Source of the DNA: Alphaproteobacteria bacterium
Lineage (GTDB): Bacteria; Pseudomonadota; Alphaproteobacteria; Sphingomonadales; Kordiimonadaceae
NCBI GenBank assembly: GCA_021774695.1
Contig: JAJFIU010000162.1
Span: forward strand, 124,001-188,000
DNA length: 64,000 nucleotides
Reading direction: 5' to 3'
The notes beneath the pieces are model-generated. The model searched no databases. It saw only the letters and a program-made list of their open reading frames with translations, and was not told the origin of the DNA. A program made the translations under genes and the position numbers. This document shows positions 1 to 64,000 of this stretch, in pieces (positions within the stretch are counted from its first letter, which is position 1; every line of letters begins with the position of its first letter).

Positions 1-842
1 GCGGCATACAGATCACCTGCACCCGTTGTGTCTTCCACATCGGCCGGAAACGCCGCAACCGCCACTTGCTGGTCTTTGGACAGGATAACCGAGCCACTGG
101 CGCCGCGGGTTAGAGCGGCAACGCGCACGTGGGGCGTAAGCAAGGCAACGGCTTCATCAAACGTATCCACCTGAAATAAAGCAGTAATTTCCGCCTCGTT
201 AGCGAAAAGAATATCAACTTTGTCCTTTACCAGTTCCAAAAATTCGTCGCGGAACCGATCAACACAAAAACTGTCTGACAGCGACAGTGACACTTTAGTA
301 CCGTGCTTGATCGCCATATCCATCGCTTTAACAACCGCGGCTTTCATCGGTGCGGTGTCCCACAGGTAACCTTCCACATAGAGAATATCCGCCGCCGCTA
401 CCTCAGCCTCGATAACATCGTGTTCCGATATTTCAACACAAGCGCCCAGATGGGTATTCATGGTGCGCTGGGCGTCCGGCGTCACCAGGATCATGCTGGT
501 TGCTGTGGGTTCGCCGTCGGTCGCCGCAACTGTGTTGAAGGCAACACCGGCGGCGCGAATATCATGGCGGAACACTGTTCCCAGCTGATCATCGTGCACT
601 TTACCGATATAGCCCGCACTGCCACCGAAGGAGGCGATGCCCGCTGCGGTGTTGCCAGCCGACCCGCCGGAGCGTTCAATCGCTGGTGGCATGTCAGCAT
701 ATATGCTTGCCGAAGCAGCCGAATCCACCAACATCATCGCGCCTTTGGCCCGGTCATGCTTCTCCAGAAATGCGTCATCAACCCGTGCTATAATATCAAC
801 GATGGCATTCCCCATGCACAAGACTTTTGCTTCACCAGCCAT
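1..842 (-). CDS. PfkB-family adenosine/sugar kinase (C-terminus beyond window)
   Basis: PfkB/ribokinase-fold kinase, most like the adenosine-kinase-type sugar kinases of alphaproteobacteria; it would phosphorylate a nucleoside or sugar hydroxyl in the cytoplasm using ATP. Read on the minus strand, the protein begins MAGEAKVLCMGNAIVDI, has the PfkB glycine-rich signature GGSAGN at about residues 59-64, and reaches the second signature DTTGAGD, which carries the catalytic Asp, just before the window edge. About 280 residues are visible of a usual ~330, so only the C-terminal helices are missing. The start is fixed by AAGGAACT eight bases before the ATG. It is divergent from the EI24 gene. Substrate (adenosine, ribose or fructose) is inferred only. 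Confidence 0.9.
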   Translation of the reverse strand, partial: MAGEAKVLCMGNAIVDIIARVDDAFLEKHDRAKGAMMLVDSAASASIYADMPPAIERSGGSAGNTAAGIASFGGSAGYIGKVHDDQLGTVFRHDIRAAGVAFNTVAATDGEPTATSMILVTPDAQRTMNTHLGACVEISEHDVIEAEVAAADILYVEGYLWDTAPMKAAVVKAMDMAIKHGTKVSLSLSDSFCVDRFRDEFLELVKDKVDILFANEAEITALFQVDTFDEAVALLTPHVRVAALTRGASGSVILSKDQQVAVAAFPADVEDTTGAGDLYA

Positions 843-999
843 ATCAGTTCCTTTTGATTGCAGTCGTTTGCGGCACAATAGAAAGCAATTCAGGGATTGC
901 AAGTCTCTTGAAGCTACTTATCTATGTATAAAGGAAAAGCTGGCTTAAAAAAGATCAGCTACCAGTTCGGTAATACCGGCTTACAGTGAGGACAGGCCA

Positions 1000-1740
1000 A
1001 TGATCGCGCTTTCGCTTAATCGCAGCTGGCAACAGCTTCTACACCCCAAATTTCGCGGCGTGATGCTTACCGCTGTCGGTGCGGCAGCGGCTACGCTGGT
1101 TATTTTAACCATGGCCCTCAATGCCTACTGGCCGGAAAGCTACAGTGTTGGGTGGGAATGGCTGGACGAGTTCGGCGACTGGATCGCCAGCGCCGGTTTC
1201 TGGGCGGTCGTCACTGTTGGATCATATTTTTTGTTTCCCGGCATTGTAACCATGGTGATGAGTGTGCTGGCCGACCAAATCGCCACTGCGGTTGAGGAAG
1301 AATATTATCCCAACCGGCCCGGTACCCGCAAAGTGCCCATTTCAGATGTCCTGTGGAGCGCGACCAAACTGACCATTTTGATGGTTACCATCAACCTGTT
1401 GGCGGCTGTCCCCTATTTGATTTTATTTTTTTTCACGGCAAGTACAGGCGCGCTGGCGCTGTTCATTGCCATCAACGGCTACCTGCTTGGCCGCGAATAT
1501 TATGAAATGGTCGCGATACGTCACGTGAACCAACGGGCGGTGACCACAAGCCGCATTGCCAACAGCGGCAAAATCTTTATCGCCGGGGCCTTGATCGCTG
1601 GCATGTTCCTTGTGCCGTTCTTGAATATACTTGCACCTATTATCGGAGCTGCGATGATGACCCATATTGTCCATCAGCTTGGGGTGCCTGAGATGGCGCA
1701 CCGACCACCGAGAGAGAAGCCGGAGAATACCGACCTGTGA
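1000..1740 (+). CDS. EI24/CysZ-like integral membrane protein
   Basis: A 246-residue multi-span membrane protein resembling the EI24 (etoposide-induced 2.4 homologue)/CysZ family. CysZ members move sulfate, but most alphaproteobacterial EI24 proteins have no assigned substrate. Hydrophobic stretches lie near residues 20-42, 65-95, 125-165 and 195-225. The short N-terminal cytoplasmic helix (LNRSWQQLLHPKF) is typical of the family. GAGGACAGGCCA precedes the ATG. The gene heads a run of four tightly packed plus-strand genes: the next start overlaps its stop (GTGA), which suggests co-translation with the lipoprotein. Confidence 0.75.
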   Translation: MIALSLNRSWQQLLHPKFRGVMLTAVGAAAATLVILTMALNAYWPESYSVGWEWLDEFGDWIASAGFWAVVTVGSYFLFPGIVTMVMSVLADQIATAVEEEYYPNRPGTRKVPISDVLWSATKLTILMVTINLLAAVPYLILFFFTASTGALALFIAINGYLLGREYYEMVAIRHVNQRAVTTSRIANSGKIFIAGALIAGMFLVPFLNILAPIIGAAMMTHIVHQLGVPEMAHRPPREKPENTDL

Positions 1741-2159
1741 TAAGAAGTTTACCTCTGACGCTTGGTCTTTTGGTTGCAGCATGCGCTGCGCCACCCGCAC
1801 CAGTGACCGAAGTGCCGGCCCCTGTGGTGGTTGCGGCGGCACCGGCACAAGAAACTGTTCAGCCAAAACCAGAAGTGCGGCCTGTTGTCCCCGCACCGCT
1901 GGCGGTCGATATGACCCGCATCGAAAATCAAACCCCGACAAATGTGATAGCTTATCTGGGCACACCGTCGCTGGTGCGCCGCGACGATACCGTTCAAGTG
2001 ATGATTTTCGAAACCGGCACCTGCGTAGTAGAGGTTATTTTCTTTGAGCCAGAAAACGGTGATCATTTTCGTGCGCACCGCGTTAACACCCGGTCAACCA
2101 GCGGCCAGGACGTTGACACAGAAAATTGCGTGCGGCGGCAACTTGAGCAAAATCAGTAA
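1737..2159 (+). CDS. Small putative lipoprotein
   Basis: A 140-residue protein with a lipoprotein signal peptide: MIRSLPLTLGLLVAAC, with the lipobox LVAAC placing the lipidated Cys at about residue 16. A Pro/Ala/Val-rich linker follows (residues 17-55), then a compact domain with a Cys pair (GTCVVEV and ENCVRR). The domain has the look of small outer-membrane-assembly-like alphaproteobacterial lipoproteins ('TPTNVIAYLGTPSLVRRDD'), but I cannot name a family. It starts at GTG, overlapping the upstream stop. The Cys pair could form a disulfide in the periplasm (inference). Confidence 0.75.
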   Translation: MIRSLPLTLGLLVAACAAPPAPVTEVPAPVVVAAAPAQETVQPKPEVRPVVPAPLAVDMTRIENQTPTNVIAYLGTPSLVRRDDTVQVMIFETGTCVVEVIFFEPENGDHFRAHRVNTRSTSGQDVDTENCVRRQLEQNQ

Positions 2160-2261
2160 AAACACGCAGCCGGAAACCCACTACATATAAAGACACGCTT
2201 GATCGCGCCCGTTGACACCATTAGCATCAGCCACCGGATCCATAGAAAGGCGCGTTTCACC

Positions 2262-2558
2262 ATGGCAGACAAATCGTTCACAGACAAATCGTTCACAGGC
2301 GGCACTGTTCTCAAACTCGTTATCTGGAGTTTTGTCGTTGGCTTTGCCATGTTCAAGCTTGAATGGAGCCCCGGTGACATTGTTGGCTGGATCGGCACTA
2401 CACTGGCTGAAATGTGGAGCTGGTTCACAGGTTCTGGCCTTGAATATGTACTGCTCGGGGCAACAATCGTTGTGCCCATCTTCCTGTTTTCCCGGTTCCG
2501 CGACCGCTTGCGCAACAAACAATCAAATGGGTCGTCAAATGGGCGTCAAAACGAATAA
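2262..2558 (+). CDS. Small membrane protein, DUF6460-like
   Basis: About 98 residues from the ATG at 2262 (MADKSFTDKSF). An in-frame earlier start at 2199 has no ribosome site, and its 21 extra residues look non-coding, so I reject it. One or two hydrophobic segments are seen (VLKLVIWSFVVGFAMFKLEW and YVLLGATIVVPIFLFSRF), with a basic tail (RFRDRLRNKQ). The layout matches the small alphaproteobacterial DUF6460 proteins, whose function is unknown. The N-terminus contains a 15-bp direct duplication giving DKSFT twice, and the C-terminus a 12-bp one giving SNG twice. The stop overlaps the next start (TAATG). Confidence 0.6.
   Translation: MADKSFTDKSFTGGTVLKLVIWSFVVGFAMFKLEWSPGDIVGWIGTTLAEMWSWFTGSGLEYVLLGATIVVPIFLFSRFRDRLRNKQSNGSSNGRQNE
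2266..2295. repeat. 15-bp perfect tandem duplication
   Basis: The unit CAGACAAATCGTTCA occurs twice head to tail within the start of the DUF6460-like gene, duplicating five residues. It preserves the frame. Confidence 0.9.
2523..2546. repeat. 12-bp tandem duplication
   Basis: TCAAATGGGTCG is followed by TCAAATGGGCGT at the 3' end of the DUF6460-like gene, adding a second Ser-Asn-Gly to the basic tail just before the stop codon. Confidence 0.75.
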
Positions 2559-3214
2559 TGAGCCGGTTTTTTGATCCACAATCTGGTGACGGTCAGGCAC
2601 CAGCTGATAAAAAACTGTATGCTCCGGCATGTGAGCGCAACAGCGATGTTCTCTTGGATGTTTTCAAAACGCATATCCCCAAAAATGGCGCCTTAGTTGA
2701 AGTGGCCAGCGGCACCGGCCAGCATGCAGCGCACATGGCCTCTCATCTGGCGCCGCTTTTTTGGCAGCCAAGCGATATTGACCCGGAAAAGATTAAAAGC
2801 ATCGATGCCTGGACTGCGGAATCAGGCGCGGAAAATATCCTGCCCGCGGCCCATCTAGACCTGCTTAAAAACAGTTTTTACGATTTTATTTTGCCTGCGC
2901 CGCTGGTCGCGATAGCGGCGATCAATCTTATCCATATTGCCCCCTGGCAGGTTGCTGAAGCACTGGTAAAGGGCTCAGCTAAGGCGTTAGAAACGGACGG
3001 TGTTTTGTTTTTATACGGACCCTACAGGCGCGGCGGACAACACACGTCGCCGTCCAACGAAAATTTTGACCTGTCGCTCAAATCCCGAGACAGCGAATGG
3101 GGGGTGCGCGACCTTGAAGCAGTGGCTAAAATGGCAGTTGAGGCGGGTTTTTGCTCGCCGACGGTCATTGAAATGCCCGCCAACAATCTGTCAGTTGTTT
3201 TTAAAAGAACCTAG
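2558..3214 (+). CDS. DUF938 class I SAM-dependent methyltransferase
   Basis: A 218-residue protein of the DUF938 family, predicted to be a Rossmann-fold S-adenosylmethionine methyltransferase. Seen: the N-terminal CERNSDVLLDVF block; the SAM-binding motif LVEVASGTGQHAAHMA (about residues 45-60); WQPSDIDP (about 70-77); and INLIHIAPW near residue 128, which is diagnostic for this family. Length is standard. No substrate is established for the family. The start overlaps the stop of the upstream gene (TAATG), so expression is probably coupled to the EI24/lipoprotein/DUF6460 run. Confidence 0.85.
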   Translation: MSRFFDPQSGDGQAPADKKLYAPACERNSDVLLDVFKTHIPKNGALVEVASGTGQHAAHMASHLAPLFWQPSDIDPEKIKSIDAWTAESGAENILPAAHLDLLKNSFYDFILPAPLVAIAAINLIHIAPWQVAEALVKGSAKALETDGVLFLYGPYRRGGQHTSPSNENFDLSLKSRDSEWGVRDLEAVAKMAVEAGFCSPTVIEMPANNLSVVFKRT

Positions 3215-3235
3215 TTTTTCAAGTGACGCCGATGC

Positions 3236-4129
3236 TTATTGAACCGCGGCAATCTCTGCACCGCTGTCGTTGGCTTCGCCTTTCAAGTCGTATTTTTTTG
3301 AATAGCGCTTGGCAATCTTTTCTACCGGCAACAGGATAAACACATCCGTGGTGCCAAACTGCTCGTCCACCACCGCGCCGTCGCCGATAAAACACCCGAT
3401 CCGCAGATAACCCTTTATCAAGGGCGGCAAAGCGCGGCGCGCCATACGAACGTCCAGCTCTTCTGAAGGCACACGGTTCATATCAACAAATTGGTCGCTA
3501 AGGGCCCGCACTTTAAAGTCATCAGGCACCAGATGATTATGATAGAGATAGGACATAGACTGGGTAAATTCAGCCGGGTCTGTGCCCTCAAAACTGGCGC
3601 AGCCGAACATATAGGCAATGTTATGTTCCTTGAGATATTCGGCGATACCCTTCCACAGCAAGTTGATGGTGGAGTTGGCGCGGTAATCCTTGTGCACACA
3701 TGAGCGACCCAGCTCCAGTAGTTGCTTGTCCTCGCCGATTTGGGCGCGGAAACTATCGGTCATCAAAGGTGATAGATCATATTCGCCGGACGAATAGAAG
3801 CCTTTATGTCTTTGTGCCACTTCCTGGCGCAAGAGCCGGTATGTGCCAACAATGCGTTTGCCCTTTGGCCGGTCATGGTCCAGCACAAGTAAATGGTCAC
3901 AGAAAATATCGTAAGGGTCGATATCACGGCGGGTGAGACGCATGCGCCAATCAGGCCGGGCGTGCATTTCCTCGTAAAAAATCGTGTAACGCAGCTTTTG
4001 CGCGGCCTTAATTTCCTTCAGCGAGCGCGCGAGGCGGACCTCAATACTGCCCTGCCTAACATAGGACTGGGCACCTGCCATTGCTTGTGCAGCCGCGATG
4101 TCGGGCCGTATGGGAGCATATTTCTTCAT
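3236..4129 (-). CDS. olsB: L-ornithine N-alpha-acyltransferase-type GNAT protein (OlsB-like)
   Basis: A cytoplasmic GNAT-fold acyltransferase of the OlsB type. OlsB transfers a 3-hydroxyacyl chain from acyl-ACP to ornithine to make lyso-ornithine lipid, a phosphorus-free membrane lipid. Seen: the N-terminal VRLARSLKEIKAAQKLRY block, DHLLVLD, VGTYRLLRQ, an LLELGRSCVHKDYR segment and the terminal VDEQFGTTDVFILLPVE region, all characteristic of this acyltransferase group. The start is ATG 4129, with GAGAGGA six bases upstream; the TTG at 4135 is too close to that site. OlsA, the second enzyme, is not in the window, so the substrate assignment rests on family resemblance. Confidence 0.8.
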   Translation of the reverse strand: MKKYAPIRPDIAAAQAMAGAQSYVRQGSIEVRLARSLKEIKAAQKLRYTIFYEEMHARPDWRMRLTRRDIDPYDIFCDHLLVLDHDRPKGKRIVGTYRLLRQEVAQRHKGFYSSGEYDLSPLMTDSFRAQIGEDKQLLELGRSCVHKDYRANSTINLLWKGIAEYLKEHNIAYMFGCASFEGTDPAEFTQSMSYLYHNHLVPDDFKVRALSDQFVDMNRVPSEELDVRMARRALPPLIKGYLRIGCFIGDGAVVDEQFGTTDVFILLPVEKIAKRYSKKYDLKGEANDSGAEIAAVQ

Positions 4130-4238
4130 ACCCAATCCTCTCAGAAGCGCTCTACGCCAGTTTTATTACGCCAGAGTTTTATTACACCAAAATGACCGGT
4201 TTGTGACATCACAATTACTTGGCTGCAGCGTTACATCG

Positions 4239-4274
4239 CCAGTGAGATACCCGGTGAGATGTCCAGTGAGATGC
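4239..4274. repeat. Three 12-bp tandem repeats
   Basis: CCAGTGAGATAC, CCGGTGAGATGT and CCAGTGAGATGC lie head to tail just downstream of the AmpG-like gene (its stop is at 4278). They sit in the gap between that gene and olsB; no protein is encoded. Confidence 0.85.
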
Positions 4275-4277
4275 CTT

Positions 4278-5588
4278 TTAATCTGCCACGGGTCCAGCCA
4301 CATCCCTGCGCCACAATATCCAAAGCACAAACAATCCCGGAAGTGCCAGCAGCGTCGCATAAACGAAAAACTCAAACCAACCAATTGCTTCGGCAACATA
4401 ACCGCTGGGCGCGCCGAGTAGCGTGCGTGCCTGATTGCCAAGCGATGACAAAAGCGCGAACTGCGTGGCGGTAAAATTGGCATTACACAGCCCCGCCATA
4501 TAAGCGATAATCACCGTGGTGCCCAAACCTGTGGCAAAGTTTTCCATGCCAATTGTAGCGGCCAGCCGCCAGGCTTCCGCTTCCCCGATCCACAACCATG
4601 CGAAACCCAAATTGGTAAGCATCATCAATAGGCCTGAAATAAACAGAGCCTTATACGTGCCTATCTGCTTGTAAAGCATTGCCCCCAAACCAACACCCAA
4701 CATGAGAGCAACGAAACCAACTGTTTTGTTCGCCCATGCCACATCTGTGAGCGTAAATTCCATTTCCTTGATCAGGGGCGCTGTCATGATGGAGGCAACT
4801 GCATCCCCGGCTTTAAACAGGAAGATAAACAAGAGAACCAGATACCAATTTTCACGCCGAGTAAACTCTTTAAAGGGCAGATAAACCGCTTCCCGCAACC
4901 TGTTAGCTATGGGCGACAAATGGGCAACGTCTGCTTCGTGGCGCAAAAATTCGTCGTCGCCGTCACCGCGATTAGGCTCACCCAACCAAAAAACCGCCAG
5001 CGTACCGGGCAAGAACAATAGCGGCAGCAGGCTAATTGCAATCGTCCAGCCATAGGCATCTGCCACAAGCAAAACAGCTACGCCAGCCGCGTAATTGGCG
5101 GTGCGGTAGCCATATACATAAGACGCCGCACTGTGGCCTTGGTCTTCATCGTCCAGAATTTCAATTCTGTAAGCGTCGATTACTATGTCCTGACTAGCCG
5201 ACAAAAAAGCGATCCCAGCCGCCAGAACTGCCACATGAAAAAGCTGCGTTGCCGGGTCAAACTGGGCGATGATCAATATCAATATTGCCATCAGTGCCTG
5301 AATAAGAACGAGCCAGCCCCGACGCTGCCCCAACAAACGAGTGATCGGGCCGAGGGGTAGGCGGTCGATAGCGGGCGACCAGATAAATTTCCACGTATAA
5401 AAAGTGGTGATCAGGGCAAACAGTCCCACATCACTTTTGCTGACGTCGTTGTAGGAAAGCCAGAAACCCATCAACGAAATAATAAAGGTCAGCGGGAACC
5501 CGCTGGCCATGCCGAGGCAGAAGGTACCAACAATACGTTTGTCACCGTAGGGTTTAAGCCCCTTCAGTGTATCGCTGAAAACTGACAT
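4278..5588 (-). CDS. AmpG-family MFS permease
   Basis: A 436-residue, roughly 12-span major-facilitator permease of the PAT/AmpG group. AmpG imports anhydromuropeptides from the periplasm for cell-wall recycling. Seen: KRIVGTFCLGMASGFPLTFI at the start of span 1, YTWKFIWSPAIDR after span 2, and ASQDIVIDAYRIE near residue 130; these three segments mark AmpG-like carriers. The start is ATG 5588. The frame stays open for 53 more codons upstream, but these would overlap the hotdog gene and are rejected. Only 4 bases separate it from the upstream hotdog gene, so the two are co-transcribed. Confidence 0.85.
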   Translation of the reverse strand: MSVFSDTLKGLKPYGDKRIVGTFCLGMASGFPLTFIISLMGFWLSYNDVSKSDVGLFALITTFYTWKFIWSPAIDRLPLGPITRLLGQRRGWLVLIQALMAILILIIAQFDPATQLFHVAVLAAGIAFLSASQDIVIDAYRIEILDDEDQGHSAASYVYGYRTANYAAGVAVLLVADAYGWTIAISLLPLLFLPGTLAVFWLGEPNRGDGDDEFLRHEADVAHLSPIANRLREAVYLPFKEFTRRENWYLVLLFIFLFKAGDAVASIMTAPLIKEMEFTLTDVAWANKTVGFVALMLGVGLGAMLYKQIGTYKALFISGLLMMLTNLGFAWLWIGEAEAWRLAATIGMENFATGLGTTVIIAYMAGLCNANFTATQFALLSSLGNQARTLLGAPSGYVAEAIGWFEFFVYATLLALPGLFVLWILWRRDVAGPVAD

Positions 5589-5592
5589 TGGC

Positions 5593-6330
5593 TTATGCCC
5601 CCAACTTGGCAGGGTCGACGGTAATCCAAAGCCCTTCAGCCTTGGCAACCAGATCACCGCCAGCGTCGATAACCGCTGTACCACAGCGACGTTTCCGGCT
5701 CTTGGGCGCGGCAGGGTCATCCAGCGACCAGCCGTAAACCATGGCATCGTCGCCCAATTTGAGCGGTTTGAAAATCTCGGCGGTCAGTCTGCCCAATAAA
5801 GCGGCCTCACCGTATGCGCAGGCAAAGTAGCCCGGACAATCAAGCGCCGACCAGATGTAGGCTGGGTCAATCTCGCCGTTTTCATCTGCAAAATTTTGGT
5901 GCAACTGCCACGGCGTGCCCATTAAGCCCTGTGCGCCCTCGATAACCTCCGCCTGCAAACACAGCCCGTCACCGGCATGGCGCTTGCCGCCGCAAACAAA
6001 ACATTGGTCAAAAGGCCTGAAGGCATCCTTGCCTATTTTCGGCGCGCCGATAAAGGTGGGGGCTTGCGGGAAAGCAGGCAGGTCCAGTTTTAATTCTGCC
6101 ACCTTGGCGGAGCCAATCTTGGTATCGCCGTCGCTCAGCAGGGCATTTTCCGCGCTAGCCTCCAGCTGCATGCCATGCGCGAGCGGCGGCGGCGCGTGAA
6201 GCGACGCCTCAACCGCACCCTTATAACCCGCACCGTGCAATCCGGCCGCAAGCATTCCGCTGGCATAGCCGCCATTAGCCGACTGCGGCGGGCCGTTAAA
6301 CTGACGATCAATTATAACAGATTGGTGCAT
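5593..6330 (-). CDS. Hotdog-fold thioesterase-like protein
   Basis: A 245-residue cytoplasmic protein whose halves each resemble a hotdog domain (GPPQSANGGYASGMLAAGL near residue 15 and HQNFADENGEIDPAYIWSALD near 145). A DQCFVCGGKR segment sits between them. Acyl-CoA thioesterase-type function is an inference from fold-like motifs; no catalytic residue can be assigned with confidence. The start is ATG 6330, preceded by GAGGAAAACCAGT; an earlier in-frame start at 6363 lacks a ribosome site. It is the first gene of the pair with the AmpG-like permease. Confidence 0.6.
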   Translation of the reverse strand: MHQSVIIDRQFNGPPQSANGGYASGMLAAGLHGAGYKGAVEASLHAPPPLAHGMQLEASAENALLSDGDTKIGSAKVAELKLDLPAFPQAPTFIGAPKIGKDAFRPFDQCFVCGGKRHAGDGLCLQAEVIEGAQGLMGTPWQLHQNFADENGEIDPAYIWSALDCPGYFACAYGEAALLGRLTAEIFKPLKLGDDAMVYGWSLDDPAAPKSRKRRCGTAVIDAGGDLVAKAEGLWITVDPAKLGA

Positions 6331-6412
6331 ACTGGTTTTCCTCGGCTGATATCTTTCTGGCATTTTTATAATCGGCTTTTATGGCGCTAATCTAAAAGGC
6401 GCACGGCGAACA

Positions 6413-7813
6413 ATGCAAGTAATGCCTTCCCTTGCAGCCGATAATATGATCAAAGGGCGCATGAAACAGACACCTACTCAGCCTGCCGCAAATCACCATG
6501 CAAAAGGCGCTGGCGCTAAAACTTCCAGAACCGTTGCTGTGCGCACGCTTATGGCGGTGACGCTTAAAAGCCGCCCTTTTGATGTGGCGCTCGATGAAAT
6601 GACCCGGGAAGCAAAGCTTGACCCGCGGGACCGCGCCTTCGCCTTTAACCTTGTGATGCTGAGCCTGCGCCAACTTGGTGCGCTCAGGTATGTCATAAAC
6701 GAGCTGCTGGATCGCGGCCTTCCCAGAAACGCCACCTGGACTGAGGCGGCGCTGGTTACTGGACTTGCTCAAATATTGTTTATGCGCACCGCTGACCATG
6801 CCGCGGTTAATGAAACCGTCGATATGATCAAGGCACTGGACGGCAAGGAAAAAGGCTTTGCCGGGTTGGTAAACGCCGTATTGCGCCGGGCCATTCGCAA
6901 CCGCGATGAAATCCTCAAGGATCTGAACGGCGCACCCGAGCGCAACCTGCCAAAATGGCTGCGGGAAAGCTGGACGTCCTCATACGGCAAGCCGACAATG
7001 CAGGCTATTGCCGCCACGCTGGCGACCAACCCGCCGCTGGACATCAGCCTGAAACCCGGGGAAGACGCAGACGCCTGGGCCAAAACACTAGACGGCACCC
7101 TGCTGCCTACCGGCAGCATTCGCCGCACCGCAACCGATGTTATGGCACTCGAGGGCTACGGCGAAGGTGCGTGGTGGATTCAGGATATGGCGGCAGCAAT
7201 CCCTGCCACATTACTGGGCGACATCTCCGGCAAACTGGTGCTGGACCTGTGCGCCGCGCCAGGCGGTAAAACCATGCAGCTTGCAGCTGCCGGTGCCAGC
7301 GTAATTGCTGTTGACCGGTCAAAAAACCGCATGGGCCGCCTGAAAGCTAACCTGAAGCGCACCGGGCTATCTGCCGAAGTTGTGGTCGATAATGCAGCAG
7401 CCTATACACCCGCCGCGCCTGCTGATCATATTCTGGTGGACGCCCCCTGCAGCGCCACCGGAACCCTGCGCCGCAACCCTGATGTGCTGTGGACCAAGAC
7501 CGCCGACGATGTTGCCAAACTGGCAAACCTGCAGGCCGCGATACTCGCACATGCTTTTGACCTGTTGCCGGTTGGCGGTACGCTAGTTTACTGCGTTTGC
7601 TCGCTGGAAAAAAGCGAAGGGCCAGACCAGATTACCCGCTTCCTAAGCGCTACAAAAGAGGCCAAGCGCGTGCCTGTCACCGCAGAAGATGTGGGCGGCA
7701 TGGACGAATTAATCACTCTGGCTGGTGATCTTTTATGCCTGCCCTCGCACCATCCGGATGCCGGAGGCATGGACGGCTTTTATGTGGCCAGAATTACCAA
7801 GGCAAAAATATAA
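6413..7813 (+). CDS. rsmB: 16S rRNA (cytosine-C5) methyltransferase, RsmB family
   Basis: An RsmB-type enzyme that uses SAM to make m5C in small-subunit rRNA (C967 in E. coli). Seen: an N-terminal NusB-like RNA-binding domain (about residues 40-160, including AVNETVDMIKAL and KGFAGLVNAVLRR); the SAM motif DLCAAPGGKT near residue 280; motif IV DAPCSATGTLRRNPD near 343; and motif VI VYCVCSLEKSEG near 393 with the catalytic Cys. The start is uncertain: ATGs at 6413, 6446 and 6461 are all in frame, and the extra N-terminal residues are unconserved. Rpe follows 66 bases later on the same strand. Confidence 0.9.
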   Translation: MQVMPSLAADNMIKGRMKQTPTQPAANHHAKGAGAKTSRTVAVRTLMAVTLKSRPFDVALDEMTREAKLDPRDRAFAFNLVMLSLRQLGALRYVINELLDRGLPRNATWTEAALVTGLAQILFMRTADHAAVNETVDMIKALDGKEKGFAGLVNAVLRRAIRNRDEILKDLNGAPERNLPKWLRESWTSSYGKPTMQAIAATLATNPPLDISLKPGEDADAWAKTLDGTLLPTGSIRRTATDVMALEGYGEGAWWIQDMAAAIPATLLGDISGKLVLDLCAAPGGKTMQLAAAGASVIAVDRSKNRMGRLKANLKRTGLSAEVVVDNAAAYTPAAPADHILVDAPCSATGTLRRNPDVLWTKTADDVAKLANLQAAILAHAFDLLPVGGTLVYCVCSLEKSEGPDQITRFLSATKEAKRVPVTAEDVGGMDELITLAGDLLCLPSHHPDAGGMDGFYVARITKAKI

Positions 7814-7879
7814 CTAATTTTGCTGTGCTTACAGCAGCTGCGGCTTGCCCGAACCCGCGCAACCTGATAAGCAAACGGC

Positions 7880-8539
7880 ATGCAAAAACCGATCAGAATT
7901 GCCCCAAGTATTCTTTCCGCTGATTTCGCGAAATTAGGCGAAGAAGTGCGCGCCGTTGACGCGGCAGGCGCCGATTATATCCATATTGACGTGATGGATG
8001 GGCATTTTGTCCCCAACATTACCATCGGCCCGGATGTGGTAGCAAGCCTGCGCCCTCACAGTAAAAAAATATTCGATGTGCATCTGATGATCCAACCGGT
8101 GGACCCCTATATCGAGGCTTTTGCCGAAGCGGGTGCTGATATCATCACCGCACACATAGAAGCTGGTGCACACACGCACCGCACCCTGCAGGCGATTAGG
8201 GCACTGGACGTAAAAGCAGGTGTATCGCTTAATCCGGCAACGCCCGCTGGCAGCATCGATTACCTATACGAAGAACTGGACCTGGTTTTGGTCATGTCGG
8301 TAAACCCCGGGTTTGGCGGTCAGTCCTTCATTGAAAGTCAATTGAGGAAAATCGAATCGATTCGAAAACGAATCGACTCGCTTGGCCTTGATATTGATCT
8401 GGAAGTTGACGGCGGCGTTAATATGAACACTGTGCAGCGAGTTATCGATGCAGGCGCTGATGTGCTGGTCGCGGGCAGTGCCACCTTCAAGGGTGGGCCG
8501 GGTGCTTACGCTGAAAACATCAAAAACCTGCGGGGATAG
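7880..8539 (+). CDS. rpe: Ribulose-phosphate 3-epimerase
   Basis: Interconverts ribulose-5-phosphate and xylulose-5-phosphate in the pentose phosphate pathway. At 219 residues it is full length for this TIM-barrel family. Seen: the N-terminal [30 protein letters not shown] with metal-binding His/Asp; [11 protein letters not shown]; and EVDGGV with the second catalytic Asp. It lies between rsmB and the heparinase-like gene, which starts 6 bases after its stop, so the three probably share a transcript. Confidence 0.97.
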
Positions 8540-8545
8540 AAACCC

Positions 8546-10285
8546 ATGACCGCCGCCATTGATAAAATCGCTGGCTTTGTTTCTGCCGCGCCGCTGACGC
8601 GGTCTACCCTGCGGCGGGATACCAGCCGCCATATGCTGGCTGGTGCCCTGAAAGCTGGCTCCAAAATGATCCGTGAATGGGGATACGGCCTCAGCCTGTA
8701 TGACGTTCGCCTGAAGGGGCGCTATCCACTGCAATTGCTGGGCAGCCCTGATGACCCGGCGCCCGGAAACGCCACATTGGGTTCGGCCATTCTTGGCGGT
8801 GATATGCTTTTTGAGGGCGAGCAGCACGCCCTCCATGAAGGCTTCTGGACCGACATTGAAAAGGCAACGCCCGAGTTTCGGCGCTATGCCCACTCGTTTC
8901 ACTGGCTGCAGGACCTTGCCCATGTGGGCGACCAGATAAGAGCGCGCGACGCCGCAGAAACCATTCTTGGCTGGTGGCTGGAAAATGGCAGTGGCTGGCA
9001 CCGGGAGATTTGGCAAAGCGAAACGCTGGCGCGGCGGTTTATCAACTGGTCAACTCACGCACCGCTTATCCTGTCGTCTGACGATTCTATTTACCGGTCA
9101 AAAATATTGCACGCTATGGCGCGCCAATTGAGGCACCTTTCCCGCTGCGCCCAAGACGCCGCTGAAGGATTGCCCCAAATATATACTGCAACTGCTTTAA
9201 CACTTGGTGGTTTGTTGTTGCCGGGCGGCGCCAACTGGCTGATGCGCGGCCTGCGCCTGCTGGAAAAAACGGTCAGAGCCTTTGTGCTGCCCGACGGCGG
9301 CCCAGCCAGCCGAAATGCGGCCGATGCTATCCGCACCATGCAAATGCTTGTTTTGGTGCGTAACACATTCATTGATGTAAACGCGGACTTACCGCCGTGG
9401 GTTCAGGTGACACTGGATAAGCTGGCGCCTTTTGTTCGCACCATGCGACACGGCGATGGCAGTTTTGCTCATATTGGCGGCGTATCAGCCGAAGGCGGAC
9501 ACGGCACAGATGCCATTCTTGCGGCCAGTGAAGCCAAGGGCAAGGCCACTGAAAACGCAGCCCATTCCGGGGTTCAGCGCGTGGTGGCAGGAGCCAATTG
9601 CCTGATTATCGACGCGGGCACACCTGCGCCCAGCGCGCTTTCAGGAAGGGCTGCGGCAGCAACCGGTGCTTTTGAATTTTCGGTTGGTCAGGAACGGCTG
9701 GTTGTTAACATGGGGCCAGCAAGTACGCGCGGACCCATGCCCGAGCTTGCCGCTATGGCCAGATCAACAGCAGCCAACACCGCGCTTGTTGTCGGCGACA
9801 CCAACAGCAACAAGATCAGAGATGACGGCCTTGTAGGCGCGGGGGTAAGCGAAACCCAAACCACGCGCGAAAACCTTAACGACGGCGTATCGGTTAAAGT
9901 GATCCACAACGGATATGAGAAACGCTTCGGCGTTTTGCATGAACGAACCCTTGTGCTCAACAGCGACGGCAAAAAATTAAAAGGTCAGGACCGCCTGTCT
10001 GGCCGCAAGTTGAAAAAGATCGCCGGGCAAACTATTACGCTCAGATTTCATCTTCACCCCGGCGTTCAGGCCTTCAAGGCCCCAGACGGCAGAGTGTCGT
10101 TGGAAACCCGCGGTGGCAAAACCTGGATTTTTGATATCGACGATGAAAATGCAGAGATAGAAGACAGCTTGTATCTGGCCCAGCGTGACAACCCCGTGGC
10201 CAGCAAGCAAATTACCGTGTCGGCAAATGCAGCTGGCGACAAGCCAATAGTATTTAACTGGACCCTAAGTGAAATTAGCGTTTAA
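8546..10285 (+). CDS. Heparinase II/III family protein
   Basis: A 579-residue protein with an N-terminal alpha/alpha-toroid region (residues ~40-330, many Trp-containing helices such as FHWLQDLAH and ARRFINWSTHAPLIL) and a C-terminal heparinase II/III-like beta-sandwich (from about 370: AFEFSVGQERLVVNMGP). Family members cleave uronic-acid polysaccharides or act on related glycans. No secretion signal is visible, which is unusual for a polysaccharide lyase, though common for the copies found next to purH in alphaproteobacteria. The substrate is unknown. It follows rpe by 6 bases and precedes purH by 39. Confidence 0.85.
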   Translation: MTAAIDKIAGFVSAAPLTRSTLRRDTSRHMLAGALKAGSKMIREWGYGLSLYDVRLKGRYPLQLLGSPDDPAPGNATLGSAILGGDMLFEGEQHALHEGFWTDIEKATPEFRRYAHSFHWLQDLAHVGDQIRARDAAETILGWWLENGSGWHREIWQSETLARRFINWSTHAPLILSSDDSIYRSKILHAMARQLRHLSRCAQDAAEGLPQIYTATALTLGGLLLPGGANWLMRGLRLLEKTVRAFVLPDGGPASRNAADAIRTMQMLVLVRNTFIDVNADLPPWVQVTLDKLAPFVRTMRHGDGSFAHIGGVSAEGGHGTDAILAASEAKGKATENAAHSGVQRVVAGANCLIIDAGTPAPSALSGRAAAATGAFEFSVGQERLVVNMGPASTRGPMPELAAMARSTAANTALVVGDTNSNKIRDDGLVGAGVSETQTTRENLNDGVSVKVIHNGYEKRFGVLHERTLVLNSDGKKLKGQDRLSGRKLKKIAGQTITLRFHLHPGVQAFKAPDGRVSLETRGGKTWIFDIDDENAEIEDSLYLAQRDNPVASKQITVSANAAGDKPIVFNWTLSEISV

Positions 10286-10324
10286 GGCGAACGCTATCAC
10301 CATCTTTAGAAAGCCATTCAATCC

Positions 10325-11905
10325 ATGACAACCGTTTCGATCAAGCGCGCCCTTGTTTCCGTTTCCGATAAAACCGGCCTAATTGAGCTGGGAAAAGCCC
10401 TTGATAAAGCGGGCGTAGAAATCCTGTCCACCGGTGGGTCAGCGGGAGCGCTACGCGATGCCGGGGTTCCGGTTATCGAAGTTGCTGACCATACCGGTTT
10501 CCCGGAAATGATGGACGGCCGGGTAAAAACCCTTCACCCCAAAATCCACGGCGGCCTCTTGGCGCTGCGTGACAACGAAACACACACTGCCGCCATGCGT
10601 GACCACGACATCAGCGCCATTGATCTGGTTGCGATCAACCTTTACCCGTTTGAGGCAACTGTTGCATCGGGTGCAGATTTCGAAACCTGCATTGAAAACA
10701 TCGATATCGGCGGACCTGCAATGGTTCGTTCTGCCGCCAAAAACCACGGGTTTGTCACTATCATTACCGACCCCGATGATTACGGTCCGGTGATCGCTGA
10801 GTTAGAGGAAGCGGGCGGCACCAGTCTGGATACCCGCCGCAAACTGGCGGCCAAAGCTTATAGCCGAACTGCTTCCTATGATGCTGCCATCGCCGCCTGG
10901 TTCGCTGAACAAAACAATGAGACCTTCCCTGATCGCATGCCATTTGCTGGAACCAAGATACAGGAGTGTCGCTACGGCGAGAACCCCCATCAGGTGGCTG
11001 CTTTTTACCGCAACAGTGAAAACCGGGCCGGCATTGCCACCGCCATCCAGCATCAGGGCAAGGAACTCTCATACAATAATCTGAATGACACTGACGCGGC
11101 GTTTGAACTGGTTAGCGAGTTTGAGGGCGGCACGCCCACGGTTGCTATCATCAAACACGCCAACCCATGCGGCGTTGCCACCGGGCCGTCCCTATTGGAG
11201 GCTTACCAGAAGGCTTTAAAGTGCGACCCGGTATCTGCCTTCGGCGGCATTGTTGCGCTAAACGACACACTGGACGCTCACACCGCTGAGGCGATCATCA
11301 AAGTCTTTACCGAAGTTATCATCGCTCCGGATGCCACGGATGCCGCCAAAGCCATCATCGGTGCGAAAAAGAACCTGCGGTTGCTCACCACTGGCGGGAT
11401 GGCCGACCCACTGCAACCAGCCAAAATGGTCAAAACCGTTGCGGGCGGCTATCTGGTGCAAAACCGCGACACCGGCAGCATTACGGCGAGCGACCTGAAA
11501 GTCGTAACCAAACGCCAACCCACCGAGCAAGAAATGAAAGACATGTTGTTCGCTTTCAAAGTGGGCAAACATGTAAAATCAAACGCCATTGTTTATGTGC
11601 GCGGCGGCATGACCGTGGGCGTAGGGGCGGGCCAGATGAACCGCCGTGACAGCAGCCGGATAGCCGCTTTACGCGCTGGAGAAGCCGCCGAGATGGCAGG
11701 CGACGCGGAAAGCCTGGCCAAAGGAAGCGTTGTTGCCTCTGATGCCTTTTTCCCATTTGCTGACGGCTTACTCGCTGCGGCAGAGGCCGGTGCAACTGCA
11801 GTGATCCAGCCGGGCGGTTCGATGCGCGATCAGGACGTGATTGATGCGGCAGACGAGGCAGGCCTGGCGATGGTCTTTACCGGCATGCGCCATTTCCGCC
11901 ACTAA
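10325..11905 (+). CDS. purH: Bifunctional AICAR transformylase / IMP cyclohydrolase
   Basis: Catalyses the last two steps of IMP synthesis: formylation of AICAR using 10-formyl-THF, then ring closure. The 526-residue protein has the MGS-like cyclohydrolase domain (residues 1-~195; [41 protein letters not shown]) and the transformylase domain ([10 protein letters not shown] near 276-284; [20 protein letters not shown]-like [12 protein letters not shown]; and a C-terminal [11 protein letters not shown]). All catalytic signatures are present and the length is standard. Confidence 0.98.
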
Positions 11906-11935
11906 AAGTGGCAACCTCTGAGGTGGTCTTGTGAG

Positions 11936-12343
11936 CTAAGAAAGCGCTTTTTTAAGCTTAGCAATCATCGCCTCTAGTTCGTTCGGTGCGTAGGCCTCTG
12001 TAGGTACTTTGCCCCACACCGGACCGGGCCACGCCGAGTCGTTCTCATAGCGAGCGATTACATGGATATGCAGCTGCGGCACCATATTACCCAGCGCTGC
12101 CACATTCATTTTGTCCGCCTTGAACAAACGCTGCATTGCCCGTGAAACCTGGGTGATTTCGCTCACTAGCATCTGTTGATCACCAGGGGATAGGTCATGC
12201 ATTTCGCGCAGATCAAGCCGTTTCGGCACCATAACCACCCACGGATAGTTTTGGTCGTTCATCAGGAGAACTTGACACAAATCAAGGTCAACAAGGCCAA
12301 CTGTGTCAGAAACTAATTGTGGATGGAGCTGAATCTGGGTCAT
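11936..12343 (-). CDS. HIT-domain protein
   Basis: A 135-residue histidine-triad superfamily protein, predicted to act on nucleotidyl-phosphate bonds. The catalytic segment reads VPQLHIHVIAR, so the first His of the classic H-x-H-x-H is Gln while the two central His are kept. This is the usual form in this proteobacterial subgroup, which also shares the following DSAWPGPVWG. YPWVVMVPKR near residue 35 is another family block. It is convergent with purH and divergent from the GNAT gene. The substrate is unknown. Confidence 0.85.
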   Translation of the reverse strand: MTQIQLHPQLVSDTVGLVDLDLCQVLLMNDQNYPWVVMVPKRLDLREMHDLSPGDQQMLVSEITQVSRAMQRLFKADKMNVAALGNMVPQLHIHVIARYENDSAWPGPVWGKVPTEAYAPNELEAMIAKLKKALS

Positions 12344-12381
12344 ACTGACTCTGGGTTGTAGGCATCATTCTTGAGGTTATC

Positions 12382-12852
12382 ATGTCTCGTTTTCACAAGC
12401 TGCGCAAGGCGACGACCGATGATATATTTTTCATTCGGGCTTTGGAAATGGATCCGGCCAATGTTTTTGTCCATTGCTGGGACGAAGAAACCCATCGCAA
12501 AAATATAGCAGACCCCCTTTTTCATTACTTGATAGCTGAAGGCATACAAGGCACAGCGCTTGGCTATGCCATCTTAGTTGAAAATGAATCTGGTATCGTC
12601 GAATGGCGCCGTATTATTGTTGCCCGCCGCGACGACGGCATTGGCAGTGCATTCATGCAAGCCGTCATTGACGCTTTCACCGGCGACGGTGCGTCTATGC
12701 TTTGGCTGGATGTTTACGAGGAAAACCAACGGGCGCGACATGTCTATAGTTCAAAGGGTTTCAAAGAGGTGCGAACCGAGCCGCTTGCCAGCGACCCCAG
12801 TGTAACCCTGGTGATAATGGAACTGCCTCTCAGTTCAATCAATGCCACCTGA
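12382..12852 (+). CDS. GNAT-family N-acetyltransferase
   Basis: A 156-residue single-domain acetyltransferase. Acetyl-CoA-binding features: IVEWRRIIVARRDDGIGSAF (about residues 72-91) and the C-terminal WLDVYEENQRARHVYSSKGF, typical of GNAT motif B. RimI-like in shape, but the substrate cannot be told. GAGG lies a few bases before the ATG. It is followed by the DUF6445-like pair on the same strand. Confidence 0.85.
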   Translation: MSRFHKLRKATTDDIFFIRALEMDPANVFVHCWDEETHRKNIADPLFHYLIAEGIQGTALGYAILVENESGIVEWRRIIVARRDDGIGSAFMQAVIDAFTGDGASMLWLDVYEENQRARHVYSSKGFKEVRTEPLASDPSVTLVIMELPLSSINAT

Positions 12853-12951
12853 ACGACGCAATCAAGCCACTGGATACAATCACAAAAGCATAAATCTTTT
12901 GGATTTTACCCGCTAATATTCTATTGCTTTCGCAGGAGTAGATAACCCGGC

Positions 12952-13581
12952 ATGATACGATCCTTTTACATTATTGATGATTTTTTGGGCGACCCGCATC
13001 AATTGAGAAATTTGGCGCTACAACAGGACTACCCCGTTTATGACGAATTGCCCCGTTTTCCAGGGCGTAATTCGAAATACAAACAAATCATCAACGGACT
13101 CGACCAGAAGATTTCTGAAATCGTCGGTGAGCCATTGGTGCCTGTACCGGGCACGTCATACGCTAAATTTCGCGTCGCCCTAGAAGGTGAAAAAGGCACA
13201 CATAGTGTTCACATTGACAATGCCCATTGGACAGCAATCCTTTATCTGACACTGCCCGAGCATTGTCGCGACGGCACTCATTTATTCCGTCATTTGCCAA
13301 CAGGCACCGACCGGGCACCCTACTTCAGGCATGAGTATGAAAAATACGGCTCTACCAATCAGCAAGAGCTGCTTGATAAAACCGTTAACGCGCACTCCAA
13401 CGACCCCAGCAAATGGGAAAAAATCATGACCATCCCCATGCGGTTTAACCGGATGATTTTGATGCGCCCGCAACATTGGCATGACGCCGGTATTAGTTTT
13501 GGTGACAGCGTAGAAAATGGTCGGCTGGTTTATCTGAGTTTTTTCAATCACGCAGACACCATGCGGACAGGCAGCTTATGA
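12952..13581 (+). CDS. DUF6445-like protein, copy 1
   Basis: A 209-residue protein of the family whose members open with a 'DDFLGDP..LR..A' block (here IIDDFLGDPHQLRNLAL). It carries VHIDNAHWTAILYLTLP near residue 85, GTHLFRH near 107, and a late HWHDAGISFGD near 180. The HxD plus distal His pattern and the jelly-roll-like spacing suggest a 2-oxoglutarate/Fe(II)-oxygenase-like fold, which is an inference. In other proteobacteria such genes occur near SapC-like proteins, tryptophan halogenases and TonB receptors; none is here. The stop overlaps the next start (ATGA). Confidence 0.7.
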   Translation: MIRSFYIIDDFLGDPHQLRNLALQQDYPVYDELPRFPGRNSKYKQIINGLDQKISEIVGEPLVPVPGTSYAKFRVALEGEKGTHSVHIDNAHWTAILYLTLPEHCRDGTHLFRHLPTGTDRAPYFRHEYEKYGSTNQQELLDKTVNAHSNDPSKWEKIMTIPMRFNRMILMRPQHWHDAGISFGDSVENGRLVYLSFFNHADTMRTGSL

Positions 13582-14210
13582 TCAGGTCAGTAATTGTTGT
13601 AGATGATTTTCTGGGGGACCCTCAGGCGCTGCGCGACGCTGCGCTGGAACAAAATTACCCCACACTGGAAACGCCGCAGTTTTATCCGGGCCGCGATTCC
13701 GAGTATCCGCAACATATCAACGGTTACGACCAAAAAATTGCTGAACTTATCGGTGAACCGGTGGTGCCGGTGCCAGCCAGCTCGCACGAGCATTTCCGAC
13801 TGGCGCTGGAGGGTGACATGGGTTCTGAAGGCGTGCATATCGATAATGTGCACTGGACCGCAATTTTATACCTGACCCTGCCGGAACATTGCCAGGGCGG
13901 CACCCATCTTTTTCGCCATATTGAAACCGACACCGACCACGCGCCCTATAATTCAGCCGAATTGGCAGAACTTAGGTTTTCATCCCAGCAACAATTTCTC
14001 GATGATGTGATCAACAAGAACACCAACGACCGCAGCAAATGGGAAGAATTGATGACTGTTCCGATGCGCTTCAACCGCTTGGTCATTATCAAGCCGCAAC
14101 AATATCATGATGCCGGGATCAGCTTCGGCGACAGCGCTGAAAATGGCAGGTTGATTTACGTCTGTGCCTACAATTACCCTGATGCCAGCAAAATGACTTA
14201 CCCCGAATGA
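13578..14210 (+). CDS. DUF6445-like protein, copy 2 (tandem paralogue)
   Basis: A 210-residue paralogue of the gene just upstream, co-linear over its whole length: VVDDFLGDPQALRDAAL, a near-identical INGYDQKIAELIGEPVVPVP block, VHIDNVHWTAILYLTLP, GGTHLFRH, MTVPMRFNRLVIIKP and YHDAGISFGDSAENGRL. The metal-ligand-like residues (HxD, distal His) are kept in both. Roughly half of the positions agree by eye, so the duplication is old and both copies are probably functional. It starts 4 bases inside the upstream gene (ATGA) and is therefore translationally coupled. A 14-bp duplication covers its stop codon. Confidence 0.7.
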   Translation: MIRSVIVVDDFLGDPQALRDAALEQNYPTLETPQFYPGRDSEYPQHINGYDQKIAELIGEPVVPVPASSHEHFRLALEGDMGSEGVHIDNVHWTAILYLTLPEHCQGGTHLFRHIETDTDHAPYNSAELAELRFSSQQQFLDDVINKNTNDRSKWEELMTVPMRFNRLVIIKPQQYHDAGISFGDSAENGRLIYVCAYNYPDASKMTYPE

Positions 14211-14233
14211 ATTGACCAAAATGAATTGACTAA
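14206..14233. repeat. 14-bp tandem duplication over a stop codon
   Basis: AATGAATTGACCAA is followed directly by AATGAATTGACTAA. The first copy contains the stop codon (14208-14210) of DUF6445 copy 2. The second lies in the gap before the amidohydrolase. Confidence 0.85.
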
Positions 14234-14261
14234 CACGCAAAACCACCAAAAGGATACCGTC

Positions 14262-15632
14262 ATGACCCGATTTTTTCTTGCCCTTTCCATAGCGTTGGCA
14301 GGCAGTTTGACCGTTACCGCGCAGGAAAACACAGACGGTCGTTACGCCATAGTCGGCGGTATGATGGTCGACGGGTATGAAGCGCCGCCAGTGCACAATT
14401 CAGTGATTATAATTGAGGGCAATCGTATCATTGCCGCCGGACCGGCCCACGAGGTAAGCGTACCAGACGGTATTCCGGTTATCGACGCGCGCGGCAAAAC
14501 CGTTATGCCGGGCCTGATTGATCTGCACATCCATCTGGACCTGATCGGTCACGGAGATTACGACGAATATTATAATTTCCTCGGTGGCACCAAGCGATTG
14601 CCAGAAGTGATGCCGATCGCCGCCAAACATATGATGCGCGCGGGTGTAACCACTGGCGTCGACCTTGGCAGCCCGTATGACATTCTGGCGGTGCGCGATA
14701 AGATCCGGTCCGGGGTCATCCCCGGCCCACGGCTTATAATCTCCGGCCCCTGGATAACCCGCATCAAGCTGGACGGCGTACCTGATAGTTATCAGGTGGT
14801 TATCAACAGCCCCGAGGAAGCGGCAGCCAAAACACTGGAGCTGATTGATGCCGGGTCCGATGTTATCAAAACCTGGCTGGGCCTAACCCGCGACGATTTG
14901 AAAGCAGTGGTAAAGGCCGCACACAGCCGCGGCGTGAAGGTGCATTCACACCTATATAAAGTACCCGCGATGGAAGACGCCATTGCAGCGGGCGTTGATG
15001 TGCTGCAGCATGTGGGCAGCGCCAAAATGCCGCCTTACCCGGATGCGCTTCTGCGCAAAATTGCCGAGGACCGCATCCCTGTTGTGCAAACCATTGCCCA
15101 CCGCATCTGGGTATATCCGGCAACCGAAGCCAACCCCGGGCGGTTGAACACGCCGGAATTGGAAGCTGACATGGCGCCTGATGTATTTGCGGAAATGCAG
15201 CGCAGCTTCAAAAACTTTCGGGCGCTATCTTATTTTCGGCACACGCCAGACGAAATTCGCTATTCGAAAGTCAACGCACGCCAGTTTATTGACGCCAATG
15301 CCTATATGGGGGTTGGCACCGACGCAGCGAGCCCGATGAATTTTCACACAGAGGCCATATGGCGCGAGATGTCAGCACTGGTTGACAGCGGCATGACGCC
15401 TGCTCGGGCAATCACTGCTGCCACCAAAACCGGCGCAGAAATTATCGGCATGGGCCGCGAGCTGGGCACGCTGGAAGCCGGTAAACTGGCCGATATTATC
15501 ATCATCGATGGTAATCCGCTCGCAGACATCAACACGCTGGATTATGTGGCGGTTACGATCAAAGGCGGCACTGTTTGGTATGACCCAAAATACACTACAG
15601 CAGCTCTCAAGGAAATTGGTCGCGCGTTTTAA
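14262..15632 (+). CDS. Exported amidohydrolase-family protein
   Basis: A 456-residue metal-dependent hydrolase with a signal peptide (MTRFFLALSIALAGSLTVTAQ, cut near residue 21), so it acts in the periplasm or outside. Seen: the amidohydrolase metal motif GLIDLHIHLDL (about residue 85), KVHSHLYK, VLQHVGS, the late GTDAASP with the catalytic Asp, and the C-terminal LEAGKLADIIIIDGNPL typical of imidazolonepropionase-like/prolidase-like members. The start is ATG 14262 with AAAAGGAT upstream; the in-frame ATG-like start at 14226 would spoil the signal peptide. It is probably co-transcribed with the DUF6445-like pair. The substrate (dipeptide or cyclic amide) is unknown. Confidence 0.85.
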   Translation: MTRFFLALSIALAGSLTVTAQENTDGRYAIVGGMMVDGYEAPPVHNSVIIIEGNRIIAAGPAHEVSVPDGIPVIDARGKTVMPGLIDLHIHLDLIGHGDYDEYYNFLGGTKRLPEVMPIAAKHMMRAGVTTGVDLGSPYDILAVRDKIRSGVIPGPRLIISGPWITRIKLDGVPDSYQVVINSPEEAAAKTLELIDAGSDVIKTWLGLTRDDLKAVVKAAHSRGVKVHSHLYKVPAMEDAIAAGVDVLQHVGSAKMPPYPDALLRKIAEDRIPVVQTIAHRIWVYPATEANPGRLNTPELEADMAPDVFAEMQRSFKNFRALSYFRHTPDEIRYSKVNARQFIDANAYMGVGTDAASPMNFHTEAIWREMSALVDSGMTPARAITAATKTGAEIIGMGRELGTLEAGKLADIIIIDGNPLADINTLDYVAVTIKGGTVWYDPKYTTAALKEIGRAF

Positions 15633-15870
15633 CAGGAAATTTTCGGTTTATTTGATCTCACCCGCACCGGTTTTTGTCAGGAGTGTTGGTCCGTGTGTGC
15701 CGACACCCTTGGCCAAAAACAGGCCGCGCTCTATAGTTTTTTTATCGCTACGATGGCTGCAATAAAATTGACGCCCCAGTCAGGTAATTATCGCCTACTG
15801 ATTATGATCGCTAGACGAAAAACATAGACGGATTCAACTATGGGTAGTTATAGTAGCTACAGAGAAATTT

Positions 15871-17163
15871 ATGCACAGCGCTAAAAAGCAAAACTCTTCT
15901 TGTCCTCTCCGTCCGCGCGAGGCCTACCGTCTGGTGCGCAGCCAAACTACAGCGCTGGCCGCTCCGCTTTCTGACGCCGATGCAACTGCACAATCGATGG
16001 AAGATGCCAGTCCGGCGAAATGGCATCTGGCCCATACCAGCTGGTTTTTTGAAACCTTCATTCTGGTGCCTTATCTGGATAGCTATCAAGTCTTTAACGA
16101 AGGTTTCGCCTATCTTTTCAACAGCTATTACGAGCAAGTGGGTGACCGGTTCCCGCGGCCAACGCGCGGGCTGTTAACCCGGCCGTCTCTGGATGAAGTC
16201 AATGCCTACCGCGCGCATGTTGACAAGGGGATGGGCCGGCTGTTTGACGAAAGTCCTACCAACGATATTATCTCGCTGATTGAGTTGGGCCTGCAACATG
16301 AAAAACAGCATCAGGAACTATTGCTAACCGATATTTTGCATCTGTTCGCCCAGAACCCGCTGCACCCGGCGTACCGCGAAGGCCAACCGCTCGGCGTCGC
16401 GTCTGCCAGCAGTGAGAGCGATAGCTGGACAGACTATGTCGGTGGCATCGTCCCGGTTGGCGCTGGGGATGGAACTGGCAGCGATGGATTTTCCTTCGAC
16501 TGCGAAACACCCCGCTTTGAGGTGTTGCTGCGTCCTTTCAGGTTGTGCAACCGGGCGGTCACCAACCGCCAATGGGCAGCTTTCATCGCAGACGGTGGCT
16601 ACAGCAACGCGGCGCTGTGGCTGTCTGACGGCATCGCCGTTGTGCGCAATCATGGTTGGCAAGCACCACTTTACTGGGGAAAACAGGCCGATGTTTGGTG
16701 GTCGATGACCCTGCGTGGTTACCAGCCCATCGATATGGACGCACCGGTAACCCATGTGAGCTACTATGAGGCCGACGCTTTTGCCACTTGGGCAGGCAAG
16801 CGTTTACCGACCGAGGCCGAGTGGGAACACGCAGCGGCGGACATGCCAGTTGACGGCAATTTTGCCGACAGCGGCCGCCTTAGACCCAAACCCCAACCAG
16901 CTTCATCGGACGACAAGGGTCCTGTTGGACTATTCGGCGATGTGTGGGAATGGACCGCAAGCGCGTTCCTGCCCTACCCCGGTTTCAAACCGGCGAGCGG
17001 CGCAGTCGGCGAATATAACGGCAAGTTCATGAGCGGCCAGATGGTGCTGCGCGGTGGTTCGTGTGCCAGTCCTGAAGGACATCTGCGCGCCAGTTACCGA
17101 AATTTTTTCCAACCCGAAAAACGCTGGCAGTTTTCTGGCCTGCGATTGGCAGAGGACGCATAA
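15871..17163 (+). CDS. egtB: Ergothioneine sulfoxide synthase EgtB
   Basis: A non-haem iron enzyme that joins hercynine to a thiol (gamma-glutamylcysteine or cysteine) with O2, forming the C-S bond of ergothioneine. At 430 residues it has the N-terminal DinB-like domain ([13 protein letters not shown], about 51-63) with the facial His triad completed by HxxxHxE at 143-149 (HEKQHQE). The C-terminal formylglycine-generating-enzyme-like domain follows ([56 protein letters not shown]). The thiol donor cannot be read from sequence; there is no egtA or egtC nearby. TAATG links it to egtD. Confidence 0.93.
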
Positions 17164-18119
17164 TGCGCGGCGACACACAAGATCAATCAGAAGACGACCA
17201 GCAAGCCGCCTTTTACCAGGATGTGGTAGCAGGCTTGTCACAAGCACAGAAAACACTGCCGTGCCGCTGGCTTTATGACGCCCAAGGTTCAGAACTATTT
17301 GAGGCGATTACTGAACTGCCGGAATATTACCCCACCCGCACCGAAGTAGCCATTTTCAAGCAGCATTTGCCTGCCATGGCAGCGGCTATCGGCGCTGAGG
17401 CGCATGTGGTGGAATTCGGCGCTGGTGCAGGCACCAAAACCCGGCTGTTGCTGGATGCGCTGACTGCCCCGAAAAGTTATGTTGCCATCGATATCTCGGC
17501 AGAGTTTCTGGCCGCATCCATGGCGACGCTGGCGGCGGATTTCCCGGCACTTGAGGTTATCCCAACCGTCGGTGACTTTATGAATGCATCCGATATGGCG
17601 GCAACGCAGCTACCCCAAGGCAACAGGCTGGCGTTTTTCCCCGGTTCGACCATCGGCAATTTGCTGGATTGCGAGATTGTAACCTTCCTGCACTCGGTGC
17701 GCACGGCGCTAGGCGCCAGCGGCAAGTTCCTGATCGGTTTTGATCTGGTCAAAAGCGAGGATATTCTGGTGCCAGCCTACGACGATGCGGCGGGCGTGAC
17801 CGCGGCCTTTAACCTTAATGTGTTGGCGCGTATCAACCGCGAACTTGGCGGCACGTTTGAAGAAGACAGCTTTACCCACGAAGCCCGCTGGAATGCCGGT
17901 GATGGCCGCATTGAAATGCATCTGGTCAGCCAGCGCGAGCAAACTGTCGCCGTGAACGGTGACCGTTTCGACTTCAAGAAGGGCGAGACTATCCACACGG
18001 AAAATTCTCGAAAGTTCAAGATGGATGGGTTCATGAAACTGGCGTCAGAAGCCGGTTGGACATTCAAAGAGACCTGGACTGACGGCAAGGGTTATTTCGC
18101 AGTCGCTCTAATGGAATAA
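17163..18119 (+). CDS. egtD: L-histidine N-alpha-trimethyltransferase EgtD
   Basis: Methylates histidine three times with SAM to give hercynine, the substrate of EgtB. The 318-residue protein has the family's N-terminal CRWLYDAQGSELFEAITELPEYYPTRTE pattern, the SAM motif VEFGAGAGTKTRLLL (about residues 83-97), FFPGSTIGNL and GFDLVKSEDIL, and a C-terminal domain with EDSFTHEARWN. The start codon overlaps the egtB stop by one base, so the two genes form a minimal ergothioneine operon. It ends at a strong palindromic terminator. Confidence 0.93.
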   Translation: MRGDTQDQSEDDQQAAFYQDVVAGLSQAQKTLPCRWLYDAQGSELFEAITELPEYYPTRTEVAIFKQHLPAMAAAIGAEAHVVEFGAGAGTKTRLLLDALTAPKSYVAIDISAEFLAASMATLAADFPALEVIPTVGDFMNASDMAATQLPQGNRLAFFPGSTIGNLLDCEIVTFLHSVRTALGASGKFLIGFDLVKSEDILVPAYDDAAGVTAAFNLNVLARINRELGGTFEEDSFTHEARWNAGDGRIEMHLVSQREQTVAVNGDRFDFKKGETIHTENSRKFKMDGFMKLASEAGWTFKETWTDGKGYFAVALME

Positions 18120-18122
18120 AAA

Positions 18123-18150
18123 AAGGCGGAAAGAATATTCTTTCCGCCTT
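18123..18150. terminator. Bidirectional intrinsic terminator
   Basis: Perfect 13-bp arms AAGGCGGAAAGAA and TTCTTTCCGCCTT with a 2-base centre, directly after egtD (stop 18117-18119). An A-run precedes it, so it can also stop transcripts from the convergent small gene at 18176. Confidence 0.85.
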
Positions 18151-18175
18151 CTAACATTAGCAAGACTGTGGGGCG

Positions 18176-18535
18176 CTACTTCGTGCCGTCGTCGTCCTTG
18201 TCTTTCTTACCCTTCTTTTCTTTCTTCATCTTTTCGGCTTTGTCTTTGCCTTTCATCGCTTTCTTTTCGGCTTTCATTTCCGCTTTATGGGCCATTTTTT
18301 CAGCTTTTTCTTTGCCTTTTGCCATTGCCTTTGTGCATTTTTCTTCAGCTTTGGCTTTATCTTCGTCAGTTCCTTCGGCGGCTTCTGTTTTAGCATTTTC
18401 ACACTGCATTTCGGCGCGCGCCATCGGGTCTTTCATCTTGTGTTTTTTATCACCGTGGTGATCAAGGGCAAAAGCACCCGCGCTAAAACCAAGCGCCAAT
18501 GCGGCAACAAGCCCGCTTTTCAAAATCATTCTCAT
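18176..18535 (-). CDS. Small Lys/Ala/Glu-rich exported protein
   Basis: About 119 residues: a signal peptide (MRMILKSGLVAALALGFSAGAFA, cut near residue 23) followed by a very highly charged mature part with two Cys (MQCENAK and EEKCTKAM). It then becomes a low-complexity run of Lys-, Ala-, Met- and Glu-rich heptad-like repeats ending in a KKDKDDD tail. This is likely an alpha-helical periplasmic protein; I know no named family. The start at 18535 has GGAGAGACAG upstream, and a second ATG lies two codons on. A perfect palindrome about 80-100 bases upstream suggests repressor control. Confidence 0.65.
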   Translation of the reverse strand: MRMILKSGLVAALALGFSAGAFALDHHGDKKHKMKDPMARAEMQCENAKTEAAEGTDEDKAKAEEKCTKAMAKGKEKAEKMAHKAEMKAEKKAMKGKDKAEKMKKEKKGKKDKDDDGTK

Positions 18536-18611
18536 CTGTCTCTCCAATTCGTTAAAAATAGTAGAACCCCCATTGCGGCGCATGATAGCGGGCGGAAAGC
18601 TCATTGTCACT

Positions 18612-18634
18612 GTCTCGTTATATAATAACGAGAC
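18612..18634. promoter_or_regulatory. Perfect 10-bp inverted repeat, probable operator
   Basis: Arms GTCTCGTTAT and ATAACGAGAC are separated by ATA. The centre contains TATAAT/TATATA-like sequence, so a dimeric repressor (TetR-like spacing) bound here would cover a promoter. It lies 77-99 bases upstream of the Lys-rich exported protein gene. Confidence 0.6.
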
Positions 18635-18784
18635 CGCCTCCCACCTTATAGTGGGTGTGTTCGACTGAATTAGAATTGGGGGGCAATGTGCCGAAACCAT
18701 GCCGACAGTAAGGCAGGCGGTTTTGCGCTGGGCCGATAAACGAAAACTATGGTTTTTCCGCAACAGTCAGAGAAAAGAGGTCGC

Positions 18785-19438
18785 CTAAACCGTCTTCTCC
18801 TTGAATTTGCACAAGTCGATGATTTTGCATTTTCCGCACTCGGGCTTGCGGGCTTTGCAAATGTAACGACCATGCAAAATAAGCCAGTGGTGAGCGTTCA
18901 TTTGGAACGGTTCGGGGATTACCTTTTCCAAAGCCTGCTCCACCTTGAGCACATTTTTACCCGGCGCCAGCCCGGTGCGGTTCGAGACCCGAAATATATG
19001 CGTGTCCACGGCGCAGGTGGGGTGACCAAAGGCAATATTGCGCACCACAAGGGCGGTTTTACGGCCGACGCCCGCCAACGATTCCAGCTCTTCCTGGCTC
19101 TCCGGCACTTGAGAGCCAAATTTGCTGATCAGGTCTTCGCACAGCTTGATGACGTTTTTTGCTTTGGTGTTAAAAAGCCCGATGGTCTTAACGTGTTCCT
19201 TCACGCCGTCCAGACCCAGCGCGAGCATCTTCTCAGGCGTATCGGCAATCGGCCACAGAGCCTTTGTCGCTTTGTTCACGCCCACGTCGGTTGCCTGCGC
19301 CGACAGCACAACCGCCACCAGCAACGTGAAGGCGTTCACATATTCCAGCTCGCCCTCCGGGTTTGGGGCATCTGTCGCCAGAATATCGAACAGGTTGAAT
19401 ATTTCTGCACGGCTAAGTTTGGAGTATTTGCCCGCCAT
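18785..19438 (-). CDS. nth: Endonuclease III
   Basis: A base-excision-repair DNA glycosylase/AP lyase for oxidised pyrimidines. The 217-residue protein has the helix-hairpin-helix LAGVGRKTALVVRNIAFG with the catalytic Lys127, the catalytic Asp145 in VDTHI, and the [4Fe-4S] cluster Cys194, 201, 204 and 210 in the canonical C-x6-C-x2-C-x5-C spacing. The start overlaps the stop of the upstream hydrolase by one base (TGATG), so it is translationally coupled. Confidence 0.96.
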   Translation of the reverse strand: MAGKYSKLSRAEIFNLFDILATDAPNPEGELEYVNAFTLLVAVVLSAQATDVGVNKATKALWPIADTPEKMLALGLDGVKEHVKTIGLFNTKAKNVIKLCEDLISKFGSQVPESQEELESLAGVGRKTALVVRNIAFGHPTCAVDTHIFRVSNRTGLAPGKNVLKVEQALEKVIPEPFQMNAHHWLILHGRYICKARKPECGKCKIIDLCKFKEKTV

Positions 19439-20190
19439 CAGCTTATGTCCTTCACAAGATTATCAACCACCCGCACCAACCGCTTCAGGTCGCCCGGTTC
19501 TGAAAGCCTATGGTCGCCGCCCGGCACCAAAATCACCTCGGTGTCGTTGCCGGTCAGGTTCTCAGCGATTGCCGTTGCTGTCTGCCACGGTACGTCCGCG
19601 TCCTCGAGCCCTTGAATAAGCCGCACCGGGATATCCAAATGAATAGGGCCGTGGTTCACCCGGTTTCGCCAGCCGTCTTCAAACAACGCGCGCGTGAAAA
19701 CATAGGGGTCAGGACCGTAGTCTGAATAGACCTCCAGCTTGCCGTCACGGTTAATGGTTTGCTGGTCCGCGACCGACAGCTCGGCCCAGTGGCGCACGGT
19801 AAAATCAGGCGCGGCAGCGATACCCACCAGTCCGCGCACCCGCGCGCGCCGGGCCTTGGCCGCCAAGAGCGCAATCCAGCCGCCCATGGACGAGCCCACC
19901 AATATTTGCGGACCTTGGGTAAGCTGGTCGATAACCGCAAGCGCGTGCTTGAGCCATAGGCCAATGGTACCATCAGCAAACGCACCGCCCGACAGACCGT
20001 GCCCGGCATAATCAAACCGTACAAATGCCCGCCCGGCCGCCGCGCAGCGGGCTTCCAGCGCCAGCGCCTTGCCGCCTTCCATGTCGCTCATGAAACCGCC
20101 CAGAAACACAACCCCCGGGCTGGTGCCGGGCGTTCGGTGATACGCTATCCTGTTGCCATGCGGCGTATTGATAAAGTTGGGGCGGTTCAT
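19438..20190 (-). CDS. Alpha/beta hydrolase
   Basis: A 250-residue cytoplasmic serine hydrolase: VVFLGGFMSDMEGGKA oxyanion region, FVRFDYAGHGLSGG, nucleophile elbow VGSSMGGWI (Ser near residue 97), a late acidic segment (GLEDADVPW) and a catalytic His in PGGDHRLSEPGD. It resembles the carboxylesterase/2-hydroxymuconate-hydrolase-like family often coupled with nth in alphaproteobacteria. Substrate not determinable. GAGAG lies upstream of the start; nth follows with a one-base overlap. Confidence 0.85.
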   Translation of the reverse strand: MNRPNFINTPHGNRIAYHRTPGTSPGVVFLGGFMSDMEGGKALALEARCAAAGRAFVRFDYAGHGLSGGAFADGTIGLWLKHALAVIDQLTQGPQILVGSSMGGWIALLAAKARRARVRGLVGIAAAPDFTVRHWAELSVADQQTINRDGKLEVYSDYGPDPYVFTRALFEDGWRNRVNHGPIHLDIPVRLIQGLEDADVPWQTATAIAENLTGNDTEVILVPGGDHRLSEPGDLKRLVRVVDNLVKDIS

Positions 20191-20371
20191 ACAATTCTCT
20201 CGGGTTTTTACGGTGCAGCAAACAAGTGGACACTAACAGTCACACTTCTTTGTCTCAACGCGAAAAAAACGCGCGCTCACCCATTGCAAAGCGTTGGCTT
20301 TGCTTGACTTGACTGCAGGCAGCCGCTAACCCGCGTGTTCCAGTTAATTTAATGTCAAAGATGAGGATATC

Positions 20372-22390
20372 ATGAGCGAGAATAAAAGTGCCCAAAACCC
20401 GGTCAACCTGCGCCTGCCCGACAGCAGCGTTCGCACGTTTGATGGCCCGGTAACCGGCACCACCCTCGCAAGCGATATCGGCCCCGGTCTGCTAAAAGCG
20501 GCGTTGGCCATTAGAGTGAACGGTGAAGTCTGGGACTTGTCGCGCGAAATCGACGCGGACAGCGATGTTTCCATCATTACCAAACGCGATACTGACGAGG
20601 CGCTGGACATCCTGCGCCACGACTGCGCGCACATAATGGCCGAAGCGGTGCAGGAACTGTTCCCCGGCACACAGGTTACCATCGGCCCCAATATTACTGA
20701 CGGCTTTTTCTATGATTTCGCCCGCGATAAACCTTTCACCGAAGATGATCTTGCGGTGATTGAGGCGCGCATGCATGAGATCGTCAAGCGCGACGAGCCC
20801 ATTGAGCGTGAAGTGTGGGACCGCAACACTGCCATCGACCATTTCAAGTCCATTGGCGAGCACTATAAAGCCGAGATTATCGGCAGTATTCCGGCTGGCG
20901 AAGCGGTAACTGTTTACCGCCAAGGCAGTTGGAAAGACCTTTGCCGCGGCCCGCACCTGCCATCAACTGGTAAGCTGGGTGACGCCTTCAAGCTGATGAA
21001 AGTTGCTGGCGCATACTGGCGCGGCGACAGCAAAAACGAAATGCTGACGCGCATTTACGGCACTTGCTGGACCGACAAGAAAGAGCTGAAAGCTTACCTT
21101 CACCGGCTGGAGGAAGCCGAAAAGCGCGACCACCGCAAGCTGGGCCGTGAGATGGACCTGTTCCACTTCCAGGAAGAGGCGCAAGGCAGCGTTTTCTGGC
21201 ACCCGCAAGGCTATAAAGTATGGCTTGAGCTGGAAAAATATATCCGTGGGCGGTTGGGCGACGACGACTACCGCGAGATTAAAACACCGCAACTTCTGGA
21301 CAGCAAACTGTGGGAACAGTCTGGCCATTGGTCAAAGTTCCGCGAAAATATGTTTGTGGTGCCCGACGAAGTGCCGTCCATCGATGATGACACGCCTATT
21401 CTGTCAGGCGATGCCAAGCTGATGGCCTTGAAGCCGATGAATTGCCCGGCGCACGTGCAGGTGTTCAAGCAAGGCATCAAAAGCTACCGCGACCTGCCGA
21501 TCAGGTATGCGGAGTTCGGCTGCTGTCACCGTAACGAAGCACACGGTGCGCTGCACGGCCTGATGCGGGTTCGCCAAATGACCCAGGACGATGGCCATGT
21601 TTTCTGCCGCGAGGACCAAGTTACCGAAGAAAGCGTTGCTTTCTGTGACTTGCTGGCAAGTGTTTACAGTGACCTTGGTTTCCCGAACTTTAAAGTGTTG
21701 CTGGCAACCCGCCCCGACGTGCGCGCAGGCAGCGATGAAGTTTGGGACAAGGCTGAAAAAGCGCTTGAAATGGCGCTTAAGGCACGCGGCATAGAATTTG
21801 ATTATGCGCCGGGCGAAGGCGCTTTTTACGGCCCGAAACTTGAGTTCCACCTGTCAGACGCCATCGGGCGCACATGGCAGTGCGGCACCCTGCAGTCGGA
21901 CTTTGTGCTGCCGGAACGGTTGGATGCCACCTATATCGCACAAGACGGCAGCAAACAGCGGCCGGTGATGTTGCACCGGGCCATTCTGGGTACGTTGGAG
22001 CGCTTTATCGGTATTATGATTGAGCATTACGCCGGGCGTATGCCGCTGTGGCTGGCGCCGACGCAGGCTGTGATAACGCCGATTACCTCCGACGCAGACG
22101 CATATGCAACAAAGGTGCACGCCGCCCTTGAGGCTGCCGGACTGCGCGCCGATCTGGATCTCAGAAACGAAAAAATTAACTACAAAGTCCGCGAGCACAG
22201 CCACGCCAAAGTGCCAGCCATTTTGGTAGTGGGTATGCGCGAAGCCGACAACGGGCAAGTGAGCGTGCGACGACTGGGTAGCAAGGACCAAACTGTTCTG
22301 GATCTGGACGATGCCATCGCTGCATTGGTTGCTGAAGGCACGCCGCCGAACGGTGAAGAGCGGAGCCGCGAAACACAGGCCAATAGCTAG
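20372..22390 (+). CDS. thrS: Threonyl-tRNA synthetase
   Basis: Charges tRNA-Thr with threonine. The 672-residue class II synthetase has an N-terminal TGS domain (1-~65), the tRNA-SAD editing domain ([16 protein letters not shown], about 88; [19 protein letters not shown], about 187), a catalytic core with zinc ligands Cys (MNCPAH) and His residues ([12 protein letters not shown] and [14 protein letters not shown]), and a C-terminal anticodon-binding domain. GATGAGGATATC precedes the ATG. The 182-base upstream gap shows no clear T-box or other leader structure. A hairpin follows the stop. Confidence 0.98.
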
Positions 22391-22397
22391 AGAATCA

Positions 22398-22429
22398 AAA
22401 GCCATGAAACGGTTGCGTTTCATGGCTTT
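22398..22429 (+). terminator. thrS terminator-like hairpin
   Basis: 13-bp perfect stem AAAGCCATGAAAC / GTTTCATGGCTTT with a 6-base loop, 8 bases after the thrS stop. The T-tail is short, so termination may be partial and allow read-through into infC. Confidence 0.6.
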
Positions 22430-22461
22430 GCAAGCTGGGGCTAACTAGGTATACTTAAAAA

Positions 22462-22500
22462 GACTCGCTAACGAGTCGTTTGCTGAAACAACAATAGGAG
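22462..22500 (+). promoter_or_regulatory. infC leader: small hairpin and Shine-Dalgarno
   Basis: A 6-bp stem GACTCG/CGAGTC with a 4-base loop (22462-22477) is followed by the strong ribosome site TAGGAG (22495-22500), seven bases before the AUA start of IF-3. A strong site feeding a weak start codon is what autoregulated infC initiation needs. Confidence 0.55.
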
Positions 22501-22507
22501 ACGAGAC

Positions 22508-23044
22508 ATACGTAAAGGGAATTTTGCCGGACCACCCAAGCAGGTAGGTCCGCGTGTCAATGATGCGATTTCCGCGCGAGAAGTGCGGCTTATCGGAGCA
22601 GAAGGGGAAAACCACGGCGTTGTTACGCAGCCAGAGGCAATGGTAATTGCGCGTGGCAGCGGGCTTGATCTTGTGGAGATTTCACCCAACGCAGAACCCC
22701 CTGTATGTAAGGTTCTTGATTTCGGCAAGTTTAAATACGAGCAGCAGAAAAAAGCCAATATGGCTCGTAAAAATCAGAAAACGCAGGATGTTAAAGAGAT
22801 CAAAATGCGCCCGGGCATTGATGTTCATGACTATGACACCAAGCTCAAAAAGGTGGTTCAATTCATCGAAAACGGCGACAAGGTCAAAATGACAATCCGC
22901 TTCCGCGGCCGCGAAATGGCCCACCAGCAATTGGGTATGGAAGTGCTGAACCGGGTTGCAGAGCAGATGAAAGAAACTGCTAAAATCGAATCATGGCCGA
23001 AGATGGAAGGCCGCCAGATGATAATGGTCATCTCGCCCAAATAA
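22508..23044 (+). CDS. infC: Translation initiation factor IF-3, AUA start codon
   Basis: IF-3 binds the 30S subunit and rejects non-cognate start codons. From ATA at 22508 the protein is 178 residues, the normal length: (M)[18 protein letters not shown] followed by [14 protein letters not shown], the linker region [13 protein letters not shown], and the C-domain ([30 protein letters not shown]). The frame has a stop at 22484-22486, and between it and GTG 22583 there is no ATG, GTG or TTG. Starting at 22583 would delete the conserved VNDAI segment. A TAGGAG site is correctly spaced from the ATA. AUU or AUA starts in infC are known and let IF-3 repress itself. rpmI and rplT do not follow. Confidence 0.93.
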
Positions 23045-23064
23045 CTCTCGGGTTAGCGCAGATA

Positions 23065-23092
23065 AAAAAACCGGCTTATTGGCCGGTTTTTT
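23065..23092. terminator. Bidirectional intrinsic terminator after infC
   Basis: A-run, stem CCGGC / GCCGG with loop TTATTG, then six Ts (23087-23092). It is suitable in both directions for infC and the convergent peptidase gene. Confidence 0.9.
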
Positions 23093-23123
23093 ATTGGGTA
23101 TTCGTAAACGCAAAACGAAACAC

Positions 23124-24104
23124 CTAGTGGCTCGGCAGTGAAACCAGAAAATCGCGCACAGTTTGAATATACAAACCTTCATCAGCAGCCATAGTGGCAT
23201 GGCCAGCGTCAGGAATGATGGTGACGCGCGACTTGCTGATCATCTTGCTAAACCTGTGGCAGCTTGTAGGAGCGGCCTCGTCAAATTCACCGCATATGAT
23301 AAGAGTTGGCACCGATATGTCGGCAAGTTTTGGTGTCAGGTCATAGTTTTTGAGGGTGCCGATGCCGCGAAAATCTGTGGGGCCCCACATGGCAGCATAC
23401 ATGGTGTCATTACCGGCAGGGCCACCTTGTCGGTATCCATGGTCGCTGCACCGGCCGACCCGGCACATATGGCGCGCGTAAAACTCATCGACCGCATTGG
23501 AGTACTCCGCGCTTTCCATGGTCGTGTCGTCGGCATGTTTTCGTAGAATTTTTTGCGTATTTTCTGGAAGTTGTTTGATCCAAGTAGCGCCGTCAGCATT
23601 CCAAACCGGTGTTGACAGAAGCGGGCTGGACAGAATGGCACCCACCAGCCCTTTGGGTTGACGTACCGCATATTCCGCCGCGACCGTGCCGCCCCAGCTG
23701 TGGCCTGCCATGATCACTTGGTCCAGGCCCAGTGCTTTGCGAATATGGTCAATTTCATCGACAAAGCGTTCGGTTTTCCAGTTTTCAATCTTCCCCGGCC
23801 GGTCCGAATTGCCGGTGCCAAGCTGGTCATACAAGATAACAGGGTAGCTGTCGGATAGGGCCACATAAGGCATGTTGCTGCGGTGCGTGCCGCCGGGGCC
23901 ACCGTGCGCAACAATGATTGCGGGTTTTTTACCCAGATGGCGCGTACCGTTGAGCCGGTACCATATGCGCCCACCGTCCACCTCGATATAGCCAGCTATT
24001 TCCGGATCTTGGTGAGCACTGGCTGAGGTACTGGCAACAAGAGTTCCGACTAATATTAACAAATATCCTACAATACCGTTCCTGATCATTCGTTCTATCT
24101 CCAT
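23124..24104 (-). CDS. Exported proline-iminopeptidase-like alpha/beta hydrolase (S33)
   Basis: A 326-residue S33-family hydrolase with an N-terminal signal peptide or anchor (GIVGYLLILVGTLVASTSASA, cut near 31), so it is periplasmic. Seen: the oxyanion block AHGGPGGTHRSNM, YDQLGTGNSDRP, the nucleophile elbow AGHSWGG (Ser near residue 140), the acidic residue in ICGEFDEAAP and the His in PDAGHATM. HGGPGG and GxSWGG are the marks of proline iminopeptidases, which release N-terminal proline. A Cys pair in HMCRVGRCSDHG may be disulfide-bonded. The start could also be the next ATG (MIRNG), five codons in. Confidence 0.85.
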   Translation of the reverse strand: MEIERMIRNGIVGYLLILVGTLVASTSASAHQDPEIAGYIEVDGGRIWYRLNGTRHLGKKPAIIVAHGGPGGTHRSNMPYVALSDSYPVILYDQLGTGNSDRPGKIENWKTERFVDEIDHIRKALGLDQVIMAGHSWGGTVAAEYAVRQPKGLVGAILSSPLLSTPVWNADGATWIKQLPENTQKILRKHADDTTMESAEYSNAVDEFYARHMCRVGRCSDHGYRQGGPAGNDTMYAAMWGPTDFRGIGTLKNYDLTPKLADISVPTLIICGEFDEAAPTSCHRFSKMISKSRVTIIPDAGHATMAADEGLYIQTVRDFLVSLPSH

Positions 24105-24205
24105 TATCCAGCCATTCAGGGTTAACCTGTCGCGCGAGCCTATCCCACCTGCAGGGGCTTACCAACATGAATAATGACGGTCAATTGCGCCCATAATCCG
24201 AAGAG

Positions 24206-24250
24206 TATTCCTAGTTTCGGTCAATATTCTTCACTATTCTTCTAGTATTC
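24206..24250. promoter_or_regulatory. Four phased TATTC repeats upstream of the membrane XRE regulator
   Basis: TATTC occurs at 24206, 24225, 24235 and 24246, i.e. spaced 19, 10 and 11 bases, close to whole helical turns on one DNA face. It lies between the divergent S33 peptidase and XRE regulator genes. This is a plausible cooperative operator, but it is inferred from pattern alone. Confidence 0.35.
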
Positions 24251-24334
24251 TCCGTAAGACTTCAAAAGACTTCGCTGTGTTATCAACACCTAACAGCCTG
24301 ACAAGGGCACCAAAAAAGATAAAAGGAGACCAAC

Positions 24335-25018
24335 ATGAAGTTTGGTGATTATCTACGACAGAAACGCGAAGAGAGCGGCTGGACCCAGCCCGAGGCGGCA
24401 GCGAAAGCAAAAATTGAACAGTCTTATCTTTCAAAACTGGAAACCGGGAAAAGCTACCCGTCCGAAGATATTTTTGAACGGTTGGTCAGCGCCTATTCCA
24501 TGGACACCGCGGAAATGTCAGCTGCGATATTTTCCGCTGAGTTGGACAAGCTAAGAGAAATTAAAGCTGTAAGAGCGGCTGTGCTTGCGCGCCAAAAAAA
24601 CCAATCGCTCTTCATGCGCGGATGGTTAATTGCAGGACTGGTAATGATAATGATTGGCGGCGCGGTACTTGGGCTGGCTTACTCCATTCCAGACGACCAA
24701 CGCATGAAGTTTCATTATAGATCTGAGGGGGTCATCATGACAGGCGAATCGCCGCAAATATTCGAGCTTCTGGAAGACGGCCGGGAGGACGCAAATGGCA
24801 AAAATCTATCGGAAAGGACAAACTACGACTTTCAAGTACTACGAGACAATAAAGGCCCCACCTATATCGTGCCCGCGAAAGGTGGGTACCGCAAATATTC
24901 GCTGTATGATAAACGGCACGAAACAACACTTTCGCCGCTTGTCTGGCTTTACGGCCCCGGCCTAATGTTTTTGTTCGGCGGCTTGGCCTGCTTTTATATA
25001 GCGCGGCGATGGCAATGA
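24335..25018 (+). CDS. Membrane-anchored XRE-type transcription regulator
   Basis: A 227-residue protein with an N-terminal Cro/C1-type helix-turn-helix (residues ~4-60; LRQKREESGWTQPEAAAKA, QSYLSKLETGKSYPSEDIFE). Next come a coiled linker, a transmembrane segment at ~96-118 (WLIAGLVMIMIGGAVLGLAY), a roughly 80-residue non-cytoplasmic segment, and a second span at ~202-224 (GPGLMFLFGGLACFYI). The DNA-binding domain stays cytoplasmic and the middle segment would face the periplasm. This layout suggests a one-component signal sensor. AAAAGGAGACCAAC precedes the ATG. Likely targets are itself and the divergent peptidase (inference). Confidence 0.8.
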   Translation: MKFGDYLRQKREESGWTQPEAAAKAKIEQSYLSKLETGKSYPSEDIFERLVSAYSMDTAEMSAAIFSAELDKLREIKAVRAAVLARQKNQSLFMRGWLIAGLVMIMIGGAVLGLAYSIPDDQRMKFHYRSEGVIMTGESPQIFELLEDGREDANGKNLSERTNYDFQVLRDNKGPTYIVPAKGGYRKYSLYDKRHETTLSPLVWLYGPGLMFLFGGLACFYIARRWQ

Positions 25019-25091
25019 GGCCTGGTCGCAACAAAATCAGCCTCGGTTGCTGTCGTTGGGCGCGAAGCCCATAACGACGCGAGGCCATTTT

Positions 25092-25120
25092 CGAAAAGAC
25101 GGTATCAGGCCGTCTCTTCG
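25092..25120 (-). terminator. Possible terminator hairpin for the GT-A-like gene
   Basis: Arms CGAAAAGACGG and CCGTCTCTTCG (10 of 11 paired) overlap the last codons of the minus-strand gene ending at 25105, with a short T-rich tail in its direction. Confidence 0.4.
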
Positions 25121-26070
25121 ATAAACTTCAGGGCCAGAGTTCGGTATGCATCATTTTCAAAACGGGCGAAACCGAGAAAATGAATTAACCGCTCTCGGTC
25201 CCCCATTGGACTGCCGTCATGATTAATATACTCCGGCGCGGTCAGAACAATAGCATCCGGTGCATTCGCCAGCACAAAATTTGATGTTATCTGTTCGGTA
25301 CCCCACGTGGTCCAGGGAAATTGGTCAGACTTTAACAGCTTTTCCATTTGGCCTGAAAAATCACGCGCTGTCTGCCAGCTTACCGATTTTTTCGCAAATC
25401 CTGCAAAACCAGATGATGCCCGCAAATATTTTTGCTGTGGCAGGGTCAGCTGTCGAAGTAGCCGTTCGACTGAAACCTGAACATGCACCCCCGTCAGGGT
25501 TTCGGCATAATCCGACGCTTCGCATAGGGAAATAATCTTTTTGCCGTTGTCGCTACCAGGCATCTCCGTGCCCAGCAAAAACGGTATATTCCGTTTGACC
25601 GCGTCTTCAACATCCTCGAGACTTTGTCGGCTGAATATGTCTGCGTCCATTTGGATGGCATAAATATTCTGCGACACATCAATAATATATTTTAGCCGTT
25701 CCCATGTTCCCCCAACGGGGCATTCGCCGGTATCAATCTGTGAAATATGAACTATTTTGAGGTGAGGGATATGACGCTTTAGTCGCGCGATATCACCATT
25801 CGTCAAACTGCTGTCATTGACAATATGGATTTCGGCCGGCGGCGCAGTGCATGCCGCAAATGATCTCATGGCAACCAGATACTGAGTGACATCCGAGTGT
25901 CTCAGCATTGAAACAACGGCGTATTTACTTTCCCCGACAGGTATTGGCGGCGCATTGTCAATATTTCTACATGAACGATCAAAATGCCAAAGGCTGGCCA
26001 ACTCCCACAGCCGTTTGGCAGGGAAAAAAACATTTCCAAACTTACGAAGTATCTGGAGTAAAATCGCCAT
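25105..26070 (-). CDS. GT-A-fold glycosyltransferase-like protein, function unknown
   Basis: A 321-residue cytoplasmic protein. The order of features resembles a GT-A nucleotide-sugar transferase: KYAVVSMLRHSDVTQYLVAM (start of a Rossmann-like half), EIHIVNDSSL, and AIQMDADIF with a DxD motif at residues 142-144. A C-terminal EQITSNFVLAN and EYINHDG follow. No specific family is recognised. The start is ATG 26070; the frame is open to 26106, but that start has no ribosome site. It stands alone, convergent with the XRE gene. Confidence 0.5.
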   Translation of the reverse strand: MAILLQILRKFGNVFFPAKRLWELASLWHFDRSCRNIDNAPPIPVGESKYAVVSMLRHSDVTQYLVAMRSFAACTAPPAEIHIVNDSSLTNGDIARLKRHIPHLKIVHISQIDTGECPVGGTWERLKYIIDVSQNIYAIQMDADIFSRQSLEDVEDAVKRNIPFLLGTEMPGSDNGKKIISLCEASDYAETLTGVHVQVSVERLLRQLTLPQQKYLRASSGFAGFAKKSVSWQTARDFSGQMEKLLKSDQFPWTTWGTEQITSNFVLANAPDAIVLTAPEYINHDGSPMGDRERLIHFLGFARFENDAYRTLALKFIEETA

Positions 26071-26345
26071 TGATGTTTCTCGCCTTTTTACCACCGGCCT
26101 CCCCATCAGTTAACCAACGGGATAATGAAGCTGCCTAACGAAAAAGCTTCCAAAACCTAGTGTCAACAACGACCCCACGAAAGATACTGGTATTACATTC
26201 CGTCAGTTTCTACAATTTTTATATCGCAACTACATGAGCAAGGACGTAGGTTAGCGATCACTTGGCCATACTAACTTCATCGGGAAATCGCCGATGATAG
26301 CGCCAAGGTCTGCAAAGCCGCAAATAGTAGGAAACTCAAAAATTG

Positions 26346-27251
26346 ATGGACCTGGTTAATATTCGCACCTTTTGTCGAACGGTAGAGGAGGGAAACCTCA
26401 CAGCTGCCGCCAAAGCGCTGCATATCACCAAATCGGTTGCGTCGCGCCGCATTCAAGCGCTTGAGGATAATTTGGATGTTCGGTTGCTTAACCGCACAAC
26501 CCGCGGTGTAAACCCGACGGACGCGGGCGCGTTATTTTATGAACGAGGATTAAAAATCCTCAGCGATGTGGACGATGCACGCCAATCGGTCAAAAGTGTA
26601 AGCGACAATTTGATGGGTCAACTGCGTATTACAGCGCCGCGAAGTTTTTCCGACCTTAACCTGCAAGAACCCCTGATGGCGTTCGCCGCACTGCATCCGG
26701 ACCTGTCTTTTGACTTACATCTGTCAGATCAACGTGTAGACGTTATTGGCGGCGGCTACGACCTAGCGCTTCGCATCGCACCAGGCCTGAACGACACCAG
26801 CCTGATCGCAAAAAAATTAGCTACTATTAATGGGCTTATTGTCGCTAGCCCGGCCTATTTGAAAGCCCACGGCACACCGCAATCGCCCGACGAACTGAAA
26901 AATCACAACTGTGTTTTCTATGCCAATGTAACCGCTAGCGAACAGTGGCGTTTTGCAGGCCCTAACGGCCTGAAAGCCGTGCGCGTAAAAGGGTCGATCA
27001 CGACAAACTCGGGGGTTATGCAATTGGCGGCGGCCAAGTCAGGTATCGCTATTGCGTCACTGCCACTATTTTTCCTTCAGGAAGCACTGAAAAAAGGCGA
27101 CGTGGTGCCAATTCTCGAAAACTGGCAAAAACCCGAAAGCTTTTTATATGCCCTATATCCGGAGCGCCGGCTTTTACCGGTAAAGGTGCGTGCGCTGCTT
27201 GATTTTCTCGGCGATTGGTACGCAGATCCGGCTCGGCAAGCCAGGGTTTAG
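26346..27251 (+). CDS. LysR-family transcription regulator
   Basis: A 301-residue LysR regulator: N-terminal winged HTH (MDLVNIRTFCRTVEEGNLTAAAKALHITKSVASRRIQALE, written here as one domain of residues 1-60) and a substrate-binding domain starting at GQLRITAPRSFSDLNL. The latter is close to the CrgA/YafC-like group (DLALRIAPGLNDTSLIAKKL, NHNCVFY-like NHNCVFYANV). Effector unknown. TTG at 26343 is an alternative start, since AGGAAA suits both. The gene is convergent with the CadC-like regulator at 27272. Confidence 0.9.
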   Translation: MDLVNIRTFCRTVEEGNLTAAAKALHITKSVASRRIQALEDNLDVRLLNRTTRGVNPTDAGALFYERGLKILSDVDDARQSVKSVSDNLMGQLRITAPRSFSDLNLQEPLMAFAALHPDLSFDLHLSDQRVDVIGGGYDLALRIAPGLNDTSLIAKKLATINGLIVASPAYLKAHGTPQSPDELKNHNCVFYANVTASEQWRFAGPNGLKAVRVKGSITTNSGVMQLAAAKSGIAIASLPLFFLQEALKKGDVVPILENWQKPESFLYALYPERRLLPVKVRALLDFLGDWYADPARQARV

Positions 27252-27271
27252 TCGGTCAATACCGCGTTGTC

Positions 27272-28156
27272 TCAATCGGTCAGCGGGTCCGTGAACAACA
27301 AGCGGCCGTTTTCTTCAACTGCCGTATTTATCATTTGCGTAAACAATTGCTCGGCGACCGCGCCTGGCTGATTGGGGTCCAAAGGCAAGGATTTACTCCA
27401 TAGATGCACATAGCCATCTGTGCGAATTACCCTGAGCGTCAAAGACTTTCCGCCTGTTTCACTAACAATACTTCCAGCCAAAAGATAGTCGACCGATAAC
27501 CACTTTGAAACGTCTCCCATCCCGGGTTGCGGGCCATCACCACCAAACAGTTCACCCACGGATATCACTAATAATTTTTTCTGATGCTCCGACAATCTAG
27601 CAACAAACTGATGGGTGAGAAGTTCGGCTTGTTGCAGGGTCGCCTCAGACTTATCCATGGCCGCAAAGGGCATCACGGCAATGCGATCCTGTCCTCCGAT
27701 TGCCACAGTGCTTTCTGCCTGAAAAGCGAGGGAGTAGACAGCCATTGCCCCCACAAATACAGCTAACACTGCAGCTGCAATAGCGCGCCGTGAAGCCAAC
27801 CAATCCATCTTGGGCGCGGCGGTCGCCTCGGCCTTAAGCCGGTAACCGGTTTTCGGTATTGTCTCAATATATATCGGATCTTTGGAGTTATCACCGAGAA
27901 CACGGCGAATATCCCGCACACAAGCGTTTATGCCGTCATCAAATTCTATGGTTCTATCGTGCCAGACCGTATCCCGGATACTGCTGCGCTTAACCACGGA
28001 CCCCGCACTAGCTACCAACAACGCCAAAACAGCAGCCGACTGGCGCTTCAGCGGAAGGACTTCGCCGTTTCGGGTTAACAGATGGCCGTCCAGATCGAAA
28101 TTGAACGGCCCAAATTCAACCTGGTTGGAGGATTTTGTTCGCGAGGACTGCATCAT
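27272..28156 (-). CDS. CadC/ToxR-like membrane-bound transcription regulator
   Basis: A 294-residue one-component regulator. Residues ~14-108 form an OmpR/PhoB-type winged helix (FDLDGHLLTRNGEVLPL, SSIRDTVWHDRTIEFDDGIN, VRDIRRVLGD, IYIETIPKTGYRL). A single membrane span lies at ~125-145 (AIAAAVLAVFVGAMAVYSL). The periplasmic part (~150-294: DRIAVMPFAAMDKSEATLQQ, VDYLLAGSIV, LRVIRTDGYVHLWSKSL) resembles the TolB-like/adenylate-cyclase-associated domain found in such regulators. It is divergent from the hydroquinone reductase gene across 179 bases and may control it (inference). Confidence 0.85.
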   Translation of the reverse strand: MMQSSRTKSSNQVEFGPFNFDLDGHLLTRNGEVLPLKRQSAAVLALLVASAGSVVKRSSIRDTVWHDRTIEFDDGINACVRDIRRVLGDNSKDPIYIETIPKTGYRLKAEATAAPKMDWLASRRAIAAAVLAVFVGAMAVYSLAFQAESTVAIGGQDRIAVMPFAAMDKSEATLQQAELLTHQFVARLSEHQKKLLVISVGELFGGDGPQPGMGDVSKWLSVDYLLAGSIVSETGGKSLTLRVIRTDGYVHLWSKSLPLDPNQPGAVAEQLFTQMINTAVEENGRLLFTDPLTD

Positions 28157-28335
28157 GCCAAAAAGGCTAGCAAAAGCGGTCGCTCAAGTCGATGCCTCAA
28201 GTTGACGCCTCCTATTGCTACTCAGCCGCCTCGCGTTCGCTAATGCACAACACAGCCTTGCCAATTGGCGTAGTACCCTCCTTCAACACGAAACTCTACA
28301 TTACCGGTAAGCAAACAGCATTTAGGAGAAAAGCG

Positions 28336-29370
28336 ATGGGCTTGTTGGTTGACGGAAAATGGCGAGACAAATGGTACGAAACCAAATCAAACGGTGGTCG
28401 GTTTATCCGGTCCGAAAGTCAGTTTAGAAACTGGATAACGCCAGATGGTTCTGCTGGCACCACCGGCGAAGCGGGCTTCAAAGCAGAAGCTGGCAGGTAT
28501 CACCTTTATGTCTCTTACGCCTGCCCGTGGGCTCACCGGACGCTGATCATGTTGGCTCTTAAGGGACTGACAGATATGATCGATGTATCCGTAGTCGGCA
28601 TGACCATGCTTGATAACGGCTGGACCTTCGATCAAACCGATGGCAGCAGCGGCGACCCACTTTTCGACGCGGAATTCCTGCATCAACTATACACACGAGC
28701 TGATTCCACATACAGCGGCCGCGTTACCGTGCCGGTTTTGTGGGACAAAAAATTGGGAACAATCGTTAGCAACGAGTCGGCTGATATCATTCGTATGCTG
28801 GGCAGCGCTTTTGACGGCCTTGGTGCCACACCGGGCGACTATTGGCCAACCAACCAACGCGAGGAAATCGAGAAATTCAATGCCCGCATATATTCCGCTG
28901 TAAATAACGGCGTCTACAAAACCGGTTTTGCCACGTCTCAGGAAGCATACGAGGAAGCTATTGTGCCTTTGTTTGAAACGCTCGACTGGTTAGAAAACCA
29001 CCTTGCAAACAACCGGTATCTTGTGGGCGACACTGTTACCGAAGCAGACATTCGTCTGTTTACAACCCTCGTGCGGTTTGACCCGGTATATGTTGGCCAC
29101 TTCAAGTGCAACATTCGTACACTGAAGGACTATGCAAACCTATGGGCCTATACCCGGGACCTATACAATCTGCCCGGCGTCGCTGACACCGTGCAGATGA
29201 ACCATATTAAAACTCACTATTATGGCAGCCACAAAACCATCAACCCTTCAGGCGTTGTGCCAGTGGGACCGGCGTTAAACTATGCCGAACCCCACCGCAG
29301 GGAAAATTTAACCAGAGAAAACTTAACAGCGGAAAATTTACTAACTGCCGCTCTAGGAGATGCATCATGA
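28336..29370 (+). CDS. Glutathionyl-hydroquinone reductase (Xi-class GST)
   Basis: Reduces glutathionyl-hydroquinones to hydroquinones with release of glutathione. 344 residues from ATG 28336, which has TAGGAGAAAAGCG upstream; the frame is open further up but without a site. The redox Cys63 sits in the Xi-class motif ACPWAHRT. The C-terminal GST domain includes VTEADIRLFTTLVRFDPVY and YANLWAYTRDLYNLPGV. The end carries a 15-bp tandem repeat giving ENLTR/ENLTA/ENLLT, which lies past the usual family C-terminus. The stop overlaps the pirin start (ATGA), so the two are co-translated. Confidence 0.92.
   Translation: MGLLVDGKWRDKWYETKSNGGRFIRSESQFRNWITPDGSAGTTGEAGFKAEAGRYHLYVSYACPWAHRTLIMLALKGLTDMIDVSVVGMTMLDNGWTFDQTDGSSGDPLFDAEFLHQLYTRADSTYSGRVTVPVLWDKKLGTIVSNESADIIRMLGSAFDGLGATPGDYWPTNQREEIEKFNARIYSAVNNGVYKTGFATSQEAYEEAIVPLFETLDWLENHLANNRYLVGDTVTEADIRLFTTLVRFDPVYVGHFKCNIRTLKDYANLWAYTRDLYNLPGVADTVQMNHIKTHYYGSHKTINPSGVVPVGPALNYAEPHRRENLTRENLTAENLLTAALGDAS
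29301..29345. repeat. Three 15-bp tandem repeats in the GST C-terminus
   Basis: GGAAAATTTAACCAG, AGAAAACTTAACAGC and GGAAAATTTACTAAC lie head to tail and in frame, adding repeated Glu-Asn-Leu-Thr. Confidence 0.85.
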
Positions 29371-30200
29371 GCAACCGTACAATCAGTAAAATATTGCCCG
29401 CACAAGCGGTGCCAGAGGGCAAGGGGGTTACCGTTCACCGCACTATCGGGCGACCAGGTTTGAGCGAGCTTGATCCATTTCTATTACTTGATGAAATGGT
29501 CATCGGCGCCGACGATGCTGGTACCGGTTTTCCTGAACACCCACACCGTGGTTTTGAAACCGTAACCTATATGCTGACCGGCAGCATGCGCCACAATGAT
29601 ACTGTAGGTAATGTGGGTGAAATAGGTCCAGGCGAGGCCCAATGGATGACTGCTGGCCGCGGTATCATCCATTCGGAAATGCCAACCTCAAACGGCGTCG
29701 ACATTCGTGGCTTCCAGCTTTGGGTAAACCTGCCCGCCGCAGACAAAATGAAACCACCGCGCTACCAGGATATCCCGTTTGCAGATATCCCCACGGTCGA
29801 CGGCGACGGCTATACCGCCCGTCTGGTTACAGGGGGCCTGTTGGAGCAAAAAGGACCAGTGAACGAAATTGCAGTCAATCCGCTGTTTGCCGACATAACC
29901 CTGTCGCGCACTGGCGCTGCGACCATACCCTTGCCTGTTGGCCATACGGCGTTTCTGTATGGTATCGACAGTGGCTTTGATATTGATGGCCAACATGTGC
30001 CACCGCGTGCCATCGCGGTGCTGGGCGACGGGACCACCGTCACGGTCGCCGGTGAAAAAGACACCCGGTTTCTGTTAGTTGCCGCAGCACCCATCGGCGA
30101 ACCGGTGGCACGGTACGGCCCGTTTGTGATGAACACGCGCGAGGAAATTCAAGCAACCCTTGAAGACTGGAATCAGGGACGGTTCATTGGTGCCGCCTAG
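29367..30200 (+). CDS. Pirin-family protein
   Basis: A 277-residue bicupin of the pirin family. The N-terminal cupin holds the metal ligands in HPHRGFETVTYMLTGSMRH (His-x-His and Glu) and the later RGIIHSEMP block; the C-terminal cupin (~residue 185 on) is followed by IGEPVARYGPFVMNTREEI, the classic pirin ending. Some pirins oxidise quercetin, others are redox-linked regulators; neither can be read here. It is translationally coupled to the glutathionyl-hydroquinone reductase, which fits a shared role in quinone or electrophile stress (inference). Confidence 0.93.
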   Translation: MSNRTISKILPAQAVPEGKGVTVHRTIGRPGLSELDPFLLLDEMVIGADDAGTGFPEHPHRGFETVTYMLTGSMRHNDTVGNVGEIGPGEAQWMTAGRGIIHSEMPTSNGVDIRGFQLWVNLPAADKMKPPRYQDIPFADIPTVDGDGYTARLVTGGLLEQKGPVNEIAVNPLFADITLSRTGAATIPLPVGHTAFLYGIDSGFDIDGQHVPPRAIAVLGDGTTVTVAGEKDTRFLLVAAAPIGEPVARYGPFVMNTREEIQATLEDWNQGRFIGAA

Positions 30201-30208
30201 AAGAGAAA

Positions 30209-30250
30209 GCCGTAGCCGCTAACGGTAATGCTAGCGGCTACGGCGTTTTA
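30209..30250 (+). terminator. Intrinsic terminator after pirin
   Basis: 13-bp perfect arms GCCGTAGCCGCTA / TAGCGGCTACGGC with a 10-base loop, followed by GTTTTA, just after the pirin stop. Confidence 0.85.
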
Positions 30251-30271
30251 TGCTGTCTTGGTCCTTGCAAT

Positions 30272-30328
30272 GCCTGATGGCTAGTACAACGCCTTATGGC
30301 CAGCACAATGGCTGGCGGCTAGCGCAAA
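30272..30328. repeat. Imperfect 19-bp tandem repeats
   Basis: Three 19-base units from 30272, 30291 and 30310; the first two match at about 15 of 19 positions, the third less well. The last overlaps the final codons of the glutamate dehydrogenase gene. Confidence 0.55.
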
Positions 30329-33300
30329 ATAGAGCGCAGATGCCTAGCAGCAAAGCTCAGTTTAGCAACGCTGAGAGCACCCGATGATTTCAGGTCTTCA
30401 GCTAAGCGGCCCGACCGAATAAGCCGGGTTACCTGTTTTTTCTCCCAGGCGGCAACAGCCTGTTTAACCGTCTGAGAACCAGCGCTTTCGCATACCTGCT
30501 GCACCAGTTGGCGTTGTTGATCGCCCAGATCTTCAAGGATAGACCGCACAGCCAGGGTTTCCCAGTGATCGTCAAGCGCAATACGCTCTGCCCGCTGGCG
30601 TAACCAATCGAAGTTCAACAGGTCACCGAGCGCAAAGTGAATGCCGGCAACATAATCAACCGGCTTGCTGGTATCTTCCGCCACCATGATTATGTCGGGC
30701 CCGGAGGTAAGCACGTCAAAGGCACCAACAAAGGTGGCAAGTTCGTGGCCAACGCCCTCCGCTTTCAGTCCATTTCTACGACTGACAAACGCGTCCTGAG
30801 TTGGTGCGCTCAGCACTTCCAACTTTACGCTAAACAGTTTTTCGAACGGGGTTTTAAACCGGTCGACCATCTCACTCACATTGAAATCATGATCAAGGTT
30901 GCGCAGCATCCACAGCACCTGTGTCTTCAAACTCGCGGACACAGATTGGTGCATGTCATACTGAACGCTGGCAGGTACTTTGTAATCAAGCGCATTTATC
31001 GCATCCCATTGTTTTTGAAGGCCAAACACTTCGCGAATCAATACAAAGGCGGCAACAATATCGCCGACACCCAGACCGGTTTCTTCCTTGACTTCATACA
31101 CAAATGTCAGGCCGGCCCAATTCACCACTTCATTGGATAAAACCGTGGCAATGATTTCGCGGCGCAACTGATGGTTGGAAAGTTCAGACGCAAACCTGTC
31201 ACGCAGCAAAGTGGGGAAGCCCCATTCCAGTTCCGGCTGCAGCATTGGGTCTTCGATCAAATCACTCTTGATCAGTGTGTCGAACAGCGACATTTTAGCA
31301 TAGGCCATAAGGGTCGATATCTCGGGGCGGGTTAAGCCTTTTTCGTTCGACGCCATCTCGGCAAAGCCTTCATCCGACGGCAAAACCTCGATTTCACGGT
31401 CTAAACCACCGTCGCGTTCCAGCGCCTTAATCAAGCCCAAGTGATATTGACGCGCACTGACCGCTTCAGCTTCCGCCAAAGAAATAGCCTGTGTTTGCAA
31501 ATAGTTATCAGAAAGAACGATATCGGAAACCTCATCGGTCATTTCTTCCAATACGGCGTTTCGGTCTTCTGATTTTAGCGTGCCTTTGGCGATCGCATCG
31601 ATAAGCAAAATCTTGATATTCACTTCTTTATCGGAGCAATCCACGCCTGCGGAATTATCGATAAAATCTGTGTTTAGACGCCCACCGGCTTTTGCGTATT
31701 CGATGCGCGACTTCTGGGTCATCCCCAGATTGCCGCCTTCACCGATAACGCTAACGCGAAGTTGCTGGGCGGTTACCCGGAGCGCATCATTGGCGCGGTC
31801 GCCGGCTTGCTGGTCGGTCTCGTCCGATGCGCGAACGTACGTGCCGATGCCCCCGAACCACAACAGATCAGCTTGCGCTTTCAAAATACGGTTAATCAAA
31901 TCATTGGGCGCAAGACTATTTTCCTCAACGCCCAGCCATTCTTTGATCGGTCCGCTGAGTTTGATCGATTTATCCGCACGCGAGAAAATTCCGCCGCCTT
32001 TGGAAATCAATTTCTTGTCATAGTCTGCCCAAGATGAACCCGGCGTATCAAACAACCGTTTACGCTCCTTCCAGGCTTTTGCGGTATCGCCCGGGTTGGG
32101 ATCAACAAAAATATGCAGGTGGTTAAATGCTGCCTGAAGGCGAATTTTTTTGGACAGTAACATTCCGTTGCCGAACACATCGCCCGACATGTCACCAACA
32201 CCGATAACGGTAAATTCGTCCTTTTGTACATTGATGCCGCGTTCGCGGAATAGTCGCTGGACACTGACCCAGCCACCTTTTGCGGTAATACCCATCTTCT
32301 TATGGTCGTAACCGGCAGACCCACCAGACGCAAAAGCATCAGCCAGCCAAAATTTTCGCCCTTCTGATATGCTGTTGGCTATATCAGAAAAAGTTGCTGT
32401 GCCTTTGTCCGCCGCTACAACCAAATAAGGGTCGTTGCCGTCACGCCGCACGGTTTGCTTCGGCGCAACTGTTTTGCCGCCTTTCAGGTTGTCGGTAATG
32501 GACAATAGACTGGTGATGAACGAGCGGTATGAAGAAATACCCTCCTTAATAAAGGCATCCCTGTCGCCGGTTGGCAGCTGCTTGGGGAAAAATCCACCCT
32601 TTGAGCCTTGGGGCACGATCACAGCATTTTTAACCTGCTGCGCTTTCACCAAACCCAATACTTCGGTACGGAAATCTTCCCGGCGGTCTGACCAGCGAAG
32701 GCCACCGCGAGCAATAGGGCCACCGCGCAAATGAACACCCTCAACTTGCGGCGAATAAACCCATATTTCTGCAAACGGCCTTGGCAGCGGCGCCTCCTCA
32801 ACCTCGCGTGAACGGATTTTGAACGCAAGCGCTCGCTCGTCGATGCGGTCAACAACGCCGTCCTGGTAATAATTGGTCCGCACTGTTGCGGTGATTACAT
32901 TGATGTAAGCCCGCAGGATACGGTCGTGATCTAGACTGCGCACATTCTCAAGTGCCCGCCTGATTGCCGATGTTATTTTCGCAGCCTCTTTATCCCGGTG
33001 GCCTTTGAAACCCGGGGCGAACTGGGTGGAAAACAAAGTGAAAAGCTGGCTGCTTAACGCCGCGTGTTCAACCATGGTGTCAGCGATGTAATCCGGCGTA
33101 TAGCCAATGCCCAATTGACGTAGATATTTGCCGTATGCTCGCAGAACAACGATTTCGCTCCAGGTCATTGCCGAGGTAATAACAAGCTTGTTGAAGCCAT
33201 CATTTTCACTGGCGCCGAGCCATACCTTGGCGAACAAGTCTTCCACCAGCGATTTGATATCCTTAACCGAAAAACAATTTTCTGCGCCGCACTCCAATGC

Positions 33301-35136
33301 GAAATCATGGATATAGCTGGTAGAATTTCCGCCCATTTTATAAGAATGCTCAGACAGCACCTGAAAACCCATATTCTCGAGAATCGGCATACAGTTGGAC
33401 AGCGCAATCAACTTCGAGCCATGGTAAATTTTCAACCGAAAGCGACCTTCCCCGTCGGCCAGGTGATTGTAAAAATCGACACGCAAATCGTCTTTGCCGT
33501 CAATTTCTTCCAACTTTACCACATCATAAGCCGCCTGCGGCGGCGTGAAGAATTCTCGGTATGCGGTGGTGAAGCGGGTTTTATAAACATGGTGCAGGCG
33601 GTTGCCCATTTCTTCACCCAGATGCTCATTCAGTGAAAGATGCAGGCGGTCATCCCAGCCCTGTGCAGCTTCCACGATCTGCTGCTGAATATCTTCTTCT
33701 TCAACAATCGGAACGTTGCCCGGTTTAGTTCGGATGATAAAATGCCAGCGCGCCAGTGGCTCCTCGCTTAGTTTGGCATAATAGACCGACATTTCACCGT
33801 TATAGTTACTACATAGTATGTCAGTGATGGCGGACCGCAGGCCAGAATGGTAATTGTCGCGCGGAACATAGACCAACGCTGACACAAATCGCTCGAACTG
33901 ATCTGGCCGGATGAAGGCGCGCGGCCGAGGCCGTTCAGTCAACTGCAGAACCCCAAGCGCGGTCTCATAAAGCCAGTCTTCACTAACCTGAAACAGCTCG
34001 TCGCGCGGGAAATTTTCCAGAATGTGCGTGAGCGCTTTGCCCGCAAAAGACTTATTGCCCAGCCGGGCGCGCTTTTGAATATTGGCAACCTTACCGCGAA
34101 TAAGCGGCACATCGTGAGCAAACTGGCTGTATGAGAGCGAAGTGAACAGACCAACAAACCGGCGTTCACCGACCGCATTACCTTCAGCATCAAAAATTTT
34201 CACGCCGATATAATCCAGATGCGATGGCCGGTGGACCGTGGATTTGACATTGGCCTTGGTAATAATCACCGGGTCCGGCTGCGCCAAAAAGTGCCGTATC
34301 TCTGGTGACATTGGGGTTAGACCGTCTTTGTCACGCAGCACGTAGCGGTCCGGGTCACGAAGAATTCCAAGCGCGGTACCATCCACGTGGCTGAAGTCAA
34401 AGGTAGCCGGGTTATCGTCGAACCTATATTCGCGAAAACCAAGCAAAGTGAAATGATCGGCTCCCAGCCAACGAAGAAACTGGATAGTTTCGTCAACGTC
34501 TGCTTCAGGGATTGGCGGTGGATTTACCGTCAGGGATGCAACTGTTTCATCAATTTTAGCAAGCATCGCGCGCCAGTCTGTTACCGCGTCTCTAACATCT
34601 CTAAGTGTTTTCTCCAGGGTCTCTTGCACTTCCTGCAACGCCGATTTATCCGATTGCGCATCAACTTCCATATACATGAAACTCTCGCGCACGCGCACGG
34701 TGCCCTTTCCTCCGGACCGATTGCCGCTGCCGTCGCGGGCCACATCAACAATCGGGTGATGCATCATGTGAATTCGGTAATGCAGGGTAGACGCCATACT
34801 GCCAGTGATAGAATCGACCAGAAACGGCATGTCGTCGTTAACGATCAATATCGCGGTGTGCCGTGTGGTATTAGTGCCAGCGGTTTCGGTCGAGCGCGGC
34901 CCCATCACCTGAACAACGGCAGTATCTTTTTTTCGCTTTGCCGCCACTTGCCACAAAGCATATCCGGTCGCAAACAGCTCTTCCGGCTCGCGTGTCAGCA
35001 AATCGGCGGGTGCTTCAGGGCCGAAAAACTCCGCAAGAAATGTCGCCAGTTCCTTGGCGGCATTGCCTTGTTCTTCCTTTTTGATCATCTCTGCAAAGGA
35101 GGTTTTTAAATACTCGCATATAGATTTGTTGCTCAC
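30319..35136 (-). CDS. gdh: NAD-specific glutamate dehydrogenase, ~180-kDa type
   Basis: A 1605-residue cytoplasmic enzyme that oxidatively deaminates glutamate to 2-oxoglutarate. It belongs to the large GDH class found in alpha- and gammaproteobacteria. N-terminal ACT-like regulatory domains (about 1-500: VNDDMPFLVDSITGSM, FLRWLGADHFTLLGFREY) precede the catalytic core (about 720-1250: GGPIARGGLRWSDRREDFRTEVLGL, with KGGFFPK, GIGDMSGDVFGN-like VGVGDMSGDVFGNGML, and FVDPNPGDTAKAW). A long C-terminal helical region follows. Starts at GTG, preceded by AGGGG at correct spacing. No frameshift is seen over 4.8 kb. Ammonium-releasing catabolism of amino acids is its expected role. Confidence 0.96.
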   Translation of the reverse strand: MSNKSICEYLKTSFAEMIKKEEQGNAAKELATFLAEFFGPEAPADLLTREPEELFATGYALWQVAAKRKKDTAVVQVMGPRSTETAGTNTTRHTAILIVNDDMPFLVDSITGSMASTLHYRIHMMHHPIVDVARDGSGNRSGGKGTVRVRESFMYMEVDAQSDKSALQEVQETLEKTLRDVRDAVTDWRAMLAKIDETVASLTVNPPPIPEADVDETIQFLRWLGADHFTLLGFREYRFDDNPATFDFSHVDGTALGILRDPDRYVLRDKDGLTPMSPEIRHFLAQPDPVIITKANVKSTVHRPSHLDYIGVKIFDAEGNAVGERRFVGLFTSLSYSQFAHDVPLIRGKVANIQKRARLGNKSFAGKALTHILENFPRDELFQVSEDWLYETALGVLQLTERPRPRAFIRPDQFERFVSALVYVPRDNYHSGLRSAITDILCSNYNGEMSVYYAKLSEEPLARWHFIIRTKPGNVPIVEEEDIQQQIVEAAQGWDDRLHLSLNEHLGEEMGNRLHHVYKTRFTTAYREFFTPPQAAYDVVKLEEIDGKDDLRVDFYNHLADGEGRFRLKIYHGSKLIALSNCMPILENMGFQVLSEHSYKMGGNSTSYIHDFALECGAENCFSVKDIKSLVEDLFAKVWLGASENDGFNKLVITSAMTWSEIVVLRAYGKYLRQLGIGYTPDYIADTMVEHAALSSQLFTLFSTQFAPGFKGHRDKEAAKITSAIRRALENVRSLDHDRILRAYINVITATVRTNYYQDGVVDRIDERALAFKIRSREVEEAPLPRPFAEIWVYSPQVEGVHLRGGPIARGGLRWSDRREDFRTEVLGLVKAQQVKNAVIVPQGSKGGFFPKQLPTGDRDAFIKEGISSYRSFITSLLSITDNLKGGKTVAPKQTVRRDGNDPYLVVAADKGTATFSDIANSISEGRKFWLADAFASGGSAGYDHKKMGITAKGGWVSVQRLFRERGINVQKDEFTVIGVGDMSGDVFGNGMLLSKKIRLQAAFNHLHIFVDPNPGDTAKAWKERKRLFDTPGSSWADYDKKLISKGGGIFSRADKSIKLSGPIKEWLGVEENSLAPNDLINRILKAQADLLWFGGIGTYVRASDETDQQAGDRANDALRVTAQQLRVSVIGEGGNLGMTQKSRIEYAKAGGRLNTDFIDNSAGVDCSDKEVNIKILLIDAIAKGTLKSEDRNAVLEEMTDEVSDIVLSDNYLQTQAISLAEAEAVSARQYHLGLIKALERDGGLDREIEVLPSDEGFAEMASNEKGLTRPEISTLMAYAKMSLFDTLIKSDLIEDPMLQPELEWGFPTLLRDRFASELSNHQLRREIIATVLSNEVVNWAGLTFVYEVKEETGLGVGDIVAAFVLIREVFGLQKQWDAINALDYKVPASVQYDMHQSVSASLKTQVLWMLRNLDHDFNVSEMVDRFKTPFEKLFSVKLEVLSAPTQDAFVSRRNGLKAEGVGHELATFVGAFDVLTSGPDIIMVAEDTSKPVDYVAGIHFALGDLLNFDWLRQRAERIALDDHWETLAVRSILEDLGDQQRQLVQQVCESAGSQTVKQAVAAWEKKQVTRLIRSGRLAEDLKSSGALSVAKLSFAARHLRSILR

Positions 35137-35189
35137 GTTAAGCCCCTGATTGTTTTTGGCAGCGATATATGGTTATGGCTGTCCATTGG

Positions 35190-36401
35190 CTAGTTTTTGG
35201 TCTTTGAGGCGATCTGAACGATCGCCTTATCAATAGTATTTTGTGGTGTCTGGATAGTGGATACCAACTCGATCTGCCCGCGGTCACCGCGGCGAACAAG
35301 TGCCAAACCAAATTCCTGACCAAGTGATAGTGTATCCAGTGGTATTGGCGGCGCATTTCGTGCCTTGGCTCGCGCATCTTCAAGCGATATCTTCTTTGTT
35401 TTGCTGACTTTCCCCTGTCGCACAGCTCTTTCTTCCTGCACGCACCCCTTGATGCCCCCAGGTTGCTTTTTAAGGAAGTCAGACAGGTCTGCCGGGACCA
35501 CTTCATGGCGCGCCGCACACGAGAGCGCCGCCGCATATTCGGTTAGGCGCGTTTTATCGTAACTGGCACCAAAGGTAAGTTTCAGCGCGGGTGTAAAGGG
35601 AGCGCGCTTCTGCTGTCTCATGCCGTGCGACCGCAGGAATTCTTTGTAAACCGCCGGGTCCCGGGCCGCCGCAATATGTAGCCGGTAGGCCTGCGCAAGA
35701 GCTAAATACAATCCTTCGCGCGTACCAATGCCCGGGTGAACCACAGTTCCCCCCGCTTCCACACAATCAGCCGCCAGCAATGCCAAGGCCGCGGCATTCT
35801 CGGAACTTGGATTTAACGTTTTTGCTGGCTCTCGCTGTGATGTTGCCTGTTGTGGCGGCGTGGTGGTGGATTTCTGCCTGTGGTTAACCACAAGCATGAT
35901 AATATCTGCAAACTCCCCGCGCGCGCTGAACGGCAAGAAAGTACCCCGGCACTCTATTGGCTCATCGACAAATTCAAATTCCGCGGCTTCCTGCCTGCCT
36001 TGCGGTGTCGATAACCGTTGCTGTAATGCTCTTGAAAATGAGGTCGACGGGCCGTCATACAGACGAGTCCCCGGCGCGAGAACACCGCCCAAGAGAATCG
36101 TCAGTTCAGTACCGCAGTAGCGAACTATTATGCCACTGCCGTGGTATTCCAGCAGCAGGCAATTTTGCTTGAACGGTGTTAGCCCCTCTGGGGTAAGGTT
36201 TTCAAACTGAGGAAGTTGTTGGTCCGCACTCAACCCGTGCCAATAGTCGAAAGCGCGCAAATGCATGCGTCTTTCCAGAACACCGTCAGATTTGAGAGGA
36301 CGGCTAATTTGGTCGCGAAGAACAAAGTCGTCTTCTTCGCGCACAGCGGGTGCGTTCTCAATGGGCGCAGTGCCCTTATTTGTTTGGTCTTCGATGCTCA
36401 T
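35190..36401 (-). CDS. PAS_5-like domain protein with unknown C-terminus
   Basis: A 403-residue cytoplasmic protein. Residues ~40-170 follow the alphaproteobacterial PAS_5 pattern: RMHLRAFDYWHGLSADQQLP, IIVRYCGTELTILLGGVLAPG and FLPFSARGEFADIIMLVV. A Thr/Gln/Pro-rich linker (about 175-205) leads to a C-terminal region that I do not recognise (AAALALLAADCVEAGGT, LHIAAARDPAVYKEFLRSHG, AAALSCAARHEV, ending in QIELVSTIQTPQNTID). Most PAS_5 proteins are small and single-domain, so the 230-residue extension is unusual. It lies upstream of gdh by 53 bases in the same direction, so co-transcription is possible. Confidence 0.55.
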   Translation of the reverse strand: MSIEDQTNKGTAPIENAPAVREEDDFVLRDQISRPLKSDGVLERRMHLRAFDYWHGLSADQQLPQFENLTPEGLTPFKQNCLLLEYHGSGIIVRYCGTELTILLGGVLAPGTRLYDGPSTSFSRALQQRLSTPQGRQEAAEFEFVDEPIECRGTFLPFSARGEFADIIMLVVNHRQKSTTTPPQQATSQREPAKTLNPSSENAAALALLAADCVEAGGTVVHPGIGTREGLYLALAQAYRLHIAAARDPAVYKEFLRSHGMRQQKRAPFTPALKLTFGASYDKTRLTEYAAALSCAARHEVVPADLSDFLKKQPGGIKGCVQEERAVRQGKVSKTKKISLEDARAKARNAPPIPLDTLSLGQEFGLALVRRGDRGQIELVSTIQTPQNTIDKAIVQIASKTKN

Positions 36402-36665
36402 CGTATGAACTACAAAGGGTTGCTCTCGTCTTTAATGCCGACGGGCATAGGTTCTCTCGTGCCGACTATGGCACCAGCGTCAACCTCCCGCAAGCCGATT
36501 CCCATCGAATTAGACAACTTTAATGTGGATAAATAGTTAACATGAAAAGAAGCGCCTTGGGCTTGACAGCGGCGACTGCAAGGGCAACCTTCAGAAAGGG
36601 TGGGGAAATGCTAGGCTGGCCTATTGTACCAGCCAGAATAATCAATCGCAGGGGAGAGCAGGCAC

Positions 36666-38453
36666 ATGCCGATCAAACAATGGAATAGCCTGACACAAAT
36701 GTTCTTCGACCAAGCCACCACGCTTGGAGGCAAACCATTGCTGTTTTCGAAACAATCCGGCAATTGGCAGTCGGTCAGCTGGAAACATGTCGCCGAAAAA
36801 GTCACTCAGTTTGGTACCGCCCTCCGCGCGATGGGTGTCGTGGCCGGGGACCGGGTTGTCATCGTCAGTGAAAACCGCCCTGAATGGATGATTGCCGATT
36901 TTGCCATCATGTCGATCGGCGCTGTTTCCGTACCCACCTACACCACCAATACGGTGCGGGACCATTTGCATATAATCGAGAACAGCGGGGCAAAAGCCGC
37001 TGTTGTTTCAACCAAAAATCTGGCGCGCACTTTCTTGCGAGCAGCACATCAATGCGACGAGCTTCAGCATACCATTATTATGCAGCCTTATACTGTTGAA
37101 CAGCAGCTGAATGTAACAATTTACAACTGGGACAGTGTTATCAACGCACAGCAGCCAGACATTGAAGGGTTTCAAGCCGGTTGCGTCGATGTTACCCGCG
37201 ACGATATTGCCTGCCTGATTTATACCAGTGGTACTGGCGGCGCGCCCAAAGGGGTTATGCTCCATCACGGATCGATACTGCACAACTGTGACGGCGCGTC
37301 AGACATTATCGAGCGGCTGGGGTTGGACGGTAATGCCTTCCTTTCCTTTTTGCCGTTAAGTCACGCCTACGAACACACGGCGGGGCTTTGCTGGCCGCTG
37401 GCTATCGGTGCTGAAATCTGGTACGCGGAAAGCATTGAAAAACTGGCTGCAAATATGGCGGAGGCCAAGCCGACCATTATGGTTGTGGTGCCGCGCCTGT
37501 TTGAAATGCTGCGCACTCGCATTTCTCGCACCATACAAAGCGAAGGCGGGATGAAGGCCAAGATGTTTGATCTGGCAATTGCTCTGGGCACCAAGCGGCT
37601 GCAACACGGTCAGCCATTATCGTTCAAAGAAAAATTGCAAGACTGGTTTTTGTCGAGGACAGTACGGCGAAAAGTCCAGAAGCAGTTTGGCGGGCGTCTG
37701 AAGGCATTGGTTTCTGGTGGTGCGCCGCTGTCACCCGATGTGGGGTATTTTTTCTCCTCGCTGGGTCTGCCGTTGCTGCAGGGTTACGGACAAACCGAAG
37801 CGGGGCCCATCGTTTCGGCCAACCCGCCGTGGGCCACCAAAATGCACACGGTGGGTAAGATCTTTAAGAATATCGACGCAAAAGTTGCCGACGACGGCGA
37901 ACTTTTGCTCAAGGGCGAGTTGGTTATGAAGGGCTATTGGCGTGATGAAAAAGCGACCAGCGAGGCCATTATAGATGGGTGGCTCCATACCGGCGATATC
38001 GGGCAAATCGACGAGGACGGCTATCTGGAGCTGACCGACCGTAAGAAAGATATTATCGTTAACGACAAAGGTGACAATGTTTCGCCGCAGCGCGTGGAAG
38101 GCCTGTTGGCGCTGGAGGACGAAATAGCCCAAGCAATGATCTACGGCAACAGCCGGCCCCATATGGTGGCACTGTTGGTGCCGGATGCAGAATGGCTGGT
38201 TAGCTGGGCTAAAGAAAACGGCAAGTCAGCGGCGCGGTTAGAGAAACTTGCTGACGATAAAGACCTGCGAAAAGCAATAGATGCTGCGGTTAGCCGTATC
38301 AACAAACGTCTGTCGAACATTGAGAAGGTGCGAAAATTCGCTATCGCAACTGAGGCTTTCACCATCGAAAATGAACAAATGACACCAAGCCTGAAACTTC
38401 GGCGCCATGTGGTTAAAGAGGTTTATAAGGACACGCTTGACGGTCTTTACTAA
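36666..38453 (+). CDS. Long-chain acyl-CoA synthetase (AMP-forming)
   Basis: A 595-residue ANL-superfamily ligase that activates fatty acids to acyl-CoA through an acyl-AMP. Seen: the P-loop-like LIYTSGTGGAPKGVMLHHG (about residues 184-202), SFLPLSHAYEHTAG, LVSGGAPLSPDVGYFF, YGQTEAGPIVSAN, the hinge LHTGDIGQIDEDGYLELTDR, and the C-terminal catalytic-Lys region NIEKVRKFAI...TPSLKLRR. FAA1/FadD15-like length. GGGGAGAGCAGG precedes the ATG. It is divergent from the PAS protein and ends at a terminator that faces the ABC operon. Confidence 0.93.
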   Translation: MPIKQWNSLTQMFFDQATTLGGKPLLFSKQSGNWQSVSWKHVAEKVTQFGTALRAMGVVAGDRVVIVSENRPEWMIADFAIMSIGAVSVPTYTTNTVRDHLHIIENSGAKAAVVSTKNLARTFLRAAHQCDELQHTIIMQPYTVEQQLNVTIYNWDSVINAQQPDIEGFQAGCVDVTRDDIACLIYTSGTGGAPKGVMLHHGSILHNCDGASDIIERLGLDGNAFLSFLPLSHAYEHTAGLCWPLAIGAEIWYAESIEKLAANMAEAKPTIMVVVPRLFEMLRTRISRTIQSEGGMKAKMFDLAIALGTKRLQHGQPLSFKEKLQDWFLSRTVRRKVQKQFGGRLKALVSGGAPLSPDVGYFFSSLGLPLLQGYGQTEAGPIVSANPPWATKMHTVGKIFKNIDAKVADDGELLLKGELVMKGYWRDEKATSEAIIDGWLHTGDIGQIDEDGYLELTDRKKDIIVNDKGDNVSPQRVEGLLALEDEIAQAMIYGNSRPHMVALLVPDAEWLVSWAKENGKSAARLEKLADDKDLRKAIDAAVSRINKRLSNIEKVRKFAIATEAFTIENEQMTPSLKLRRHVVKEVYKDTLDGLY

Positions 38454-38473
38454 GCACTAACTTTCAGACAGCA

Positions 38474-38502
38474 AAAAGGCCCAGATACACTCCAGGCCTT
38501 TT
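38474..38502. terminator. Intrinsic terminator between acyl-CoA ligase and ABC operon
   Basis: Stem AAAAGGCC / GGCCTTTT with a 13-base loop. The symmetric A/T flanks let it serve both the ligase gene and the convergent six-gene ABC operon. Confidence 0.8.
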
Positions 38503-38520
38503 CGTTTATTTGCTCTCTAT

Positions 38521-41034
38521 TTACTCGTACCTAAGCGCCGAAATAGGGTTGGTTTGAGCAACACTGTAAGCCCGACCAGCAACGGTAATCCACGCGATTA
38601 GAAGCGCGATAGTGCCCGCCGCCACAGCAACCATTAGAATATAGCTGTCGCCTAGACTGTAACGAAAGCCTTCCAGCCAGTCCGACATGAAATACCATGC
38701 CACAGGCCAAGCGATGATGTTTGCGACCAGCACTGGGCGAGAGAATTGCCAAACCAGCAGCTGAACAATATCCCTTATGGTTGCCCCCAGCACTTTACGA
38801 ATGCCAATTTCCTTAGTGCGCTGTTCGGCGCTAAAGGAGGCCAATCCAAACAGTCCAAGGCAAGCGACCAATACGGCAAGAGCAGAGAAGGCGGCAAATA
38901 ATTCAGCCTGCCGGTTTTCCTGATCATACTGTGCAGCGACCATATCTGATACAAATTGATGGGCGATGGGTGTCAGGGGCATATGCTCTTTCCACACACG
39001 TTCAACATCTGAAATCACACCCGCCACATCGTTGGTTTCAAAACTGATGGTGGCAACCCTGTACCGGGACGGCAACACCCAATACACACTGGCGCGCACC
39101 CCAAATTTCACAGACCTAAAATAAACGTCTGGCACAACGCCAACAATCGTGAAATCAAAGGTGCCAGCTCCGCTAAATGCATTGCCTCGAACGACTTTGC
39201 CAATCGCCTGATCCGGCGACCCAATACCAAGCATGCTTACCGCAGATTCGTTCAGTACAACGCTCGCTGATCCGATGCGATCCTCGCCTTCAGGAATTGG
39301 AATGATTTGGTCGGCACCAAAAGTCTTATCAAAGGTTCGGCCCGCAATTGGTTTGATGCCATAGGCTTCAAAGAAGCCAAACCCGGTAGTATAGATGTTG
39401 AGGTTTGTATTGTCAGCATTTGCTTCCGCGTCCTCACCACCGAGCAACCTGAAACCAGTGTTGTTTTGATTGTCTTGGCTCGGCACTTCCGAAGATAAAG
39501 TTACGCTGCTAACAGAAGATATTTTTGACAAAGCTGAACGGATCGCTTCAAGTTTCTCTGGTGTCTGAACGGTCCCTAAGTTTGTAAGCGCGAGCTTGCC
39601 TTGTGTGTTGTAGCCTAGGTCCATGGTGCGCGCATACACTGTTTGGCCGTAAACAACTGCTGTGCATATTACCAAACCGATCGAGATAGCAAACTGGAAA
39701 ACCACCAAGGCTGAGCGAAAACTGACCTGCCCAGCGCCATCAGATGATTTATTGGACCCTAGTATTCTGGCCGGCAGGAACCGGGACAAATAAAGCGCTG
39801 GATAACTGCCTGAAATAAGCCCAGTCAATACAGCCCCACCCATCAATGTCGCAAGAAGCGGCAAATCGCTGAGCAAGTTCAGCTCCAGCTGCTTGCCGAT
39901 AGCCGCATTATAAATTGGGAGCACAAGCTCGACGCTGACAATGGCAAAAACCAACGCTGTAAACGCAATAGCAACAGCTTCACTAAGAAACTGAAGCGCA
40001 ACCTGCGTGCGGGTCGCTCCCATGACTTTTCGCAGCGCCACTTCGCGCGCGCGGTTAGCGGCTTTAGCCGTGGATAAATTCATAAAATTAATCGATGCAA
40101 TGACAAGAATGAGAATAGCGACCGCAATAAAAGTCGTCACCAATCTCTGGTCACCCATGGGACCCATATCACCAATACTGCCAGCATGCTCGCGGGCGCT
40201 AAGGTGAATATCCTCAAACTCCATTATCCGTGGCTTGGAAAACTCGGACGGTTTGCCAGGAATGCGCTCATCGCCTACGAAAATACTTTCGGTATCCAGC
40301 CATGTTATCACCCGCTCTTGCAGCTGTTCGGCTGTAGCACCTTCGCGCAGCTTGAAATAGGTGTACACATTCATGCTGGTCCAAGTGTCCAATATGTTGG
40401 GAAACGGCGCAAAAATGGCAGGGTCCATAACAATCAACATGTCGATGTTAAGGTGGGATGCTTCGGGAATGTCTTTAATTACGCCTGTAATTTTCAAGGC
40501 TGTCGACTCCGGCCCAAGACAACAGCTGATTAGCGTTTCGCCGACAACGTCGGTTCTGCCAAAATATTTCAACGCAATCTCTTCAGTAATGACAAAGTCA
40601 TTGTTGTTTCGAAACGACGTCTCCGCAGATCCATGGACAAATGGCAGCGCTAAAACATCGAAAAAACTGACGTCAGCAAACGTCATCGTCTCAGTGAAGG
40701 CATCTGCGTCTCGGATAATGGTCGTACCGTTGAAAAACAGACGAACGCCGGCCTCTACTTCAGCGCTGGCGTATGTTACAATCGCATCTTTCATGCGCCC
40801 AGCCGACCGAACAGTTTCAAAGGGCGGGCGACCCGGTTGATAATAGGCTGAATGTAATCGAACCACTTGCTCGCCCCCCGGCACAAAGGTATCATACGAC
40901 AATTCTTCGCGTACAAACAGCATGATCAATATGCAGCTCATCAAACCAATGGCGAGACCAAACACATTAATCGCCGTGAACAGTCGGTTTTTAAAAACAT
41001 GGCCCAGAGCCGTTCTCAAATAATTTCTATACAT
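38521..41034 (-). CDS. FtsX/MacB-type ABC permease, copy 4 (operon-distal)
   Basis: An 837-residue inner-membrane permease built from two repeated FtsX halves, about eight spans. Span 1 is near residues 20-42 (INVFGLAIGLMSCILIMLFV), with a large periplasmic MacB_PCD-like domain to ~280. Three spans follow with RAREVALRKVMGATRTQ between the second and third. A second half repeats this with span 5 (VVFQFAISIGLVICTAVV), a second periplasmic domain and the hallmark RTKEIGIRKVLGATIRDIVQ before the last two spans. It ends PISALRYE. It carries no ATPase domain and would use the operon's single ATPase. A CC pair (ISCCLGPES) in the first periplasmic domain is not seen in its paralogues. Confidence 0.9.
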   Translation of the reverse strand: MYRNYLRTALGHVFKNRLFTAINVFGLAIGLMSCILIMLFVREELSYDTFVPGGEQVVRLHSAYYQPGRPPFETVRSAGRMKDAIVTYASAEVEAGVRLFFNGTTIIRDADAFTETMTFADVSFFDVLALPFVHGSAETSFRNNNDFVITEEIALKYFGRTDVVGETLISCCLGPESTALKITGVIKDIPEASHLNIDMLIVMDPAIFAPFPNILDTWTSMNVYTYFKLREGATAEQLQERVITWLDTESIFVGDERIPGKPSEFSKPRIMEFEDIHLSAREHAGSIGDMGPMGDQRLVTTFIAVAILILVIASINFMNLSTAKAANRAREVALRKVMGATRTQVALQFLSEAVAIAFTALVFAIVSVELVLPIYNAAIGKQLELNLLSDLPLLATLMGGAVLTGLISGSYPALYLSRFLPARILGSNKSSDGAGQVSFRSALVVFQFAISIGLVICTAVVYGQTVYARTMDLGYNTQGKLALTNLGTVQTPEKLEAIRSALSKISSVSSVTLSSEVPSQDNQNNTGFRLLGGEDAEANADNTNLNIYTTGFGFFEAYGIKPIAGRTFDKTFGADQIIPIPEGEDRIGSASVVLNESAVSMLGIGSPDQAIGKVVRGNAFSGAGTFDFTIVGVVPDVYFRSVKFGVRASVYWVLPSRYRVATISFETNDVAGVISDVERVWKEHMPLTPIAHQFVSDMVAAQYDQENRQAELFAAFSALAVLVACLGLFGLASFSAEQRTKEIGIRKVLGATIRDIVQLLVWQFSRPVLVANIIAWPVAWYFMSDWLEGFRYSLGDSYILMVAVAAGTIALLIAWITVAGRAYSVAQTNPISALRYE

Positions 41035-41109
41035 GGTCTATCTTCCTCTCTTATCGTTGATGGCTCTAACGGCCTCGGCTTTTGTTCGCCGTATAATTCG
41101 TGATCCTAA

Positions 41110-43605
41110 TTATTCGTACCGAAGGGCTTTGATCGGATTGGCCCGCGCCACTCTTGCTGCGTTGCCGCCCACCGTTGCCCAGGCAATGGCTAACGCCAAT
41201 CCGCCTGCAATCATACACAGTGGCACTAACACCCATGTATCAAGCCGGTACGGGAAGCTTTCCAGCCACGCTATCATTCCCCATGCGGCCACTGGCCAAG
41301 CGATGAGGTTGGCGACAAGAACCGGTTTTGAAAATTGCCAGACTAAAAGCCGAACAATGTCAAAAACCCGCGCGCCCATAACTTTTCTAATGCCGATTTC
41401 GCGGGTGCGGCGTTCCGCGGTGAAAGAGGCAAGGCCGTACAGCCCCATGCAAGCCACAAGAACCGCAAGCGAGGCAAAAGTGCCGAGCATAGTCGCCAGG
41501 TTTTGTTCTTGCAGATACTGCCGGGCCATTGCTTCATCAACGAACGAATGGCTAAAAGGGACATCCCCCGCAAGGTCGCGCCACGTCGTTTCAATTTGGA
41601 TCAGCAGCGCTAAAGGATCGCCAGTGTATCGTACCGTCAAGTTCCTGAAGCCATCTGGAACAAAATAATACATTTCTGGCCGAACAAGTTTACGCAATGA
41701 TTTAAAATGGGTGTCCGCCACTACACCGATCAGCTCCAGGTTGGCAAAACTGGCGTCTGAACCGGCACTGCCGGTCCGAATTTGAACAATTTTCCCTATA
41801 GCATCGTTCGGCGTGCCGAACCCCAGTCGTTTTAGCGCCGCTTCATTGACAATCAAAGTGCCATTTAACACTTCGCCCGGCTTGGCCGTTGAAAAATCAG
41901 GGATGCCGTCCTGTGCAAAATCACGGTTGTAATTGCGGCCGGCAATGATCGGAATTTCATAGCTGGGGAAAAAATCTTCGTCCACCAACTGACGCCCAAT
42001 GAGAATGCTGCCCACTTCCGGGTTGCCGGGAATGCTAACCGACGAATTACTTTCATTGCCATCGGCTGGCGCGTCGGCCGAATAGGCCGCAGCGACAACG
42101 CCTGGCAATCGCAAAATTTCATCCTTGAGAATTTGCTGTTTCTCAGCAACGCCGTCACGTGAAACATTTCGAACTATCAGCAGGTTTTCTTTATTAAAAC
42201 CCGGATCTTTTGAATTGGCATAAACCATCTGCCCAAACACGACGCTGGTCGCGATAATCAGGGCAATAGAAATAGAAAATTGGAGTATTACCAAACCGCT
42301 ACGCAGCCGTGACGAGCCTTTTGTCTCGGTTGACCTGTTTGCCTTCAGGACATGGGCAGGCCGAAAACCGGAAAGCACCAGCGCAGGATAAAAACCAGCC
42401 ACCAGGCCAACCAGAGCAACCAGCCCCGCGAACATGGTAAGACCAAACGTGCCTGTATAACTAAAGGTAAGTGTACGGTCGAGAAACTGGCCATAATAGG
42501 GTAGCAGCAGTTCAACAAAAACAATGGCCAGCAGCAGACCAGCAGTTGCCAGCAAAACGGACTCGCTGATAAATTGCTGAATAAGTTGCCGCCGTCTGGC
42601 ACCAAGCACTTTCCGGAGCGCAACTTCACGTGCACGCTGGGTTGATTTAGCGGTCGCCAAATTGGTGAAATTGATGCAGGCAATCAACAGGACAAGCCCG
42701 GCAACTGAGGTAAAAATGATAACAGTCTGCTGATCGCCAACCGGTTTCATCTCGCGGCCGCCAGGCGCCTTCAATTGAAGCTCGGTCAACGGCATGGTGC
42801 TGTAAGTAACAATATCTGACGCCTTGGTGCCCTCTTCAAACGCACCGGGGGCGATAATTGCAGCATCGGCAAAACTACCAAGCTGAGCATTAACTTTTGA
42901 AATATCCGCGCCCGGTTTCAGCGTGAAATACACCCAGTTATTCAATGAAAACCACGTGGAAAACAAATCCGGCTGGTGGGTAAAATCCTGCTCGTCAATC
43001 ATGGTCAACGCTTGAAAGGAAAGTACCGTGTTGTGGGGCAGGTCACGAAAAACTGCTGCAACCTTATAATCGCGGACCACACCGAAAGTGGTCATGGTCA
43101 ATATTTTGCCTACTGCGACTTCATCGCCGAAATATTTTTGGGCAAAGCTTTGGTTCAGAGCGATGCTGCTGTTATCACTGAGTGCCACGGCAAGATCACC
43201 TTCAACAACTTGCAGGTCAAATATATCAGTGGCTTCAGGGTCGACCCAATGGACCCGTTCGTAGAAGACCTTATTTTGATATTTAACCACTGGCCGCATT
43301 TGAGCGAACCGCATAGTATATTCTATTTCTTCAGGAAAATACGCCTTCAACGCTTCCTTTGTTGGGCCTTGCGCGCTGCCGGTTACAAACGGCTGACGGC
43401 CGGGCACATTGAAGGTAGTGTGCAAACGATAAATATTGTCTGACTGTGCCCAAAAACGATCAAATGAAAGCTCGTCTCGCACGAAAAGCATGATCAAAAT
43501 ACAGGCGGTCAAACCAATCGCCAGACCAACAATATTGATCAACCCATAAACCTTATTGGCCAGAATATTTCTAAGTGCCGCCTGAACATAATTTTGAAAC
43601 ATCAT
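41110..43605 (-). CDS. FtsX/MacB-type ABC permease, copy 3
   Basis: An 831-residue paralogue of the same eight-span duplicated design. N-terminus MMFQNYVQAALRNILANKVYGLINI leads into span 1 (GLAIGLTACILIMLFVRDELS). The first half has RAREVALRKVLGARRRQLIQ, the second RTREIGIRKVMGARVFDIVR, and it ends PIKALRYE. Its first periplasmic domain (YFPEEIEYTMRF, VHWVDPEATDIFDLQVV, DNSSIALNQSFAQKYFGD) is closest to copy 2. It lies 27 bases downstream of copy 2 and 75 upstream of copy 4. The length is about twice that of the permease part of E. coli MacB, and there is no fused ATPase. Confidence 0.9.
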   Translation of the reverse strand: MMFQNYVQAALRNILANKVYGLINIVGLAIGLTACILIMLFVRDELSFDRFWAQSDNIYRLHTTFNVPGRQPFVTGSAQGPTKEALKAYFPEEIEYTMRFAQMRPVVKYQNKVFYERVHWVDPEATDIFDLQVVEGDLAVALSDNSSIALNQSFAQKYFGDEVAVGKILTMTTFGVVRDYKVAAVFRDLPHNTVLSFQALTMIDEQDFTHQPDLFSTWFSLNNWVYFTLKPGADISKVNAQLGSFADAAIIAPGAFEEGTKASDIVTYSTMPLTELQLKAPGGREMKPVGDQQTVIIFTSVAGLVLLIACINFTNLATAKSTQRAREVALRKVLGARRRQLIQQFISESVLLATAGLLLAIVFVELLLPYYGQFLDRTLTFSYTGTFGLTMFAGLVALVGLVAGFYPALVLSGFRPAHVLKANRSTETKGSSRLRSGLVILQFSISIALIIATSVVFGQMVYANSKDPGFNKENLLIVRNVSRDGVAEKQQILKDEILRLPGVVAAAYSADAPADGNESNSSVSIPGNPEVGSILIGRQLVDEDFFPSYEIPIIAGRNYNRDFAQDGIPDFSTAKPGEVLNGTLIVNEAALKRLGFGTPNDAIGKIVQIRTGSAGSDASFANLELIGVVADTHFKSLRKLVRPEMYYFVPDGFRNLTVRYTGDPLALLIQIETTWRDLAGDVPFSHSFVDEAMARQYLQEQNLATMLGTFASLAVLVACMGLYGLASFTAERRTREIGIRKVMGARVFDIVRLLVWQFSKPVLVANLIAWPVAAWGMIAWLESFPYRLDTWVLVPLCMIAGGLALAIAWATVGGNAARVARANPIKALRYE

Positions 43606-43632
43606 TGGCTCCCGCCGTTATCTTTTCAATTT

Positions 43633-46131
43633 TTATTCATACCTCAGTGCCTTGATCGGGTTTGTGCGTGCAACCTTGGCCGCGTTGCCGCCGACCGTCA
43701 CCCAAGCAACCGCAAGCGTCGTGAAACTTGCAATCAGGCAAAGCGGCAGAAGGTACCAAAAATCCATCCTGTAAGGGAAAGTCTCCAGCCAGCGCATCAT
43801 CGACCATGCCGCAATCGGCCAAGCAATCAGGTTAGCCAGCAATACTGGTTTCGAGAATTGCCAAACCAAAAGCTGCACGATATCCCGCACGGTGGCCCCC
43901 AAGACCTTGCGAATACCAATTTCCTTGATCCGGCGCTCTGCGGTGAAAGATGCCAAGCCAAAAAGTCCCAGACACGCGATTGCAATCGCTAGCCCCGCAA
44001 ATGTACCCAGTAATACAGCCAGGTGGCGCTCCAGGGTGAAACTTTCAGCGACCAGGTCATCAACAAATTCATATTGAAACGGCAGGGTCGGTGTGAGCGA
44101 CTTCCAGAGCGTGCCGATACGCTGTACCAACGCTGTAGGGTCGCCGTCAAAGCGTGCAACCAGGCTACCGCGGTAGCCATCTTGCTCAAGATAATATCCT
44201 TCCGCATGCTTCTCTGTGCGCAACTGGTGAAACAGCATGTCAGCTACTACACCGATAATCTCAAGGTCGGCATAGATAGGTTGGCCGTCCACGCGGCCTA
44301 CAGCAACACGAACAGCCTTGCCGAGCGCCTGCTCTGGTGTCCCGTAGCCAATTTTAACAATGGCAGCCTTGTTCAAGACAACCGTGCCCTGTAGCAAATC
44401 GCCTGATTTGGCGCCGCCAACAGACGGCAGTCCATCAGCAGAGCGCGCCCTATCATAGGTGCGGCCAGCCAGCAGCGGTATTTGGAAAGTGTTGAAAAAG
44501 TCATGGTCAACAAGCTGGTTGGCCAGCGAAATTCCGCCTGATGCTTCATTCGGAATTTTTACCGTGCGGTTAACACCAAAATTACCAACCGGCCTGAAAC
44601 CTGAAAGTGATACGCTTGTCACTTCTGGCATACGCGCTACTTCATCGCGCAGTGTCTCTTTAATGTCTGCCGCACCGTCCCGACCGATATTCAAAACACT
44701 CAGCAGATTGTTTTTGTTGTAGCCAATATCCATATTGGTCGAATAGTGCATCTGGCCGTAAATCACACTGGTCGCAACAATCAACCCGATAGAAATAGCG
44801 AACTGAAAAACAACAAGTGCCTGGCGCAATGACACCGAACCCGTGGTCTCGGCAGATTTGTTCGCTTTCAATACATATGCTGGCTTGGACCCGGTAATAA
44901 CAAGCGCCGGGTATATGCCCGCGAGGGTGCCGACCCCAAGAACAAGCGCGGCCAGTGTCTGCCACAGGGTGGCATCGGCGTAATCAAGCATCAATTCTTT
45001 ACCAAGGAATTCAGCGAAGGTTGGCAATATCAATTCAACCATCACCAACCCCAGCATCAAAGATACCAACACAAGCAATATAGACTCGCCCAAATACTGC
45101 GCAATTAGCTGAGCACGGCGAGCGCCCAGTACCTTGCGGAGCGCAACTTCGCGCGCCCTCTTTGTTGCCTTCGCTGTCGAAAGATTGATGAAGTTGATGC
45201 AGGCAACAAGTAGGATTAGGCCGGCAATCGTGATGAAGGTCATAACTTTAACGATATCGCCGGCAGGCTTCATGAGCGCGCGGGCTTTTGCTTCTAACTG
45301 TATCTCAGTTATTTTCTGGACCGAAAAATTCCAAAAATCGCTGGCGCTTGCACCTTTTTCAGTCGTCACATAGGCCGGAACCTCGATATTCTCGTTCACA
45401 AACCGTTTCATTTGCCCATTAAGATAGTCCGCGTCGACACCCGGCTGCAACTTGAGATAAGTCCAGCCGTTGGCGCTATACCAATCCTGAAACTCCCAGG
45501 CGTACCCTTCAAAATCAGTTTCATCGATCATCACAAGTGCCTGAAAATCGAGCGTTGTGTTTTGAGGCAGATCTTTGAAAACTGCTGCGATACGGTAGTC
45601 GCGCTTGATCTCATAAAGGCTGAGTTCAATCGTTTGACCGACTGGATTATCGTCGCCAAAATATTTCTTCGCCATTGATTGGCTGAGCGCGATGCTCGCA
45701 TTGTCACCAAGCGCAAGCTTCAGGTCACCCGCAACCACATCAAAGTTAAAAACATCAAGCAGTTCAGTGTCAGCCCAGTGGATGGTTTCGGCAAAAACAT
45801 CCCCGTCGTGCCCAACAATCGTGCGCATGCGATTAATGCGCGCCGACGCCGCGATTTCCTCAGGAAAATAGAGCGACAAGGCGTCTTTTGCGCGCCCCGA
45901 AACCCGCGCTGACGTAACTGGTGCACTGCCTGGGAAGCTGAAAGTAGTGTTGACTTGGTAGATATTTTCGGCGTTCTGCCACTGGGTGTCGTAGGAAAAC
46001 TCGTCGCGCACAAACAGCATGATCAGAACACATGCCGCAAGACCAACGGCCAGCCCAAAAATATTGATAAAGGCATAAACCTTGTTAGCCAGAATATTTC
46101 TGATAGCAATCATGAGGTAATTTTTCAGCAC
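43633..46131 (-). CDS. FtsX/MacB-type ABC permease, copy 2
   Basis: An 832-residue duplicated permease: span 1 (INIFGLAVGLAACVLIMLFV), periplasmic domain 1 (~45-280, with IHWADTELLDVFNFDVV and DNASIALSQSMAKKYFGD), spans 2-4 around RAREVALRKVLGARRAQ, span 5 (LVVFQFAISIGLIVATSVIYG), periplasmic domain 2, then RIKEIGIRKVLGATVRDIVQ and two final spans, ending PIKALRYE. Only 24 bases separate it from copy 1. Type VII ABC proteins of this fold transmit cytoplasmic ATP hydrolysis to periplasmic domains (mechanotransmission) rather than forming a classic pore; that is family knowledge. Confidence 0.9.
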   Translation of the reverse strand: MLKNYLMIAIRNILANKVYAFINIFGLAVGLAACVLIMLFVRDEFSYDTQWQNAENIYQVNTTFSFPGSAPVTSARVSGRAKDALSLYFPEEIAASARINRMRTIVGHDGDVFAETIHWADTELLDVFNFDVVAGDLKLALGDNASIALSQSMAKKYFGDDNPVGQTIELSLYEIKRDYRIAAVFKDLPQNTTLDFQALVMIDETDFEGYAWEFQDWYSANGWTYLKLQPGVDADYLNGQMKRFVNENIEVPAYVTTEKGASASDFWNFSVQKITEIQLEAKARALMKPAGDIVKVMTFITIAGLILLVACINFINLSTAKATKRAREVALRKVLGARRAQLIAQYLGESILLVLVSLMLGLVMVELILPTFAEFLGKELMLDYADATLWQTLAALVLGVGTLAGIYPALVITGSKPAYVLKANKSAETTGSVSLRQALVVFQFAISIGLIVATSVIYGQMHYSTNMDIGYNKNNLLSVLNIGRDGAADIKETLRDEVARMPEVTSVSLSGFRPVGNFGVNRTVKIPNEASGGISLANQLVDHDFFNTFQIPLLAGRTYDRARSADGLPSVGGAKSGDLLQGTVVLNKAAIVKIGYGTPEQALGKAVRVAVGRVDGQPIYADLEIIGVVADMLFHQLRTEKHAEGYYLEQDGYRGSLVARFDGDPTALVQRIGTLWKSLTPTLPFQYEFVDDLVAESFTLERHLAVLLGTFAGLAIAIACLGLFGLASFTAERRIKEIGIRKVLGATVRDIVQLLVWQFSKPVLLANLIAWPIAAWSMMRWLETFPYRMDFWYLLPLCLIASFTTLAVAWVTVGGNAAKVARTNPIKALRYE

Positions 46132-46155
46132 TGCTCGCTCCTGCGGCCATCTACT

Positions 46156-48576
46156 TTATTCATAACGAAGGGCCTGAATTGGATTTGAGCGCGCCACCGA
46201 TGCTGCGTGCATGGCGACAATGCCCCAAGCTGCAACCACACCAATCATTCCGGCAATAGCGATGATGCCAACCGGCAGTCCAATACGATCTGAGAAGAAA
46301 TCCAGATATAAATCCATGCTGAAATAGGCGAGCGGCAGCGCGACAAGCAAAGCCCACAACACCGGCTTGGAAAACTGCCAAATTAACAGGCGCACCACTT
46401 GTGGGACACTTGCACCCATTATCTTGCGAATGCCGATCTCTTTAGTGCGCTGTTCGGCCATAAAGGCTGCCAGCCCAAACAATCCAATCAGCGCAAGCGA
46501 CAAAGCAAGGACGGCAAACGCGGCTAGCGCAATATTAATCGACCGGTATATCGTATAGACATCTTCAAAAGCTTCGTTGAGAAACTTGCTTTGCATGGGA
46601 TAGTTTGGAATTACCCGGTCCCAAACCACCTCCATGTCTTGCAGCGTTTGCTGCACATCTACCGGTTTAAACCGAACCGCTCCGACACGCTGGCCGCTTT
46701 CAACCCTAAAAGTGAATGGTTTTAACTTATTGTGAAACCCGAGGAAGTTCTGATTTTCAACCACGCCAACAATGGTGAGTTGAATAGAACCTTCGTCCAA
46801 TATCTGGTGAAATGACTGGCCAATAGCTGCATCAGGCGAAGCAAATCCAAGTTGATCCACTGCCAATTCATTAACCAGAACATTGGCTTGCTGGGCTCCC
46901 TCGACAGGGCCATCAAAGGCAACATCACGCGACACATTACGCCCCGCGATTAAGGCCACATCCAAGGTCGATAAAAATTCATAATCAATTCTGAGCCTAT
47001 TCATAGAGAAGCCCGTGGCCTCATCGCCCGGATTAATATTTGCTTCAAACGAGCTATTGTTTTGCTCAAAAGGCACCTGCGACATAAACGAAACATTCTC
47101 AACATTTGGCAGTCGCACTAACTCGTTTCGAAGCGTGTCAGTTTGCTGTGCAATCTCCTCAACGTCCAGGCGTTCCAGCACCAAAATCTGGTCGGTTGGG
47201 AACAGATCAATCGTCTGCTTCACTTTTTGGTTTTGGAAATACATCACCATCACCATCGCCAGCATAAAAATGGCGATAACAAATTGAAGCCCTATCATTG
47301 TGGCACGCACAATCGATGTACGCGCGCCGCCGCTATTGCCGTCTTTCAGGCTATCAATTGGTGTGGTTCGCGTAATCAGGTAGGCCGGATAACCGCCTGA
47401 GATCAGCCCAACAGCAAGTGTGGTTAGGGCGAGCCATGGCAATATTGACAGGTGGTTAAGTGTCACCACCTTGCCCAGGCTTTGGTTGAAGAAGGGAACA
47501 ATCAATTCAAGAAGAACAAGGGCTATCATCAAAGCAATTAACGCAACGATCAGACTTTCAGTCAAAAACTGGATCAAAAGCTGTCTGCGCCCGGCGCCCA
47601 GTGTGCGCCGAAGCCCCACTTCGCGGGCGCGACCCATGTTTTGAGCTGTCGCAAGATTGGTATAGTTCACGCAGGCAACCACAAGCACCAGCATAGCCAA
47701 GATCGAAATACTGTCGATCACAGGTAAGCCGATCGCTTCCCAAAAAGCCGTATTTGCTTGGGTAAGGGGTTCCAGCGTGACGCCAATGATAAATTCTTTG
47801 CTGTCTTCTGCAAAATGTTGCTCGTATGTAGTCTCTAAACTTGTCTCCAGCTCAGCAACATCATGATTGGGCGGTGCCAGCAGATACATGCGATTGCCGA
47901 GAGAGATGTTCCCCCAGTCTATGGCCGGGTCATAATCGATAAGTTTTTTCAAGGCCAACATCGGTGCCAACACCGTCATATCGTCCTCACCCAAAACAGA
48001 AGAATTGAAATGGGTGTTCGCTGGCAAGTCTTCCACCACAGCGGCGACAGTTAAGCTGTTCTGATGGTCCAGTAAAATGGTCCGCCCCATGACGTCAACG
48101 TCGCCGAAAAACTTTTCGGCAGCTGACCGGGTAAAAATAACAGAAGATGGATCATTAAGGGCTGAAGCGTCGCCGGTAATATACTCCAGATCAAATATCT
48201 TGGTGAAATCGGCGTCAGCGAAACGAATTTCCTGATAATAATCATCATCGCCGATAGTGACCAGAAATTCCTGGCGTTTTATCCGCGCCATTGCCTCCAG
48301 CTGGGGCATGCCTGTTTTCAAAAATTCCCCAAAAGCAGCGTATGTGGTATCGGCTCTTTTTATGCCGATATTGGCTGCTGGTGAAAAAATTGAATTTATC
48401 GTATAAATACGGTCCGTATTGGCAAAATTCCTATCGTGATTTCTCTCATAATCAACAAGTACCGATCCAAAAACATAGACAGTCAGGCCAATGGCCAAAC
48501 CGATAATATTGATGAAGGCGTATAAGCGGTTTTTCAGAATATTTCTAAGCGCAATTATGATGTAGTTTTTAAGCAT
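46156..48576 (-). CDS. FtsX/MacB-type ABC permease, copy 1 (most divergent)
   Basis: An 806-residue permease of the same design but clearly the outlier of the four. After the shared ALRNILKNRLYAFINIIGLAIGL, span 1 continues VYVFGSVLVDYERNHD instead of the LIMLFVRDELSYD form of the other three. The first-half cytoplasmic motif is RAREVGLRRTLGAGRRQLL, the second RTKEIGIRKIMGASVPQVV, and it ends PIQALRYE. Periplasmic domain 1 keeps the EKFFGDVDVMGRTI block. It is the first permease gene, 88 bases after the ATPase gene. It may form a heteromer with one of the other copies or recognise a different partner (inference). Confidence 0.88.
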   Translation of the reverse strand: MLKNYIIIALRNILKNRLYAFINIIGLAIGLTVYVFGSVLVDYERNHDRNFANTDRIYTINSIFSPAANIGIKRADTTYAAFGEFLKTGMPQLEAMARIKRQEFLVTIGDDDYYQEIRFADADFTKIFDLEYITGDASALNDPSSVIFTRSAAEKFFGDVDVMGRTILLDHQNSLTVAAVVEDLPANTHFNSSVLGEDDMTVLAPMLALKKLIDYDPAIDWGNISLGNRMYLLAPPNHDVAELETSLETTYEQHFAEDSKEFIIGVTLEPLTQANTAFWEAIGLPVIDSISILAMLVLVVACVNYTNLATAQNMGRAREVGLRRTLGAGRRQLLIQFLTESLIVALIALMIALVLLELIVPFFNQSLGKVVTLNHLSILPWLALTTLAVGLISGGYPAYLITRTTPIDSLKDGNSGGARTSIVRATMIGLQFVIAIFMLAMVMVMYFQNQKVKQTIDLFPTDQILVLERLDVEEIAQQTDTLRNELVRLPNVENVSFMSQVPFEQNNSSFEANINPGDEATGFSMNRLRIDYEFLSTLDVALIAGRNVSRDVAFDGPVEGAQQANVLVNELAVDQLGFASPDAAIGQSFHQILDEGSIQLTIVGVVENQNFLGFHNKLKPFTFRVESGQRVGAVRFKPVDVQQTLQDMEVVWDRVIPNYPMQSKFLNEAFEDVYTIYRSINIALAAFAVLALSLALIGLFGLAAFMAEQRTKEIGIRKIMGASVPQVVRLLIWQFSKPVLWALLVALPLAYFSMDLYLDFFSDRIGLPVGIIAIAGMIGVVAAWGIVAMHAASVARSNPIQALRYE

Positions 48577-48664
48577 CCTCGCATCCTCTGCTCTATTATA
48601 TTTTTATTGAGCGTTAGTACCGTCGTGACCCATTTTTGGGTTCTGTCGTTATCTTTTTGTCTAA

Positions 48665-49348
48665 TTAAACAGCAGCCCTCAGGTTTTCGGTTACAACATG
48701 CCCGTCAAACAGGTTGATTGTGCGGCGTGCGTAATCGGCGTGGGCCGGGCTGTGGGTTACCATTACAATGGTAGTGCCTTCGGCGTTCAGCGACTGGAGC
48801 ATCTCCATCACTTCCTGACCGTGGGCACTGTCCAGGTTCCCGGTTGGCTCATCCGCAAGGATCATGGCTTGATCGCCGACAACAGCGCGGGCCACAGCAA
48901 CACGTTGTTGCTGACCGCCAGAAAGCTGGCTTGGCATATGCTTGGCACGGTGGGCAATTCCCACTTTGTCCATAACCTTGGCAACCCGTTCGCGCCGAAC
49001 GGCGGCTGGGATGTTGTGGTACAGCAATGCTAGTTCAATATTTTCTTCAACGGTCAATTCGTCGATCAAGTTGAAAGACTGGAAAATGAAGCCGATATTT
49101 TGTTTTCTGATGTTGGACAATTTTGATTCCGGATACCCGGCAACATTTTCGCCCATGAAAATATAGTCACCGTCGGAGGGGCTATCGAGCATCCCGACGA
49201 TATTCAAAAGTGTTGATTTTCCGCATCCAGACGGGCCCATGATCGCAACGAACTCGCCGCTTTCTATTTCGATATTAACATTATCTAGTGCCACGGTTTC
49301 AACCTCGTCGGTCCGATAAAACTTAGAGAGATTGTGCAACTTCAGCAT
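48665..49348 (-). CDS. MacB/LolD-type ABC transporter ATPase
   Basis: A 227-residue stand-alone nucleotide-binding subunit: Walker A GPSGCGKST (about 39-47), Q-loop FIFQSFNL, signature LSGGQQQRVAVARAV, Walker B MILADEPTGNLDS, and H-loop MVTHSPAHADYA. The LolD/MacB/FtsE-type sequence fits FtsX-fold permeases. It is the only ATPase in the operon and must energise all four permeases downstream, unless some are silent. It lies 100 bases after the adaptor gene; that gap holds only a weak hairpin (CTCTGC/GCAGAG with a 12-base loop). Confidence 0.95.
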   Translation of the reverse strand: MLKLHNLSKFYRTDEVETVALDNVNIEIESGEFVAIMGPSGCGKSTLLNIVGMLDSPSDGDYIFMGENVAGYPESKLSNIRKQNIGFIFQSFNLIDELTVEENIELALLYHNIPAAVRRERVAKVMDKVGIAHRAKHMPSQLSGGQQQRVAVARAVVGDQAMILADEPTGNLDSAHGQEVMEMLQSLNAEGTTIVMVTHSPAHADYARRTINLFDGHVVTENLRAAV

Positions 49349-49448
49349 GCCGTGTTCCTTTCTTTATTTTTTTAATTTATACTCTGCTTTTTACTGTTCG
49401 CAGAGCGTTCCTTTTGTCGTGTCCCGAGCCAAATTTTTAACTTGGAGA

Positions 49449-50795
49449 TTAGTCGTCACCGGACAATCGCAACCTGTCCATTTCAACAAAACTACTGTAA
49501 GGTGACGTTACAACGCGTTCCCCGATTTCCAGTCCTTCCAGAACTTCGATGAAGCGCGAATTGCGGCGCCCAAGGCGAACTGTTCGCTTAACAGCCTGCG
49601 CGCCGTCTTCGGTGACAACAAAAACCCAGTTGCCGCCAGTATCCTGATAAAAAGCACCATTGGGTATAAGGGCCGCCTTGGTGGCATCACCGAGCGTTAG
49701 TTTGGTTTGCAGGGTTTGCCCGCGGCGTATGTCGGCGGGCTGCGTGTCTGCAAAAACAAAATCAACTTCAAACTGACCGTTAGTTACCTGCGGGTATATT
49801 TTCGCAATTGTCATGCGGTAGCTGATGCCGCCGCGTTCAAACACTGCCTCCTGGCCAATATCGACACGCCCCAAATAAAATTCATCGATATTAGCAGTGA
49901 GTTTGTAATTATCAGGGTCATCAATTTGACCCAACCGATTACCGCGCGGAATATTCTCGCCGACTTCGACATTGAAACCAGACAGTTTGCCGTCCACAGG
50001 TGCGCGTACATTCAGGTTATCAAGGTTTTTGCGAGCAGCAACGAGGCTTTCTTCAAGCCGTACTGCAGCTTCGCGCAAGAAAACTAGCTGGCTCTCTTGC
50101 AGGCGCGCGTCCGTCGCTTGGCTTTCCAGCGTCAATTCCCGGCGGTTAATATTATATTCCAGATTATCTTCACTATCTTCGAGCTGACGCGTCGGAATAG
50201 CGTTGGTTTTCACCAACTCCCGCTCACGTTCCACTTTACGCGTCAAAGTTTTGATCTGATAATTGAAATCCACCAAATTACGCTTGTGGCCCAGGCGATT
50301 TTGCTCGAGCTGCAATTCCTGCGACCTCATATTGTTCAGTTGCTCGGTTACACGGGTTTCGTTGGCGGTGAAACTAACTTGCAGATTGCTGTTAGACAGC
50401 TCGACGATCAGATCGCCCTTTTTGAGCATGGTGCCATCCTCAACGAGGATACGCTCAACCCGGCCACCTTCTATTGCATCAAGAAAAAGCGTTTTCAGCG
50501 GCGTCACACGGCCTCGAACCGGAATAAAATCTTCAAAGGTACCCTCGGTGACTGGGGATATGACAATGCGGCTTTCGTTAACCCTGAAGGTGCGCCCGCC
50601 AGCTGCGTCGTTCACCAACATCCAAACCACGCCTGCAAGGGCAAGAATAGCCACCGCAATACCTGCGGTTTTCCAGGGTGTTTTTTTCTTTTCCACCTTC
50701 CGGTCCATGCCAGCACCGGACGCTGCCCGGTCAGTCCCTGCCGTCTTGCCTCCGTACATGGAAATAGGCGTCCCAGATGTTTGTTTATTTTCCAT
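49449..50795 (-). CDS. HlyD/MacA-type periplasmic adaptor (membrane fusion protein)
   Basis: A 448-residue adaptor: cytoplasmic N-terminus, one membrane span at ~43-65 (WKTAGIAVAILALAGVVWML), a first barrel/lipoyl half (GRVTPLKTLFLDAIEGGRVERILVEDG), a long coiled-coil hairpin (~140-265, rich in Glu/Arg/Gln/Leu), the second lipoyl half (NVRAPVDGKLSGFNVEVGENI) and a beta-barrel plus membrane-proximal domain (to ~440; LIPNGAFYQDTGGNWVF). Such adaptors bridge MacB-like permeases to a TolC-type outer-membrane channel; no such channel gene is in the window. It is the first gene of the operon, 47 bases or so downstream of the predicted sigma-54 start site. Confidence 0.9.
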   Translation of the reverse strand: MENKQTSGTPISMYGGKTAGTDRAASGAGMDRKVEKKKTPWKTAGIAVAILALAGVVWMLVNDAAGGRTFRVNESRIVISPVTEGTFEDFIPVRGRVTPLKTLFLDAIEGGRVERILVEDGTMLKKGDLIVELSNSNLQVSFTANETRVTEQLNNMRSQELQLEQNRLGHKRNLVDFNYQIKTLTRKVERERELVKTNAIPTRQLEDSEDNLEYNINRRELTLESQATDARLQESQLVFLREAAVRLEESLVAARKNLDNLNVRAPVDGKLSGFNVEVGENIPRGNRLGQIDDPDNYKLTANIDEFYLGRVDIGQEAVFERGGISYRMTIAKIYPQVTNGQFEVDFVFADTQPADIRRGQTLQTKLTLGDATKAALIPNGAFYQDTGGNWVFVVTEDGAQAVKRTVRLGRRNSRFIEVLEGLEIGERVVTSPYSSFVEMDRLRLSGDD

Positions 50796-50851
50796 CGCTA
50801 TGTAGTCTTCCGTTTTTCGCTTTTTGATAGCGCTTTTATTGTCCCATTAGG

Positions 50852-50867
50852 AGCAAAGGCTATGCCA
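50852..50867 (-). promoter_or_regulatory. Sigma-54 promoter for the ABC operon
   Basis: On the minus strand this reads TGGCAT-AGCCT-TTGCT, against the sigma-54 consensus TGGCAC-N5-TTGCW. The -24 GG and -12 GC are separated by exactly 10 bases. Transcription would begin near 50842 and reach the adaptor ATG at 50795. The divergent gene encodes a sigma-54-dependent activator, which supports the call. Confidence 0.85.
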
Positions 50868-50906
50868 ACTATTAAACTATTGATTTATATAAGCTTTATG
50901 TAAAGC

Positions 50907-50967
50907 TGTCCGATTTTGAACATTATTTCCTGTACGATTTCGAACACTTTGTGTACGGTTTCGAACA
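50907..50967. promoter_or_regulatory. Three 16-bp activator sites (upstream activating sequences)
   Basis: TGTCCGATTTTGAACA at 50907, TGTACGATTTCGAACA at 50931 and TGTACGGTTTCGAACA at 50952. Each is an imperfect inverted repeat of type TGTWCG-N4-CGAACA. Centres are 24 and 21 bases apart, about two helical turns. They sit roughly 65-125 bases upstream of the predicted sigma-54 start site and just before the response-regulator ATG (50996), as expected for enhancer sites bound by its Fis-type domain, possibly with autoregulation. Confidence 0.8.
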
Positions 50968-50995
50968 GGCCCCTAATCACCATACAGGACATTCG

Positions 50996-52420
50996 ATGCT
51001 TCAGCAAAACGGCTCAATTCTAATTGTAGACGACGATGAGGATATCCTTGTTGCGGTAAAACTGCTGCTTAAACGCCATTTCGATACCGTCATTACATGT
51101 AGCAACCCCGAAGATATACCCGTGCTGATGAAGGCCCATTTGTTCGACGCTATCTTGCTCGATATGAATTTTGGGCCCGGCGAATCCTCTGGGAAACAGG
51201 GCTTCCATTGGTTGGGGCAAATTTTGGCGATCGACCCACGAGCGATTGTTATCATGATCACAGCTCACGGCGGCGTTAATGTTGCGGTGGAAGCCATGAA
51301 ACAAGGGGCGACCGACTTTGTAGCAAAGCCCTGGCAAAATGAAAAACTGGTTGCCACGCTTTCCACCAGTGTGAAATTGAGGCGTAGCCGAAGCGAAGCC
51401 GATAAACTGAAAAAAACCAATAAGGCGCTAGCCGCTGTTGCCAGCGAACCAAAGCAACCCATACTGGGCAACAGCCCGGCCATTGCTGAGGTCCTGTCGA
51501 TCATCGCGCGCACCGCCCCCACAGACGCCAATGTTCTCATCCTGGGAGAAAATGGTACCGGTAAAGAACTGGTTGCCCGCGAACTTCATCGCTTATCCAA
51601 ACGATCCGAAAATATTTTCATGTCCGTTGATTTGGGTGCGGTACCCGAAAGCTTGTTCGAGTCGGAGTTATTTGGTCACAAAAAGGGGTCTTTTACCGAT
51701 GCACGTGAAGATCGGATCGGACGCCTTCAGGCGGCAGAGGGCGGCACGTTATTTCTTGACGAAATTGGCAACCTGCCGCTGCATCTGCAAGCAAAATTAT
51801 TGACCGTCCTGGAGGCGCGGGAAGTAGTCCCGGTGGGCTCAAGAACACCGGTCGCCATTGATATTCGCGTGATTGCGGCCACGAATGTTGCTCTTAATAA
51901 ATTGAAAGACGAAGACATTTTTCGCCAGGACCTGTTGTTCCGACTAAACACGGTTGAAGTCCACGTACCACCGCTTCGCGACAGACGACAGGACATAGCG
52001 GAAATCGCCCGACATTACAGCGAACTCTATTGCCGTAAATACGATAAACCTGAAAAAGAATTTACCCCTGAGGCACTGTTTGCGATGACAAATTATAGCT
52101 GGCCCGGCAATGTAAGAGCGCTGCGCCACTCCATTGAGCGGGCGGTTATTCTGTCGGACAGCGGCGCGTACACGGCTCTTGATTTTCAAATGGACTCGTC
52201 TGTCAGTAACACTCCGCAATCTGGTGCATTATTGCCTCAAGACGGCGATCATACCGCGGCAAGCTCGGCAGACCCCAATGACCTGAATTTGGAAAGAATA
52301 GAAAAAAGCGCAATTGCCGGTGCGCTGAAAAAACACCGGTATAATATCAGTCATGCAGCAAAGGAACTGGGGATTACCCGGGCGGCACTGTATCGCAGGA
52401 TGGAAAAACATGGGCTTTAA
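50996..52420 (+). CDS. NtrC-family sigma-54-dependent response regulator
   Basis: A 474-residue regulator: receiver domain (residues ~6-125, phospho-acceptor Asp56 in AILLDMNFGPGE, Lys in VAKPW); AAA+ domain (~150-385; Walker A GENGTGKE, sigma-54 contact loop GSFTDA, Walker B GGTLFLDEIG, RVIAATN, sensor-like FRLNTVEVHVPPLRDR); and a C-terminal Fis-type HTH (IAGALKKHRYNISHAAKELGITRAALYRRM). The contact loop differs from the canonical GAFTGA but keeps the Thr. The start is ATG 50996 with AGGA upstream; the GTG at 50951 would lie inside an activator site. Predicted to activate the divergent ABC operon. Confidence 0.95.
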   Translation: MLQQNGSILIVDDDEDILVAVKLLLKRHFDTVITCSNPEDIPVLMKAHLFDAILLDMNFGPGESSGKQGFHWLGQILAIDPRAIVIMITAHGGVNVAVEAMKQGATDFVAKPWQNEKLVATLSTSVKLRRSRSEADKLKKTNKALAAVASEPKQPILGNSPAIAEVLSIIARTAPTDANVLILGENGTGKELVARELHRLSKRSENIFMSVDLGAVPESLFESELFGHKKGSFTDAREDRIGRLQAAEGGTLFLDEIGNLPLHLQAKLLTVLEAREVVPVGSRTPVAIDIRVIAATNVALNKLKDEDIFRQDLLFRLNTVEVHVPPLRDRRQDIAEIARHYSELYCRKYDKPEKEFTPEALFAMTNYSWPGNVRALRHSIERAVILSDSGAYTALDFQMDSSVSNTPQSGALLPQDGDHTAASSADPNDLNLERIEKSAIAGALKKHRYNISHAAKELGITRAALYRRMEKHGL

Positions 52421-53762
52421 ACGTTTCAGCGTCTTGCTGGCCGGCAGGCTTGTGATAATAATGCTCACGCTTATGGGCCTGAGCTATCTGTTTTCTGTTC
52501 CGGGTTACCACGCAGCGACATTTCTAACATTCTGCATCCTGGTGTTTCTTGCAGCCGAGGTTTTTCAATTTGTTAAGCGGACAAACGCAGAAATTTCCCG
52601 GTTTCTGGATGCTGCTCGCTATGCCGATTTCAGCCAACGTTTTCGCATGCATGATTTGGGCGCAGGTTTTGGGGAGCTGGGCGAAACCTTCACCGATATT
52701 TTACGGCGCTTTCAGGAAGTTCGGGCAACAAAAGAGAAGGAACTGCGCCACTTGAAAGCACTGATCGAACATGTGCCGGTTCCGCTTTTATCTCTGCATT
52801 CTGACGGCGCGCTAAATGTTTGGAACAACGCAGCAAGAAGGCTATTTGGTACAACACCAGCAACCCACCTGAGCCATCTCGCGCAGTTTGGCACCAGCTT
52901 TCAAAAAGAGGTCGCTACCATAGAACCCGGCGAAAGACGCTTGGTCGCTTTTGACGCCGACGGTGTAGAGCAGCAGATGATGCTGGCCGCGACAAAAATT
53001 ATCATTGATAGCAAACCCGAAAAACTGTTTAGCCTTCAAAATATCCAGTCCGAGCTGGACATCGCTCAGCTTCAAGCCTGGCAAGATCTGGTCAGGGTGT
53101 TAACGCACGAAATTATGAATTCGATAACACCGGTGGCGTCGCTTGCTAAAACCGCCGTTGACCTGGTTGATGATGCGGCAGCCAAAGTAAAAAATAACCC
53201 TGAGGTTGTTGCAGAGCTGGCTGATGTAAAAGATGCAGTCAACACGGTGGCCCGTCGCTCTGACCGGCTCAGCCAGTTTGTCTCCAGCTATCGCAGCCTA
53301 ACCCGCTTGCCGCCGCCCGAGCGCACGCTGGTTCGCCTGCAGGAACTTTTCGAAAATATGGAACGGCTTTTCCGCGAAGAATGGCAAGCAGAAGGCATTA
53401 CACTGCACACCTCGGTTGAACCCGCCGCCCTTGATGTCTCCGCTGACAGCGATATGCTCGAGCAAATCCTTATCAACATGCTCAAAAATGCTGGCCAAGC
53501 TCTTGCTGGAAAAGAAGACGGCTGTGTGTGGTTGTTTGCTCGCCTGAATAAACGCGGCAGGGTAGCAATAGAAGTGGCAGACAATGGGCCGGGCATCCCA
53601 GCCGATATAGCCAAACAAATATTTGTACCTTTTTTCACCACCAAACGGTCCGGCAGTGGTGTTGGCCTTGCTCTTACGCGTCAGGTGATGATCTCCCACG
53701 GCGGGGCGGTTAGCCTGTCGGAGCGTGACGGCGGCGGAGCTGCTTTCTCGCTGACGTTTTAG
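52410..53762 (+). CDS. Membrane sensor histidine kinase
   Basis: A 450-residue partner of the upstream regulator, overlapping its stop by 11 bases (ATG at 52410). Two adjacent spans near residues 8-50 (FSVLLAGRLVIIMLTLMGLSY and ATFLTFCILVFLAAEVFQF) have almost no periplasmic loop between them, so the stimulus is probably sensed in the membrane or cytoplasm. A PAS-like domain (~115-215; ALIEHVPVPLLSLHSDGALN), the phospho-acceptor His233 in LTHEIMNSITP, and an HATPase with N-box MLKNAGQAL, DNGPGIP and FFTTKRSGSGVGLALTRQV follow. NtrY-like arrangement. Confidence 0.93.
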   Translation: MGFKRFSVLLAGRLVIIMLTLMGLSYLFSVPGYHAATFLTFCILVFLAAEVFQFVKRTNAEISRFLDAARYADFSQRFRMHDLGAGFGELGETFTDILRRFQEVRATKEKELRHLKALIEHVPVPLLSLHSDGALNVWNNAARRLFGTTPATHLSHLAQFGTSFQKEVATIEPGERRLVAFDADGVEQQMMLAATKIIIDSKPEKLFSLQNIQSELDIAQLQAWQDLVRVLTHEIMNSITPVASLAKTAVDLVDDAAAKVKNNPEVVAELADVKDAVNTVARRSDRLSQFVSSYRSLTRLPPPERTLVRLQELFENMERLFREEWQAEGITLHTSVEPAALDVSADSDMLEQILINMLKNAGQALAGKEDGCVWLFARLNKRGRVAIEVADNGPGIPADIAKQIFVPFFTTKRSGSGVGLALTRQVMISHGGAVSLSERDGGGAAFSLTF

Positions 53763-53780
53763 GCGCGAAGAACCTGCTCG

Positions 53781-53828
53781 GAAATCACTGCGGAAATCAC
53801 TGTGAAAATCACTGTGAAAATCACTGGG
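53781..53828. repeat. Four 12-bp tandem repeats
   Basis: GAAATCACTGCG, GAAATCACTGTG, AAAATCACTGTG and AAAATCACTGGG lie head to tail between the convergent kinase and Lrp genes; the last unit includes the Lrp stop codon (53821-53823). Confidence 0.9.
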
Positions 53829-54276
53829 CCTGCATGCCGCAATAACGGCCTGTTTCCTTGATCATACGAGTAGTTATGGAGGTATTGAAACGCGACACAC
53901 CAGGTAAGCTGCTAAGCTCCCGCCTCAAAAGATCGTCAAGCGCCGACATATCCGGCGCCAAAACCTCCAAGACATAATCATATTCGCCGGTCACTGCATG
54001 ACAGCATCTTACTGCACGGTGTTGGATGATGGCATCCTCAAATACCTGGTAACGGTCAAACGATACGACCACATGCACCAATGCCCGAATGCCAAGACCG
54101 AGAGCCTGCGGAGATATCCGCGCGCTATACCCTTCGATTGCACCAGATGCTTCCAGCTCTTTCACACGGCTCCAGCACGGCGTTTTGCTCAGGCCTACTT
54201 TTTCACCCAAAATAGTGAAGGAAATCCTGCCGTCACCTTCCAGAGCCGTCAAAATTTTTAGATCAATCAAGTCCAT
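53821..54276 (-). CDS. Lrp/AsnC-family transcription regulator
   Basis: A 151-residue regulator: N-terminal HTH (MDLIDLKILTALEGDGRISF, GEKVGLSKTPCWSRVKELE) and C-terminal RAM ligand-binding domain (VHVVVSFDRYQVFEDAI, AVTGEYDYVLEVLAPD, RFNTSITTRMIKE). It is divergent from the tryptophan-dioxygenase-like gene with 131 bases between starts. This is the usual position for an Lrp protein that responds to the amino acid its neighbour degrades, so tryptophan or a related aromatic is the likely effector (inference). Confidence 0.93.
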   Translation of the reverse strand: MDLIDLKILTALEGDGRISFTILGEKVGLSKTPCWSRVKELEASGAIEGYSARISPQALGLGIRALVHVVVSFDRYQVFEDAIIQHRAVRCCHAVTGEYDYVLEVLAPDMSALDDLLRRELSSLPGVSRFNTSITTRMIKETGRYCGMQAQ

Positions 54277-54407
54277 TATCGTTCCTAAAAATGACCAATT
54301 TACAGATCATTGTCCTTTATATATGGCAATTATAGGAATAAAAAGAACAATGTTCGTGTCAGTAAAGCCTATAGTCCTATTTGAAATTTGGCTAATGAGG
54401 AATGAAA

Positions 54408-55157
54408 ATGGACCGCGAAGAATATTACGACCGGATCGAAAATCCTGAAATGCTCGATTACGGTGTCTACTTAAAGTGCGACCAATTACTCACCTGCCAA
54501 AAGCCGCTTGACGAGCTGTGCAATGCCGACGAACTCCAGTTTCAGATCGTGCATCAAGTGGAAGAGCTATGGATGAAGTTGATGACCTTCACCCTGGTTG
54601 ATGTGATCGACTTCCTGCAACAGGGCGAAACCCACAGAGTGTTGACCTTGATGGGACGCGTGAGCGCACTGCAGCGTCTGATGACCAACCAATTGGATAT
54701 TCTGGAGACGATGTCGCCCAAGGAATATCAGCAAATTAGGTTGCAACTGGGAAATGGTAGCGGCCAAGAATCGCCGGGTTTTCGTATGCTGCTGAAAATG
54801 CCGCCGGATATGTGGAAGGCCTACACGGAAACCTACCTAACGCCGGACAAACTGACGATCGCCGATATTTATGACGAGAAATATTGCCATGATGGCCGTT
54901 ATGCCATCGCAGAAGCACTGATTGAATTCGACGAGCAGTTCCAAAAGTTTCGCTGGAACCATTTGTTTTTAATTCATCGCTCGATAGGGCTTAGTTCCAA
55001 GTCCCTGAAAGGGCGGCCGGTCGACCTATTGCAATCAGGTGCGAAACACCGTTTTTTCCCCGATTTGTGGGATATTCGCAGCGCGATGACCGACAAATGG
55101 GGCGGCACTTATGGGATTGTTCGAGAGCCAATTCACAAAAAAACAGCTGGTAAGTAA
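54408..55157 (+). CDS. Tryptophan 2,3-dioxygenase-family haem protein, divergent
   Basis: 249 residues from ATG 54408, which has GAGGA six bases upstream; the ATG at 54402 abuts that site. Canonical TDO opens the indole ring of tryptophan to N-formylkynurenine. Conserved here: QFQIVHQVEELWMKL (Phe45, His49), Tyr107 and Arg111 in YQQIR for substrate carboxylate binding, the haem-ligand His185 in FRWNHLFLI, and FFPDLWDIR. Differences: about 50 residues fewer between Arg111 and His185 than usual, and the glycine-rich GTGGSSG loop replaced by KSLKGRP. It may be a true TDO of a short subgroup, or a TDO-fold enzyme acting on another indole or aromatic substrate. Confidence 0.8.
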   Translation: MDREEYYDRIENPEMLDYGVYLKCDQLLTCQKPLDELCNADELQFQIVHQVEELWMKLMTFTLVDVIDFLQQGETHRVLTLMGRVSALQRLMTNQLDILETMSPKEYQQIRLQLGNGSGQESPGFRMLLKMPPDMWKAYTETYLTPDKLTIADIYDEKYCHDGRYAIAEALIEFDEQFQKFRWNHLFLIHRSIGLSSKSLKGRPVDLLQSGAKHRFFPDLWDIRSAMTDKWGGTYGIVREPIHKKTAGK

Positions 55158-55183
55158 CAGCGGCGGTCAAAACAAACTAAATG

Positions 55184-55690
55184 TTAATCTGCCTTTGAAG
55201 GTTCGGCGTATTTAAGGCCCGCTGCATTGAGACCTGCGCGGGCACACTCGGCGTCTTCAAAACCTCGCGCACCAGACACACCGACGCCGCCAATATGCAC
55301 GCCGCCAGATGTGAAAATGGCTTCGCCACCTTCAAAAACTGCGATGTTTGGCGCATGGCCGATTGCCGGGAATGTTCGCGCACTTTCAGCAGCGCCTTTG
55401 GTTGGCCGCGGAAAGGCTGCGGCGGCGTTGGCCTTCCACTGTGCAATATCAATCGATCCCAGCTGCGCGCCATCCATACGCAGAAATGCCATCAGATTTT
55501 TGCCTTGGTCAAGAACTGCGATATTTAACCTCCAACCCTTTTTTCGGGCGAACACTTCGCAGCCAGCTACAATTGCCTTAGCTGACGCCGTGGTGAGCGC
55601 CGGCCGCATTTCCTGTGCTGATGTCGGCACCATTCCTGCGTTGACAATACCTGCCAATACCAAAAATACTTTTATCGTTTTTCGCGACAT
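55184..55690 (-). CDS. Exported GlcG/HbpS-family protein
   Basis: A 168-residue protein of the GlcG/HbpS family with a signal peptide (cut near SAQ-EM, residue 26). Family motifs: LTTASAKAIVAGCEVFARKKGW, NIAVLDQGKNLMAFLRMDGA, SIDIAQWKANAAAAF, and GGVHIGGVGVSGARGFEDAECARAGL at the end. HbpS binds haem in Streptomyces; many other members have no known ligand. It is convergent with the haem-dependent TDO-like gene, a suggestive but unproven link. Confidence 0.88.
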   Translation of the reverse strand: MSRKTIKVFLVLAGIVNAGMVPTSAQEMRPALTTASAKAIVAGCEVFARKKGWRLNIAVLDQGKNLMAFLRMDGAQLGSIDIAQWKANAAAAFPRPTKGAAESARTFPAIGHAPNIAVFEGGEAIFTSGGVHIGGVGVSGARGFEDAECARAGLNAAGLKYAEPSKAD

Positions 55691-55815
55691 AATTTCCTCC
55701 CAAACAGTCTAAAAAATAGATACCTTATCCCATTATGGTGCCAGACACCCCAATACAGCAAGGTTTGCATTGTTAACCGGAAATGCTTTTGGGGACACCC
55801 TTTAGCATAGAGCGG

Positions 55816-57588
55816 TCATCGGTCGGCGGGTTTGGCCAAGGCATCACAAACATTAACCAACAAAACCGTACGGTTCCGGCCAATGCTTGCCGCGCTTTTT
55901 ATCGTCGAAAAAGCTACCCTGCACCCATCATCGCTTACGTCGGCCTGGTCGGGATATCCTTCCCATATTTTTTTGGGCTTGTCTTCTCCTGACCAGCCAA
56001 ACCAATAGAGGCCGCCGGGCCGTTGTCTAACTGGCGTATACCGGCTTTTCATCAGCCGGATTATACCGACTTTTGTGATGAGCGTCTGGGTTTTGCTGCG
56101 CTCACCTGGGATCAAGGGAAGATCTGTTACTTCAATCTCCGGTGCTGGTCCGCCCAATTTCAATAGGGAAACCCCCAAAAGATTCCGGTTCATCTCCTCG
56201 CCTTCCGCTGACACATAGGAAACTGGGCAGGCAGCCATGTGGATGGCATCCAGAAAAGGAATAAACTTCATACATTTCAGAGGATACTGATTGTCCGAAA
56301 CCCACATAGCGTTTGCATCCTTTGTTGCATAATGAAATGTACCCGCCGCGGTCGACTGCAAAAACCCGCGCGCTTCGCCCAGTCTAACTGTTGTTGCGGC
56401 TTCATAGCTTGCTTGTTTCACTTCATCAGCGTGTCGCCATTTACACGTCAGAGAGCTCTGGCTCCAATTTGCGAACTCAGCGCCAATGGCCCGCGCGCGC
56501 TGAAAGCCGCCAGTTGAAACCCCGCGGCCATAATATTGGTGGGAATATTGCTGCAACTCCTGACCCAGCAAGCCCGCCTTATAGAGTAGTGCTTTTGGAG
56601 CATCCGCATCTTTATTGGAGCCGCGACCTGGTGTTTTCGGTGCCCTAATTCTGTATGAAACAAAATCACTGGCAAGACACAGGTTTGGTCCGCCGACATC
56701 AGTCTCGAGTGTGTGCAAAATACCCTTGTTCCAAACAAGCAAGCGGCTTGCTTTTCTGGGCACTGCTTCCGTCATGACCAACCCCTGCGAATGCGACCAA
56801 AGCAGGTTGGTGATGCTTCGCCTTGACGTAACAACCGTGGGGACAATAGCTGGCACCAAAGACGTTATGTGGTCTTCCATTGGTTGCTTCAACTGCTGAA
56901 ACATTTCTCGGGTATCGCTCATCAATTTTGCATAACGCACTGCCATTTGATCGTGAGGCACCAGCCAAGAAACAGAGCCTTCACCGGCGGTTTTGTCGCC
57001 AGTACTGGCTTGGCCGGTTTTTTTATCTGTGCCAATTCTTGGGTCGGTTTCAGATCCAGTACCCAGCTCTCTGCTGCGCGAACAAATCCACCACGGCGAC
57101 GCCTGGCTGGCGAGCAGGTCAGACCGTGTAAGAACTTGCTCACCGATCTCGCCTGCCACATTGGGGTTAACGCGGATATATTTAGCTACCGTTCTTGCCC
57201 TGGCTGGCAAATAGGCCACCGCTTCAACTGCGCTGGTGTCGGCGCATAGTTCAGCATCCATACTTGCCCGGATATAGCCCAGCCAATACCATTCAATCGC
57301 CGCCCTGACGTCCGCTGAAAAGGTTCGTTCAGCCAAATCAAACAAATAAGGCGGCGGCAAATGGTTATACTGTCTCGCTAATTCCTGTCGGAGAGGAATA
57401 TCCTCGGGCGGTGCGGTTTCCAATCGCCGTTCAAGCCTTTTTAGATCTTCGGAAACGGTCAAATCTGTGGAAACTGAAAAACTGCGGTCTATGGCGCTAA
57501 AGCTTCTAAATGTTTGCGGTTCTGCGCCCTGCAAACTCGAGGCAATCGACAACACCAAACCAACTGCTAGTAATAATTTCAACCGCAT
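55816..57588 (-). CDS. Exported protein with C-terminal beta-propeller-like repeats, unknown
   Basis: A 590-residue exported protein: signal peptide MRLKLLLAVGLVLSIASSLQGA, then a helical, partly TPR-like N-terminal region (~40-200, RRLETAPPEDIPLRQELARQYNHLPPPYLF, quoted as a domain; AAIEWYWLGYIRASM). A middle region follows, then C-terminal strands of TolB/WD40-like character (QADVSDDGCRVAFS near residue 560). No catalytic motif is recognised. The start at 57588 has GGAG upstream; an earlier frame start at 57624 would bury the signal peptide. It is divergent from the TPR/ATP-grasp gene and may or may not belong to the phosphonate locus. Confidence 0.6.
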   Translation of the reverse strand: MRLKLLLAVGLVLSIASSLQGAEPQTFRSFSAIDRSFSVSTDLTVSEDLKRLERRLETAPPEDIPLRQELARQYNHLPPPYLFDLAERTFSADVRAAIEWYWLGYIRASMDAELCADTSAVEAVAYLPARARTVAKYIRVNPNVAGEIGEQVLTRSDLLASQASPWWICSRSRELGTGSETDPRIGTDKKTGQASTGDKTAGEGSVSWLVPHDQMAVRYAKLMSDTREMFQQLKQPMEDHITSLVPAIVPTVVTSRRSITNLLWSHSQGLVMTEAVPRKASRLLVWNKGILHTLETDVGGPNLCLASDFVSYRIRAPKTPGRGSNKDADAPKALLYKAGLLGQELQQYSHQYYGRGVSTGGFQRARAIGAEFANWSQSSLTCKWRHADEVKQASYEAATTVRLGEARGFLQSTAAGTFHYATKDANAMWVSDNQYPLKCMKFIPFLDAIHMAACPVSYVSAEGEEMNRNLLGVSLLKLGGPAPEIEVTDLPLIPGERSKTQTLITKVGIIRLMKSRYTPVRQRPGGLYWFGWSGEDKPKKIWEGYPDQADVSDDGCRVAFSTIKSAASIGRNRTVLLVNVCDALAKPADR

Positions 57589-57756
57589 ACAGCGCTCCAG
57601 GACCCCAAAATTGATTATAGACATTCAACTGCAAGCCAACAACCCAGTGTAAAGTAGGCTAATTAACAATTAATTGGCCAGTTGGCCCGTTTAAAGGAAT
57701 TGGCCTACACTGCAGTATGGGTTATTGCTAAAACAGCTTCAACTGCGGACAATATA

Positions 57757-59352
57757 ATGGCTCTTTTCGGAAAATCAGACCCCGGCGCATCAGACCCCGG
57801 CGCATCAAACTCTGGCGCATCAAACTCTGGCGCATCAGACTCTGGCGCATCAGATCCAAGCGTAACAAATCCCGGCGCAGATGAGCCCTCTAAGCTCGAC
57901 CTGGACGTTGCCAATGCTTTTGTCAAAATGGGCACACGTGACAGCAATGCACCGGTTAAGAACGGTCTCGCCAAGGAAACACTGATATCTTTATTATATC
58001 AGCAGGCGGACCTTCTCGCTAAACAGGGGCAGCAAAAGCAATCCTCCACGTTATTTGAATTTGCCATGCACTTGTCAGAAACCAAACTGGAAGATGCCAA
58101 AACCGAGCAAGGGTTCGCCGATTTGGAGCGGCAGGCTCGATATCTGATGACCAATGGTCGTTTTGCGTTGGCGGTTAAAATATTTGAATCGCTCGCGGCA
58201 GCTGCCCCAGAAAACCAGGAGGTTCATCTGAATCTGGCCAGCATATTCCATGCACTGAACCGACAAGATGATGCCCGAAAATTACTAGTTAGCTTCTTTG
58301 CCCAGTGTCCCACCGAGTTTATAGCGGCGGACGATAGCGCCCGGAAAAAAGGCACCCTTTTGGTCGTCTCTGGCTTTGACAAAACCTATTATAAAATTGG
58401 CACACGAGAAAACGGCACGTTCCAGCGATACAGACGCGGTGGGCACTTTATGCTCAAACACCTGATCAATACCGACCCATACGACCAGTATGCCTACACG
58501 ATTTCGTCCGACAACATTAGCCGGTCTGCCCCCGACGTGCAGTATGACCTTCTGCTAAATACAATTGCTGATGCCGACACCGAGTATAACTCGCTGAAGT
58601 CACTTGAGGTCTACACCAACGAACATCCGGTCGCACCGATTGTAAATCACCCGTCCAATGTTTTGAAAACTACGCGAGACCAAAACTACCAGCGACTGAA
58701 CGGCCTTCCCGGAATCCGGTTCCCAAAAACCCAACGGTTTTTTGTCGGCGACAAGTCGGTGCAAACTATTATGGATGAAATCGAAGCAGCGGCCTTTGCC
58801 TTCCCCTTGATCATTCGGGAAACCGGCACCCATACGGCCGTCTCTACCTTGCTGGCATACCAGAAAAGTGAATTGGAGGCATATTTAGCTGATGTCTCTG
58901 GCGACAGCATTTATGTGATCGAGTTTATTGAGAATGCATCAGCCGAAGGCCACTATACTAAAATGCGCTTCTTTGCCATCGACGGGCAATTATACCCTGT
59001 CGTTCGACATGTGGATAAGGTCTGGAACGTTCACGGCGGCAATCGCAAAACCTTCATGAAGAACTACGCGTGGATGGTCGAAAAAGAGAAGCAGTTCCTG
59101 TCCGACCCCGCATCGGTGATCGGGGAAGATACATTTGCTCTTTTACAAAAGCTTCCCGATTTTGTCGGCCTCGAGTTTTTCGGCTTTGACTTTACCATTT
59201 TGGGTGATGGTACCGTTTTGATTTTTGAGCTAAATCCGGCGATGCGTCATAGTTTCAGCCATGCAAAAAATTCACCCTACATGCGCCCACACTTGCAGAA
59301 AATTTCCGATGCTTTTCAGGCGATGGTTGACCGAAAAATTGCCGCCACCTAA
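57757..59352 (+). CDS. TPR / ATP-grasp-like protein with pentapeptide repeat
   Basis: 531 residues from ATG 57757 (MALFGKSD); TTG starts at 57682 or 57700 are possible but have poor sites. Order: a Ser-Asp/Asn-Pro/Ser-Gly-Ala low-complexity stretch (residues ~7-41), TPR-like helices (~80-190; LISLLYQQADLLAKQGQQKQ, LEFAMHL-like FEFAMHLSETK, NQEVHLNLASIFHAL), a middle domain (GTLLVVSGFDKTYYKIGTR), and a C-terminal ATP-grasp-like fold (~335-520; FPLIIRETGTH, DSIYVIEFIENASAEGHY, FFGFDFTILGDGTVLIFELN). The ending ELNPAMRHSF resembles the metal-binding ExN of ATP-grasp ligases. It overlaps the aminotransferase stop by 4 bases, next to the phosphonate genes; peptide-ligase activity is inferred. Confidence 0.7.
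   Translation: MALFGKSDPGASDPGASNSGASNSGASDSGASDPSVTNPGADEPSKLDLDVANAFVKMGTRDSNAPVKNGLAKETLISLLYQQADLLAKQGQQKQSSTLFEFAMHLSETKLEDAKTEQGFADLERQARYLMTNGRFALAVKIFESLAAAAPENQEVHLNLASIFHALNRQDDARKLLVSFFAQCPTEFIAADDSARKKGTLLVVSGFDKTYYKIGTRENGTFQRYRRGGHFMLKHLINTDPYDQYAYTISSDNISRSAPDVQYDLLLNTIADADTEYNSLKSLEVYTNEHPVAPIVNHPSNVLKTTRDQNYQRLNGLPGIRFPKTQRFFVGDKSVQTIMDEIEAAAFAFPLIIRETGTHTAVSTLLAYQKSELEAYLADVSGDSIYVIEFIENASAEGHYTKMRFFAIDGQLYPVVRHVDKVWNVHGGNRKTFMKNYAWMVEKEKQFLSDPASVIGEDTFALLQKLPDFVGLEFFGFDFTILGDGTVLIFELNPAMRHSFSHAKNSPYMRPHLQKISDAFQAMVDRKIAAT
57775..57879. repeat. Seven 15-bp tandem repeats, in frame
   Basis: The unit TCAGACCCCGGCGCA and variants run from 57775, coding Ser-Asp/Asn-Pro/Ser-Gly-Ala. 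The first two copies are identical, as are the third and fourth, implying recent slippage. The number of copies probably varies between strains. Confidence 0.9.
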
Positions 59353-60569
59353 ATCGGAGGTAACTCCTCTAACGCCCTAACGCCTTTTTCAAAAACGTCG
59401 TTACTGGAGCATAAAATCAGTCGAATACAGTCGGCAGAGGTTGGTCCGTAAACATGGCCCGGAATAGAAACCACTTTCTTTTCTGACAGAAGGTAATCTG
59501 CCACCAGCGCACCTGCGCCCTTTTCCGTTCCTCGCCCGGCTGAACGCACCCGCCTGCCCAGATTTGAAACTTCCGGAAATGCAAACATGCCACCTTGCGG
59601 CAGACGCGGCCACGTGAAGCCCTTTTCCCCCGTCAATGTGTTCGATAATATTTTCGCCCGTTTTTGCAGCATGACAGCCACGCCGTCCATCCAGGGGTCG
59701 GCAGAAACATCAGAAATCATCCGCAGGGCAAAGCGCTCCGACAGTATATTGACGCCGAGGTATAAGTAATCATGCAGCTTCGCCGCCAGTTCGATAACCT
59801 CCGGCGGCGCGCACAACCAGCCAATGCGCAGACCTGGCACACCGTACTTTTTTGAAAAGCTATTGATAAGTATCGATCGATTCTCAAGGCCTGAAATACA
59901 CCGTGCGGGGATATGGGGCCGGGCAAAAGCCATGCTGTCATAAACCTCATCGTGGATCACCCACAGATCGTTTTTTTCGGCGACCCCAGCAAGCGCCTCA
60001 AAATCAACTTGACTAGCAACATATCCGCTGGGGTTTTCAGGCGAATTGACAATGAGCGCACGCGCGCTTTTTGAGGCGCTTGAGAGTGCGTCCAACGCGG
60101 CATACTCATGGTTCCCGCATTGCCTGGACAGGCAAACTGGCGCGCGCCCAAGTGTGCGTACGGCGCGCTGGTAAAGCATATAGGTGGGATCAGTGATCAA
60201 TATTTCTTCGCCGGGTGAACTGGTCACTAATGCCGCCAAACTGATGGCCTCTACGCCGCCGTGGGTGATCAATATTTCATGTTCCGGGTCAACATTAAGG
60301 CCGTAACGACGCGCATAATAATCGGCAACCGCAACCCTGAGCTCCAGCATGCCGCGGCTTTTTTCGTATGATTTGCTGGACAGCATAAACGCGTCCCAGG
60401 TCAGGTCCTTTTCCTCGATCACCGAGCGAATACCAGGGGCCGGTCCAAAGTCGGGCTCGCCGAAGGCCAGGTTAATCGCGCCGGGTATATCTTTTGCCTT
60501 CGCAGCGGTGGCTTTGGTTGCGTAGCCGTCAAGTTGCAACAGGTCTTCGCTCAGTGGGGGTGTATGCAT
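59349..60569 (-). CDS. Class I/II PLP-dependent aminotransferase
   Basis: A 406-residue fold-type I aminotransferase: NLAFGEPDFGP (about 33-43), ITHGGVEAISL, DPTYMLYQ, VNSPENPSGY, DEVYDSMAF, and Lys240 in SFSKKYGVPGLRIGW as the expected PLP Schiff-base residue; the C-terminal Arg for the carboxylate is in DCIRLILCS. Divergent from the PEP mutase gene across 211 bases, it is a candidate for amination of phosphonoacetaldehyde to 2-aminoethylphosphonate or of phosphonopyruvate to phosphonoalanine. It is not of the usual PhnW (class V) type. The start is ATG 60569; the frame is open to 60671 but that extension is not conserved-looking. The ribosome site is weak. Confidence 0.88.
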   Translation of the reverse strand: MHTPPLSEDLLQLDGYATKATAAKAKDIPGAINLAFGEPDFGPAPGIRSVIEEKDLTWDAFMLSSKSYEKSRGMLELRVAVADYYARRYGLNVDPEHEILITHGGVEAISLAALVTSSPGEEILITDPTYMLYQRAVRTLGRAPVCLSRQCGNHEYAALDALSSASKSARALIVNSPENPSGYVASQVDFEALAGVAEKNDLWVIHDEVYDSMAFARPHIPARCISGLENRSILINSFSKKYGVPGLRIGWLCAPPEVIELAAKLHDYLYLGVNILSERFALRMISDVSADPWMDGVAVMLQKRAKILSNTLTGEKGFTWPRLPQGGMFAFPEVSNLGRRVRSAGRGTEKGAGALVADYLLSEKKVVSIPGHVYGPTSADCIRLILCSSNDVFEKGVRALEELPPI

Positions 60570-60780
60570 ATTTTCTACTTTGGTCCAGGTTAAGATAAAA
60601 CACCGTAATAACGCAGTACAATATTGGAACACTGGCACCGGTGGCATGCTCTGTTGCTTTTGCCATGACATTGCGACGGTGACTGCGCTAAAAGGTCTTT
60701 TACAGTTGTACTGGCAGTATGCGCACTAGAATCGATTTAGCAAACTATCGGTTACCTCAGTTGTTCGGAAAAAAGAAAAT

Positions 60781-61683
60781 ATGCCTAAGGCTCAAGCCAC
60801 ATCCACTCAGCTAAAAGCACTGCTGCAGACAAGCGAATTATCCTTCATTATGGAAGCGCACAATGCGCTGGCAGCACGGTTGGCTGAGCGTGTCGGGTTT
60901 AAGGCTATTTGGGCTTCAGGGTTAACAATTTCAGCATCTATGGGACTGAGAGACGCCAACGAATTAACCTGGAGCCAAGTGCTCGATTTGGTTGAACCCA
61001 TGACAGATTTTATCGGCGCGCCAGTTCTGTTGGATGCAGATAGCGGCTACGGCGATTTCAATATATTCAGTCGTTTTGTCAAAAAAGCTGAAGCTTGCGG
61101 CATCGCCGGTGTTTGTATCGAAGACAAGGCGTTTCCTAAACGGAACTCTTTCGCCAACACCGATCATACACTGGCTGACATCGATGACTTCACCGCAAAA
61201 ATTCACGCCGCCAAGGACGTGCAAAGTGACTCTGACTTTTGTCTGGTAGCCCGAACCGAAGCGCTTGTGGCGGGAACGGGTATGGATAACGCGCTCGAAC
61301 GAGCAACTCGCTACGAAGACGCCGGGGCCGATGCATTGTTTGTTCATTCAAAGCGATCTACGGCCAGCGAAATTCAGGAATTCACCAAAAATTGGCGCGG
61401 CTCCATTCCGCTGATTATTGCGCCAACCACTTATTCATCAACGCCGACCAACGACTTCAAGGCCATGGGAATTTCGGCGGTTATTTGGGCCAACCACGGC
61501 CTTCGTGCTGCCATGGAAGCCATGGAAAAAACCTACCGGGAAATTCACGAACAGCGGTCAGTCGAGGGAGTCGAAGGTCATATAGCAACGGTCTCCGACA
61601 TTTTGTCTTTAACTAAAACCGAAGAACTGCTCAAAGCCGAGCAAAACTATAACAATCCAAAACCAAAAGGCAGTGACGATTAG
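60781..61683 (+). CDS. pepM: Phosphoenolpyruvate mutase
   Basis: Rearranges PEP to phosphonopyruvate, the C-P bond-forming step of almost all known phosphonate biosynthesis. The 300-residue isocitrate-lyase-superfamily enzyme carries the diagnostic motif EDKAFPKRNSF at residues 114-124. This is the EDKxFPKxNS signature that separates PEP mutases from methylisocitrate lyases and oxaloacetate hydrolases. It also has WASGLTISASMGLRDANE (45-61) and the metal-site DADSGYGD (85-92). Its stop overlaps the GTG start of the decarboxylase (TAGTG), so the two are translationally coupled. The equilibrium strongly favours PEP, and the next enzyme pulls the reaction. Confidence 0.95.
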   Translation: MPKAQATSTQLKALLQTSELSFIMEAHNALAARLAERVGFKAIWASGLTISASMGLRDANELTWSQVLDLVEPMTDFIGAPVLLDADSGYGDFNIFSRFVKKAEACGIAGVCIEDKAFPKRNSFANTDHTLADIDDFTAKIHAAKDVQSDSDFCLVARTEALVAGTGMDNALERATRYEDAGADALFVHSKRSTASEIQEFTKNWRGSIPLIIAPTTYSSTPTNDFKAMGISAVIWANHGLRAAMEAMEKTYREIHEQRSVEGVEGHIATVSDILSLTKTEELLKAEQNYNNPKPKGSDD

Positions 61684-62858
61684 TGCTGAACCCGCATGAT
61701 TTCATCAACACACTCAATAATCGCGGCATATCGTTTTATGCAGGGGTGCCCTGTTCTTTTTTGAACGGCCCCATGAGCCTTCTGGCTAACCGTGAAAATT
61801 ATGTGGGAGCCACCATAGAAACTGACGCTTTGGCACTGTGCGCGGGTGCCTGGCTCGCCGGCAAAAAGACAGCTGTTTTTTGCCAAAACTCTGGCCTCGG
61901 CAACCTTATAAGCCCCTTGAGTTCACTGAATGCCCCTTTTGCTATCCCAACACTGTTGGTGATTGGGTGGCGCGGAAAACCCGGTGACATCGACGAGCCA
62001 CAACATATGTTGATGGGCAAAACAACGCAGCAAATATTGGCGGCAATGGATGTAGTCAGTTTCGAATTACCAAAAACGGCATCAGAAGCAAAACATACGT
62101 TGGCTGAAGCCTTTGCGCTAATTGAGCAATCGGGGAAATCCGCCGCACTGCTGGTTAGCCCGGAAACCTTCGAGGCTGTGGACGCAGCAACGCGGGCAGA
62201 CAGCATCAAGGCCGCAACCTTAGGGCGCGAAACCCTTGTAAAAGACTTGAAATCCGGCGCCTACTACCCGGGACGCTACGATGTTTTAAAGGCGCTTTCG
62301 GCCCACATGCCGGAGAACGCCGCCGTAATTGCCACCACTGGAAAATGTGGCCGGGAACTTTATTCGATCGGCGACAGAAACCAATATTTCTACATGGTGG
62401 GTTCGATGGGGTCAGCCAGCGCAATTGGCCTGGGTGCTGCGCTCAACACAGCGCGGCCAGTGGTTGTTCTGGACGGTGACGGCGCAGCCTTGATGCGGCT
62501 GGGCACAATGGCAACAGTTGGCAGAATTGGCCCACCCAATTTGTTCCATATTATTCTCGACAATCAGGCGCACGATTCCACCGGCGGACAGCCTACAGGT
62601 TCAGAAACCATCGATTTTTCCGCCGTTGCGGCGGCTTGCGGCTATGCGTCAGCAACCAGTTGCGATGACATTTCAACCGCCGTCGACACCCTTAAAAAAT
62701 GCCTCGCGGGTTCTGGCCCGCATTTGCTGCATATTCGCATTAAGCTAGGGTCGCTCAAGGGCCTTGTTCGCCCAAAAGTGCAACCACATGAAGTGGCTGA
62801 ACGGTTTCGTCAATTCTTGAAGGTGGCTGTACTGGCAAAAAAAGGCAAGCAAGCTTGA
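61683..62858 (+). CDS. ppd: Phosphonopyruvate decarboxylase
   Basis: A thiamine-diphosphate enzyme converting phosphonopyruvate to phosphonoacetaldehyde and CO2, which makes PEP mutase run forward. 391 residues; a GTG start shared with the pepM stop. Seen: FYAGVPCSFL (18-27), catalytic-type Glu46 in GATIETDAL, GDIDEPQHMLMGKTTQ (Ppd-typical DEPQH), and the ThDP/Mg motif LDGDGAALMRLG (about 262) with DNQAHDSTGGQ. In most Ppd proteins the first block reads GVPDS; here Asp is Cys. Sulfopyruvate decarboxylases are close relatives, but coupling to pepM settles the assignment. Confidence 0.93.
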   Translation: MLNPHDFINTLNNRGISFYAGVPCSFLNGPMSLLANRENYVGATIETDALALCAGAWLAGKKTAVFCQNSGLGNLISPLSSLNAPFAIPTLLVIGWRGKPGDIDEPQHMLMGKTTQQILAAMDVVSFELPKTASEAKHTLAEAFALIEQSGKSAALLVSPETFEAVDAATRADSIKAATLGRETLVKDLKSGAYYPGRYDVLKALSAHMPENAAVIATTGKCGRELYSIGDRNQYFYMVGSMGSASAIGLGAALNTARPVVVLDGDGAALMRLGTMATVGRIGPPNLFHIILDNQAHDSTGGQPTGSETIDFSAVAAACGYASATSCDDISTAVDTLKKCLAGSGPHLLHIRIKLGSLKGLVRPKVQPHEVAERFRQFLKVAVLAKKGKQA

Positions 62859-62893
62859 GCAATTGCGGAAAATATCTGAATTGGCGTTAATGC

Positions 62894-64000
62894 TCAGTTG
62901 TCTAACAAGACAACGTATCCGCCTCTATCCTCGCCTTTAGGAAATTCGTGCACAACCATACCTTTCTGTAAGTTTGGAAAAGAAGAGGAAACAGCAATCA
63001 CTCCCTGCCGCAAGAACTCCTCCAAATTTGCTTTGCTGGCATGGTGCACTGACCACAGAAGAACTGGGCATTGGTCCTCACCGCCTATTCTAGCCTTCCA
63101 GAGGTCTGCTAGCGGCGCAGGAAATGCTCCCGATTGCAGCAGCGTTCTAGGAACAGGCAGAAAATTGGGCCTGCCGCTCATGTAATGTCCGTAGAATATT
63201 TGAGAACTCGGCTCGGCGGTATAGTTCACCTCAAAATCAACAACCGGAATAATGCTTGCGTTGCAACTAGGAAATGATTCAACAAAGAGTGATGACTCTC
63301 GCCACTGTTCATGATCCTTAGCGGTTACCTGCCAAATAGTTTGCGTTGCGGCAACGAACAGTAGAACAGCGGCGCCAATCTCAATATAGGAAGCAGAACG
63401 CTGGTTCCTCTCCTGCCTTAATAATTGATCATATGTCACACCAAGCCCAAGCCAAAATAACGGCAAGCTAATAACGAATATGCGCGACGCATAGACAGGC
63501 TTGAACAAAATCGAAACTACGATAGCCAGAAACGCGACAAGCAACCAATATAACAACAGAGGAAATACCGACCGCGAGAGGGCACGAGCATCAAAATTCC
63601 CAGAGACTGTTCTGAATAGAATGTAAAAACCAAAAACAATGACTAGCCCAGCTCCCGCAACAGACCCAAGCGTTTTCCTGATACCGCCTATTGTTGCGTT
63701 TAAGAGGAAAATAAAATCAGTGGAAAACCAGATATCTGCGTCTGCTACCAGCATGTGTGCTTTATGCCAACCAACAAAGGGGGCCACTATCGTCAAGACA
63801 CACAGGCCCGCCATTATCGTATTTTTTCTGCTTCTTTTGGTTTGGGCGCATAGCAAAATCATACCAAACCCTGCCCCGGAAAATATGAAAAGATAGTAGT
63901 GCGTAAAACTACCGATAAGGCATAAAATTACAGCATAATACCAGTTCGCATTATTAACTGTCTTTCCGGCTTTTTCCCGATTCAGGATAGAAAAAAAATT
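62894..64000 (-). CDS. Membrane glycosyltransferase-like protein (N-terminus beyond window)
   Basis: An open frame running off the right edge; at least 368 residues, C-terminal part complete. Several spans are visible (WYYAVILCLIGSFTHYYLFI, TIMAGLCVLTIVAPFVGW, AGAGLVIVFGFYILFRTV, LFPLLLYWLLVAFLAIVVSIL-like), then a SRIFVISLPLFWLGLGV span and a C-terminal soluble domain (~170 residues). The WHKAH segment and the overall layout resemble GT-C (PMT/ArnT-like) glycosyltransferases. A start at 63862 is rejected because the frame continues upstream with hydrophobic coding sequence. Composition is slightly more AT-rich than its neighbours. It is convergent with ppd; any tie to phosphonate decoration of a glycan is speculative. 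Confidence 0.65.
   Translation of the reverse strand, partial: NFFSILNREKAGKTVNNANWYYAVILCLIGSFTHYYLFIFSGAGFGMILLCAQTKRSRKNTIMAGLCVLTIVAPFVGWHKAHMLVADADIWFSTDFIFLLNATIGGIRKTLGSVAGAGLVIVFGFYILFRTVSGNFDARALSRSVFPLLLYWLLVAFLAIVVSILFKPVYASRIFVISLPLFWLGLGVTYDQLLRQERNQRSASYIEIGAAVLLFVAATQTIWQVTAKDHEQWRESSLFVESFPSCNASIIPVVDFEVNYTAEPSSQIFYGHYMSGRPNFLPVPRTLLQSGAFPAPLADLWKARIGGEDQCPVLLWSVHHASKANLEEFLRQGVIAVSSSFPNLQKGMVVHEFPKGEDRGGYVVLLDN

Follow-up and report, generated by a model that had tools for sequence, protein, structure and literature searches.

A conserved four-gene phosphonate module of marine Kordiimonas-type bacteria with a predicted ATP-grasp ligation step

Four adjacent genes in an alphaproteobacterial genome may constitute a minimal phosphonate pathway that ends in ligation, with 2-aminoethylphosphonate (AEP) joined through an amide bond into a phosphonopeptide-like product, a reading for and against which we find the case evenly balanced. 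The genes fill positions 57757-62858 of the window, the 64,000-nucleotide stretch analyzed here (bases 124001-188000 of contig C71, from a 3.8-Mb assembly of 172 contigs), and encode a tetratricopeptide repeat (TPR)/ATP-grasp protein, a class I/II aminotransferase (AT), PepM and Ppd. In the proposed scheme, PepM would rearrange phosphoenolpyruvate (PEP) to phosphonopyruvate and Ppd would decarboxylate this irreversibly to phosphonoacetaldehyde, two steps predicted from strong family membership. The AT, instead of PhnW, would then produce AEP, and the TPR-ATP-grasp protein would use ATP to activate a carboxylate, whether on an amino acid, a peptide or another acid, and join it to the amine of AEP; the product would be an N-acyl-AEP or a phosphonopeptide. 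As in phosphonopeptide clusters, pepM has a coupling enzyme and a candidate ligase for amide bonds in the same cluster.

In the majority of bacterial phosphonate clusters, a nucleotidyltransferase activates AEP so that it can be used to decorate surfaces. We found no description of the four-gene variant in the open-access literature searched, and the AT and the TPR-ATP-grasp protein are probably two enzymes not previously described for their predicted roles. If our reading is correct, this compact combination of AEP synthesis and ATP-grasp ligation would be a testable source of new phosphonopeptide-like metabolites from marine Alphaproteobacteria, and functions would be assigned to a rare class I/II AT family and to part of an uncharacterized TPR-ATP-grasp family.

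Organization and conservation of the module

57757-59352, + strand: TPR and ATP-grasp protein, 531 aa, predicted carboxylate-amine ligase (Pfam TPR_19, 1e-7; RimK ATP-grasp, 5.8e-4)
58129-58296, + strand: TPR region, about residues 150-205 of the ORF beginning at 57682 (Pfam TPR_19/TPR_14/TPR_16)
58540-59340, + strand: ATP-grasp catalytic region (partial RimK match; invariant blocks TGTHT, RFF.IDG and FE.NPAMRH)
59349-60569, - strand: class I/II PLP aminotransferase, 406 aa, predicted phosphonoacetaldehyde transaminase (PF00155, 1.2e-45)
60570-60780, no strand: AT-pepM divergent intergenic region, 211 bp
60781-61683, + strand: pepM, phosphoenolpyruvate mutase (TIGR02320)
61683-62858, + strand: ppd/aepY, single-chain phosphonopyruvate decarboxylase (TIGR03297)

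All four genes named in the initial annotation lie where it put them. The ligase start was placed at the ATG at 57757, inside an ORF running from 57682 (congener proteins begin MALFK), and the AT start was placed at 60569 from homologue starts, the ORF itself reaching 60671. The arrangement described earlier also holds: the AT gene is divergent from pepM and overlaps the ligase gene tail-to-tail by 4 bp, and ppd is directly joined to pepM, its GTG start sharing 1 bp with the TAG stop of pepM. Across module copies the ligase-AT spacing stays within -6 to +15 bp, and the AT-pepM gap of 211 bp compares with 26-189 bp in congeners.

A tblastn search of the window proteins against the neighborhoods of ligase homologues recovered the same order and orientation (ligase forward, AT reverse, pepM and ppd forward) in G003, G005, G006, G014, G015, G017, G018 and G010, the last copy being truncated at a contig end. 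PepM exceeds its curated cut-off in 9 of 20 genus genomes, and exactly these nine carry the four-gene module (Fisher p = 6e-6 for pepM against the syntenic ATP-grasp gene in 20 congeners, uncorrected for shared ancestry). In pairwise comparisons, divergence is correlated among the four proteins (r 0.72-0.90), which is what joint inheritance would give, and dN/dS is low for AT, PepM and Ppd (0.07-0.17, with dS saturated). The module is a conserved gene set of marine Kordiimonas-type bacteria, more so than chance would produce.

Invariant co-occurrence within the genus supports the functional link between ligase and pepM that had been proposed. The refuting condition proposed with it, that homologues of the ATP-grasp gene never occur together with pepM, is not borne out: within the genus the closest homologues are invariably accompanied by pepM, although TauD-fused relatives and copies at 43-46% identity (G013, G016 and G025) do not lie beside it. 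G013 and G016, with relatives at 44-46% identity, have no pepM over the cut-off at all. Because such relatives occur without pepM, the enzyme class is not intrinsically phosphonate-specific.

Module flanks vary among genomes, and the four genes have no dedicated exporter or resistance gene as a conserved companion. TRAP-transporter-like genes, recognized by eye, flank the module in G014, G018 and G003. A 602-aa protein lacking Pfam or NCBIfam matches (window 55816-57624, - strand) adjoins it in this genome and in G015 (61% identity) only. Immediately following ppd, but encoded on the other strand, are genes judged by eye to be GtrA-like, methyltransferase-like and GT2-like (L004 10894-14575). 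In the nearest relative, the metagenome-assembled genome G015 (L007 10001-13811), four or more frameshifts interrupt the ligase, AT and pepM genes of the module copy, with some neighbors apparently intact, reflecting either decay or assembly error.

About two-thirds of clusters contain a nucleotidyltransferase (PMC6697681). The initial annotation saw none for phosphonolipid synthesis within the window, and none lies near this module: none was found in window positions 44001-64000, in the rest of the contig or in congener flanks, and domains of the pepM-fused type had no match in the module-locus sequences of the nine genomes, within the flanks examined. We also considered whether other alphaproteobacterial pepM clusters share the module and rejected this for those examined, which came from 45 other genomes (in 27 of them the flanks spanned only about 1.5 kb, and roughly a dozen loci scored under the pepM cut-off).

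Predicted synthesis of AEP

PepM surpasses the curated TIGR02320 cut-off (350.5 bits versus 319.55), aligns to a solved PEP mutase (322 bits, E 2e-95) and carries the motif EDKAFPKRNS at 61120-61149, bearing out the EDKxFPKxNS hallmark reported for it. Ppd likewise surpasses TIGR03297 (392.2 bits versus 312.5) and matches phosphonopyruvate decarboxylase subunits in the PDB. Because both proteins exceed curated cut-offs, phosphonoacetaldehyde is the predicted intermediate, in agreement with the earlier proposal that the cell makes this compound, and these family assignments make the predicted route from PEP through phosphonopyruvate to phosphonoacetaldehyde well supported.

The AT was described at the outset as not PhnW-type, which we can affirm: it is a class I/II protein (PF00155) with no class V model among the families listed for it, and no protein exceeds the PhnW cut-off (TIGR03301) in any of the 20 genus genomes scanned. 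The nearest PhnW-like protein, a class V enzyme found in most congeners, scores about 200 bits and does equally well against pyridoxamine-pyruvate transaminase; this weaker candidate could make AEP. As PhnW does not reach its cut-off in any congener and the module has no nucleotidyltransferase in its vicinity, the AT is the best candidate for AEP synthesis. Genomic linkage and the absence of PhnW suggest that it likely converts phosphonoacetaldehyde to AEP in place of that enzyme. K240, R248, R383 and other aminotransferase residues are invariant in the AT alignment (the PLP lysine codon is at 59850-59852), and its neighbors among solved structures are ordinary aminotransferases. An enzyme of class I/II type, AlpL, makes aminomethylphosphonate from phosphonoformaldehyde in the argolaphos pathway (PMC8976061).

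The AT family is rare. Profile searches at E <= 1e-75 or 1e-90 returned only this genome among 260 and 398 genomes, with few candidates scored per genome, and trees did not settle the branching order within the family. Orthologues at 50% and 48% identity occur on an Azospirillum thermophilum plasmid within a pepM cluster, tying the family to phosphonates independently of Kordiimonas.

A different outcome would follow if the AT acted on phosphonopyruvate, as PnaA does, to give phosphonoalanine for the ATP-grasp enzyme to ligate into a peptide. Precedent comes from the phosphonoalamides: PnaA, which uses PLP and belongs to the aspartate aminotransferase superfamily, is the coupling enzyme for PepM, and a pair of ATP-grasp ligases finishes the pathway (PMC11867202). 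The AT retains an arginine, R383, at the position of the alpha-carboxylate arginine. However, the phosphonoalamide cluster can do without ppd and encodes a second ligase, whereas every copy of the module has a ppd, whose product would drain phosphonopyruvate irreversibly, and a single ligase; the same AT family also sits with aepY in Azospirillum. The presence of ppd makes AEP more likely than phosphonoalanine, and we consider the phosphonoalanine route unlikely.

Slightly less credible, in our view, is that the AT is a GntC- or VioD-like PLP enzyme that modifies an amino acid by elimination, cyclization or addition, perhaps joining it to a phosphonate-derived intermediate, with the ligase coupling that amino acid. 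We retain this non-transaminase role because GntC (NF041364) is the best curated match to the AT, at 221 bits versus 171 for the best aminotransferase NCBIfam model, yet falls far below its cut-off of 415. GntC, VioD and OrfR share the signature E9 plus S25/S26 (PMC10367076). Members of the AT family also lie beside oxygenases: a 2OG-Fe(II) oxygenase and a membrane protein resembling an Azospirillum one accompany a 37% relative in Piscirickettsia, and a PhyH oxygenase with a PhnW-like gene accompanies the Azospirillum orthologue. Against such a role, the Kordiimonas module lacks a hydroxylase, the solved-structure neighbors are those of a transaminase, and without the AT no dedicated AEP transaminase would be present. 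The AEP reading must in turn accommodate that the nearest curated model is a cyclodehydratase (GntC) and that the Piscirickettsia relative has no pepM nearby.

The TPR-ATP-grasp protein as candidate ligase

Membership of the ligase in the ATP-grasp superfamily, suspected from the initial annotation, is established by three observations. D503, E516 and N518 (numbering of the 57682 ORF; codons at 59188, 59227 and 59233), the expected metal ligands, are invariant in ten homologues, as are many further residues. Family members weakly match several ATP-grasp Pfam models (RimK, R2K_3, ATPgrasp_ST and GSH-S). Finally, all 50 PDB matches listed by Foldseek for a model of the ATP-grasp half are ATP-grasp folds (E from 2e-4); because their TM-scores are about 0.2, we use this model, from poor AlphaFold predictions on a four-row alignment (pLDDT 45 at full length, 46 for the ATP-grasp half), for superfamily identity only. 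Against the RimK family proper (PF08443), the ligase scores on either side of the cut-off of 21, with 19.9 bits by hmmscan and 21.8 in the genome scan. Comparison of the ATP-grasp half with RimK and glutathione-synthetase alignments by hhalign was not significant and no better than with unrelated controls, and a PDB profile search with the full-length protein was dominated by TPR matches. A repetitive Gly/Ala/Ser/Asp/Pro linker near the N terminus (57786-57880, + strand), encoded by short tandem repeats, is absent from aligned congeners.

ATP-grasp ligases activate a carboxylate; AEP has none, and it would therefore serve as the amine nucleophile. We infer this final step from the fold, the intact catalytic residues and the invariant linkage to pepM, and ATP-grasp ligases are known to build phosphonopeptides (PMC11867202).

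Among 385 class and 398 phylum genomes sampled, no ligase was as close as those of the module, and matches at E <= 1e-40 outside the family were few; because only a handful of candidates in each genome receive a score in such scans, absence outside the genus is not proven. Scans of IMG/VR returned no viral relatives of ligase or AT. Trees did not settle the monophyly of pepM-linked ligases relative to the unlinked 43-46% copies. More distant relatives are often fused or adjacent to TauD-type 2OG-Fe(II) oxygenases, and congeners carrying the fusions have no pepM over the cut-off. Five loci (L038, L039, L041, L043 and L169; L038 by similarity to L041) encode fusions of about 700 aa that combine the oxygenase, TPR and ATP-grasp regions, and in two genomes tested (G002 and G008) these adjoin a MobA-like nucleotidyltransferase.

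TPR domains usually bind proteins, and AEP could instead be placed on a macromolecule, the TPR region guiding the ATP-grasp enzyme to a protein, to peptidoglycan or to an acidic polysaccharide whose carboxylates it would amidate. Surface tailoring accounts for most of the phosphonate capacity of bacteria (PMC6697681). As judged by eye, the surroundings of ligase relatives include genes for type I secretion, for an RTX-type protein or for a flippase-like product, and GtrA and glycosyltransferase genes follow ppd in this genome. These last genes, however, adjoin the module only here among the genomes compared and are not beside it in the nearest relative, and the module has no conserved nucleotidyltransferase, glycosyltransferase or other surface gene as a companion, leaving macromolecular attachment improbable. 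As a still longer shot, the TPR-ATP-grasp enzyme might conjugate AEP to protein or peptide carboxylates in an ATP-driven phosphonylation without nucleotide activation, its TauD-fused relatives doing likewise with other, oxidized small molecules. A surface glycan cluster as the main reading was rejected, there being no conserved nucleotidyltransferase or glycosyltransferase.

Comparison with known systems

The TauD-TPR-ATP-grasp fusions of Alphaproteobacteria share with the module a homologous TPR-ATP-grasp half (about 30-38% identity) but are joined to a 2OG-Fe(II) oxygenase and have no pepM beside them. The rhizocticin, plumbemycin and valinophos pathways need extra carbon-skeleton enzymes, which are not apparent among the four genes. 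They resemble the module in encoding ligases of the ATP-grasp type, with phosphonate head groups as substrates (PMC11867202). The phosphonoalamide cluster pnaABCD of Streptomyces is likewise a minimal four-gene set with PepM, an aspartate-aminotransferase-like enzyme and ATP-grasp ligation; it differs in the absent ppd and second ligase already discussed, in an aminotransferase that acts on phosphonopyruvate and in having no TPR fusion described.

The argolaphos cluster alp combines PepM, Ppd, the class I/II-type aminotransferase AlpL and an ATP-grasp protein, AlpC, but extends to 16 genes, whose products include reductase, epoxidase-like and GNAT enzymes, and its phosphonate product carries aminomethylphosphonate. 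Pnt phosphonyl-tailoring clusters (Ppm-Ppd-AEPT-PntC) have PepM, Ppd and AEP as a predicted intermediate in common with the module, which in contrast has neither a PntC-type nucleotidyltransferase nearby nor a class V AEPT.

The Azospirillum thermophilum plasmid cluster (NZ_CP029358.1) lacks a TPR-ATP-grasp gene and contains, besides pepM, aepY and AT, a PhyH oxygenase, a GNAT/FemAB-type candidate amide-bond enzyme, a multi-pass membrane protein and a second AT. Its PhyH oxygenase is joined to a PhnW-like piece, in a gene that appears split by a frameshift. The cluster (L174 9853-18457) adjoins contractile injection system genes, and its pepM, absent from the gene table of the record, was found by tblastn. 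With the module it shares the pepM-aepY-AT combination, including an AT of the same family at 50% identity.
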